In this document: positions 1 to 64,000 of the stretch, one piece after another
How positions within the stretch are numbered: the first letter of the stretch is position 1
Layout of the letters: the number at the start of each line of letters is the position of its first letter
Assembly: GCA_026545225.1 (NCBI GenBank)
Contig: CM048847.1
Coordinates: forward strand, 2,294,001 to 2,358,000
Reading direction: 5' to 3'
From: Cornus controversa
Lineage: Eukaryota; Streptophyta; Magnoliopsida; Cornales; Cornaceae
Length of the DNA stretch: 64,000 nt
The notes under the pieces: model-generated
The model's database searches: none
What the model was told of the DNA's origin: nothing
The model's input: the letters and a program-made list of their open reading frames with translations, nothing else
Program-made: the position numbers and the translations under genes

Positions 1-736
1 TCGATAGCTTGGGAATTGTTTCTTTTACTTGTCCAAATGGTTGAAGTTGGCATAGAGCACCATACGGTTGTGATCATTCGTGGGTGCAGCATGGAATTAC
101 TCTTTTCGATTCAGGACATCCTGACGGTTGAATTTGGCATAAAGCAACCTATAATTCTAGGTATGGCACGATTTCACGTGGATTGGACTTTTCGAATCAT
201 GACAAGTCAAACGAAACAAGTTTGAAACCGTTCTTGTCATTCTCTATTCTTCTGGACATCCAGATGGTCAATTCTAGCACAAAGCGCCAGACGGCTGTCG
301 TCATGCCTGATTATTGCAAGCAATTGTTCTTTCCGACTCAGAACAACTCAAACAAACATGGATGAAGATCGGATTGACATGCTCGTCGTTTCTTTGGGAC
401 GCTTTGATGTTTTCATTTAGAAAAAAGCAGCGTAGGATTAGTATTATGGCACGACTTCTCTTGGAATGCGGTTTTCGAATCAAAACAACTCAAATGAAAC
501 AAGTTTAAATTGGTTGGTAGCTTGCTAATTGTTTCCTTTAGATGTCCAAACAGTCGAACTTGGAACAAAGCACCATACGGTTGTGATGAAGATCGGATTG
601 ACATGTTCGTCACTTCTTTTGGATGCTTTGATGGTCTAATTTGGAAAAAGGAAACTTACGATTCTGATTATGGCACGACTTCTCAAGGAATGGGTTTTTG
701 AATAAGAACAACTCAAACTAAACTTGTTTAAAATCC
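1..736. repeat. Representative satellite unit with three sub-blocks
   Basis: The unit contains three related blocks. The string CCATACGG or a variant starts at 60, 287 and 573, then at 796 in the next unit. The block-end box (ACAASTCAAA followed by AAAC and GTTTRAA) starts at 202, 485 and 708, then at 938. Blocks are therefore about 230, 283 and 223 bp. The middle block aligns with the third, for example from GATGAAGATCGGATTGACATG, except for about 62 extra bases between CGGTTGT and GATGAAGATCGG. That extra stretch holds a further, weaker copy of the box at 343, splitting the middle block into roughly 141 and 142 bp. The unit thus appears to have grown from an ancestral monomer of about 223 bp by duplication and a partial internal duplication. 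The box also contains AAACAAGTTT in two blocks and its exact reverse complement AAACTTGTTT in the third. Confidence 0.8.
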
Positions 737-3700
737 TCGATAGCTTGGGAATTGTTTCTTTTACTTTTCCAGATGGTTGAAGTTGGCATAGAGCACCATA
801 CGGTTGTGATCATTCATGAGTGCAGCAAGGAATTACTATTTTTGATTCAGGACGTCCTGATGGTTGAATTTGGCATAAAGCAATGTATAATTCTAAGTAT
901 GGCACGATTCCACGTGGATTGGACTTTTCGAATCAGGACAAGTCAAACGAAACAAGTTCAAACCGTTGTTGTCATTCTATATTTTTCTGAACATCCAGAT
1001 GGTCAATTCTAGCACAAAGCGCCATACGGTTGTCGTCATGCCTGATTATTGCAAGCAATTGTTCTTTTCGACTCAGAACAACTCAAACAAACATGGATGA
1101 AGATCGGATCGACATGCTCGTCGTTTCTTTGGGACGCTTTGATGGTTTCATTTAGAAAAAAGCAGCGTATGATTATGATTATGGCACGACTTCTCTTGGA
1201 ATGCGGTTTTCAAATCAAAATAACTCAAATGAAACAAGTTTAAAATGGTTGGTAGCTTGCTAATTGTTTCCTTTAGTTGTCCAAACGGTCGAACTTGGAA
1301 CAAAGCACCATACAGTTGTGATGAAGATCGGATTGACATGTTCGTCACTTCTTTTGGATGCTTTGATGGTCTAATTTGGAAAAAAGAAACTTACGATTCT
1401 GATTGTGGCACGACTTCTCAAGGAATGGGTTTTTGAATCAGAACAACTCAAACTAAACTTGTTTAAAATCATCGATAGCTTGGGAATTGTTTCTTTTACT
1501 TGTCTAGATGGTTGAAGTTGGCACAGAGCACCATACAGTTGTGATCATTCATGGGTGCAGCATGGAATTACTCTTTTCGATTCAGGACATCCTGACGGTT
1601 GAATTTGGCATAAAGCAACGTATAATTCTAGGTATGGCACGATTTCACGTGGATTGGGACTTTTCGAATCAGGACAAGTCAAACGAAACATGTTCGAAAC
1701 CGTTCTTGTCATTCTCTATTCTTCTGGACATCCAGATTTTCAATTCTAGCACAAAGCGCCATACGGTTGTCGTCATGCCTGATTATTGCAAGCAATTGTT
1801 CTTTCGACTCCGAACAACTCAAACAAACACGGATGAAGATCGGATTGACATGCTCGTCGTTTCTTTGGGACGCTTTGATGGTTTCATTTAGAAAAAAGCA
1901 GCGTACGATTAGTATTATGGCACGACTTCTTTTGGAATGCGGTTTTTAAATCAAAACAACTCAAATGAAACAAGTTTAAAATGGTTGGTAGCTTGCTAAT
2001 TGTTTCCTTTAGATGTCCAAATGGTCGAACTTGGAACAAAGCACCATACGGTTGTGATGAAGATCGGATTGATATGTTCGTCACTTCTATTGGATGCTTT
2101 GATGGTCTAATTTGGAAAAAAGAAACTTTCGATTCTGATTATGGCACGACTTCTCAAGGAATGGCTTTTTGAATTAGAACAACTCAAACTAAACTTGTTT
2201 AAAATCCTCGATAGCTTGGGAATTGTTTCTTTTACTTTTCCAGATGGTTGAAGTTGGCATAGAGCACCATACGGTTGTGATCATTCATGAGTGCAGCAAG
2301 GAATTACTATTTTTGATTCAGGACGTCCTGATGGTTGAATTTGGCATAAAGCAATGTATAATTCTAAGTATGGCACGATTTCACGGGGATTGGGCTTTTC
2401 GAATCAGGACAAGTCAAACGAAACAAGTTCGAAACCGTTGTCCTCATTCTCTATTTTTCTGAACATCCAGATGGTCAATTCTAGCACAAAGCGCCATACG
2501 GTTGTCGTCATGCCTGATTATTGCGAGCAATTGTTCTTTTCGACTCAGAACAACTCAAACAAACATGGATGAAGATCGGATCGACATGCTCGTCGTTTCT
2601 TTGGGACGCTTTGATGGTTTCATTTAGAAAAAAGCAGCGTACGATTAGTATTATGGCACGACTTCTCTTGGAATGCGGTTTTCGAATCAAAACAACTCAA
2701 ATGAAACAAGTTTAAATTGGTTGGTAGCTTGCTAATTGTTTCCTTTAGATGTCCAAACGGTCGAACTTGGAACAAAGCACCATACGGTTGTGATGAAGAT
2801 CGGATTGACATGTTCGTCACTTCTTTTGGATGCTTTGATGGTCTAATTTGGAAAAAAGAAACTTACGATTCTGATTGTGGCACGACTTCTCAAGGAATGG
2901 GTTTTTGAATCAGAACAACTCAAACTAAACTTGTTTAAAATCATCGATAGCTTGGGAATTGTTTCTTTTACTTGTCCAAATGGTTGAAGTTGGCATAGAG
3001 CACCATACGGTTGTGATCATTCATGGGTGCAGCACGGAATTACTCTTTTCGATTCAGGACATCCTGACGGTTGAATTTGGCATAAAGCAACGTATAATTC
3101 TAGGTATGGCACGATTTTACGTGGATTGGACTTTTCGAACCATGACAAGTCAAACGAAACAAGTTTGAAACCGTTCTTGTCATTCTCTATTCTTCTGGAC
3201 ATCCAGATGGTCAATTCTAGCACAAAGCGCCAGACGGCTGTCGTCATGCCTGATTATTGCAAGCAATTGTTCTTTCCGACTCAGAACAACTCAAACAAAC
3301 ATGGATGAAGATCGGATTGACATGCTCGTCGTTTCTTTGGGACGCTTTGATGGTTTCATTTAGAAAAAAGCAGCGTAGGATTAGTATTATGGCACGACTT
3401 CTCTTGGAATGCGGTTTTCGAATCAAAACAACTCAAATGAAACAAGTTTAAATTGGTTGGTAGCTTGCTAATTGTTTCCTTTAGATGTCCAAACAGTCGA
3501 ACTTGGAACAAAGCACCATACGGTTGTGATGAAGATCGGATTGACATGTTCGTCACTTCTTTTGGATGCTTTGATGGTCTAATTTGGAAAAAAGAAACTT
3601 ACGATTCTGATTATGGCACGACTTCTCAAGAAATGGGTTTTTGAATCAGAACAACTCAAACTAAACTTGTTTAAAATCCTCGATAGCTTGGGAATTGTTT

Positions 3701-4129
3701 CTTTTACTTTTCCAGATGGTTGAAGTTGGCATAGAGCACCATACGGTTGTGATCATTCATGAGTGCAGCAAGGAATTACTATTTTTGATTCAGGACGTCC
3801 TGATGGTTGAATTTGGCCTAAAGCAATGTATAATTCTAAGTATGGCACGATTTCACGTGGATTGGACTTTTCAAATTATGACAAGTCACACGAAACAAGT
3901 TCAAAACCGTTCTTGTCATTCTCTATTCTTCTAGACATCCAGATGGTCAATTCTAGCACAAAGCGCCATACGATTGTCGTCATGCTTGATTATTGCAAGC
4001 AATTGTTCTTTCGACTCAGAACAACTCAAACAAACACGGATGAAGATCGGATTGACATGCTCGTCGTTTCCTTGGGACGCTTTGATGGTTTAATTTAGAA
4101 AAAAGCTGCGTACGATTAGTATTATGGCA

Positions 4130-7100
4130 CGACTTCTCTTGGAATGCGGTTTTCAAATCAAAATAACTCAAATGAAACAAGTTTAAAATGGTTGGTAGCT
4201 TGCTAATTGTTTCCTTTAGTTGTCCAAACGGTCGAACTTGGAACAAAGCACCATACGGTTGTGATGAAGATCGGATTGACATGTTCGCCACTTCTTTTGG
4301 ATGCTTTGATGGTCTAATTTGGAAAAAAGAAACTTACGATTCTGATTGTGGCACGACTTCTCAAGGAATGGGTTTTTGAATCAGAACAACTCAAACTAAA
4401 CTTGTTTAAAATCATCGATAGCTTGGGAATTGTTTCTTTTACTTGTCCAGATGGTTGAAGTTGGCATAGAGCACCATACAGTTGTGATCATTCATGGGTG
4501 CAGCATGGAATTACTCTTTTTGATTCAGGACATCCTGACGGTTGAATTTGGCATAAAGCAACCTATAATTCTAGGTATGGCACGATTTCACGTGGATTGG
4601 GACTTTTCGAATCAGGACAAGTCAAACGAAACATGTTCGAAACCGTTCTTGTCATTCTCTATTCTTCTGGACATCTAGATTTTCAATTCTAGCACAAAGC
4701 GCCATACGGTTGTCGTCATGCCTGATTATTGCAAGCAATTGTTCTTTCGACTCCGAACAACTCAAACAAACACGGATGAAGATCGGATTGACATGCTCGT
4801 CGTTTCTTTGGGACGCTTTGATGGTTTCATTTAGAAAAAAGCAGCGTACGATTAGTATTATGGCACGACTTCTTTTGGAATGCGGTTTTCAAATCAAAAC
4901 AACTCAAATGAAACAAGTTTAAAATGGTTGGTAGCTTGCTAATTGTTTCCTTTAGATGTCCAAATGGTCGAACTTGGAACAAAGCACCATACGGTTGTGA
5001 TGAAGATCGGATTGACATGTTCGTCACTTCTATTGGATGCTTTGATGGTCTAATTTGGAAAAAAGAAACTTTCGATTCTGATTATGGCACGACTTCTCAA
5101 GGAATGGCTTTTTGAATTAGAACAACTCAAACTAAACTTGTTTAAAATCCTCGATAGCTTAGGAATTGTTTCTTTTACTTTTCCAGATGGTTGAAGTTGG
5201 CATAGAGCACCATACGGTTGTGATCATTCATGAGTGCAGCAAGGAATTACTATTTTTGATTCAGGATGTCCTGATGGTTGAATTTCGCATAAAGCAATGT
5301 ATAATTCTAAGTATGGCACGATTTCACGTGGATTGGACTTTTCAAATTATGACAAGTCACACGAAACAAGTTCGAAACCGTTCTTGTCATTCTCTATTCT
5401 TCTGGACATCCAGATGGTCAATTCTAGCACAAAGCGCCATACGATTGTCGTCATGCTTGATTATTGCAAGCAATTGTTCTTTCGACTCAGAACAACTCAA
5501 ACAAACACGGATGAAGATTGGATTGACATGCTCGTCGTTTCTTTGGGACGCTTTGATGGTTTCATTTAGAAAAAAGCAGCGTACGATTAGTATTATGGCA
5601 CGACTTCTCTTGGAATGCAGTTTTCGAATCAAAACAACTCAAATGAAACAAGTTTAAATTGGTTGGTAGCTTGCTAATTGTTTCCTTTAGATGTCCAAAC
5701 GGTCGAACTTGGAACAAAGCACCATACGGTTGTGATGAAGATCGGATTGACATGTTCGTCACTTCTTTTGGATGCTTTGATGGTCTAATTTGGAAAAAAG
5801 TAACTTACGATTCTGATTGTGGCACGACTTCTCAAGGAATGGGTTTTTGAATCAGAACAACTCAAACTAAACTTGTTTAATATCATCGATAGCTTGGGAA
5901 TTGTTTCTTTTACTTGTCCAAATGGTTGAAGTTGGCATAGAGCACCATACGGTTGTGATCATTCATGGGTGCAGCACGGAATTACTCTTTTCGATTCAGG
6001 ACATCCTGACGGTTGAATTTGGCATAAAGCAACGTATAATTCTAGGTATGGCACGATTTTACGTGGATTGGACTTTTCGAATCATGACAAGTCAAACGAA
6101 ACAAGTTTGAAACCGTTCTTGTCATTCTCTATTCTTCTGGACATCCAGATGGTCAATTCTAGCACAAAGCGCCATACGGTTGTCGTCATGCCTGATTATT
6201 GCAAGCAATTGTTCTTTTCGACTCAGAACAACTCAAACAAACATGGATGAAGATCGAATCGACATGCTCGTCGTTTCTTTGGGACGCTTTGATGGTTCCA
6301 TTTAGAAAAAAGCAGCGTACGATTATGATTATGGCACGACTTCTCTTGGAATGCGGTTTTCAAATCAAAACAACTCAAATGAAACAAGTTTAAAATGGTT
6401 GGTAGCTTGCTAATTGTTTCCTTTAGATGTCCAAACGGTCGAACTTGGAACAAAGCACCATACGGTTGTGATGAAGATCGGATTGACATGTTCGTCACTT
6501 CTTTTGGATGCTTTGATGGTCTAATTTGGAAAAAAGAAACTTACGATTCTGATTATGGCACGACTTCTCAAGGAATGGGTTTTTGAATTAGAACAACTCA
6601 AACTAAACTTGTTTAAAATCCTCGATAGTTTGGGAATTGTTTCTTTTACTTTTCCAGATGGTTGAAGTTGGCATAGAGCACCATACGGTTGTGATCATTC
6701 ATGAGTGCAGCAAGGAATTACTATTTTTGATTCAGGACGTCCTGATGGTTGAATTTGGCATAAAGCAATGTATAATTCTAAGTATGGCACGATTCCACGT
6801 GGATTGGACTTTTCGAATCAGGACAAGTCAAACGAAACAAGTTCAAAACCGTTGTTGTCATTCTATATTTTTCTGAACATCCAGATGGTCAATTCTAGCA
6901 CAAAGCGCCATACGGTTGTCGTCATGCCTGATTATTGCAAGCAATTGTTCTTTTCGACTCAGAACAACTCAAACAAACATGGATGAAGATCGGATCGACA
7001 TGCTCGTCGTTTCTTTGGGACGCTTTGATGGTTTCATTTAGAAAAAAGCAGCGTACGATTATGATTATGGCACGACTTCTCTTGGAATGCGGTTTTCAAA

Positions 7101-9430
7101 TCAAAATAACTCAAATGAAACAAGTTTAAAATGGTTGGTAGCTTGCTAATTGTTTCCTTTAGTTGTCCAAACGGTCGAACTTGGAACAAAGCACCATACG
7201 GTTGTGATGAAGATCGGATTGACATGTTCGCCACTTCTTTTGGATGCTTTGATGGTCTAATTTGGAAAAAAGAAACTTACGATTCTGATTGTGGCACGAC
7301 TTCTCAAGGAATGGGTTTTTGAATCAGAACAACTCAAACTAAACTTGTTTAAAATCATCGATAGCTTGGGAATTGTTTCTTTTACTTGTCCAGATGGTTG
7401 AAGTTGGCATAGAGCACCATACAGTTGTGATCATTCATGGGTGCAGCATGGAATTACTCTTTTTGATTCAGGACATCCTGACGGTTGAATTTGGCATAAA
7501 GCAACCTATAATTCTAGGTATGGCACGATTTCACGTGGATTGGGACTTTTCGAATCAGGACAAGTCAAACGAAACATGTTCGAAACCGTTCTTGTCATTC
7601 TCTATTCTTCTGGACATCTAGATTTTCAATTCTAGCACAAAGCGCCATACGGTTGTCGTCATGCCTGATTATTGCAAGCAATTGTTCTTTCGACTCCGAA
7701 CAACTCAAACAAACACGGATGAAGATCGGATTGACATGCTCGTCGTTTCTTTGGGACGCTTTGATGGTTTCATTTAGAAAAAAGCAGCGTACGATTAGTA
7801 TTATGGCACGACTTCTTTTGGAATGCGGTTTTCAAATCAAAACAACTCAAATGAAACAAGTTTAAAATGGTTGGTAGCTTGCTAATTGTTTCCTTTAGAT
7901 GTCCAAATGGTCGAACTTGGAACAAAGCACCATACGGTTGTGATGAAGATCGGATTGACATGTTCGTCACTTCTATTGGATGCTTTGATGGTCTAATTTG
8001 GAAAAAAGAAACTTTCGATTCTGATTATGGCACGACTTCTCAAGGAATGGCTTTTTGAATTAGAACAACTCAAACTAAACTTGTTTAAAATCCTCGATAG
8101 CTTAGGAATTGTTTCTTTTACTTTTCCAGATGGTTGAAGTTGGCATAGAGCACCATACGGTTGTGATCATTCATGAGTGCAGCAAGGAATTACTATTTTT
8201 GATTCAGGATGTCCTGATGGTTGAATTTCGCATAAAGCAATGTATAATTCTAAGTATGGCACGATTTCACGTGGATTGGACTTTTCAAATTATGACAAGT
8301 CACACGAAACAAGTTCGAAACCGTTCTTGTCATTCTCTATTCTTCTGGACATCCAGATGGTCAATTCTAGCACAAAGCGCCATACGATTGTCGTCATGCT
8401 TGATTATTGCAAGCAATTGTTCTTTCGACTCAGAACAACTCAAACAAACACGGATGAAGATTGGATTGACATGCTCGTCGTTTCTTTGGGACGCTTTGAT
8501 GGTTTCATTTAGAAAAAAGCAGCGTACGATTAGTATTATGGCACGACTTCTCTTGGAATGCAGTTTTCGAATCAAAACAACTCAAATGAAACAAGTTTAA
8601 ATTGGTTGGTAGCTTGCTAATTGTTTCCTTTAGATGTCCAAACGGTCGAACTTGGAACAAAGCACCATACGGTTGTGATGAAGATCGGATTGACATGTTC
8701 GTCACTTCTTTTGGATGCTTTGATGGTCTAATTTGGAAAAAAGTAACTTACGATTCTGATTGTGGCACGACTTCTCAAGGAATGGGTTTTTGAATCAGAA
8801 CAACTCAAACTAAACTTGTTTAATATCATCGATAGCTTGGGAATTGTTTCTTTTACTTGTCCAAATGGTTGAAGTTGGCATAGAGCACCATACGGTTGTG
8901 ATCATTCATGGGTGCAGCACGGAATTACTCTTTTCGATTCAGGACATCCTGACGGTTGAATTTGGCATAAAGCAACGTATAATTCTAGGTATGGCACGAT
9001 TTTACGTGGATTGGACTTTTCGAATCATGACAAGTCAAACGAAACAAGTTTGAAACCGTTCTTGTCATTCTCTATTCTTCTGGACATCCAGATGGTCAAT
9101 TCTAGCACAAAGCGCCATACGGTTGTCGTCATGCCTGATTATTGCAAGCAATTGTTCTTTTCGACTCAGAACAACTCAAACAAACATGGATGAAGATCGA
9201 ATCGACATGCTCGTCGTTTCTTTGGGACGCTTTGATGGTTCCATTTAGAAAAAAGCAGCGTACGATTATGATTATGGCACGACTTCTCTTGGAATGCGGT
9301 TTTCAAATCAAAACAACTCAAATGAAACAAGTTTAAAATGGTTGGTAGCTTGCTAATTGTTTCCTTTAGATGTCCAAACGGTCGAACTTGGAACAAAGCA
9401 CAATACGGTTGTGATGAAGATCGGATTGAC
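4130..9430. repeat. 4-unit higher-order repeat, 2943-bp offset
   Basis: Units starting at 4415, 5151 and 5886 match those starting at 7358, 8094 and 8829 variant for variant, an offset of 2943 bp (four units). Diagnostic shared variants include TAGTTGTCC near 4215 and 7160, GTTCGCCACTTC near 4285 and 7225, GACATCTAGATTTTC near 4675 and 7615, and GATGAAGATTGGATTG near 5510 and 8455. Matching begins within the unit at 3680 and stops inside the unit at 8829, so the second copy is about three and a quarter units long rather than four. This is best explained by a recent unequal exchange or segmental duplication within the array. Copy boundaries are estimates from diagnostic variants. Confidence 0.8.
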
Positions 9431-10300
9431 ATGTTCTTCACTTCTTTTGGATGCTTTGATGGTCTAATTTGGAAAAAAGAAACTTACGATTCTGATTGTG
9501 GCACGACATCTCAAGGAATGGGTTTTTGAATCAGAACAACTCAAACTAAACTTGTTTAAAATCATCGATAGCTTGGGAATTGTTTCTTTTACTTGTCCAA
9601 ATGGTTGAAGTTGGCATAGAGCACTATACGGTTGTGATCATTCATGGGTGCAGCATGGAATTACTCTTTTCGATTCAGGACATCTTGACGGTTGAATTTG
9701 GCATAAAGCAACCTATAATTCTAGGTATGGCATGATTTCACGTGGATTGGACTTTTCGAATCATGACAAGTCAAACGAAACAAGTTTGAAATCGTTCTTG
9801 TCATTCTCTATTCTTCTGGACATCCAGATGGTCAATTCTAGCACAAAGCGCCATACGGCTGTCGTCATGCCTGATTATTGCAAGCAATTGTTCTTTCCGA
9901 CTCAGAACAACTCAAACAAACATGGATGAAGATCGGATTGACATGCTCGTCGTTTCTTTGGGACGCTTTGATGGTTTCATTTAGAAAAAAGCAGCGTAGG
10001 ATTAGTATTATGGCACGACTTCTCTTGGAATGCGGTTTTCGAATCAAAACAACTCAAATGAAACAAGTTTAAATTGGTTGGTAGCTTGCTAATTGTTTCC
10101 TTTAGATGTCCAAACAGTCGAACTTGGAACAAAGCACCATACGGTTGTGATGAAGATCGGATTGACATGTTCGTCACTTCTTTTGGATGCTTTGATGGTC
10201 TAATTTGGAAAAAAGAAACTTACGATTCTGATTATGGCATGAATTCTCAAGAAATGGGTTTTTGAATCAGAACAACTCAAACTAAACTTGTTTAAAATCC

Positions 10301-13300
10301 TCGATAGCTTGGGAATTGTTTCTTTTACTTTTCCAGATGGTTGAAGTTGGCATAGAGCACCATACGGTTGTGATCATTCATGAGTGCAGCAAGGAATTAC
10401 TATTTTTGATTCAGGACGTCCTGATGGTTGAATTTGGCCTAAAGCAATGTATAATTCTAAGTATGGCACGATTTCACGTGGATTGGACTTTTCAAATTAT
10501 GACAAGTCACACGAAACAAGTTCGAAACCGTTCTTGTCATTCTCTATTCTTCTGGACATCCAGATGGTCAATTCTAGCACAAAGCGCCATACGATTGTCG
10601 TCATGCTTGATTATTGCAAGCAATTGTTCTTTCGACTCAGAACAACTCAAACAAACACGGATGAAAATCGGATTGACATGCTCGTCGTTTCCTTGGGACG
10701 CTTTGATGGTTTCATTTAGAAAAAAGCTGCGTACGATTAGTATTATGGCACGACTTCTCTTGGATTGCGGTTTTCAAATCAAAACAACTCAAATGAAACA
10801 AGTTTAAAATGGTTGGTAGCTTGCTAATTGTTTCCTTTAGATGTCCAAACGGTCGAACTTGGAACAAAGCACCATACGGTTGTGATGAAGATCGGATTGA
10901 CATGTTCGTCACTTCTTTTGGATGCTTTGATGGTCTAATTTGGAAAAAAGAAACTTACGATTCTGATTATGGCACGACTTCTCAAGGAATGGGTTTTTGA
11001 ATTAGAACAACTCAAACTAAACTTGTTTAAAATCCTCGATAGCTTGGGAATTGTTTCTTTTACTTTTCCAGATGGTTGAAGTTGGCATAGAGCACCATAC
11101 GGTTGTGATCATTCATGAGTGCAGCAAGGAATTACTATTTTTGATTCAGGACGTCCTGATGGTTGAATTTCGCATAAAGCAATGTATAATTCTAAGTATG
11201 GCACGATTCCACGTGGATTGGACTTTTCGAATCAGGACAAGTCAAATGAAACAAGTTCAAAACCGTTGTTGTCATTCTATATTTTTCTGAACATCCAGAT
11301 GGTCAATTCTAGCACAAAGCGCCATACGGTTGTCGTCATGCCTGATTATTGCAAGCAATTGTTCTTTTCGACTCAGAACAACTCAAACAAACATGGATGA
11401 AGATCGGATCGACATGCTCGTCGTTTCTTTGGACCGCTTTGATGGTTTCATTTAGAAAAAAGCAGCGTACGATTATGATTATGGCACGACTTCTCTTGGA
11501 ATGCGGTTTTCAAATCTAAATAACACAAATGAAACAAGTTTAAAATGGTTGGTAGCTTGCTAATTGTTTCCTTTAGATGTCCAAACGGTCGAACTTGGAA
11601 CAAAGCACCATACGGTTGTGATGAAGATCGGATTGACATGTTCGTCACTTCTTTTGGATGCTTTGATGGTCTAATTTGGAAAAAAGAAACTTACGATTCT
11701 GATTGTGGCACGACTTCTCAAGGAATGGGTTTTTGAATCAGAATAACTCAAACTAAACTTGTTTAAAATCATCGATAGCTTGGGAATTGTTTCTTTTACT
11801 TGTCCAGATGGTTGAAGTTGGCATAGAGCACCATACAGTTGTGATCATTCATGGGTGCAGCATGGAATTACTCTTTTTGATTCAGGACATCCTGACGGTT
11901 GAATTTGGCATAAAGCAACCTATAATTCTAGGTATGGCACGATTTCACGTGGATTGGGACTTTTCGAATCAGGATAAGTCAAACGAAACATGTTCGAAAC
12001 CGTTCTTGTCATTCTCTATTCTTCTGGACATCCAGATTTTCAATTCTAGCACAAAGCGCCATACGGTTGTCGTCATGCCTGATTATTGCAAGCAATTGTT
12101 CTTTCGACTCCGAACAACTCAAACAAACACGGATGAAGATCGGATTGACATGCTCGTCGTTTCTTTGGGACGCTTTGATGGTTTCATTTAGAAAAAAGCA
12201 GCGTACGATTAGTACTATGGCACGACTTCTTTTGGAATGCGGTTTTCAAATCAAAACAACTCAAATGAAACAAGTTTAAAATGGTTGGTAGCTTGCTAAT
12301 TGTTTCCTTTAGATGTCCAAATGGTCGAACTTGGAACAAAGCACCATACGGTTGTGATGAAGATCGGATTGACATGTTCGTCACTTCTATTGGATGCTTT
12401 GATGGTCTAATTTGGAAAAAAGAAACTTTCGATTCTGATTATGGCACGACTTCTCAAGGAATGGCTTTTTGAATTAGAACAACTCAAACTAAACTTGTTT
12501 AAAATCCTCGATAGCTTAGGAATTGTTTCTTTTACTTTTCCAGATGGTTGAAGTTGGCATAGAGCACCATACGGTTGTGATCATTCATGAGTGCAGCAAG
12601 GAATTACTATTTTTGATTCAGGACGTCCTGATGGTTGAATTTGGCATAAAGCAATGTATAATTCTAAGTATGGCACGATTTCATGGGGATTGGGCTTTTC
12701 GAATCAGGACAAGTCAAACGAAACAAGTTCGAAACCGTTGTCCTCATTCTCTATTTTTCTGAACATCCAGATGGTCAATTCTAGCACAAAGCGCCATACG
12801 GTTGTCGTCATGCCTGATTATTGCGAGCAATTGTTCTTTTCGACTCAGAACAACTCAAACAAACATGGATGAAGATCGGATCGACATGCTCGTCGTTTCT
12901 TTGGGACGCTTTGATGGTTTCATTTAGAAAAAAGCAGCGTACGATTAGTATTATGGCACGACTTCTCTTGGAATGCGGTTTTCGAATCAAAACAACTCAA
13001 ATGAAACAAGTTTAAATTGGTTGGTAGCTTGCTAATTGTTTCCTTTAGATGTCCAAACGGTCGAACTTGGAACAAAGCACCATACGGTTGTGATGAAGAT
13101 CGGATTGACATGTTCGTCACTTTTTTTGGATGCTTTGATGGTCTAATTTGGAAAAAAGTAACTTACGATTCTGATTGTGGCACGACTTCTCAAGGAATGG
13201 GTTTTTGAATCAGAACAACTCAAACTAAACTTGTTTAAAATCATCGATAGCTTGGGAATTGTTTCTTTTACTTGTCCAAATGGTTGAAGTTGGCATAGAG

Positions 13301-14715
13301 CACCATACGGTTGTGATCATTCATGGGTGCAGCACGGAATTACTCTTTTCGATTCAGGACATCCTGACGGTTGAATTTGGCATAAAGCAACGTATAATTC
13401 TAGGTATGGCACGATTTTACGTGGATTGGACTTTTCGAATCATGACAAGTCAAACGAAACAAGTTTGAAACCGTTCTTGTCATTCTCTATTCTTCTGGAC
13501 ATCCAGATGGTCAATTCTAGCACAAAGCGCCATACGGTTGTCGTCATGCCTGATTATTGCAAGCAATTGTTCTTTTCGACTCAGAACAACTCAAACAAAC
13601 ATGGATGAAGATCGAATCGACATGCTCGTCGTTTCTTTGGGACGCTTTGATGGTTCCATTTAGAAAAAAGCAGCGTACGATTATGATTATGGCACGACTT
13701 CTCTTGGAATGCGGTTTTCAAATCAAAACAACTCAAATGAAACAAGTTTAAAATGGTTGGTAGCTTGCTAATTGTTTCCTTTAGATGTCCAAACGGTCGA
13801 ACTTGGAACAAAGCACCATACGGTTGTGATGAAGATCGGATTGACATGTTCTTCACTTCTTTTGGATGCTTTGATGGTCTAATTTGGAAAAAAGAAACTT
13901 ACGATTCTGATTGTGGCACGACATCTCAAGGAATGGGTTTTTGAATCAGAACAACTCAAACTAAACTTGTTTAAAATCATCGATAGCTTGGGAATTGTTT
14001 CTTTTACTTGTCCAAATGGTTGAAGTTGGCATAGAGCACCATACGGTTGTGATCATTCATGGGTGCAGCATGGAATTACTCTTTTCGATTCAGGACATCC
14101 TGACGGTTGAATTTGGCATAAAGCAACCTATAATTCTAGGTATGGCATGATTTCACGTGGATTGGACTTTTCGAATCATGACAAGTCAAACGAAACAAGT
14201 TTGAAATCGTTCTTGTCATTCTCTATTCTTCTGGACATCCAGATGGTCAATTCTAGCACAAAGCGCCATACGGCTGTCGTCATGCCTGATTATTGCAAGC
14301 AATTGTTCTTTCCGACTCAGAACAACTCAAACAAACATGGATGAAGATCGGATTGACATGCTCGTCGTTTCTTTGGGACGCTTTGATGGTTTCATTTAGA
14401 AAAAAGCAGCGTAGGATTAGTATTATGGCACGACTTCTCTTGGAATGCGGTTTTCGAATCAAAACAACTCAAATGAAACAAGTTTAAATTGGTTGGTAGC
14501 TTGCTAATTGTTTCCTTTAGATGTCCAAACAGTCGAACTTGGAACAAAGCACCATACGGTTGTGATGAAGATCGGATTGACATGTTCGTCACTTCTTTTG
14601 GATGCTTTGATGGTCTAATTTGGAAAAAAGAAACTTACGATTCTGATTATGGCACGACTTCTCAAGAAATGGGTTTTTGAATCAGAACAACTCAAACTAA
14701 ACTTGTTTAAAATCC
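10301..14715. repeat. 6-unit higher-order repeat, copy 1 (4415 bp)
   Basis: Six consecutive units (starts 10301, 11036, 11772, 12508, 13244 and 13980) form a block repeated almost unchanged in the next 4415 bp. Diagnostic variants include GGATTGCGG in the first unit, CTTTGGACCGC in the second, GATTAGTACTATGG in the third, CATGGGGATTGGGC in the fourth, GTCACTTTTTTTGG at the end of the fourth, and GGCATGATTTCACG in the sixth. Matching at the same offset extends left to about 8510, so part of an earlier copy is also present. One difference between copies is GGCATGAATTCTC near 10237 against GGCACGACTTCTC near 14652. High identity implies recent amplification. Confidence 0.88.
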
Positions 14716-17700
14716 TCGATAGCTTGGGAATTGTTTCTTTTACTTTTCCAGATGGTTGAAGTTGGCATAGAGCACCATACGGTTGTGATCATTCATGAGT
14801 GCAGCAAGGAATTACTATTTTTGATTCAGGACGTCCTGATGGTTGAATTTGGCCTAAAGCAATGTATAATTCTAAGTATGGCACGATTTCACGTGGATTG
14901 GACTTTTCAAATTATGACAAGTCACACGAAACAAGTTCGAAACCGTTCTTGTCATTCTCTATTCTTCTGGACATCCAGATGGTCAATTCTAGCACAAAGC
15001 GCCATACGATTGTCGTCATGCTTGATTATTGCAAGCAATTGTTCTTTCGACTCAGAACAACTCAAACAAACACGGATGAAAATCGGATTGACATGCTCGT
15101 CGTTTCCTTGGGACGCTTTGATGGTTTCATTTAGAAAAAAGCTGCGTACGATTAGTATTATGGCACGACTTCTCTTGGATTGCGGTTTTCAAATCAAAAC
15201 AACTCAAATGAAACAAGTTTAAAATGGTTGGTAGCTTGCTAATTGTTTCCTTTAGATGTCCAAACGGTCGAACTTGGAACAAAGCACCATACGGTTGTGA
15301 TGAAGATCGGATTGACATGTTCGTCACTTCTTTTGGATGCTTTGATGGTCTAATTTGGAAAAAAGAAACTTACGATTCTGATTATGGCACGACTTCTCAA
15401 GGAATGGGTTTTTGAATTAGAACAACTCAAACTAAACTTGTTTAAAATCCTCGATAGCTTGGGAATTGTTTCTTTTACTTTTCCAGATGGTTGAAGTTGG
15501 CATAGAGCACCATACGGTTGTGATCATTCATGAGTGCAGCAAGGAATTACTATTTTTGATTCAGGACGTCCTGATGGTTGAATTTCGCATAAAGCAATGT
15601 ATAATTCTAAGTATGGCACGATTCCACGTGGATTGGACTTTTCGAATCAGGACAAGTCAAACGAAACAAGTTCAAAACCGTTGTTGTCATTCTATATTTT
15701 TCTGAACATCCAGATGGTCAATTCTAGCACAAAGCGCCATACGGTTGTCGTCATGCCTGATTATTGCAAGCAATTGTTCTTTTCGACTCAGAACAACTCA
15801 AACAAACATGGATGAAGATCGGATCGACATGCTCGTCGTTTCTTTGGACCGCTTTGATGGTTTCATTTAGAAAAAAGCAGCGTACGATTATGATTATGGC
15901 ACGACTTATCTTGGAATGCGGTTTTCAAATCTAAATAACACAAATGAAACAAGTTTAAAATGGTTGGTAGCTTGCTAATTGTTTCCTTTAGATGTCCAAA
16001 CGGTCGAACTTGGAACAAAGCACCATACGGTTGTGATGAAGATCGGATTGACATGTTCGTCACTTCTTTTGGATGCTTTGATGGTCTAATTTGGAAAAAA
16101 GAAACTTACGATTCTGATTGTGGCACGACTTCTCAAGGAATGGGTTTTTGAATCAGAATAACTCAAACTAAACTTGTTTAAAATCATCGATAGCTTGGGA
16201 ATTGTTTCTTTTACTTGTCCAGATGGTTGAAGTTGGCATAGAGCACCATACAGTTGTGATCATTCATGGGTGCAGCATGGAATTACTCTTTTTGATTCAG
16301 GACATCCTGACGGTTGAATTTGGCATAAAGCAACCTATAATTCTAGGTATGGCACGATTTCACGTGGATTGGGACTTTTCGAATCAGGATAAGTCAAACG
16401 AAACATGTTCGAAACCGTTCTTGTCATTCTCTATTCTTCTGGACATCCAGATTTTCAATTCTAGCACAAAGCGCCATACGGTTGTCGTCATGCCTGATTA
16501 TTGCAAGCAATTGTTCTTTCGACTCCGAACAACTCAAACAAACACGGATGAAGATCGGATTGACATGCTCGTCGTTTCTTTGGGACGCTTTGATGGTTTC
16601 ATTTAGAAAAAAGCAGCGTACGATTAGTACTATGGCACGACTTCTTTTGGAATGCGGTTTTCAAATCAAAACAACTCAAATGAAACAAGTTTAAAATGGT
16701 TGGTAGCTTGCTAATTGTTTCCTTTAGATGTCCAAATGGTCGAACTTGGAACAAAGCACCATACGGTTGTGATGAAGATCGGATTGACATGTTCGTCACT
16801 TCTATTGGATGCTTTGATGGTCTAATTTGGAAAAAAGAAACTTTCGATTCTGATTATGGCACGACTTCTCAAGGAATGGCTTTTTGAATTAGAACAACTC
16901 AAACTAAACTTGTTTAAAATCCTCGATAGCTTAGGAATTGTTTCTTTTACTTTTCCAGATGGTTGAAGTTGGCATAGAGCACCATACGGTTGTGATCATT
17001 CATGAGTGCAGCAAGGAATTACTATTTTTGATTCAGGACGTCCTGATGGTTGAATTTGGCATAAAGCAATGTATAATTCTAAGTATGGCACGATTTCATG
17101 GGGATTGGGCTTTTCGAATCAGGACAAGTCAAACGAAACAAGTTCGAAACCGTTGTCCTCATTCTCTATTTTTCTGAACATCCAGATGGTCAATTCTAGC
17201 ACAAAGCGCCATACGGTTGTCGTCATGCCTGATTATTGCGAGCAATTGTTCTTTTCGACTCAGAACAACTCAAACAAACATGGATGAAGATCGGATCGAC
17301 ATGCTCGTCGTTTCTTTGGGACGCTTTGATGGTTTCATTTAGAAAAAAGCAGCGTACGATTAGTATTATGGCACGACTTCTCTTGGAATGCGGTTTTCGA
17401 ATCAAAACAACTCAAATGAAACAAGTTTAAATTGGTTGGTAGCTTGCTAATTGTTTCCTTTAGATGTCCAAACGGTCGAACTTGGAACAAAGCACCATAC
17501 GGTTGTGATGAAGATCGGATTGACATGTTCGTCACTTTTTTTGGATGCTTTGATGGTCTAATTTGGAAAAAAGTAACTTACGATTCTGATTGTGGCACGA
17601 CTTCTCAAGGAATGGGTTTTTGAATCAGAACAACTCAAACTAAACTTGTTTAAAATCATCGATAGCTTGGGAATTGTTTCTTTTACTTGTCCAAATGGTT

Positions 17701-19130
17701 GAAGTTGGCATAGAGCACCATACGGTTGTGATCATTCATGGGTGCAGCACGGAATTACTCTTTTCGATTCAGGACATCCTGACGGTTGAATTTGGCATAA
17801 AGCAACGTATAATTCTAGGTATGGCACGATTTTACGTGGATTGGACTTTTCGAATCATGACAAGTCAAACGAAACAAGTTTGAAACCGTTCTTGTCATTC
17901 TCTATTCTTCTGGACATCCAGATGGTCAATTCTAGCACAAAGCGCCATACGGTTGTCGTCATGCCTGATTATTGCAAGCAATTGTTCTTTTCGACTCAGA
18001 ACAACTCAAACAAACATGGATGAAGATCGAATCGACATGCTCGTCGTTTCTTTGGGACGCTTTGATGGTTCCATTTAGAAAAAAACAGCGTACGATTATG
18101 ATTATGGCACGACTTCTCTTGGAATGCGGTTTTCAAATCAAAACAACTCAAATGAAACAAGTTTAAAATGGTTGGTAGCTTGCTAATTGTTTCCTTTAGA
18201 TGTCCAAACGGTCGAACTTGGAACAAAGCACCATACGGTTGTGATGAAGATCGGATTGACATGTTCTTCACTTCTTTTGGATGCTTTGATGGTCTAATTT
18301 GGAAAAAAGAAACTTACGATTCTGATTGTGGCACGACATCTCAAGGAATGGGTTTTTGAATCAGAACAACTCAAACTAAACTTGTTTAAAATCATCGATA
18401 GCTTGGGAATTGTTTCTTTTACTTGTCCAAATGGTTGAAGTTGGCATAGAGCACCATACGGTTGTGATCATTCATGGGTGCAGCATGGAATTACTCTTTT
18501 CGATTCAGGACATCCTGACGGTTGAATTTGGCATAAAGCAACCTATAATTCTAGGTATGGCATGATTTCACGTGGATTGGACTTTTCGAATCATGACAAG
18601 TCAAACGAAACAAGTTTGAAATCGTTCTTGTCATTCTCTATTCTTCTGGACATCCAGATGGTCAATTCTAGCACAAAGCGCCATACGGCTGTCGTCATGC
18701 CTGATTATTGCAAGCAATTGTTCTTTCCGACTCAGAACAACTCAAACAAACATGGATGAAGATCGGATTGACATGCTCGTCGTTTCTTTGGGACGCTTTG
18801 ATGGTTTCATTTAGAAAAAAGCAGCGTAGGATTAGTATTATGGCACGACTTCTCTTGGAATGCGGTTTTCGAATCAAAACAACTCAAATGAAACAAGTTT
18901 AAATTGGTTGGTAGCTTGCTAATTGTTTCCTTTAGATGTCCAAACAGTCGAACTTGGAACAAAGCACCATACGGTTGTGATGAAGATCGGATTGACATGT
19001 TCGTCACTTCTTTTGGATGCTTTGATGGTCTAATTTGGAAAAAAGAAACTTACGATTCTGATTATGGCACGACTTCTCAAGAAATGGGTTTTTGAATCAG
19101 AACAACTCAAACTAAACTTGTTTAAAATCC
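14716..19130. repeat. 6-unit higher-order repeat, copy 2 (4415 bp)
   Basis: The second full copy of the six-unit block, directly abutting the first and carrying the same ordered set of diagnostic variants. A third copy begins at 19131 and is split by the CACTA element after 247 bp. Its remainder at 30957-31444 still carries this repeat's private variants, such as AAAAAGCTGCGTACG and CTTGGATTGCGG. Few private differences separate the copies; one is AAAAAACAGCG near 18080 against AAAAAGCAGCG in the equivalent position of the first copy. After the split unit the six-unit order is not continued, because the next unit at 31445 is chimeric. Confidence 0.88.
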
Positions 19131-19374
19131 TCGATAGCTTGGGAATTGTTTCTTTTACTTTTCCAGATGGTTGAAGTTGGCATAGAGCACCATACGGTTG
19201 TGATCATTCATGAGTGCAGCAAGGAATTACTATTTTTGATTCAGGACGTCCTGATGGTTGAATTTGGCCTAAAGCAATGTATAATTCTAAGTATGGCACG
19301 ATTTCACGTGGATTGGACTTTTCAAATTATGACAAGTCACACGAAACAAGTTCGAAACCGTTCTTGTCATTCTC

Positions 19375-19377
19375 TAT
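19375..19377. repeat. Left target site duplication (TAT)
   Basis: The three bases TAT directly precede the left CACTA terminus and recur directly after the right terminus. Uninterrupted units read TTCTCTATTCTTCTGG at this point, so TAT is the duplicated target. A 3-bp duplication is the rule for CACTA elements. Confidence 0.95.
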
Positions 19378-19408
19378 CACTACAAGAATTTAAAGTATTA
19401 GAGACGGA
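19378..19408. repeat. Left terminal inverted repeat of the CACTA element
   Basis: Begins CACTACAAGAA, identical for 11 bases to the reverse complement of the right end. The next 20 bases or so, including the shared TATTAG and GACGRA, match imperfectly with small gaps. This end is downstream of both element genes. Confidence 0.92.
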
Positions 19409-19790
19409 AAAAATCGTCTCCAAAAATTGCCAAATCTGTCCCAAATGCTTTTTGGGACGACTAATGTCACTGTCCCTGTATGTAGTGTCCCAAAAGCCAT
19501 TTAGGGACGGAGAATTTTAGTTTCGTCCCAAAAGCCATTTAGGGACAGAAGATTTTAGTTTCGTCCCAAATAGTATTCGGGACGGAGGATTTTGGTTTCG
19601 TCCCAAATAGTTTTTGGGACGGAAGACTCAACTTCGTCCCAAATAGTTTTTGGGACAGAAGATTAACTCTGTCCCAAATAGTTTTTGGGACAGAAATAAT
19701 ATTTGGGACGGAGCTAAATCCACCGTCCCCAAATGTATTTGGGACAGAATCAGAATACTTATTTGGGACGGATTAATCCGTGTCAATTAC
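19409..19790. repeat. Left subterminal repeat array, GTCCCAAA/TTTGGGAC
   Basis: This stretch is packed with the motif GTCCCAAA and its reverse complement TTTGGGAC, often paired around a short loop as in CGTCCCAAATAGTTTTTGGG. The pairs recur about every 40-50 bp between roughly 19435 and 19770, and each could form a hairpin. Two nearly identical segments carry GTCCCAAAAGCCATTTAGGG near 19490 and 19527. In En/Spm the TNPA protein binds short subterminal repeats of this kind to pair the two ends; the same role here is inferred from family knowledge. The motifs are CG-containing in a mostly AT-rich element, so they are candidates for methylation control. Confidence 0.85.
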
Positions 19791-20138
19791 AGATTTGATT
19801 TTTGCTAATTCTCCCCTTTTTTTATAATTGATATGTGCACCTGTTATTTCATTCTCTATTCTATCCACATTAAATTTCATATCAACCACTAATAAAAAAA
19901 CTAAACTTTAAATCTAATAAAATTGAAGAACTTAAAGCATCTAAATGATAAGAAAGAGCTTCCAATTCATTCAAGTTCATAATGTTTTTTAAACAATTCA
20001 AGCATCCTGCATATTGAAATAGAAAAAGTTCATTAAAATAGCAAAATTTTCAACCACCTTGACAACCAAAGAACATAGTTTAAATGGAAGCAACAAAAAA
20101 TCTAACCCATCTTAATGTCAATGAAATCAAAACTATTA
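19791..20138. other. Non-coding 3' region of the CACTA element
   Basis: An AT-rich stretch between the subterminal array and the stop codon of the TNPA-like gene. No coding region or repeat is apparent. On the minus strand it would be the 3' untranslated region and terminator of the element transcript; no specific poly(A) site is claimed. Confidence 0.6.
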
Positions 20139-23100
20139 TCAAGTCATTGATATATTGGTTGGTGATTGAGAGTGAACTGGTGGATCTGGACCAAACGTCG
20201 GATTTGGCTGTTGAGAGGGAAATGGTGGCTGCAGATATTGGTAGCTACCAAAAGGTCCAAAAGCAAAGGGTTGTTGCTGCTGTGGGCTGCAAATCGGGGG
20301 TCCACATGCTCCATACACGAGTTGGGAGGACATCTTCATTTGATATTGCAATATACTGTCCATGGATGCCTTCAATTCATTCACGTTCTCCTCCACTTGA
20401 GATAGTTTCCCCTTCACTTCATCACGTTCCCGTTCAGCTCTTTCAAGTCTCCTCTCCAGCTCCACATTTGCCTTCCTCCTACGACTCGAGGAGGACAAAG
20501 ATGAAGCCTTTTTTCCATAACCAAATCCCCGAAAATATCGACCATTTGATGTTCCGAGACGATTCTCCAATATCACCTCATCAATAGGGACTGAATTACT
20601 ACCATCCAAATTACCATCCGAATTAACAGTTGTCTCTAAGTACTCGGCTGTCATATCTTCCTGCATTTTGAGACAAAAATATTTTTATGCATTTTAATTG
20701 AATGGAAGTGAAAGGAAGAAATTTTTTTATATGAGAAACTTGGCAAGTTGATAAGAAGAATACTCAATGAAGAGTTTCTTACCTGTAACAGTAAGAATTC
20801 TTTATTCAAAACAAAAACTAGAAAACTGTGAAATTACTGCAATGCAAAATATTCTCTCAATATTAGGAAGGCTAATGTATGTTACCAGAATTCTTTATAA
20901 GGCAGTTTTTTCTTTTCAGAACTTAAATGCCATTTTGTATTAATCAAGAGTACAATTTTCATAAAAGAATTGGTTGAACTATTTTTGTGACTCTTTTCCG
21001 GTATAAAGAGAAGCAAGTTATTTTTTTTTTGCTACTCTGTTTCTCTTCCCCTTCCCCTCACATCAAGTCAACTTATTTTGACAGGAAATATTTTCTGGGA
21101 ACAATATAGGGAAAAAAAAATTCTCTCTCTCTACTGAAAAAAAAAATCAGTTGTGGCAATATAATCCTTTTTTAAGCTAATAGATTAGACATGAACTATT
21201 TTCACTAGGATTTAAATTAAGTATAAGGCTAAATATTAGGTTTATGTTTAGTCAACTCTACCCAACACAAGGCAGGATCAAATGGCATTCCTTTGAAAAA
21301 ATACACATTAACCGTCTTACTCAAACTATACCAAACGCCAAGAAACAGTTCCTTGCATGAAAGAGAGCCTTGGCTGAACTAAATTGGCTCAGACATGGAG
21401 GACAATAGTTATGCTGATGCATGTACTTTTGTTTATCATAAATGAAACATCTAAAATTAACTTTCCTCAATTTTATGTAAAAATTTATCCACTAAGTTAA
21501 CTGGGAGCATAAGAATCAGATATGATTACCGACAAATACTTCAAATTACTAATCAGATGGATTTTATATATGCTTGTTTAACGAGTTAGTTATATAACAA
21601 CACACCATTTTTGTTTGAGAAATGACTTCAACAAACACAAGCCAAGCCTTAGGAAGTTTTATATGGATCACTTTCCTTAGTTCCACTGGTCCTCTCCTCT
21701 ATAACCAAATAGAAAGCATAGATGTTGGAGGTCCTTTTTGACTTCCAAGGGAAGATAATAATCTTTTCTGCTTTTCTTTTGATCATATAACTATCCATTG
21801 CAAATAGAGTGTTTTATAAAGTTCCTAGCTACATGTTGTGAATGTTGTCGAATACTTTCTATATTTATATAAGAAAAGCCAGAGCTAACACCGGCACCAA
21901 CACAAAGAGCAAACACCAACAGCCCACCAGGGCAGAGTAACATAACAAAAATGACTTTCATGTATATTGTCCAGAATTAGAGAAAATAAACCAATAGAAC
22001 ATGGCTACATTCTATAGAACATGTCTCCAATAGAAAAAATAACTATCTAAAATATGTAGTCTATAATTTAAGTATAAAAAAATAAAAACAAACATGCATA
22101 TATATACTAGCTATGATCTCACACTACCCAAAAAGTAACTATAGATCATTGAACTCCCATCTCTTTAGGTAGAAACAATTAATCATAAGATTTGAGAAAT
22201 GTGATGGTGATACTAGCTATGATCTCACATTACCCACAAGTAAACAACATTTCAATAAAACACAAGAAATATTTTCATAACTCACATATGCTTTGCGAGC
22301 ATCATCATGGATCCATCCAGTCCCTTCCTTAAAATGTGTTTTCTCGTACATTTGAATGGCAGGTCCTGGGCGACGGTGCTCATCGTCTTCATCGCTATGT
22401 TCATCATTTGAAGAGGTTTTCTGCATTTTTTTTATACATCCAATTAGGTATGGACCATATGGTTGTAGAATGAGAAAAAAATAAAAATAAAAACAAAGTA
22501 TTATATATATTACCAATTGATAATGAATTTTGGCATAGGACTTTGACCCAGCACAATGTAACACCTTTAATTTTTTTCTGTTAACTTTGTTTCTGGCGCT
22601 CATTTTCTACAAATGAGAGTAAGAATGAAATATTGAGCAAAAGAAATATATATTTTAAAGTGGCAAAATATATGCAGTAAGGTGATAAATTGAATACCTC
22701 TGTTTGATGTTAAATATTTTATATAATTTTTGGCTCTATAATCTATATGTTTCTCATAAACATTAGACAAAAGGTAAAAAAATAACCTGAAATTTTTCTG
22801 TCTTCCACCTGTCACACATCATCTGCCAATCCTCTGCATCTACACGAGAGTAAGGGTTGCGACGTCCAATCTCTTCCGTCTCGAACTTGTCAAAATGTTC
22901 TTTCAGCCTATACCTGTGCTTCCTAAAAGCAGTGCTCATTGACAGATCTGCAGCCTCCCTAGCTTTTGAATCCATATTGCAATCAACTCCAAATTCCTTC
23001 TATAATTTTTCAAATGAATACACCAGCAAAAATGTTAGTTTGAATTAGAATAAGCATCAATATTCATTAACTTAAGAGTTTGAATAAGTAAAAGTAGTTC

Positions 23101-23680
23101 AAATTAACCAAAAAATACTAATTTTCAAATTGTTTCTACAACTAATTAAGTGTTATAATTAATCATGGTTCAATCATCCAAGCAATTAAATATTACATTG
23201 TGTGCATATGGGGGAGGGAGGGAGAGAACTAGAGAGAGAGAAGTTTATGACCTTTATAATATTGTACAAGGACTGCCTCTCAAATTCTGGGACATCAACC
23301 CAATCCTTATAGTGTAGTGGAATATTTTCACGTGCGATGATCCCAAGCTCAGTCTCCCATATTTCTGAATATGACCTCACTGGTTTCTCATACTCATCAT
23401 CAAACTGAATCGGAACAACCCCCCTATTTTCATCCTGTACTTTATATTTTTTTTTGTTTACAGCTCTACCACGCCTCTTAACTTGGCTTGACGAACCTGA
23501 AATAAAATTCATGAAAATAACATTAAAAAATATTTCAATGAAATTAAGGACCAAGTTTAGTAAATCTAAAGATAAAAAATTATCACCTTCTGCTGCCAAC
23601 TCTGACTGGGACAATGTAGGACTATTTTGAATGAGTTCATGGTTGGACCTCAAGGAGCGACGAGGTGCATTAGACGCCAT
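20139..23680 (-). CDS. TNPA-like protein, Ptta/En/Spm transposase family (6 exons, 433 aa predicted)
   Basis: Predicted exons on the minus strand are 23680-23587, 23496-23252, 22999-22787, 22606-22514, 22420-22286 and 20660-20139. All introns are GT-AG, and the 1302-bp total stays in frame from ATG to stop. Seen in sequence: a basic N-terminus, then RSYSEIWETELGIIARENIP and DWVDVPEFERQSLYNIIK (about residues 70-113), STAFRKHRYRLKEHFDKF (around 128-145), DAEDWQMMCDRWKTEKFQ ending exon 3 at residue 184, KMSARNKVNRKKL and GSKSYAKIHYQL (185-215), and GTSNGRYFRGFGYGKK (about 296-311). A coiled coil rich in E, R and K spans about 325-370, and a Pro/Gln-rich tail 379-433. This order matches the plant Ptta/En/Spm transposase family (Pfam Transposase_24). 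Such proteins bind subterminal repeats and assist excision in the nucleus. The second donor (GTCATA) is weak, so that boundary is the least certain. The last intron is long, about 1.6 kb. Confidence 0.82.
20661..22285 (-). other. Long intron of the TNPA-like gene (about 1.6 kb)
   Basis: Lies between donor TAT|GTGAGT and acceptor TGCAG|GAAGATATG. Joining KAY to EDMTAEYLE keeps frame and gives the order expected for the family. The sequence is AT-rich with no convincing coding region on either strand. It contains a pair of direct repeats of about 25 bp with one mismatch at 22106-22130 and 22212-22236 (core ACTAGCTATGATCTCACA). The other introns of this gene are 90-252 bp, so this one is an outlier and could hide a deleted or captured segment; nothing recognisable was seen in it. 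Confidence 0.65.
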
Positions 23681-24003
23681 AGTAGATTACAGCAAAAAGC
23701 TAATCAAATCTTTTATAGCAGGTCATGAAATAGAAAGGTTAGAGACTACCAACTAAATTGCAGAGCAAAGTATTTAAAATTCCCAAATAGGTTCAGCAAA
23801 CCCAAACTATAACAGCAAAAAAATTGAGGTTTAGTCTTTGACCTTTATATTAGATCTTCCTAAGCATGTATAACCTCAAGCATACCATCATTCATCAAGT
23901 AATAAAAAAACTAGACAATAGCACAATGAAAAAATAGTTCATAATGTGAATACAAAGTAGGCTTATAATAAGTCAAAAAATTACATATTCTAAAACTCAA
24001 ACT
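23681..24003. other. Spacer between the two CACTA genes
   Basis: 323 bp of AT-rich DNA between the transposase stop codon and the start of the TNPA-like gene. No separate promoter is apparent. In maize En/Spm both proteins come from one primary transcript by alternative splicing, so this spacer may be transcribed and spliced rather than act as a promoter; that is an inference. Confidence 0.5.
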
Positions 24004-27000
24004 TCACACATTATCTAAATCAGTATCATCGTCACTTAGTGATTCTTGCTCCTCGTCTAAACTGTCTTCAATGGAGATATCATCATCGTTTTCAAGAAAC
24101 TCAAATTCTTCACATGACTCTTGATTACTTTGTAGTAATATTTCAGCATCAAGACATTCAGCCTCCAAGTTGTCCCTATTCAAAGGGAGTGGATCCATGT
24201 CAACATCAGCCGCCTCAACAACCCTATCCACAATGCATGGTTCGTCCTCTTGATATGCTGTAACACACATTTCATCCTCAAGTCTACTGTCATCCTCCAC
24301 TTCAGGTACATCATACGAGCTTCTATATGTTATATCTTGAATGACCTCCCACGTCCCTCGCAATTTGGTATCTTTGACAAAAAATGCTTGTTTTGCTTGA
24401 TTAGCTAACACAAAAGGCTCATCTCGATACCATTTGCGGTCTACGTTTACACTAGTGAAATAAGTATCTTTGTGAATACCAGTTCTTGTGTTGAACCAAT
24501 CACATTTGAATAGGAGAACCCGTCTATTAAGAGGATATTGTAACTCAATGATATCCGTCAAGACACCATAGAAATCTAAGCCTTCTCCTTTGACTAACAC
24601 ACCGCTATTCTGTGTTGTTCGATTTTGCTCCCTTTCCTTTGTATGGAACCTATTCCCATTTACAATACAAGCAGAATATCTTTTGATCCGAGAATCAGGT
24701 CCACATGCTAATGAATACAGGTCATCGTTAATTGTTGACTTGTCATGATGATGCATTTCCTTTATCTATTGAAAAATTTGTAGAATGTTAAATAAATGGA
24801 AAAAGATACAACACTTAAATCAAATGATAGGGTTGTGAACTACATTATGGACTTACTTTTGTTCCCAACCACTTCGAAAATTCTTTTGCGTGTGCTGATT
24901 GTACATTACGCGTGTTTTTGTCTATAAGTCCTTGCTTGTGTTCACTAAACAATTATGTCATGTTAAGATGTATTTCATAATTTACAAATAGAGTATTAAT
25001 ATATATGTGTGTGTGTGTGTGTGTGACATACAAGGCATATAACTTACAGTGCATATTGCTGGATTTCTGGACAATTATTTAGCACGGTGAATCGAGCCTT
25101 GTGCATACTTGCAATATCCAGCATTTCTAAACTTCCAGACCCTAAAGGACGAACCACTTGCCTTAGCTGTGAAAAAGTAGACCAATTGGTGTCATAGCCT
25201 CCCTCAGAATTTCTTTCTTCTCGATTGAATCGTGTCTCAATCCCTCGAAGAAACTTTGAGCAAAATGTCAGGCATTCATTGTCAACGTAAGCTTCAGCAA
25301 TGGACCCTTCAGGACGTGCTTTATTACGCACGTACAACTTGAGAGTATGCAAAAATCTGCATACACATAATTTTTTTTATAAATAATTAAGTGTAGTGTA
25401 GTGCCTCCCAAAAGAAACTTCCCACAAAAAAGAAAATATATTTTTGTATTAGAAAGATACAACACCTTTCAACAGGGTACATCCATCGATATTGTGCAGG
25501 TCCTCCGATGATAGCCTCGTGCGGCAAATGCACAGCTAAATGCACCATTATGTCAAAAAATGATGGAGGAAATATCATCTCTAACTTGCATATTATAATA
25601 GCAATGTCCCTTTCTAATGCCTCTAAGACATCCACTTTAAGAGTCCGACAACACATCTCCTTGAAGAATAAACCAAGTTCTGTTATCGCATTACAAACAT
25701 CCTCTGCCACAAATCCCCGTATAGCTAGAGGGAGGAGACGTTGTAAGAGAACATGCGAATCATGACTTTTCAATCCAGATATCTTACCTTCATTGACATT
25801 CACACATCGACTTATGTTCGACGCATAACTATCTGGGAACTTCACTGACTTTAACCAATCACACAATTGCCTTTTCTCATCCTTTGACAATGTGTAACGC
25901 GCAGGTGGCATCTCAACTTTCTCACCATTACGCCTAAGATGAAGTTCTTTTCTAATTCCCATTGCTTCTAAATCCATCCGACTTTTAAACGTGTCCTTTG
26001 TTTTTCCTTCAATGTTCATTAGTGTTCCCAACACATTATCGCATATGTTTTTCTCTATGTGCATAATATCCAAGTTGTGTCGTAATAAAAGGGTTCGCCA
26101 ATAAGGCAGTTCAAAGAATATACTCTTCTTTGTCCAGTTAAGTTCTGCCTTCTCGCGAGTCCGCTTCTTCTTATTTGGTCCTTTTCCGAAACTAACCTCG
26201 GGTATGAGATTAAGTTGTTCTAGAATATCATCACCAGTCAACTGCTTCGGTGCCACTCTGTCTTCCTTTTTACCATCAAAATTCCTGTAACGCTTCCTGT
26301 AAGAATGATCAGATGACAAAAATCGACGACCTCCCAAATAACATATCTTCTGTCCGTGACTCAGATAACAAGAACAAGTGTCTTCATTACAATTTGGACA
26401 TGCCAGATAACCCTTTGTCATCCATCCGGATGCCATCGCATAGGCGGGAAAGTCATTTATAGTCCAAATCAATCCCGCATGCATTTTAAAGTTAGATTTA
26501 CTGTAGGCATCATATGTCATCACACCATCCATCCATAATTCTTTTAAGTCATCAATCAATGGTCGTAGGTACACATCAATGTCATTACCAGGCGATTTAG
26601 GACCAGGAATAAGCAATGACATAAACATATATGGTTCTTTCATACATTTCCAAGGTGGCAAGTTGTAAGGCACAATAATTACAGGCCACATACTATAAGC
26701 ATTGCTCATGTTACCAAAAGGATTGAATCCGTCACATGCTAACCCAAGACGAACATTACGAGGATCACCAGCAAACCAACTATGTTTATTATCAAATTCC
26801 TCCCAAGCTTTTGAATCAGCTGGATGTCTCAACACATTTGTCTCTTTGACACGTTTCTCCTTATGCCACCGCATGTCTACGGCTGTATCCCTTGACATAA
26901 ATAATCGTTGAAGCCTTTGTTTCAAAGGGAAGTACCGAAGAACTTTTTGAGGAATCTTCTTACCCTTACCTTCACGAGGCTTATACCTTGACTCACCACA

Positions 27001-27714
27001 TTGTGGACAACATTCCTTACCTTCATTCTCCTTCCAAAATAGAGCACAATCATTTTTACATGCATGGATGGGAACATATCCGAGACCCAAATCACGTATC
27101 AAGCTTTTAGTCTCGTAATGGGACTTTGGCAATGTGTTGTCATCGGGAAGTATATCATCCTTTAGCACCTCGAGCAACATGTTAAAAGATTTGTTGGACC
27201 ATCGGTTTATAACCTTCAAATGAAACAACTTTAATATTGCTGACAATTTAGAGTTTTTTTTACAACCTGGCCACAATTCACATTGTGCATCATTTAACAA
27301 ACTATCAAAACTTTCTCCTCCCAAATCAGCTTGGGGTGAATCTTCTTCTTGTTCTGCATTAGTGAAATTTCCCATTCGTACGCTATCCAATAGCTCAAAT
27401 ACATTGTCTTCATTTCTATCTTCATTGTCGGCATTATTCCCACTAACATTAGGTTCGATATTAACATCACCATTGGTTTGACGGTCCTCCCCGTGCCATA
27501 TCCAATTAGTATACATCTTGTACATTCCATCCTTATATAGATGATTCTCAACCTCTTTAATTGGCCTATACACAGTATTTTTGCATTTACAACACGGACA
27601 TTTAGTTCTACCCATACTGTCTGTATGTCTTTTAGCTAACTGAATGAAGTCTCTTATGCCTTTATAATAAACTCGACTAGCCCTAGTATGATGATGAATC
27701 CAAGACTTGTCCAT
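24004..27714 (-). CDS. TNPD/TNP2-type CACTA transposase (4 exons, 1135 aa predicted)
   Basis: Predicted exons on the minus strand are 27714-25466, 25356-25048, 24944-24857 and 24765-24004. The three introns are 109, 103 and 91 bp, all GT-AG, with donors GTGTTG, GTAAGT and GTAAGT. The 3408-bp join is open from ATG to stop. Domains by recognition: an N-terminal transposase-associated domain (about 1-76, with CPCCKC at 39-44); the TNP2 core (about 215-570), including HACKNDCALFW, the zinc-ribbon-like CCPQCG (236-240), GLACDGFNPFGNMS (324-337) and DIMHIEKNICDN (549-560); a DUF4218-type region (about 690-850) crossing the first intron at MYPVER/FLHTLKLYVRNKARPEGS; and a DUF4216-type region (about 920-1010, RRVLLFKCDWF). 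The C-terminal tail is acidic. The protein would cleave at the CACTA ends in the nucleus. The start is supported by the family-typical MDKSWI opening. Just upstream, a T-run followed by an AG (minus strand, 27720-27719) suggests a spliced non-coding leader. Confidence 0.92.
25006..25025. repeat. (TG)n microsatellite inside a transposase intron
   Basis: Ten TG/GT dinucleotides in the second intron of the transposase gene (intron 24945-25047), next to a short AT run. Likely length-polymorphic, but outside the coding exons. Confidence 0.9.
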
Positions 27715-28415
27715 GTAGCTGGTTCAAAAAAAAAAATTAATTATGGATACAAGTCATTGAAAGTGCAATTCTAGATCTTATGATCAACTTTCTTAGAATT
27801 GCACAGGGTTAGTATAAGGTTTCTATACATGATTTCGAAGTCTTGCATTCAATTTTTGGATGCGTAATTGCGCACCAATAGTTCTTAAAAAGAAAAAGGC
27901 AAATTAAATATGAAAGATAGTGTTACCACCTTACCCCTCTTAACATATATTATTACTTCTCAATAGTTGTGTGCCATCATCTTGAGCTATATGGGGCAGG
28001 GGAATCTTTATTGTAGGTGAGGCAGGTACTCACTCCACATGACAAGTTGACAAACCATGACAAAAAAAGAGCCAATATCTTTTCTTATGATGTGAATCTA
28101 TTGGTATTGTAAACAATACACATATAAGAGAGAACTAAGAGGAAGTGGGGAACATACTGAGCGGACATCTAAACAGCAGCAAGCCAACGAAAAAGAATTC
28201 AATTATGCAGCATTCTTTGGCAGCACGAGTAGCACAGAGAATCCCCGCCAACAACAGTACTTCTAAGTTCCAACCTAATTATATTTCAACCTAGTTCATC
28301 CAAAATAAATCAGACCAATGTAGGGCAAATGCCATATCAAAACTGAGAAAAGAAGTCAGGTCACTGTAGGCACCGGTGATTCAAAGAGACCAGTACTAAA
28401 TGATTATAGATTGAC

Positions 28416-28485
28416 AAAAGAAGTACAATACTCTTAACAAGACTAGACAGAAAAGAAGTACAATACTCTTAACAAGGCTAGACAG
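28416..28485. repeat. 35-bp tandem duplication
   Basis: Two adjacent 35-bp copies starting AAAAGAAGTACAATACTC, differing at a single base (AAGACTAG against AAGGCTAG). The single mismatch indicates a recent duplication. No function is apparent. Confidence 0.9.
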
Positions 28486-28921
28486 GAAGAACAGAGTTGA
28501 CAAACATTTTTTCAGAAGATAGATTGAAGAAAGACTTCCAAGCATTAAACATCCTGAAAACTGAACTCCATGATCTGCATTGTAAATCAAAAACCAGCAT
28601 ATTTCCCCATTCAAATCAACTAGTTTGACATATTAGCCTTTTTTATGGTATATATTAGTCTACTATCTCTAGATGCATCCATAACATATTCCTTTATCAT
28701 TTATTGCTATGTTTTTATTTCAGTTGACTAGAATATAGAAGTGCAATTGAGAGACAAAAGATAACTATTCCAAGCAAAGGAGTGAGTGTGAGAGACATCC
28801 GAGAGGTGCACATGGACTTTATATGATGGTCTGGCATAGCCAAAGATATCAAAGACATAGAAATCCCAAAATAGATATAAAGAAAAAGGAAAAAAGCAAG
28901 AATAACTCTATCACTCACCTT

Positions 28922-28960
28922 TACTGTCAAGGAAGATGAGGTTTTTAAGGCCTCCTGTTC
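28922..28960 (-). other. Exon-like segment in the leader region (possible captured or non-coding exon)
   Basis: On the minus strand a segment translating as EALKTSSSLTVK is bordered by ...GAACAG on its 5' side and the strong donor-like GTGAGTGATAG on its 3' side. It could be a short exon of the element's leader or of a captured host gene. No family was recognised, and there is no independent evidence of expression. Confidence 0.25.
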
Positions 28961-29604
28961 ATAAATGTCCATGCAAAGAAAAAAATAAATAATTAGACAT
29001 AGAGTTGCAATCTTACAGAATATATACCATGACATTGTATTTGAAATAGATCAAAAGGTTCAAGGTTATTCATTTCTGATGTTTCAAAGCAGTTGCCATT
29101 TGCCAATTAAGAATCGTAGAACTAGTAAAAGGTTATGAAACTAAAGCTCATTCTGCAGCTTAGTCTACATCAATCTTAAAATACTATAATAGAACATATA
29201 GCATAAAATACCTTTGACTATTACTATAATAACCAACTTTAATTACAGAGGAAAAGCAAAGATAAACAAGTAAACTTATAAACATTCAGATTCACCAATT
29301 ATTAGTCCATAAAATCAAGTAATAACAAAGGTTAAAATGAAGAAAACAGAATATTAACAATAGTAACCATAAAGACCCAGTATTTTATGATGTAACAAAA
29401 TAATGGAAAGCTAATTTTTAGCTAAACTATCAACCAACTTTAGCATTTCTAAAGACCATTTACATCATTACAGTATTTCCATAAAGCATTTGCAGTATTT
29501 GCCACTATAATATAAATGCAAAAGAAAAAATAACAAACAAATAATAAATCAAAAAATGAATACAAAATAGAGAGAGAAAAATGTTTATATAGATATATAA
29601 GAAT

Positions 29605-29805
29605 CTGAAATTTTGAGAAATTAATAAGGTTGTGAGAAGGAATGGAATGAGTGAGAGACTGAGAAGCAGAGAATGAAGTTTTGTGTAGTTTGATGGGAAG
29701 AGGGAAAACCCTGGTATTGGACAAATAAAAGTGTAAAAGGGCATTGAAATTTTGATGTTGAGGTGAGTGAAGAAGACATGAGAGAGAATCCAACGAAGTA
29801 GACAT
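29605..29805 (-). other. Possible captured host-gene 5' fragment with transit-peptide-like sequence
   Basis: On the minus strand an ATG at 29805 opens a frame beginning MSTSLDSLSCLLHSPQHQNF. Over its first 67 residues or so it is rich in Ser, Leu, His and Pro with very few acidic residues, then runs into low-complexity hydrophobic sequence that is probably not coding. The composition resembles an organelle transit peptide. CACTA elements often carry host-gene fragments, so this is a candidate, but AT-rich leader DNA can produce such a frame by chance and no homologue was recognised. Confidence 0.22.
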
Positions 29806-29886
29806 TTAGAAGGATTGTGTTTGTAGAAGAGACATCTTGTTTTGGGTCGGCCATGGCTTTGGATAATCTGAGAGTCATTCAGAGAG

Positions 29887-29893
<7 letters not shown>

Positions 29894-29936
<43 letters not shown>
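29894..29936. repeat. (TA)n microsatellite
   Basis: A pure AT/TA run of 43 bases in the element's leader region. Likely length-variable and prone to assembly error. Confidence 0.95.
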
Positions 29937-29940
<4 letters not shown>

Positions 29941-30537
29941 AACAAATAATATTTTTCAGTCCGCACGAGGACAGCCAACCGAAAGTGCATTCACAAAGTA
30001 AAAAAATACGAGACCCATCATTATGTAGTTATTCATACCCAAAATCATGTACAATCAAATGCATAGTGTCATACAAAAATGCATATAAACAAGAAATACG
30101 AGTAAGGAGTACAAGAAAATATCTAATGATAAAACACAAGAGAAGCAAACCCAAAGGTATTTCATTGATTTCAAGCCCTATGAAGCACAAATTAGGGCTA
30201 TGTAAAAAAATATGTGTAAGGAGTACAAGAAACCCTCTGTTTCCGTTTTTCATAGATTAGCCTACAAATTAGGGCTTTGTTAATTTCAAGTCCTGTGTGT
30301 TTGTGAATAGAAAATAGGCGAGAGACGAACAAAGAGAAACAAACTCACCTGATGTTGACGGTGATGCGGTGCGATGAAGCTGATTATGGGTTTGGAATAA
30401 ATGGATCTTCAGGAATAGCTTGAAAGGCTTTTCGCTGTGGTCGTTCTTCACAGATTGAGAGAAGAAATTGAAAGAAGAAGTGATAATCAAGTGGGGTTGC
30501 AGAGACAAACGAGAGAAACGGCGTTGTTTAGGGTTGC

Positions 30538-30544
<7 letters not shown>

Positions 30545-30576
<32 letters not shown>
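30545..30576. repeat. (GA)n microsatellite, (CT)n on the coding strand
   Basis: About 16 GA dinucleotides. Read on the minus strand it is a CT tract, a feature often found in plant 5' leaders and core promoters, located close to the expected transcription start of the element. The regulatory role is speculative. Confidence 0.9.
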
Positions 30577-30579
<3 letters not shown>

Positions 30580-30714
30580 ACTCATGTGGGTTTGCAGAGA
30601 GAGGGGAAGATGAGAGATCGTGGGTTAATAAAATCAAAACGATGTCGTAGAATTATTTTAAGCCTCTGCATTTGTGACATCTGTCCATCTTGAAAAATGT
30701 AAAAAAATAAGAAT

Positions 30715-30922
30715 TAGGGATGAAACTTTTTCTGTCCCTAAAGTTGTAGTATCTGTCCCAAAATCTCCTCCCGCAAAATTTTTCCCTCGCAAATGTTCGC
30801 GGGTTCAGATTTTCGCACCAAAACCATTACAGCGCCTAATTTTTGGGTTATTTGGGACCACGTGAGATTTGGCGTCCCAAAAACATTACTTCCAGGGACG
30901 GTTATCCATCCGTCTCTAATTG
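30715..30922. repeat. Right subterminal motifs of the CACTA element
   Basis: Contains the same GTCCC/GGGAC core as the left array, in both orientations: CTGTCCCTAAAG and CTGTCCCAAAATC near 30740-30770, TTTGGGACC and CGTCCCAAAAAC near 30850-30885, and GGGACGG near 30895. The motifs are sparser and less regular than on the left, so the element ends are asymmetric. They are expected binding sites for the TNPA-like protein by family analogy. Confidence 0.75.
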
Positions 30923-30953
30923 TTCGTCCCTAATATTAAAATTTCTTGTAGTG
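30923..30953. repeat. Right terminal inverted repeat of the CACTA element
   Basis: Ends in TTCTTGTAGTG, the exact reverse complement of the first 11 bases of the left end, with an imperfect match continuing through TATTAG and GACGAA. This is the 5' end relative to both element genes. Confidence 0.92.
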
Positions 30954-30956
30954 TAT
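30954..30956. repeat. Right target site duplication (TAT)
   Basis: TAT directly follows the right CACTA terminus and matches the three bases before the left terminus. The satellite continues with TCTTCTGGACATCC exactly as in uninterrupted units. Confidence 0.95.
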
Positions 30957-31444
30957 TCTTCTGGACATCCAGATGGTCAATTCTAGCACAAAGCGCCATA
31001 CGATTGTCGTCATGCTTGATTATTGCAAGCAATTGTTCTTTCGACTCAGAACAACTCAAACAAACACGGATGAAAATCGGATTGACATGCTCGTCGTTTC
31101 CTTGGGACGCTTTGATGGTTTCATTTAGAAAAAAGCTGCGTACGATTAGTATTATGGCACGACTTCTCTTGGATTGCGGTTTTCAAATCAAAACAACTCA
31201 AATGAAACAAGTTTAAAATGGTTGGTAGCTTGCTAATTGTTTCCTTTAGATGTCCAAACGGTCGAACTTGGAACAAAGCACCATACGGTTGTGATGAAGA
31301 TCGGATTGACATGTTCGTCACTTCTTTTGGATGCTTTGATGGTCTAATTTGGAAAAAAGAAACTTACGATTCTGATTATGGCACGACTTCTCAAGGAATG
31401 GGTTTTTGAATTAGAACAACTGAAACTAAACTTGTTTAAAATCC

Positions 31445-32181
31445 TTGATAGCTTGGGAATTGTTTCTTTTACTTTTCCAGATGGTTGAAGTTGGCATAGA
31501 GCACCATACGGTTGTGATCATTCATGAGTGCAGCAAGGAATTACTCTTTTCGATTCAGGACATCCTGACGGTTGAATTTGGCATAAAGCAACGTATAATT
31601 CTAGGTATGGCACGATTTCACGTGGATTGGGACTTTTCGAATCAGGACAAGTCAAACGAAACAAGTTCAAAACCGTTGTTGTCATTCTATATTTTTTTGA
31701 ACATCCAGATGGTCAATTCTAGCACAAAGCGCCATACGGTTGTCGTCATGCCTGATTATTGCAAGCAATTGTTCTTTTCGACTCAGAACAACTCAAACAA
31801 ACATGGATGAAGATCGGATCGACATGCTCGTCGTTTCTTTGGACCGCTTTGATGGTTTCATTTAGAAAAAAGCAGCGTACGATTATGATTATGGCACGAC
31901 TTCTCTTGGAATGCGGTTTTCAAATCTAAATAACTCAAATGAAACAAGTTTAAAATGGTTGGTAGCTTGCTAATTGTTTCCTGTAGATGTCCAAACGGTC
32001 GAACTTGGAACAAAGCACCATACGGTTGTGATGAAGATCAGATTGACATGTTCGTCACTTCTTTTGGATGCTTTGATGGTCTAATTTGGAAAAAAGAAAC
32101 TTACGATTCTGATTGTGGCACGACTTCTCAAGGAATGGGTTTTTGAATCAGAATAACTCAAACTAAACTTGTTTAAAATCA
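31445..32181. repeat. Chimeric satellite unit next to the CACTA site
   Basis: The first complete unit right of the transposon begins like the second unit type of the six-unit repeat (GTGCAGCAAGGAATTAC). It switches within about 31545-31660 to the third unit type (CTCTTTTCGATTCAGGACATCCTGACGG, GCAACGTATAATTCTAGG, GATTGGGACTTTTC), then returns to the second type (TTGTTGTCATTCTATATTTTT). The internal switch and return suggest gene conversion or double exchange. A unique TTGATAGC replaces TCGATAGC at the unit start. Confidence 0.7.
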
Positions 32182-35100
32182 TCGATACCTTGGGAATTGT
32201 TTCTTTTACTTGTCCAGATGGTTGAAGTTGGCATAGAGCACCATACAGTTGTGATCATTCATGGGTGCAGCATGGAATTACTCTTTTTGATTCAGGACAT
32301 CCTGACGGTTGAATTTGGCATAAAGCAACGTATAATTCTAGGTATGGCACGATTTCACGTGGATTGGGACTTTTCGAATCAGGACAAGTCAAACGAAACA
32401 TGTTCAAAACCGTTCTTGTCATTCTCTATTCTTCTGGACATCCAGATTTTCAATTCTAGCACAAAGCGCCATATGGTTGTCGTCATGCCTGATTATTGCA
32501 AGCAATTGTTCTTTCGACTCCGAACAACTCAAACAAACACGGATGAAGATCGGATTGACATGCTCGTCGTTTCTTTGGGACGCTTTGATGGTTTCATTTA
32601 GAAAGAAGCAGCGTACGATTAGTATTATGGCACGACTTCTTTTGGAATGCGGTTTTCAAATCAAAACAACTCAAATGAAACAAGTTTAAAATGGTTGGTA
32701 GCTTGCTAATTGTTTCCTTTAGATGTCCAAACGGTCGAACTTGGAACAAAGCACCATACGGTTGTGATGAAGATCGGATTGACATGTTCTTCACTTCTTT
32801 TGGATGCTTTGATGGTCTAATTTGGAAAAAAGAAACTTACGATTCTGATTGTGGCACGACATCTCAAGGAATGGGTTTTTGAATCAGAACAACTCAAACT
32901 AAACTTGTTTAAAATCATCGATAGCTTGGGAATTGTTTCTTTTACTTGTCCAAATGGTTGAAGTTGGCATAGAGCACCATACGGTTGTGATCATTCATGG
33001 GTGCAGCACGGAATTACTCTTTTCGATTCAGGACATCCTGACGGTTGAATTTGGCATAAAGCAACGTATAATTCTAGGTATGGCACGATTTTACGTGGAT
33101 TAGACTTTTCGAATCATGACAAGTCAAACGAAACAACTTTGAAACCGTTCTTATCATTCTCTATTCTTCTGGACATCCAGATGGTCAATTCTAGCACAAA
33201 GCGCCATACGGTTGTCGTCATGCCTGATTATTGCAAGCAATTGTTCTTTTCGACTCAGAACAACTCAAACAAACATGGATGAAGATCGAATCGACATGCT
33301 CGTCGTTTCTTTGGGACGCTTTGATGGTTCCATTTAGAAAAAAGCGGCGTACGATTATGATTATGGCACGACTTCTCTTGGAATGCGGTTTTCAAATCAA
33401 AACAAGTCAAATGAAACAAGTTTAAAATGGTTGGTAGCTTGCTAATTGTTTCCTTTAGATGTCCAAACGGTCGAACTTGGAACAAAACACCATACGGTTG
33501 TGATGAAGATCGGATTGACATGTTCTTCACTTCTTTTGGATGCTTTGATGGTCTAATTTGGAAAAAAGAAACTTACGATTCTGATTGTGGCACGACATCT
33601 CAAGGAATGGGTTTTTGAATCAGAACAACTCAAACTAAACTTGTTTAAAATCATCGATAGCTTGGGAATTGTTTCTTTTACTTGTCCAAATGGTTGAAGT
33701 TGGCATAGAGCACCATACGGTTGTGATCATTCATGGGTGCAGCATGGAATTACTCTTTTCGATTCAAGACATCCTGACGGTTGAATTTGGCATAAAGCAA
33801 CCTATAATTCTAGGTATGGCATGATTTCACGTGGATTGGACTTTTCGAATCATGACAAGTCAAACGAAACAAGTTTGAAATCGTTCTTGTCATTCTCTAT
33901 TCTTCTGGACATCTAGATGGTCAATTCTAGCACAAAGATGCCATACAGCTGTCGTCATGCCTGATTATTGCAAGCAATTGTTCTTTCCGACTCAGAACAA
34001 CTCAAACAAACATGGATGAAGATCGGATTGACATGCTCGTCGTTTCTTTGGGACGCTTTGATGGTTTCATTTAGAAAAAAGCAGCGTAGGATTAGTATTA
34101 TGGCACGACTTCTCTTGGAATGCGGTTTTCGAATCAAAACAACTCAAATGAAACAAGTTTAAATTGGTTGGTAGCTTGCTAATTGTTTCCTTTAGATGTC
34201 CAAACAGTCGAACTTGGAACAAAGCACCATACGGTTGTGATGAAGATCGGATTGACATGTTCGTCACTTCTTTTGGATGCTTTGATGGTCTAATTTGGAA
34301 AAAAGAAACTTACGATTCTGATTATGGCACGACTTCTCAAGAAATGGGTTTTTGAATCAGAACAACTCAAACTAAACTTGTTTAAAATCCTCGATAGCTT
34401 GGGAATTGTTTCTTTTACTTTTCCAGATGGTTGAAGTTGGCATAGAGCACCATACGGTTGTGATCATTCATGAGTGCAGCAAGGAATTACTATTTTTGAT
34501 TCAGGACGTCCTGATGGTTGAATTTGGCCTAAAGCAATGTATAATTCTAAGTATGGCACGATTTCACGTGGATTGGACTTTTCAAATTATGACAAGTCAC
34601 ACGAAACAAGTTCGAAACCGTTCTTGTCATTCTCTATTCTTCTGGACATCCAGATGGTCAATTCTAGCACAAAGCGCCATACGATTGTCGTCATGCTTGA
34701 TTATTGCAAGCAATTGTTCTTTCGACTCAGAACAACTCAAATAAACACGGATGAAAATCGGATTGACATGCTCGTCGTTTCCTTGGGACGCTTTGATGGT
34801 TTCATTTAGAAAAAAGCTGCGTACGATTAGTATTATGGCACGACTTCTCTTGGATTGCGGTTTTCAAATCAAAACAACTCAAATGAAACAAGTTTAAAAT
34901 GGTTGGTAGCTTGCTAATTGTTTCCTTTAGATGTCCAAACGGTCGAACTTGGAACAAAGCATCATACGGTTGTGATGAAGATCGGATTGACATGTTCGTC
35001 ACTTCTTTTGGATGCTTTGATGGTCTAATTTGGAAAAAAGAAACTTACGATTCTGATTATGGCACGACTTCTCAAGGAATGGGTTTTTGAATTAGAACAA

Positions 35101-38100
35101 CTCAAACTAAACTTGTTTAAAATCCTCGATAGCTTGGGAATTGTTTCTTTTACTTTTCCAGATGGTTGAAGTTGGCATAGAGCACCATACGGTTGTGATC
35201 ATTCATGAGTGCAGCAAGGAATTACTATTTTTGATTCAGGACGTTCTGATGGTTGAATTTGGCATAAAGCAATGTATAATTCTAAGTATGGCACGATTTC
35301 ACGTGGATTGGACTTTTCGAATCAGGACAAGTCAAACGAAACAAGTTCAAAACCGTTGTTGTCATTCTATATTTTTTTGAACATCCAGATGGTCAATTCT
35401 AGCACAAAGCGCCATACGGTTGTCGTCATGCCTGATTATTGCAAGCAATTATTCTTTTCGACTGAGAGCAACTCAAACAAACATGGATGAAGATCGGATC
35501 GACATGCTCGTCGTTTCTTTGGGACGCTTTGATGGTTTCATTTAGAAAAAAGCAGCGTACGATTAGTATTATGGCACGACTTCTCTTGGAATGCGATTTT
35601 TGAATCAAAACAACTCAAATGAAACAAGTTTAAAATGGTCGGTAGCTTGCTAATTGTTTCCTTTAGATGTCCAAACGGTCGAATTTGGAACAAAGCACCA
35701 TACGGTTGTGATGAAGATCGGATTGACATGTTCGTCACTTCTTTTGGATGCTTTGATGGTCTAATTTGGAAAAAAGAAACTTACGATTCTGATTATGGCA
35801 CGACTTCTCAAGGAATGGGTTTTTGAATCAGAACAAATCAAACTAAACTTGTTTAAAATCATCGATAGCTTGGGAATTGTTTCTTTTACTTGTCCAGATG
35901 GTTGAAGTTGGCATAGAGCACCATACGGTTGTGATCATTCATGGGTGCAGCATGGAATTACTCTTTTCGAATCAGGACATCTTGACGGTTGAATTTGGCA
36001 TAAAGCAACGTATAATTCTAGGTATGGCACGATTTCACGTGGATTGGGACTTTTCGAATCAGGACAAGTCAAACGAAACATGTTCGAAACCGTTCTTGTC
36101 ATTCTATATTTTTCTGAACATCCAGATGGTCAATTCTAGCACAAAGCGCCATACGGTTGTCGTCATGCCTGATTATTGCAAGCAATTGTTCTTTTCGACT
36201 TAGAACAACTCAAACAAACATGGATGAAGATCGGATCGACATGCTCGTCGTTTCTTTGGGACGCTTTGATGGTTTCATATAGAAAAAAGCAGCGTACGAT
36301 TATGATTATGGCACGACTTCTCTTGGAATGCAGTTTTCGAATCAAAACAACTCAAATGAAACAAGTTTAAAATGGTTGGTAGCTTGCTAATTGTTTCCTT
36401 TAGATGTCCAAACGGTCGAACTTGGAACAAAGCACCATACGGTTGTGATGAAGATCGGATTGACATGTTCGTCACTTCTTTTGGATGCTTTGATGGTCTA
36501 ATTTGGAAAAAAGTAACTTACGATTCTGATTGTGGCACGACTTCTCAAGGAATGGGTTTTTGAATCAGAACAACTCAAACTAAACTTGTTTAAAATCATA
36601 GATAGCTTGGGAATTGTTTCTTTTACTTGTCCAGATGGTTGAAGTTGGCATAGAGCACCATACGGTTGTGATCATTCATGGGTGCAGCATGGAATTACTC
36701 TTTTCGAATCAGGACATCTTGACGGTTGAATTTGGCATAAAGCAACGTATAATTCTAGGTATGGCACGATTTCACGTGGATTGGGACTTTTCGAATCAGG
36801 ACAAGTCAAACGAAACATGTTCGAAACCGTTCTTGTCATTCTCTATTCTTCTGGACAAGCAGATTTTCAATTCTAGCACAAAGCGCCATACGATTGTCGT
36901 CATGCCTGATTATTGCAAGCAATTGTTCTTTCGACTCCGAACAACTCAAACAAACACGGATGAAGATCGGATTGACATGCTCGTCGTTTCTTTGGGACGC
37001 TTTGATGGTTTCATTTAGAAAAAAGTAGCGTACGATTAGTATTATGGCACCACTTCTCTTGGAATGCGGTTTTCAAATCAAAACAACTCAAATGAAACAA
37101 GTTTAAAATGGTTGGTAGCTTGCTAATTGTTTCCTTTAGATGTCCAAACGGTCGAACTTGGAACAAAGCACCATACGGTTGTGATGAAGATCGGATTGAC
37201 ATGTTCGTCACTTCTTTTGGATGCTTTGATGGTCTAATTTGGAAAAAAGAAACTTACGATTCTGATTATGGCACGACTTCTCAAGGAATGGGTTTTTGAA
37301 TTAGAACAACTCAAACTAAACTTGTTTAAAATCCTCGATAGCTTGGGAATTGTTTCTTTTACTTTTCCAGATGGTTGAAGTTGGCATAGAGCACCATACG
37401 GTTGTGATCATTCATGAGTGCAGCAAGGAATTACTATTTTTGATTCAGGACGTCCTGATGGTTGAATTTCGCATAAAGCAATGTATAATTCTAAGTATGG
37501 CACGATTCCACGTGGATTGGACTTTTCGAATCAGGACAAGTCAAACGAAACAAGTTCAAAACTGTTGTTGTCATTCTATATTTTTCTGAACATCCAGATG
37601 GTCAATTCTAGCACAAAGCGCCATACGGTTGTCGTCATGCCTGATTATTGCAAGCAATTGTTCTTTTCGACTCAGAACAACTCAAACAAACATGGATGAA
37701 GATCGGATCGACATGCTCGTCGTTTCTTTGGACCGCTTTGATGGTTTCATTTAGAAAAAAGCAGCGTACGATTATGATTATGGCACGACTTCTCTTGGAA
37801 TGCGGTTTTCAAATCTAAATAACTCAAATGAAACAAGTTTAAAATGGTTGGTAGCTTGCTAATTGTTTCCTGTAGATGTCCAAACGGTCGAACTTGGAAC
37901 AAAGCACCATACGGTTGTGATGAAGATCAGATTGACATGTTCGTCACTTCTTTTGGATGCTTTGATGGTCTAATTTGGAAAAAAGAAACTTACGATTCTG
38001 ATTGTGGCACGACTTCTCAAGGAATGGGTTTTTGAATCAGAATAACTCAAACTAAACTTGTTTAAAATCATCGATACCTTGGGAATTGTTTCTTTTACTT

Positions 38101-41100
38101 GTCCAGATGGTTGAAGTTGGCATAGAGCACCATACAGTTGTGATCATTCATGGGTGCAGCATGGAATTACTCTTTTCGATTCAGGACATCCTGACGGTTG
38201 AATTTGGCATAAAGCAACGTATAATTCTAGGTATGGCACGATTTCACGTGGATTGGGACTTTTCGAATCAGGACAAGTCAAACGAAACATGTTCAAAACC
38301 GTTCTTGTCATTCTCTATTCTTCTGGACATCCAGATTTTCAATTCTAGCACAAAGCGCCATACGGTTGTCGTCATGCCTGATTATTGCAAGCAATTGTTC
38401 TTTCGACTCCGAACAACTCAAACAAACACGGATGAAGATCGGATTGACATGCTCGTCGTTTCTTTGGGACGCTTTGATGGTTTCATTTAGAAAGAAGCAG
38501 CGTACGATTAGTATTATGGCACGACTTCTTTTGGAATGCGGTTTTCAAATCAAAACAACTCAAATGAAACAAGTTTAAAATGGTTGATAGCTTGCTAATT
38601 GTTTCCTTTAGATGTCCAAACGGTCGAACTTGGAACAAAGCACCATACGGTTGTGATGAAGATCGGATTGACATGTTCTTCACTTCTTTTGGATGCTTTG
38701 ATGGTCTAATTTGGAAAAAAGAAACTTACGATTCTGATTGTGGCACGACATCTCAAGGAATGGGTTTTTGAATCAGAACAACTCAAACTAAACTTGTTTA
38801 AAATCATCGATAGCTTGGGAATTGTTTCTTTTACTTGTCCAAATGGTTGAAGTTGGCATAGAGCACCATACGGTTGTGATCATTCATGGGTGCAGCACGG
38901 AATTACTCTTTTCGATTCAGGACATCCTGACGGTTGAATTTGGCATAAAGTAACGTATAATTCTAGGTATGGCACGATTTTACGTGGATTGGACTTTTCG
39001 AATCATGACAAGTCAAACGAAACAAGTTTGAAACCGTTCTTGTCATTCTCTATTCTTCTGGACATCCAGATGGTCAATTCTAGCACAAAGCGCCATACGG
39101 TTGTCGTCATGCCTGATTATTGCAAGCAATTGTTCTTTTCGACTCAGAACAACTCAAACAAACATGGATGAAGATCGAATCGACATGCTCGTCGTTTCTT
39201 TGGGACGCTTTGATGGTTCCATTTAGAAAAAAGCAGCGTACGATTATGATTATGGCACGACTTCTCTTGGAATGCAGTTTTCAAATCAAAACAAGTCAAA
39301 TGAAACAAGTTTAAAATGGTTGGTAGCTTGCTAATTGTTTCCTTTAGATGTCCAAACGGTCGAACTTGGAACAAAGCACCATACGGTTGTGATGAAGATC
39401 GGATTGACATGTTCTTCACTTCTTTTGGATGCTTTGATGGTCTAATTTGGAAAAAAGAAACTTACGATTCTGATTGTGGCACGACATCTCAAGGAATGGG
39501 TTTTTGAATCAGAACAACTCAAACTAAACTTGTTTAAAATCGTCGATAGCTTGGGAATTGTTTCTTTTACTTGTCCAAATGGTTGAAGTTGGCATAGAGC
39601 ACCATACGGTTGTGATCATTCATGGGTGCAGCATGGAATTACTCTTTTCGATTCAAGACATCCTGACGGTTGAATTTGGCATAAAGCAACCTATAATTCT
39701 AGGTATGGCATGATTTCACGTGGATTGGACTTTTCGAATCATGACAAGTCAAACGAAACAAGTTTGAAATCGTTCTTGTCATTCTCTATTCGTCTGGACA
39801 TCCAGATGGTCAATTCTAGCACAAAGATGCCATACAGCTGTCGTCATGCCTGATTATTGCAAGCAATTGTTCTTTCCGACTCAGAACAACTCAAATAAAC
39901 ATGGATGAAGATCGGATTGACATGCTCGTCGTTTCTTTGGGACGCTTTGATGGTTTCATTTAGAAAAAAGCAGCGTAGGATTAGTATTATGGCACGACTT
40001 CTCTTGGAATGCGGTTTTCGAATCAAAACAACTCAAATGAAACAAGTTTAAATTGGTTGGTAGCTTGCTAATTGTTTCCTTTAGATGTCCAAACAGTCGA
40101 ACTTGGAACAAAGCACCATACGGTTGTGATGAAGATCGGATTGACATGTTCGTCACTTCTTTTGGATGCTTTGATGGTCTAATTTGGAAAAAAGAAACTT
40201 ACGATTCTGATTATGGCACGACTTCTCAAGAAATGGGTTTTTGAATCAGAACAACTCAAACTAAACTTGTTTAAAATCCTCGATAGCTTGGGAATTGTTT
40301 CTTTTACTTTTCCAGATGGTTGAAGTTGGCATAGAGCACCATACGGTTGTGATCATTCATGAGTGCAGCAAGGAATTACTATTTTTGATTCAGGACGTCC
40401 TGATGGTTGAATTTGGCCTAAAGCAATGTATAATTCTAAGTATGGCACGATTTCACGTGGATTGGACTTTTCAAATTATGACAAGTCACACGAAACAAGT
40501 TCGAAACCGTTCTTGTCATTCTCTATTCTTCTGGACATCCAGATGGTCAATTCTAGCACAAAGCGCCATACGATTGTCATCATCCTTGATTATTGCAAGC
40601 AATTGTTCTTTCGACTCAGAACAACTCAAATAAACACGGATGAAAATCGGATTGACATGCTCGTCGTTTCCTTGGGACGCTTTGATGGTTTCATTTAGAA
40701 AAAAGCTGCGTACGATTAGTATTATGGCACGACTTCTCTTGGATTGCGGTTTTCAAATCAAAACAACTCAAATGAAACAAGTTTAAAATGGTTGGTAGCT
40801 TGCTAATTGTTTCCTTTAGATGTCCAAACGGTCGAACATGGAACAAAGCACCATACGGTTGTGATGAAGATCGGATTGACATGTTCGTCACTTCTTTTGG
40901 ATGCTTTGATGGTCTAATTTGGAAAAAAGAAACTTACGATTCTGATTATGGCACGACTTCTCAAGGAATGGGTTTTTGAATTAGAACAACTCAAACTAAA
41001 CTTGTTTAAAATCCTCGATAGCTTGGGAATTGTTTCTTTTACTTTTCCAGATGGTTGAAGTTGGCATAGAGCACCATACGGTTGTGATCATTCATGAGTG

Positions 41101-41440
41101 CAGCAAGGAATTACTATTTTTGATTCAGGACGTTCTGATGGTTGAATTTGGCATAAAGCAATGTATAATTCTAAGTATGGCACGATTTCACGTGGATTGG
41201 ACTTTTCGAATCAGGACAAGTCAAACGAAACAAGTTCAAAACCGTTGTTGTCATTCTATATTTTTTTGAACATCCAGATGGTCAATTCTAGCACAAAGCG
41301 CCATACGGTTGTCGTCATGCCTGATTATTGCAAGCAATTATTCTTTTCGACTGAGAGCAACTCAAACAAACATGGATGAAGATCGGATCGACATGCTCGT
41401 CGTTTCTTTGGGACGCTTTGATGGTTTCATTTAGAAAAAA
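31700..41440. repeat. 8-unit offset higher-order repeat (5889 bp)
   Basis: Units from 32182 match those from 38071 at an offset of 5889 bp, which is eight units. Shared private variants include TCGATACCTTGGG (32183 and 38072), CTGTAGATGTCC (near 31981 and 37870), AAAGAAGCAGCG (near 32602 and 38491), AAAGATGCCATACAGC (near 33936 and 39825), and GACTGAGAGCAACTC (near 35461 and 41350). The match ends inside the units at 35126 and 41015, where the two copies take different variants, so the second copy covers about five and a quarter units. Compared with the left arm, unit types corresponding to the fourth member of the six-unit repeat are missing here. Confidence 0.78.
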
Positions 41441-44400
41441 GCAACGTACGATTATGATTATGGCACGACTTATCTTGGAATGCGGTTTTTGAATCAAAAC
41501 AACTCAAATGAAACAAGTTTAAAATGGTTGGTAGCTTGCTAATTGTTTCCTTTAGATGTCCAAACGGTCGAACTTGGAACAAAGCACCATACGGTTGTGA
41601 TGAAGATCGGATTGACATGTTCGTCACTTCTTTTGGATGCTTTGATGGTCTAATTTGGAAAAAAGAAACTTACGATTCTGATTGTGGCACGACTTCTCAA
41701 GGAATGGGTTTTTGAATCAGAACAACTCAAACTAAACTTGTTTAAAATCCTCGATAGCTTGGGAATTGTTTCTTTTACTTGTCCAAATGGTTGAAGTTGG
41801 CATAGAGCACCATACGGTTGTGATCATTCATGGGTGCCGCATAGAATTACTCTTTTCGATTCAGGACATCCTGACGGTTGAATTTGGCATAAAGCAACGT
41901 ATAATTCTAGGTATGGCACGACTTCACGTGGATTGGACTTTTCGAATCATGACAAGTCAAACGAAACAAGTTTGAAACCGTTCTTGTCATTCTCTATTCT
42001 TCTGGACATCCAGATGGTCAATTCTAGCACAAAGCGCCATACGGTTGTCGTCATGCCTGATTATTGCGAGCAATTGTTCTTTCCGACTCAGAACAACTCA
42101 AACAAACATGGATGAAGATCGGATTGACATGCTCGTCGTTTCTTTGGGACGCTTTGATGGTTTCATTTAGAAAAAAGTAGCGTACGATTAGTATTATGGC
42201 ACGACTTCTCTTGGAATGCGGTTTCCGAATCAAAACAACTCAAATGAAACAAGTTTAAATTGGTTGGTAGCTTGCTAATTGTTTCTTTTAGATGTCCAAA
42301 CGGTCGAACTTGGAACAAAGCACCATACGGTTGTGATGAAGATCAGATTGACATGTTCGTCACTTCTTTTGGATGCTTTGATGGTCTAATTTGGAAAAAA
42401 GAAACTTACGATTCTGATTATGGCACGACTTCTCAAGGAATGGGTTTTTGAATCAAAACAACTCAAAATAAACTTGTTTAAAATCCTCGATAGCTTGGGA
42501 ATTGTTTCTTTTACTTTTCCAGATGGTTGAAGTTGGCATAGAGCACTATACGGTTGTGATCATTCATGAGTGCAGCAAGGAATTACTATTTTTGATTCAG
42601 GACGTTCTGATGGTTGAATTTGGCATAAAGCAATGTATAATTCTAAGTATGGCACGATTTCACGTGGATTGGACTTTTCGAATCAGGACAAGTCAAACGA
42701 AACAAGTTCAAAACTGTTGTTGTCATTCTATATTTTTTTGAACATCCAGATGGTCAATTCTAGCACAAAGCGCCATACGGTTGTCGTCATGCCTGATTAT
42801 TGCAAGCAATTATTCTTTTCGACTCAGAACAACTCAAACAAACATGGATGAAGATCGGATCGACATGCTCGTCGTTTCTTTGGGACGCTTTGATGGTTTT
42901 ATTTAGAAAAAAGCAGCGTACAATTATGATTATGGCACGACTTATCTTGGAATGCGGTTTTCGAATCAAAACAACTCAAATGAAACAAGTTTAAAATGGT
43001 TGGTAGCTTGCTAATTGTTTCCTTTAGATGTCCAAACGGTCGAACTTGGAACAAAGCACCATACGGTTGTGATGAAGATCGGATTGACATGTTCGTCACT
43101 TCTTTTGGATGCTTTGATGGTCTAATTTGGAAAAAAGAAACTTACGATTCTGATTGTGGCACGACTTCTCAAGGAATGGGTTTTTGAATCAGAACAACTC
43201 AAACTAAACTTGTTTAAAATCCTCGATAGCTTGGGAATTGTTTCTTTTACTTTTCCAGATGGTTGAAGTTGGCATAGAGCACCATACGGTTGTGATCATT
43301 CATGAGTGCAGCAAGGAATTACTATTTTTGATTCAGGACGTCCTGATGGTTGAATTTGGCCTAAAGCAATGTATAATTCTAAGTATGGCACGATTTCACG
43401 TGGATTGGACTTTTCAAATTATGACAAGTCACACGAAACAAGTTCGAAACCGTTCTTGTCATTCTCTATTCTTCTGGACATCCAGATGGTCAATTCTAGC
43501 ACAAAGCGCCATACGATTGTCATCATCCTTGATTATTGCAAGCAATTGTTCTTTCGACTCAGAACAACTCAAATAAACACGGATGAAAATCGGATTGACA
43601 TGCTCGTCGTTTCCTTGGGACGCTTTGATGGTTTCATTTAGAAAAAAGCTGCGTACGATTAGTATTATGGCACGACTTCTCTTGGATTGCGGTTTTCAAA
43701 TCAAAACAACTCAAATGAAACAAGTTTAAAATGGTTGGTAGCTTGCTAATTGTTTCCTTTAGATGTCCAAACGGTCGAACTTGGAACAAAGCACCATACG
43801 GTTGTGATGAAGATCGGATTGACATGTTCGTCACTTCTTTTGGATGCTTTGATGGTCTAATTTGGAAAAAAGAAACTTACGATTCTGATTATGGCACGAC
43901 TTCTCAAGGAATGGGTTTTTGAATTAGAACAACTCAAACTAAACTTGTTTAAAATCCTCGATAGCTTGGGAATTGTTTCTTTTACTTTTCCAGATGGTTG
44001 AAGTTGGCATAGAGCACCATACGGTTGTGATCATTCATGAGTGCAGCAAGGAATTACTATTTTTGATTCAGGACGTTCTGATGGTTGAATTTGGCATAAA
44101 GCAATGTATAATTCTAAGTATGGCACGATTTCACGTGGATTGGACTTTTCGAATCAGGACAAGTCAAACGAAACAAGTTCAAAACCGTTGTTGTCATTCT
44201 ATATTTTTTTGAACATCCAGATGGTCAATTCTAGCACAAAGCGCCATACGGTTGTCGTCATGCCTGATTATTGCAAGCAATTATTCTTTTCGACTCAGAA
44301 CAACTCAAACAAACATGGATGAAGATCGGATCGACATGCTCGTCGTTTCTTTGGGACGCTTTGATGGTTTCATTTAGAAAAAAGCAGCGTAGGATTAGTA

Positions 44401-47400
44401 TTATGGCACGACTTCTCTTGGAATGCGGTTTTCGAATCAAAACAACTCAAATGAAACAAGTTTAAATTGGTTGGTAGCTTGCTAATTGTTTCCTTTAGAT
44501 GTCCAAACAGTCGAACTTGGAACAAAGCACCATACGGTTGTGATGAAGATCGGATTGACATGTTCGTCACTTCTTTTGGATGCTTTGATGGTCTAATTTG
44601 GAAAAAAGAAACTTACGATTCTGATTATGGCACGACTTCTCAAGAAATGGGTTTTTGAATCAGAACAACTCAAACTAAACTTGTTTAAAATCCTCGATAG
44701 CTTGGGAATTGTTTCTTTTACTTTTCCAGATGGTTGAAGTTGGCATAGAGCACCATACGGTTGTGATCATTCATGAGTGCAGCAAGGAATTACTATTTTT
44801 GATTCAGGACGTCCTGATGGTTGAATTTGGCCTAAAGCAATGTATAATTCTAAGTATGGCACGATTTCACGTGGATTGGACTTTTCAAATTATGACAAGT
44901 CACACGAAACAAGTTCGAAACCGTTCTTGTCATTCTCTATTCTTCTGGACATCCAGATGGTCAATTCTAGCACAAAGCGCCATACGATTGTCATCATCCT
45001 TGATTATTGCAAGCAATTGTTCTTTCGACTCAGAACAACTCAAATAAACACGGATGAAAATCGGATTGACATGCTCGTCGTTTCCTTGGGACGCTTTGAT
45101 GGTTTCATTTAGAAAAAAGCTGCGTACGATTAGTATTATGGCACGACTTCTCTTGGATTGCGGTTTTCAAATCAAAACAACTCAAATGAAACAAGTTTAA
45201 AATGGTTGGTAGCTTGCTAATTGTTTCCTTTAGATGTCCAAACGGTCGAACTTGGAACAAAGCACCATACGGTTGTGATGAAGATCGGATTGACATGTTC
45301 GTCACTTCTTTTGGATGCTTTGATGGTCTAATTTGGAAAAAAGAAACTTACGATTCTGATTATGGCACGACTTCTCAAGGAATGGGTTTTTGAATTAGAA
45401 CAACTCAAACTAAACTTGTTTAAAATCCTCGATAGCTTGGGAATTGTTTCTTTTACTTTTCCAGATGGTTGAAGTTGGCATAGAGCACCATACGGTTGTG
45501 ATCATTCATGAGTGCAGCAAGGAATTACTATTTTTGATTCAGGACGTTCTGATGGTTGAATTTGGCATAAAGCAATGTATAATTCTAAGTATGGCACGAT
45601 TTCACGTGGATTGGACTTTTCGAATCAGGACAAGTCAAACGAAACAAGTTCAAAACCGTTGTTGTCATTCTATATTTTTTTGAACATCCAGATGGTCAAT
45701 TCTAGCACAAAGCGCCATACGGTTGTCGTCATGCCTGATTATTGCAAGCAATTATTCTTTTCGACTGAGAGCAACTCAAACAAACATGGATGAAGATCGG
45801 ATCGACATGCTCGTCGTTTCTTTGGGACGCTTTGATGGTTTCATTTAGAAAAAAGCAACGTACGATTATGATTATGGCACGACTTATCTTGGAATGCGGT
45901 TTTTGAATCAAAACAACTCAAATGAAACAAGTTTAAAATGGTTGGTAGCTTGCTAATTGTTTCCTTTAGATGTCCAAACGGTCGAACTTGGAACAAAGCA
46001 CCATACGGTTGTGATGAAGATCGGATTGACATGTTCGTCACTTCTTTTGGATGCTTTGATGGTCTAATTTGGAAAAAAGAAACTTACGATTCTGATTGTG
46101 GCACGACTTCTCAAGGAATGGGTTTTTGAATCAGAACAACTCAAACTAAACTTGTTTAAAATCCTCGATAGCTTGGGAATTGTTTCTTTTACTTGTCCAA
46201 ATGGTTGAAGTTGGCATAGAGCACCATACGGTTGTGATCATTCATGGGTGCCGCATAGAATTACTCTTTTCGATTCAGGACATCCTGACGGTTGAATTTG
46301 GCATAAAGCAACGTATAATTCTAGGTATGGCACGACTTCACGTGGATTGGACTTTTCGAATCATGACAAGTCAAACGAAACAAGTTTGAAACCGTTCTTG
46401 TCATTCTCTATTCTTCTGGACATCCAGATGGTCAATTCTAGCACAAAGCGCCATACGGTTGTCGTCATGCCTGATTATTGCGAGCAATTGTTCTTTCCGA
46501 CTCAGAACAACTCAAACAAACATGGATGAAGATCGGATTGACATGCTCGTCGTTTCTTTGGGACGCTTTGATGGTTTCATTTAGAAAAAAGTAGCGTACG
46601 ATTAGTATTATGGCACGACTTCTCTTGGAATGCGGTTTCCGAATCAAAACAACTCAAATGAAACAAGTTTAAATTGGTTGGTAGCTTGCTAATTGTTTCT
46701 TTTAGATGTCCAAACGGTCGAACTTGGAACAAAGCACCATACGGTTGTGATGAAGATCAGATTGACATGTTCGTCACTTCTTTTGGATGCTTTGATGGTC
46801 TAATTTGGAAAAAAGAAACTTACGATTCTGATTATGGCACGACTTCTCAAGGAATGGGTTTTTGAATCAAAACAACTCAAAATAAACTTGTTTAAAATCC
46901 TCGATAGCTTGGGAATTGTTTCTTTTACTTTTCCAGATGGTTGAAGTTGGCATAGAGCACTATACGGTTGTGATCATTCATGAGTGCAGCAAGGAATTAC
47001 TATTTTTGATTCAGGACGTTCTGATGGTTGAATTTGGCATAAAGCAATGTATAATTCTAAGTATGGCACGATTTCACGTGGATTGGACTTTTCGAATCAG
47101 GACAAGTCAAACGAAACAAGTTCAAAACTGTTGTTGTCATTCTATATTTTTTTGAACATCCAGATGGTCAATTCTAGCACAAAGCGCCATACGGTTGTCG
47201 TCATGCCTGATTATTGCAAGCAATTATTCTTTTCGACTCAGAACAACTCAAACAAACATGGATGAAGATCGGATCGACATGCTCGTCGTTTCTTTGGGAC
47301 GCTTTGATGGTTTTATTTAGAAAAAAGCAGCGTACAATTATGATTATGGCACGACTTATCTTGGAATGCGGTTTTCGAATCAAAACAACTCAAATGAAAC

Positions 47401-47636
47401 AAGTTTAAAATGGTTGGTAGCTTGCTAATTGTTTCCTTTAGATGTCCAAACGGTCGAACTTGGAACAAAGCACCATACGGTTGTGATGAAGATCGGATTG
47501 ACATGTTCGTCACTTCTTTTGGATGCTTTGATGGTCTAATTTGGAAAAAAGAAACTTACGATTCTGATTGTGGCACGACTTCTCAAGGAATGGGTTTTTG
47601 AATCAGAACAACTCAAACTAAACTTGTTTAAAATCC
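39966..47636. repeat. 6-unit offset repeat (4414 bp) with internal 2-unit duplication
   Basis: Units at 40280, 41015, 41751 and 42487 recur at 44694, 45429, 46165 and 46901 (offset 4414 bp) with shared private variants. Examples are GTGCCGCATAGAATTAC (near 41834 and 46248), GTTTCCGAATC (near 42222 and 46636) and GCACTATACGG (near 42543 and 46957). Between the two copies, the unit at 43223 repeats the 40280 type. The unit at 43958 starts as the 41015 or 42487 type but ends as the unit at 39543, with AGCGTAGGATTAG and CCAAACAGTCGAAC. That unit is therefore an exchange joint, which explains how the six-unit block was re-entered. Confidence 0.75.
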
Positions 47637-50600
47637 TCGATAGCTTGGGAATTGTTTCTTTTACTTGTCCAAATGGTTGAAGTTGGCATAGAGCACCATA
47701 CGGTTGTGATCATTCATGGGTGCCGCATGGAATTACTCTTTTCGATTCAGGACATCCTGACGGTTGAATTTGGCATAAAGCAACGTATAATCCTAGGTAT
47801 GGCACGATTTCACGTGGATTGGACTTTTCGAATCATGACAAGTCAAACGAAACAAGTTTGAAACCGTTCTTGTCATTCTCTATTCTTCTGGACATCCAGA
47901 TGGTCAATTCTAGCACAAAGCGCCATACGATTGTCGTCACGCTTGATTATTGCAAGCAATTGTTCTTTCGACTCAGAACAACTCAAACAAACACGGATGA
48001 AGATCGGATTGACATGCTCGTCGTTTCTTTGGGATGCTTTGATGGTTTCATTTAGAAAAAAGCAGCGTACGATTAGTATTATGGCACGACTTCTCTTGGA
48101 ATGCGGTTTTCAAATCAAAACAACTCAAATGAAATAAGTTTAAAATGGTTGGTAGCTTGCTAATTGTTTCCTTTAGATGTCCAAACGATCGAACTTGGAA
48201 CAAAGCACCATACGGTTGTGATGAAGATCAGATTGACATGTTCGTCACTTCTTTTGGATGCTTTTATGGTCTAATTTGGAAAAAAGAAACTTACGATTCT
48301 GATTATGGCACGAATTCTCAAGGAATGGGTTTTTGAATCAGAACAACTCAAACTAAACTTGTTTAAAATCATCGATAGCTTGGGAATTGTTTCTTTTACT
48401 TGTCCAGGTGGTTGAAGTTGGCATAGAGCACCATACGGTTGTGATCATGCGTGAGTGCAGCATGGAATTACTCTTTTTGATTCAAGACGTCCTGATGGTT
48501 GAATTTGGTATAAAGCAACGTATAATTCTAGGTATGGCACGATTTCATGTGGATTGGGACTTTTCGAATCAGGACAAGTCAAACGAAACAAGTTTGAAGC
48601 CGTTGTTGTAATTCTCTATTCTTCTGGAAATCCAGATGGTCAATTCTAGCACAAAGCGCCATACGGTTGTTGTCATGCCAGATTATTGCAAGCAATTGTT
48701 CTTTCGACTCAGAACAACTCAAACAAACATGGATGAAGATCGGATCGACATGCTCGTCGTTTCTTTGGGACGCTTTGATGGTTTCATTTAGAAAAAAGCA
48801 GCGTACGATTAGTATTATGGCACGACTTCTCTTGGAATGCGATTTTTGAATCAAAGCAACTCAAATGAAACAAGTTTAAAATGGTCGGTAGCTTGCTAAT
48901 TGTTTCCTTTAGATGTCCAAACGGTCGAATTTGGAACAAAGCACCATACGGTTGTGATGAAGATCGGATTGACATGTTCGTCACTTCTTTTGGATGCTTT
49001 GATGGTCTAATTTGGAAAAAAGAAACTTACGATTCTGATTATGGCACGACTTCTCAAGGAATGGGTTTTTGAATCAGAACAAATCAAACTAAACTTGTTT
49101 AAAATCATCGATAGCTTGAGAATTGTTTCTTTTACTTCTCCAGATGGTTGAAGTTGGCATAGAGCACCATACGGTTGTGATCATTCATGGGTGCAGCGTG
49201 GAATTACTCTTTTCGATTCAGGACATCCTGACGGTTGAATTTCGCATAAAGCAATGTAAAATTCTAGGTATGGCACGATCTTTCGTGGATTGGGACTTTT
49301 CGAATCAGGACAAGTCAAACGAAACAAGTTCAAAACCGTTCTTGTCATTCTCTATTCTTCTGGACATCCTGATGGTCAATTCTAGCACAAAGCGCCATAC
49401 GATTGTCGTCATGCTTGATTATTGCAAGCAATTGTTCTTTCGACTCAGAACAACTCAAACAGACACGGATGAAGATCGGATTGACATGCTCGTCGTTTCT
49501 TTGGGACGCTTTGATGGTTTCATTTCGAAAAAAGCAGCGTACGATTAGTATTATGGCACGACTTCTCTTGGAATGCGGTTTTCAAATCAAAACAACTCAA
49601 ATGAAACAAGTTTAAAATGGTTGGTAGCTTGCTAATTGTTTCCTTTAGATGTCCAAACGGTCGAACTTGGAACAAAGCACCATACGGTTGTGATGAAGAT
49701 CGGATTGACATGTTCGTCACTTCTTTTGGATGCTTTGATGGTCTAATTTGGAAAAAAGTAACTTACGATTCTGATTATGGCACGACTTCTCAAGGAATGG
49801 GTTTTTGAATTAGAACAACTCAAACTAAACTTGTTTAAAATCCTCGATAGCTTGGGAATTGTTTCTTTTACTTTTCCAGATGGTTGAAGTTGGCATAGAG
49901 CACCATACGGTTGTGATCATTCATGAGTGTAGCAAGGAATTACTATTTTTGATTCAGGATGTCCTTATGGTTGAATTTGGCATAAAGCAATGTATAATTC
50001 TAAGTATGGCACGTTTTCACGTGGATTGGACTTTTCGAATCAGGACAAGTCAAACGAAACAAGTTCAAAACCGTTGTTGTCATTCTATATTTTTCTGAAC
50101 ATCCAGATGGTCAATTCTAGCACAAAGCGCCATACGGTTGTCGTCATGCCTGATTATTGCAAGCAATTGTTCTTTTCGACTTAGAACAACTCAAACAAAC
50201 ATGGATGAAGATCGGATCGACATGCTCGTCGTTTCTTTGGGACGCTTTGATGGTTTCATATAGAAAAAAGCAGCGTACGATTATGATTATGGCACGACTT
50301 CTCTTGGAATGCGGTTTTTGAATCAAAACAACTCAAATGAAACAAGTTTAAAATGGTTGGTAGCTTGCTAATTGTTTCCTTTAGATGTCCAAACGGTCGA
50401 ACTTGGAACAAAGCACCATACGGTTGTGATGAAGATCGGATTGACATGTTCGTCACTTCTTTTGGATGCTTTGATGGTCTAATTTGGAAAAAAGAAACTT
50501 ACGATTCTGATTGTGGCACGACTTCTCAAGGAATGGGTTTTTGAATCAGAACAACTCAAACTAAACTTGTTTAAAATCATAGATAGCTTGGGAATTGTTT

Positions 50601-51314
50601 CTTTTACTTGTCCAGATGGTTGAAGTTGGCATAGAGCACCATACGGTTGTGATCATTCATGGGTGCAGCATGGAATTACTCTTTTCGAATCAGGACATCT
50701 TGACGGTTGAATTTGGCATAAAGCAACGTATAATTCTAGGTATGGCACGATTTCACGTGGATTGGGACTTTTTGAATCAGGACAAGTCAAACGAAACATG
50801 TTCGAAACCGTTCTTGTCATTCTCTATTCTTCTGGACAAGCAGATTTTCAATTCTAGCACAAAGCGCCGTACGATTGTCGTCATGCCTGATTATTGCAAG
50901 CAATTGTTCTTTCGACTCCGAACAACTCAAACAAACACGGATGAAGATCGGATTGACATGCTCGTCGTTTCTTTGGGACGCTTTGATGGTTTCATTTAGA
51001 AAAAAGCAGCGTACGATTAGTATTATGGCACGACTTCTCTTGGAATGCAGTTTCGAATCAAAACAACTCAAATGAAACAAGTTTAAATTGGTTGGTAGCT
51101 TGCTAATTGTTTCCTTTAGATGTCCAAACGGTCGAACTTGGAACAAAGCACCATACGGGTGTGATGAAGATCGGATTGACATGTTCGTCACTTCTTTTGG
51201 ATGCTTTGATGGTCTAATTTGGAAAAAAGAAACTTACGATTCTGATTATGGCACGACTTCTCAAGGAATGGGTTTTTGAATCAGAACAACTCAAACTAAA
51301 CTTGTTTAAAATCA
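47637..51314. repeat. Transitional satellite sector without a clear local higher-order repeat
   Basis: Five units (starts 47637, 48372, 49108, 49844 and 50580) show no local repeat of their order. Parts of the units at 49844 and 50580 match the units at 35862 and 36599 at a distance of about 19 units, sharing TTCATATAGAAAAAAGCAGCG and GGACAAGCAGATTTTC. The unit at 48372 has CCAGGTGGTTG, the hallmark of the first member of the trimer that follows. The sector therefore bridges the more complex repeats on the left and the trimer on the right. Confidence 0.65.
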
Positions 51315-54300
51315 TCGATAGCTTGGGAATTGTTTCTTTTACTTTTCCAGGTGGTTGAAGTTGGCATAGAGCACCATACGGTTGTGATCATGCATGAGTG
51401 CAGCATGGAATTACTCTTTTCGATTCAAGACGTCCTGATGGTTGAATTTGGCATAAAGCAACGTATAATTCTAGGTATGGCAGGATTTCATGTGGATTGG
51501 GACTTTTCGAATCAGGACAAGTCAAACGAAACAAGTTCAAAGCCGTTGTTGTAATTCTCTATTCTTCTGGAAATCCAGATGGTCAATTCTAGCACAAAGC
51601 GCCATACGGTTGTCGTCATGCCTGATTATTGCAAGCAATTGTTCTTTCGACTCAGAACAACTCAAACAAACATGGATGAAGATCGGATCGACATGCTCAT
51701 CGTTTCTTTGGGACGCTTTGATGGTTTCATTTAGAAAAAAGTAGCGTACGATTAGTATTATGGCACGACTTCTCTTGGAATGCGATTTTTGAATCAAAAC
51801 AACTCAAATGAAACAAGTTTAAAATGGTCGGTAGCTTGCTAATTGTTTCCTTTAGATGTCCAAACGGTCGAATTTGGAACGAAGCACCATACGGTTGTGA
51901 TGAAGATCGGATTGACATGTTCGTCACTTCTTTTGGATGCTTTGATGGTCTGATTTAGAAAAAAGAAACTTACGATTCTGATTATGGCATGACTTCTCAA
52001 GGAATGGGTTTTTGAATCAGAACAACTCAAACTAAACTTGTTTAAAATCATCGATAGCTTGGGAATTGTTTCTTTTACTTTTCCAGATGGTTGAAGTTGG
52101 CATAGAGCACCATACGGTTGTGATCATTCATGGGTGCAGCATGGAATTACTCTTTTCGATTCAGCACTTCCTGACGGTTGAATTTGGCATAAAGCAACGT
52201 ATAATTCTAGGTATTGCACGATTTTACGTGGATTGGGACTTTTCGAATCAGGACAAGTCAAACGAAACAAGTTCGAAACCGTTCTTGTCATTCTCTATTC
52301 TTCTGGCCATCCTGATGGTCAATTCTAGCACAAAGCGCCATACGGTTGTCGTCATGCCTGATTATTGCAAGCAATTGTTCTTTCGACTCAGAACAACTCA
52401 AACAAACACGGATGAAGATCGGATTGACATGCTCGTCATTTCTTTGGGACGCTTTGATGGTTTCATTTAGAAAAAAGCAGTGTACGATTAGTATTATGGC
52501 ACGACTTCTCTTGCAATGCGGTTTTCAAATCAAAACAACTCAAATGAAACAAGTTTAAAATGGTTGGTAGCTTGCTAATTGTTTCCTTTAGATGTCCAAA
52601 CGGTCGAACTTGGAACAAAGCACCATACGGTTGTGATGAAGATCGGATTGACATGTTCGTCACTTCTTTTGGATGCTTTGATGGTCTAATTTGGAAAAAA
52701 GAAACTTACGATTCTGATTATGGCACGACTTCTCAAGGAATGGGTTTTTGAATCAGAACAACTCAAACTAAACTTGTTTAAAATCCTCGATAGCTTGGGA
52801 ATTGTTTCTTTTACTTTTCCAGATGGTTGAAGTTGGCATAGAGCGCCATACAGTTGTGATCATTCATGAGTGCAGCAAGGAATTACTATTTTTGATTCAG
52901 GACGTCCTGATGGTTGAATTTGGCATAAAGCAATGTATAATTCTAAGTATGGCACGATTTCACGTGGATTGGACTTTTCGAATCATGACAAGTCAAACGA
53001 AACACGTTCGAAACCGTTCTTGTCATTCTCTATTCTTCTGGATATCCAGATGGTCAATTCTAGCACAAAGCGCCATACGATTGTCGTCATGCTTGATTAT
53101 TGCAAGCAATTATTCTTTCGACTCAGAACAACTCAAACAAACACGGATGAAGATCGGATTGACATGCTCGTCGTTTCTTTGGGATGCTTTGATGGTTTCA
53201 TTTAGAAAAAAGCAGCGTACGATTAGTATTATGGCACGACTTATCTTGGAATGCAGTTTTCAAATCAAAACAACTCAAATGAAACAAGTTTAAAATGGTT
53301 GGTAGCTTGCTAATTGTTTCCTTTAGATGTCCAAACGGTCGAACTTGGGACAAAGCACCATACGGTTGTGATGAAGATCGGATTGACATGTTCATCACTT
53401 CTTTTGGATGCTTTGATGGCCTAATTTGGAAAAAAGAAACTTACGATTCTGATTATGGCACGACTTCTCAAGGAATGAGTTTTTGAATCAGAATAACTCA
53501 AACTAAACTTGTTTAAAATCATCGATAGCTTGGGAATTGTTTCTTTTACTTTTCCAGGTGGTTGAAGTTGGCATAGAGCACCATACGGTTGTGATCATGC
53601 ATGAGTGCAGCATGGAATTACTCTTTTCGATTCAAGACGTCCTGATGGTTGAATTTGGCATAAAGCAACGTATAATTCTAGGTATGGCAGGATTTCATGT
53701 GGATTGGGACTTTTCGAATCAGGATAAGTCAAACGAAACAAGTTCAAAGCCGTTGTTGTAATTCTCTATTCTTCTGGAAATCCAGATGGTCAATTCTAGC
53801 ACAAAGCGCCATACGGTTGTCGTCATGCCTGATTATTGCAAGCAATTGTTCTTTCGACTCAGAACAACTCAAACAAACATGGATGAAGATCGGATCGACA
53901 TGCCCATCGTTTCTTTGGGACGCTTTGATGGTTTCATTTAGAAAAAAGTAGCGTACGATTAGTATTATGGCACGACTTCTCTTGGAATGCGATTTTTGAA
54001 TCAAAACAACTCAAATGAAACAAGTTTAAAATGGTCGGTAGCTTGCTACTTGTTTCCTTTAGATGTCCAAACGGTCGAATTTGGAACGAAGCACCATACG
54101 GTTGTGATGAAGATCGGATTGACATGTTCGTCACTTCTTTTGGATGCTTTGATGGTCTGATTTAGAAAAAAGAAACTTACGATTCTGATTATGGCATGAC
54201 TTCTCAAGGAATGGGTTTTTGAATCAGAACAACTCAAACTAAACATGTTTAAAATCATCGATAGCTTGGGAATTGTTTCTTTTACTTTTCCAGATGGTTG

Positions 54301-57300
54301 AAGTTGGCATAGAGCACCATACGGTTGTGATCATTCATGGGTGCAGCATGGAATTACTCTTTTCGATTCAGGACTTCCTGACGGTTGAATTTGGCATAAA
54401 GCAACGTATAATTCTAGGTATTGCACGATTTTACGTGGATTGGGACTTTTCGAATCAGGACAAGTCAAACGAAACAAGTTCGAAACCGTTCTTGTCATTC
54501 TCTATTCTTCTGGCCATCCTGATGGTCAATTCTAGCACAAAGCGCCATACGGTTGTCGTCATGCCTGATTATTGCAAGCAATTGTTCTTTCGACTCAGAA
54601 CAACTCAAACAAACACGGATGAAGATCGGATTGACATGCTCGTCATTTCTCTGGGACGCTTTGATGGTTTCATTTAGAAAAAAGCAGTGTACGATTAGTA
54701 TTATGGCACGACTTCTCTTGCAATGCGGTTTTCAAATCAAAACAACTCAAATGAAACAAGTTTAAAATGGTTGGTAGCTTGCTAATTGTTTCCTTTAGAT
54801 GTCCAAACGGTCGAACTTGGAACAAAGCACCATACGGTTGTGATGAAGATCGGATTGACATGTTCGTCACTTCTTTTGGATGCTTTGATGGTCTAATTTG
54901 GAAAAAAGAAACTTACGATTCTGATTATGGCACGACTTCTCAAGGAATGGGTTTTTGAATCAGAACAACTCAAACTAAACTTGTTTAAAATCCTCGATAG
55001 CTTGGGAATTGTTTCTTTTACTTTTCCAGATGGTTGAAGTTGGCATAGAGCGCCATACAGTTGTGATCATTCATGAGTGCAGCAAGGAATTACTATTTTT
55101 GGTTCAGGACGTCCTGATGGTTGAATTTGGCATAAAGCAATGTCTAATTCTAAGTATGGCACGATTTCACGTGGATTGGACTTTTCGAATCATGACAAGT
55201 CAAACGAAACACGTTCGAAACCGTTCTTGTCATTCTCTATTCTTCTGGATATCCAGATGGTCAATTCTAGCACAAAGCGCCATACGATTGTCGTCATGCT
55301 TGATTATTGCAAGCAATTATTCTTTCGACTCAGAACAACTCAAACAAACACGGATGAAGATCGGATTGACATGCTCGTCGTTTCTTTGGGATGCTTTGAT
55401 GGTTTCATTTAGAAAAAAGCAGCGTACGATTAGTATTATGGCACGACTTATCTTGGAATGCAGTTTTCAAATCAAAACAACTCAAATGAAACAAGTTTAA
55501 AATGGTTGGTAGCTTGCTAATTGTTTCCTTTAGATGTCCAAACGGTCGAACTTGGGACAAAGCACCATACGGTTGTGATGAAGATCGGATTGACATGTTC
55601 GTCACTTCTTTTGGATGCTTTGATGGTCTAATTTGGAAAAAAGAAACTTACGATTCTGATTATGGCACGACTTCTCAAGGAATGGGTTTTTGAATCAGAA
55701 TAACTCAAACTAAACTTGTTTAAAATCATCGATAGCTTGGGAATTGTTTCTTTTACTTTTCCAGGTGGTTGAAGTTGGCATAGAGCACCATACGGTTGTG
55801 ATCATGCATGAGTGCAGCATGGAATTACTCTTTTCGATTCAAGACGTCCTGATGGTTGAATTTGGCATAAAGCAACGTATAATTCTAGGTATGGCAGGAT
55901 TTCATGTGGATTGGGACTTTTCGAATCAGGATAAGTCAAACGAAACAAGTTCAAAGCCGTTGTTGTAATTCTCTATTCTTCTGGAAATCCAGATGGTCAA
56001 TTCTAGCACAAAGCGCCATACGGTTGTCGTCATGCCTGATTATTGCAAGCAATTGTTCTTTCGACTCAGAACAACTCAAACAAACATGGATGAAGATCGG
56101 ATCGACATGCTCATCGTTTCTTTGGGACGCTTTGATGGTTTCATTTAGAAAAAAGTAGCGTACGATTAGTATTATGGCACGACTTCTCTTGGAATGCGAT
56201 TTTTGAATCAAAACAACTCAAATGAAACAAGTTTAAAATGGTCGGTAGCTTGCTACTTGTTTCCTTTAGATGTCCAAACGGTCGAATTTGGAACGAAGCA
56301 CCATACGGTTGTGATGAAGATCGGATTGACATGTTCGTCACTTCTTTTGGATGCTTTGATGGTCTGATTTAGAAAAAAGAAACTTACGATTCTGATTATG
56401 GCATGACTTCTCAAGGAATGGGTTTTTGAATCAGAACAACTCAAACTAAACTTGTTTAAAATCATCGATAGCTTGGGAATTGTTTCTTTTACTTTTCCAG
56501 ATGGTTGAAGTTGGCATAGAGCACCATACGGTTGTGATCATTCATGGGTGCAGCATGGAATTACTCTTTTCGATTCAGGACTTCCTGACGGTTGAATTTG
56601 GCATAAAGCAACGTATAATTCTAGGTATTGCACGATTTTACGTGGATTGGGACTTTTCGAATCAGGACAAGTCAAACGAAACAAGTTCGAAACCGTTCTT
56701 GTCATTCTCTATTCTTCTGGCCATCCTGATGGTCAATTCTAGCACAAAGCGCCATACGGTTGTCGTCATGCCTGATTATTGCAAGCAATTGTTCTTTCGA
56801 CTCAGAACAACTCAAACAAACACGGATGAAGATCGGATTGACATGCTCATCATTTCTTTGGGACGCTTTGATGGTTTCATTTAGAAAAAAGCAGTGTACG
56901 ATTAGTATTATGGCACGACTTCTCTTGCAATGCGGTTTTCAAATCAAAACAACTCAAATGAAACAAGTTTAAAATGGTTGGTAGCTTGCTAATTGTTTCC
57001 TTTAGATGTCCAAACGGTCGAACTTGGAACAAAGCACCATACGGTTGTGATGAAGATCGGATTGACATGTTCGTCACTTCTTTTGGATGCTTTGATGGTC
57101 TAATTTGGAAAAAAGAAACTTACGATTCTGATTATGGCACGACTTCTCAAGGAATGGGTTTTTGAATCAGAACAACTCAAACTAAACTTGTTTAAAATCC
57201 TCGATAGCTTGGGAATTGTTTCTTTTACTTTTCCAGATGGTTGAAGTTGGCATAGAGCGCCATACAGTTGTGATCATTCATGAGTGCAGCAAGGAATTAC

Positions 57301-60300
57301 TATTTTTGATTCAGGACGTCCTGATGGTTGAATTTGGCATAAAGCAATGTATAATTCTAAGTATGGCACGATTTCACGTGGATTGGACTTTTCGAATCAT
57401 GACAAGTCAAACGAAACACGTTCGAAATCGTTCTTGTCATTCTCTATTCTTCTGGATATCCAGATGGTCAATTCTAGCACAAAGCGCCATACGATTGTCG
57501 TCATGCTTAATTATTGCAAGCAATTGTTCTTTCGACTCAGAACAACTCAAACAAACACGGATGAAGATCGGATTGACATGCTCGTCGTTTCTTTGGGATG
57601 CTTTGATGGTTTCATTTAGAAAAAAGCAGCGTACGATTAGTATTATGGCACGACTTATCTTGGAATGCAGTTTTCAAATCAAAACAACTCAAATGAAACA
57701 AGTTTAAAATGGTTGGTAGCTTGCTAATTGTTTCCTTTAGATGTCCAAACGGTCGAACTTGGGACAAAGCACCATACGGTTGTGATGAAGATCGGATTGA
57801 CATGTTCGTCACTTCTTTTGGATGCTTTGATGGTCTAATTTGGAAAAAAGAAACTTACGATTCTGATTATGGCACGACTTCTCAAGGAATGGGTTTTTGA
57901 ATCAGAATAACTCAAACTAAACTTGTTTAAAATCATCGATAGCTTGGGAATTGTTTCTTTTACTTTTCCAGGTGGTTGAAGTTGGCATAGAGCACCATAC
58001 GGTTGTGATCATGCATGAGTGCAGCATGGAATTACTCTTTTCGATTCAAGACGTCCTGATGGTTGAATTTGGCATAAAGCAACGTATAATTCTAGGTATG
58101 GCACGATTTCATGTGGATTGGGACTTTTCGAATCAGGATAAGTCAAACGAAACAAGTTCAAAGCCGTTGTTGTAATTCTCTATTCTTCTGGAAATCCAGA
58201 TGGTCAATTCTAGCACAAAGCGCCATACGGTTGTCGTCATGCCTGATTATTGCAAGCAATTGTTCTTTCGACTCAGAACAACTCAAACAAACATGGATGA
58301 AGATCGGATCGACATGCTCATCGTTTCTTTGGGACGCTTTGATGGTTTCATTTAGAAAAAAGTAGCGTACGATTAGTATTATGGCACGACTTCTCTTGGA
58401 ATGCGATTTTTGAATCAAAACAACTCAAATGAAACAAGTTTAAAATGGTCGGTAGCTTGCTACTTGTTTCCTTTAGATGTCCAAACGGTCGAATTTGGAA
58501 CGAAGCACCATACGGTTGTGATGAAGATCGGATTGACATGTTCGTCACTTCTTTTGGATGCTTTGATGGTCTGATTTAGAAAAAAGAAACTTACGATTCT
58601 GATTATGGCATGACTTCTCAAGGAATGGGTTTTTGAATCAGAACAACTCAAACTAAACTTGTTTAAAATCATCGATAGCTTGGGAATTGTTTCTTTTACT
58701 TTTCCAGATGGTTGAAGTTGGCATAGAGCACCATACGGTTGTGATCATTCATGGGTGCAGCATGGAATTACTCTTTTCGATTCAGGACTTCCTGACGGTT
58801 GAATTTGGCATAAAGCAACGTATAATTCTAGGTATTGCACGATTTTACGTGGATTGGGACTTTTCGAATCAGGACAAGTCAAACGAAACAAGTTCGAAAC
58901 CGTTCTTGTCATTCTCTATTCTTCTGGCCATCCTGATGGTCAATTCTAGCACAAAGCGCCATACGGTTGTCGTCATGCCTGATTATTGCAAGCAATTGTT
59001 CTTTCGACTCAGAACAACTCAAACAAACACGGATGAAGATCGGATTGACATGCTCGTCATTTCTCTGGGACGCTTTGATGGTTTCATTTAGAAAAAAGCA
59101 GTGTACGATTAGTATTATGGCACGACTTCTCTTGCAATGCGGTTTTCAAATCAAAACAACTCAAATGAAACAAGTTTAAAATGGTTGGTAGCTTGCTAAT
59201 TGTTTCCTTTAGATGTCCAAACGGTCGAACTTGGAACAAAGCACCATACGGTTGTGATGAAGATCGGATTGACATGTTCGTCACTTCTTTTGGATGCTTT
59301 GATGGTCTAATTTGGAAAAAAGAAACTTACGATTCTGATTATGGCACGACTTCTCAAGGAATGGGTTTTTGAATCAGAACAACTCAAACTAAACTTGTTT
59401 AAAATCCTCGATAGCTTGGGAATTGTTTCTTTTACTTTTCCAGATGGTTGAAGTTGGCATAGAGCGCCATACAGTTGTGATCATTCATGAGTGCAGCAAG
59501 GAATTACTATTTTTGGTTCAGGACGTCCTGATGGTTGAATTTGGCATAAAGCAATGTATAATTCTAAGTATGGCACGATTTCACGTGGATTGGACTTTTC
59601 GAATCATGACAAGTCAAACGAAACACGTTCGAAACCGTTCTTGTCATTCTCTATTCTTCTAGATATCCAGATGGTCAATTCTAGCACAAAGCGCCATACG
59701 ATTGTCGTCATGCTTGATTATTGCAAGCAATTATTCTTTCGACTCAGAACAACTCAAACAAACACGGATGAAGATCGGATTGACATGCTCGTCGTTTCTT
59801 TGGGATGCTTTGATGGTTTCATTTAGAAAAAAGCAGCGTACGATTAGTATTATGGCACGACTTATCTTGGAATGAAGTTTTCAAATCAAAACAACTCAAA
59901 TGAAACAAGTTTAAAATGGTTGGTAGCTTGCTAATTGTTTCCTTTAGATGTCCAAACGGTCGAACTTGGGACAAAGCACCATACGGTTGTGATGAAGATC
60001 GGATTGACATGTTCGTCACTTCTTTTGGATGCTTTGATGGTCTAATTTGGAAAAAAGAAACTTACGATTCTGATTATGGCACGACTTCTCAAGGAATGGG
60101 TTTTTGAATCAGAATAACTCAAACTAAACTTGTTTAAAATCATCGATAGCTTGGGAATTGTTTCTTTTACTTTTCCAGGTGGTTGAAGTTGGCATAGAGC
60201 ACCATACGGTTGTGATCATGCATGAGTGCAGCATGGAATTACTCTTTTCGATTCAAGACGTCCTGATGGTTGAATTTGGCATAAAGCAACGTATAATTCT

Positions 60301-62349
60301 AGGTATGGCAGGATTTCATGTGGATTGGGACTTTTCGAATCAGGATAAGTCAAACGAAACAAGTTCAAAGCCGTTGTTGTAATTCTCTATTCTTCTGGAA
60401 ATCCAGATGGTCAATTCTAGCACAAAGCGCCATACGGTTGTCGTCATGCCTGATTATTGCAAGCAATTGTTCTTTCGACTCAGAACAACTCAAACAAACA
60501 TGGATGAAGATCGGATCGACATGCTCATCGTTTCTTTGGGACGCTTTGATGGTTTCATTTAGAAAAAAGTAGCGTACGATTAGTATGATGGCACGACTTC
60601 TCTTGGAATGCGATTTTTGAATCAAAACAACTCAAATGAAACAAGTTTAAAATGGTCGGTAGCTTGCTACTTGTTTCCTTTAGATGTCCAAACGGTCGAA
60701 TTTGGAACGAAGCACCATACGGTTGTGATGAAGATCGGATTGACATGTTCGTCACTTCTTTTGGATGCTTTGATGGTCTGATTTAGAAAAAAGAAACTTA
60801 CGATTCTGATTATGGCATGACTTCTCAAGGAATGGGTTTTTGAATCAGAACAACTCAAACTAAACTTGTTTAAAATCATCGATAGCTTGGGAATTGTTTC
60901 TTTTACTTTTCCAGATGGTTGAAGTTGGCATAGAGCACCATACGGTTGTGATCATTCATGGGTGCAGCATGGAATTACTCTTTTCGATTCAGGACTTCCT
61001 GACGGTTGAATTTGGCATAAAGCAACGTATAATTCTAGGTATTGCACGATTTTACGTGGATTGGGACTTTTCGAATCAGGACAAGTCAAACGAAACAAGT
61101 TCGAAACCGTTCTTGTCATTCTCTATTCTTTTGGCCATCCTGATGGTCAATTCTAGCACAAAGCGCCATACGGTTGTCGTCATGCCTGATTATTGCAAGC
61201 AATTGTTCTTTCGACTCAGAACAACTCAAACAAACACGGATGAAGATCGGATTGACATGCTCATCATTTCTTTGGGACGCTTTGATGGTTTCATTTAGAA
61301 AAAAGCAGTGTACGATTAGTATTATGGCACGACTTCTCTTGCAATGCGGTTTTCAAATCAAAACAACTCAAATGAAACAAGTTTAAAATGGTTGGTAGCT
61401 TGCTAATTGTTTCCTTTAGATGTCCAAACGGTCGAACTTGGAACAAAGCACCATACGGTTGTGATGAAGATCGGATTGACATGTTCGTCACTTCTTTTGG
61501 ATGCTTTGATGGTCTAATTTGGAAAAAAGAAACTTACGATTCTGATTATGGCACGACTTCTCAAGGAATGGGTTTTTGAATCAGAACAACTCAAACTAAA
61601 CTTGTTTAAAATCCTCGATAGCTTGGGAATTGTTTCTTTTACTTTTCCAGATGGTTGAAGTTGGCATAGAGCGCCATACAGTTGTGATCATTCATGAGTG
61701 CAGCAAGGAATTACTATTTTTGATTCAGGACGTCCTGATGGTTGAATTTGGCATAAAGCAATGTATAATTCTAAGTATGGCACGATTTCACGTGGATTGG
61801 ACTTTTCGAATCATGACAAGTCAAACGAAACACGTTCGAAATCGTTCTTGTCATTCTCTATTCTTCTGGATATCCAGATGGTCAATTCTAGCACAAAGCG
61901 CCATACGATTGTCGTCATGCTTAATTATTGCAAGCAATTGTTCTTTCGACTCAGAACAACTCAAACAAACACGGATGAAGATCGGATTGACATGCTCGTC
62001 GTTTCTTTGGGATGCTTTGATGGTTTCATTTAGAAAAAAGCAGCGTACGATTAGTATTATGGCACGACTTATCTTGGAATGCAGTTTTCAAATCAAAACA
62101 ACTCAAATGAAACAAGTTTAAAATGGTTGGTAGCTTGCTAATTGTTTCCTTTAGATGTCCAAACGGTCGAACTTGGGACAAAGCACCATACGGTTGTGAT
62201 GAAGATCGGATTGACATGTTCGTCACTTCTTTTGGATGCTTTGATGGTCTAATTTGGAAAAAAGAAACTTACGATTCTGATTATGGCACGACTTCTCAAG
62301 GAATGGGTTTTTGAATCAGAATAACTCAAACTAAACTTGTTTAAAATCA
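51315..62349. repeat. 3-unit higher-order repeat, five copies (2207 bp each)
   Basis: Fifteen units alternate strictly in three types. Type a (CCAGGTGGTTG, ATCATGCATGAGTGCAGC, CTCATCGTTTC) starts at 51315, 53522, 55729, 57936 and 60143. Type b (CAGSACTTCCTGACGG, TCTGGCCATCCTGATGG or close, GCAGTGTACG) starts at 52051, 54258, 56465, 58672 and 60879. Type c (GAGCGCCATACAG, CACGTTCGAAA, CTTGGGACAAAGC) starts at 52787, 54994, 57201, 59408 and 61615. The spacing is 2207 bp. This is the most regular sector of the window and probably the most recently homogenised. Confidence 0.9.
54258..62349. repeat. Nested 4414-bp repeat: paired trimers
   Basis: Within the trimer array, alternate copies share private variants. 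TTTCTCTGGGACG occurs near 54649 and 59063, TTTTTGGTTCAGG near 55098 and 59512, CTCATCATTTC near 56847 and 61261, GCTTAATTATTGC near 57505 and 61919, and GTATGGCACGATTTCATG near 58097 and 62511, each pair 4414 bp apart. The trimer is therefore organised into a six-unit block from 54258 to 58671, followed by a second copy from 58672 that ends in the chimeric unit at 62350. This dates a six-unit duplication after the trimer array had formed. Confidence 0.82.
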
Positions 62350-63085
62350 TCGATAGCTTGGGAATTGTTTCTTTTACTTTTCCAGGTGGTTGAAGTTGGC
62401 ATAGAGCACCATACGGTTGTGATCATGCATGAGTGCAGCATGGAATTACTCTTTTCGATTCAAGACGTCCTGATGGTTGAATTTGGCATAAAGCAACGTA
62501 TAATTCTAGGTATGGCACGATTTCATGTGGATTGGGACTTTTCGAATCAGGATAAGTCAAACGAAACAAGTTCAAAGCCGTTGTTGTAATTCTCTATTCT
62601 TCTGGAAATCCAGATGGTCAATTCTAGCACAAAGCGCCATACGGTTGTCGTCATGCCTGATTATTGCAAGCAATTGTTCTTTCGACTCAGAACAACTCAA
62701 ACAAACACGGATGAAGATCGGATTGACATGCTCGTCATTTCTTTGGGACGCTTTGATGGTTTCATTTAGAAAAAAGCAGTGTACGATTAGTATTATGGCA
62801 CGACTTCTCTTGCAATGCGGTTTTCAAATCAAAACAACTCAAATGAAACAAGTTTAAAATGGTTGGTAGCTTGCTAATTGTTTCCTTTAGATGTCCAAAC
62901 GGTCGAACTTGGAACAAAGCACCATACGGTTGTGATGAAGATCGGATTGACATGTTCGTCACTTCTTTTGGATGCTTTGATGGTCTAATTTGGAAAAAAG
63001 AAACTTACGATTCTGATTATGGCACGACTTCTCAAGGAATGGGTTTTTGAATCAGAATAACTCAAACTAAACTTGTTTAAAATCA
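62350..63085. repeat. Three-way chimeric satellite unit
   Basis: This unit starts as trimer type a (CCAGGTGGTTG, TTCTGGAAATCC near 62600). It becomes type b between about 62609 and 62707 (AACACGGATG, GCTCGTCATTTC, GCAGTGTACG, CTTGCAATGCGG, CTTGGAACAAAGC). It ends as type c after about 62913, with GAATCAGAATAACTC and AAATCATCG. A type a unit follows at 63086, so one unit stands where three are expected. The exchange removed two units' worth of sequence while keeping the register. Confidence 0.82.
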
Positions 63086-64000
63086 TCGATAGCTTGGGAA
63101 TTGTTTCTTTTACTTTTCCAGGTGGTTGAAGTTGGCATAGAGCACCATACGGTTGTGATCATGCATGAGTGCAGCATGGAATTACTCTTTTCGATTCAAG
63201 ACGTCCTGATGGTTGAATTTGGCATAAAGTAACGTATAATTCTAGGTATGGCACGATTTCATGTGGATTGGGACTTTTCGAATCAGGATAAGTCAAACGA
63301 AACAAGTTCAAAGCCGTTGTTGTAATTCTCTATTCTTCTGGAAATCCAGATGGTCAATTCTAGCACAAAGCGCCATACGGTTGTCGTCATGCCTGATTAT
63401 TGCAAGCAATTGTTCTTTCGACTCAGAACAACTCAAACAAACATGGATGAAGATCGGATCGACATGCTCATCGTTTCTTTGGGACGCTTTGATGGTTTCA
63501 TTTAGAAAAAAGTAGCGTACGATTAGTATTATGGCACGACTTCTCTTGGAATGCGATTTTTGAATCAAAACAACTCAAATGAAACAAGTTTAAAATGGTC
63601 GGTAGCTTGCTAATTGTTTCCTTTAGATGTCCAAACGGTCGAATTTGGAACGAAGCACCATACGGTTGTGATGAAGATCGGATTGACATGTTCGTCACTT
63701 CTTTTGGATGCTTTGATGGTCTGATTTAGAAAAAAGAAACTTACGATTCTGATTATGGCATGACTTCTCAAGGAATGGGTTTTTGAATCAGAACAACTCA
63801 AACTAAACTTGTTTAAAATCATCGATAGCTTGGGAATTGTTTCTTTTACTTTTCCAGATGGTTGAAGTTGGCATAGAGCACCATACGGTTGTGATCATTC
63901 ATGGGTGCAGCATGGAATTACTCTTTTCGATTCAGGACTTCCTGACGGTTGAATTTGGCATAAAGCAACGTATAATTCTAGGTATTGCACAATTTTACGT
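63086..64000. repeat. Resumed trimer order after the chimera (types a and partial b)
   Basis: A full type a unit at 63086 and the first 179 bp of a type b unit at 63822 resume the trimer order. The type a unit has its own variants, such as AAAGTAACGTATAATTC near 63226, and retains TGCTAATTG near 63608, where the trimer copies from 53522 onward have TGCTACTTG. In that respect it resembles the first trimer copy. The array continues beyond the window. Confidence 0.8.

Follow-up and report, generated by a model that had tools for sequence, protein, structure and literature searches.

An apparently complete CACTA transposon inside a 736-bp satellite array of Cornus controversa

Introduction

Among described transposons, the nearest counterparts of the element reported here are those of CDA type 3, i.e., CACTA elements with Transposase_24 in ORF2, for which the available text of the source names Chenopodium iljinii, Caspar AY661558-1, and the Arabidopsis elements Taiki and Taimi (PMC8978399). 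In Spm, according to the excerpt available, one transcript is alternatively spliced (PMC1636069). Like maize En/Spm and the CDA type 3 elements, the element in Cornus controversa has CACTA ends, a 3-bp duplication, and subterminal repeats, and like CDA type 3 it carries TAD, Transposase_21, DUF4218, and DUF4216 in gene 1 and Transposase_24 in gene 2 (PMC8978399, as excerpted). Unlike CDA type 3 elements, it has its own subfamily sequence and resides in a 736-bp higher-order satellite.

Satellite arrays mostly come up as places where retroelements reside, and invasion through retroelements is treated in the available part of a review (PMC12477314). A first-pass annotation of the present DNA had presented satellite as foreign to CACTA elements, which is too strong given three reports, each consulted in excerpt. 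In common bean, pvCACTA1 comprises more than 12,000 elements concentrated at chromosome ends; it shares with our element a 3-bp AT-only duplication and perhaps a chromosome-end location, but its members are short and noncoding, and the word satellite is absent from the text of the paper as available (PMC4938662). In rye, survey reads put CACTA sequences at 5.41% and 3.47% of the junction DNA of the subtelomeric pSc200 and pSc250 arrays, compared with 5.58% genome-wide, and hence they are not enriched at those junctions; here, too, CACTA sequence adjoins tandem satellite arrays, and an intact element within an array is not described in the available text (PMC4857426). In rice, CACTA elements lie within the region of centromere 8, where they make up ~2.6 to 2.75% of the sequence, but they were counted region-wide (32, 9, and 24 copies) and not placed in satellite (PMC4387472). 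A limited word search of the open-access literature, as excerpted, turned up no account of an intact CACTA element lying within such an array, which does not show that there is none. The CACTA kind is well known, and what we describe is an ordinary, well-preserved element; the less usual part is that an undamaged copy lies inside satellite DNA.

Results and Discussion

A CACTA element with exact ends interrupts one satellite monomer

The window, i.e., the whole 64-kb stretch of DNA that was analyzed (C3:2294001-2358000 of an assembly of 771.7 Mb in 61 contigs), consists, outside the element, of a 736-bp tandem repeat with higher-order structure. The element itself is a CACTA (En/Spm-type) DNA transposon of 11,576 bp with its genes on the minus strand, which makes the right end its 5' end (Table 1). 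Its boundaries are exact, with TAT followed directly by CACTACAAGAA at 19378 and TTCTTGTAGTG followed directly by TAT at 30953, and CACTACAAGAA, the CACTA-type start of the terminal inverted repeat, occurs once per strand in the window. The same array also contains the empty site: the flanks, joined with a single TAT, are identical to the monomers at 10428 and 14843 (240 of 240 bp) and 99.6% identical to the monomer at 34518, and the 736-bp satellite spacing runs on across the insertion site. The outer 680 bp of the element hold 17 copies of the subterminal motif GTCCCAAA/TTTGGGAC, and the remaining 10,896 bp hold none. The matching ends, TAT duplication, and subterminal motif arrays listed in the first-pass annotation are thus borne out, and with Transposase_21 and a second gene the element shows the five features examined for CACTA (En/Spm) membership, its subterminal repeats being both direct and inverted. 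Three ORFs in the long 5' region matched no Pfam family at the cutoff, and a search of positions 8900 to 31600 against Rfam at the gathering threshold gave zero matches.

Table 1 Features of the element, its host array, and relatives with both ends read (window positions unless a contig is given)
Feature	Position	Strand	Description
6-unit (4415-bp) higher-order repeat tract of the 736-bp satellite	8956..31421	+	~2.5 copies, interrupted by the element
Target site duplication, left copy	19375..19377		TAT
Whole CACTA element	19378..30953	-	Minus-strand genes
Left terminal inverted repeat	19378..19407	+	Perfect over 11 bp, imperfect over ~30 bp
Left subterminal array	19438..19770		14 GTCCCAAA/TTTGGGAC copies (left 420 bp), partly as a 37- to 38-bp tandem repeat
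Gene 2, predicted Transposase_24 (PF03004) protein	20139..23680	-	433 aa; exons 23680-23587, 23496-23252, 22999-22787, 22606-22514, 22420-22286, 20660-20139
Gene 1, predicted TNP2-type transposase	24004..27714	-	1135 aa; exons 27714-25466, 25356-25048, 24944-24857, 24765-24004
Long 5' region	27715..30700	-	Presumed promoter and leader (putative role)
Right subterminal motifs	30755..30881		3 GTCCCAAA/TTTGGGAC copies (right 260 bp)
Right terminal inverted repeat	30924..30953	-	
Target site duplication, right copy	30954..30956		TAT
Relative on C2	C2:33440561-33452304		11,744 bp; exact terminal 9-mers, TAT duplication, broken transposase
Relative on C4	C4:26148795-26150869		~2.1 kb; one altered terminus, flanked by a TAT duplication
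Relative on C2	C2:70325781-70329228		~3.4 kb; both terminal 9-mers exact, without matching duplication
Relative on C3	C3:28533002-28538579		5.6 kb; both termini altered, no clear duplication

We consider it very probable that a full-length, coding-complete CACTA element inserted by ordinary cut-and-paste transposition at a TAT in one 736-bp monomer; the receiving array would have been the large satellite near the start of C3. Satellites are hard to assemble, and the element might in principle have been joined into the array from elsewhere, but this is exceedingly improbable: both junctions coincide precisely with the ends of the element and show a 3-bp duplication, the satellite phase is unbroken, and nothing exceeds ~97% identity elsewhere among the candidates scored.

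Both predicted genes are open

The predicted exons of genes 1 and 2 join in frame through GT-AG introns, as the first-pass annotation had proposed, and the only stop in gene 1 is the terminal one. All four aligned relatives keep the start and stop of gene 1 as well as its six splice dinucleotides; wrong joins or broken frames, which the first-pass annotation had named as evidence against its gene models, did not appear in this alignment. Four Pfam domains, Transpos_assoc, Transposase_21, DUF4218, and DUF4216, each score over the curated cutoff in gene 1, with Transposase_21 nearly full-length (profile positions 2 to 211 of 213; E = 1.1e-103). DUF4218 is split by intron 1, scoring 96.2 and 68.8 bits apart and 172.4 bits joined, and because it becomes whole after splicing, the intron 1 join is supported. 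In gene 2, the Transposase_24 domain scores 24.9 bits in a single exon-bearing ORF, below the cutoff of 28.7, and 52.7 bits in the spliced protein (E = 6.7e-14); exons 1 to 6 are matched full-length in four copies on C4 (97.2 to 100%) and in the C2 copy (91 to 99%). What the sequence offers on the catalytic acidic triad of an autonomous element is the nearly full-length Transposase_21 match; solved structures searched by sequence with gene 1 gave no match. Judged from the sequence, both frames are open with consistent splice sites, as in an autonomous CACTA element. By analogy with the family, the gene 1 product would be a TNPD/TNP2-like transposase acting on the CACTA ends, and the gene 2 product would be its TNPA-like partner, with the subterminal GTCCCAAA motifs as binding sites. 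If it is expressed, the element would be a transposase source residing in satellite DNA.

The closest relatives are diverged and broken

We searched the genome with the left end, the right end, the transposase region, and the gene 2 region, scoring 27 of 27, 17 of 17, 40 of 319, and 40 of 59 candidates, respectively. No other locus among those scored exceeded ~97% identity to the window copy beyond a fragment, the best values being 97% over the left 4.4 kb, 96% for the transposase, and 92% for the right end, and hence copy number gives no indication of a recent burst. For transposase DNA, the closest loci among the 40 of 319 candidates scored were C4:5.88 Mb and C2:33.44 Mb (96% each), C6:22.44 Mb (94%), and C4:47.73 Mb (88%); the next matches were C10:1.29 Mb at 87% and then others at no more than 81%. 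The transposases of all four closest relatives are broken, with one stop and a 1-base deletion at C4:5.88, four premature stops at C2:33.44, nine stops and frameshifts at C6:22.44, and one stop at C4:47.73. The many equally divergent old copies that the first-pass annotation had named as contrary evidence did not appear; the close relatives read were broken and not equally intact. With the first exon as a protein query, 61 matches were listed (60 of 888 candidates scored), of which 13, including the window copy, cover residues 1 to at least 747 without a stop; the other 12 share no more than 82% protein identity with it. By these alignments, no other copy read from the close group is intact, but within the superfamily in the genome the window copy is not alone in this.

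Both ends were read in five copies (Table 1), and the TAT duplication is present in three of them, the window element, the 11,744-bp copy on C2, and the copy on C4. The 11,744-bp copy is colinear with the window element, yet with unmatched stretches; its region upstream of the transposase matches the window element only at the end, so members of the subfamily look mosaic. The shorter relatives on C3, C4, and C2 (5.6, 2.1, and 3.4 kb) are likely nonautonomous derivatives, and comparison of the C3 copy with the whole element matched no transposase-gene piece longer than 150 bp.

Five loci at C4:7.36-8.79 Mb match the gene 2 region at 96 to 97%. The four that were read are segmental duplicates, 98.5 to 99.0% alike over 12.2 to 14.7 kb (three comparisons to one), each with the element's left end and an internal duplication of ~410 bp. 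The exact right-terminus string CTTGTAGTG was not found in the 18.5 kb read of each of the four, a search that an altered terminus could escape. We rejected a recent burst as the source of these 96 to 97% copies, since the four read are parts of one segmental duplication. Coamplification with the satellite was likewise rejected: no second array copy was present among the scored candidates, and the adjoining repeat units are empty.

The transposase lineage has been under constraint

The silent divergence of the window transposase from the nearest three relatives is 0.083 to 0.094; in pairwise comparison with all four, the replacing rate is 0.23 to 0.55 times the silent rate. We then counted the changes unique to each lineage, taking stops as replacing and dropping codons that were gapped in any of the five rows or had more than one base changed. 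The window copy has 14 silent and 11 replacing unique changes, the C2 copy has 7 and 10, C4:5.88 has 7 and 18, C6 has 14 and 59, and C4:47.73 has 97 and 74; 11 silent and 7 replacing changes are common to C2 and C4:5.88. The contrast between the window and C6 copies is significant (Fisher P = 0.0008), and, with kappa set from 1 to 6, the window copy falls below the neutral expectation at P values between 8e-5 and 0.0035. These counts indicate that constraint acts on the window branch and not on the C6 branch. Since the window copy has 14 silent and 11 replacing changes compared with 14 and 59 in the decayed C6 copy, its lineage remained functional until recently, a signature that is no proof of present activity, although the element may still be able to move.

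Neighboring repeats bound the age of the insertion

Left of the element, copies 1 and 2 of the 4415-bp higher-order repeat show 7 differences. The interrupted copy differs from the element-free copy 2 at 7 positions in 2,207 bp (three monomers). One of these is at 18085 and the other six lie between 31422 and 31571, beyond which the array is of another type, the next monomer showing 11 differences. If counting stops at the first mismatch to the right of the element, a cutoff chosen after the fact, only 1 difference falls in 2,057 bp. Because copy 2 lacks the element, the common ancestor of these two copies predates the insertion, barring later sequence exchange. The empty site kept in neighboring repeats thus serves as a clock, in which repeat copies bound the insertion age. 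At an assumed substitution rate of ~5e-9 per site and year, a divergence of 0.3% would correspond to ~0.3 million years, as an order of magnitude only. Unless gene conversion intervened, the insertion is probably young, and the recent insertion claimed in the first-pass annotation agrees with both the flanking repeats and the selection signature. The insertion also tags one monomer for tracking array turnover.

Gene conversion is the remaining alternative, in which the insertion is old, the flanks have been kept alike, and the frames are open by luck. Satellite repeats do exchange sequence, and many monomers in the window have a near-identical partner, with nearest-neighbor differences often 0 to 3. 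Long neutral residence, however, should have broken the window frames, and the C6 copy, with 14 unique silent changes like the window copy, has accumulated 59 replacing changes, nine stops, and frameshifts, whereas the window copy has 11 replacing changes and is unbroken. We therefore regard an old insertion as improbable.

The satellite as a probable chance landing place

Most likely, the satellite was a chance, harmless landing place for the element and not a target. That this CACTA lineage inserts preferentially into satellite arrays or finds shelter in them, with the window copy as the surviving source for dependent derivatives, is suggested by the position of the only open transposase of the close group in satellite and by the existence of shorter relatives with both end regions at C3:28.53 Mb, C4:26.15 Mb, and C2:70.33 Mb. 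However, the C3 satellite region holds only 1 of the 61 listed transposase matches (60 of 888 candidates scored), and no such satellite flanks the four C4 copies, C3:28.53, C6:22.41, or C2:33.44, the loci compared in this respect. Moreover, in their end regions the shorter relatives show 86 to 95% identity to the window copy, and hence they are not its recent offspring. We give this reading little credence. The idea that the subfamily has its last functional source copy in the shelter of the satellite block is doubtful; if sheltering did occur, the element would escape selection against near-gene insertion, stay coding-complete, and could supply transposase to the shortened relatives.

The host satellite array

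The 6-unit tract stops ~470 bp to the right of the element, and a second layer, a 3-unit (2207-bp) higher-order tract, lies at the right of the window (51442-62476); within each tract, the copies are near-identical. A literature search by words for a 736-bp satellite yielded no plant title. Division of the satellite into four units of 184 bp was rejected, since autocorrelation gave it no support. We also rejected the element as a barrier to repeat homogenization, because many other breakpoints show similarity no higher than that across the insertion: it was as low or lower at 11 of 48 to 25 of 48 breakpoints over six settings and at 16 of 60 in the first. Exact matches to a conserved satellite 24-mer number 3595 forward and 2522 reverse genome-wide, and each of the 100 that were listed lies on C3. 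Related monomers listed on C3 (37 of 1950 candidates scored) extend from ~0.81 to 2.66 Mb, in minus orientation at 0.81 to 1.48 Mb and in plus orientation at 1.99 to 2.66 Mb, which may reflect either an inversion or two arrays.
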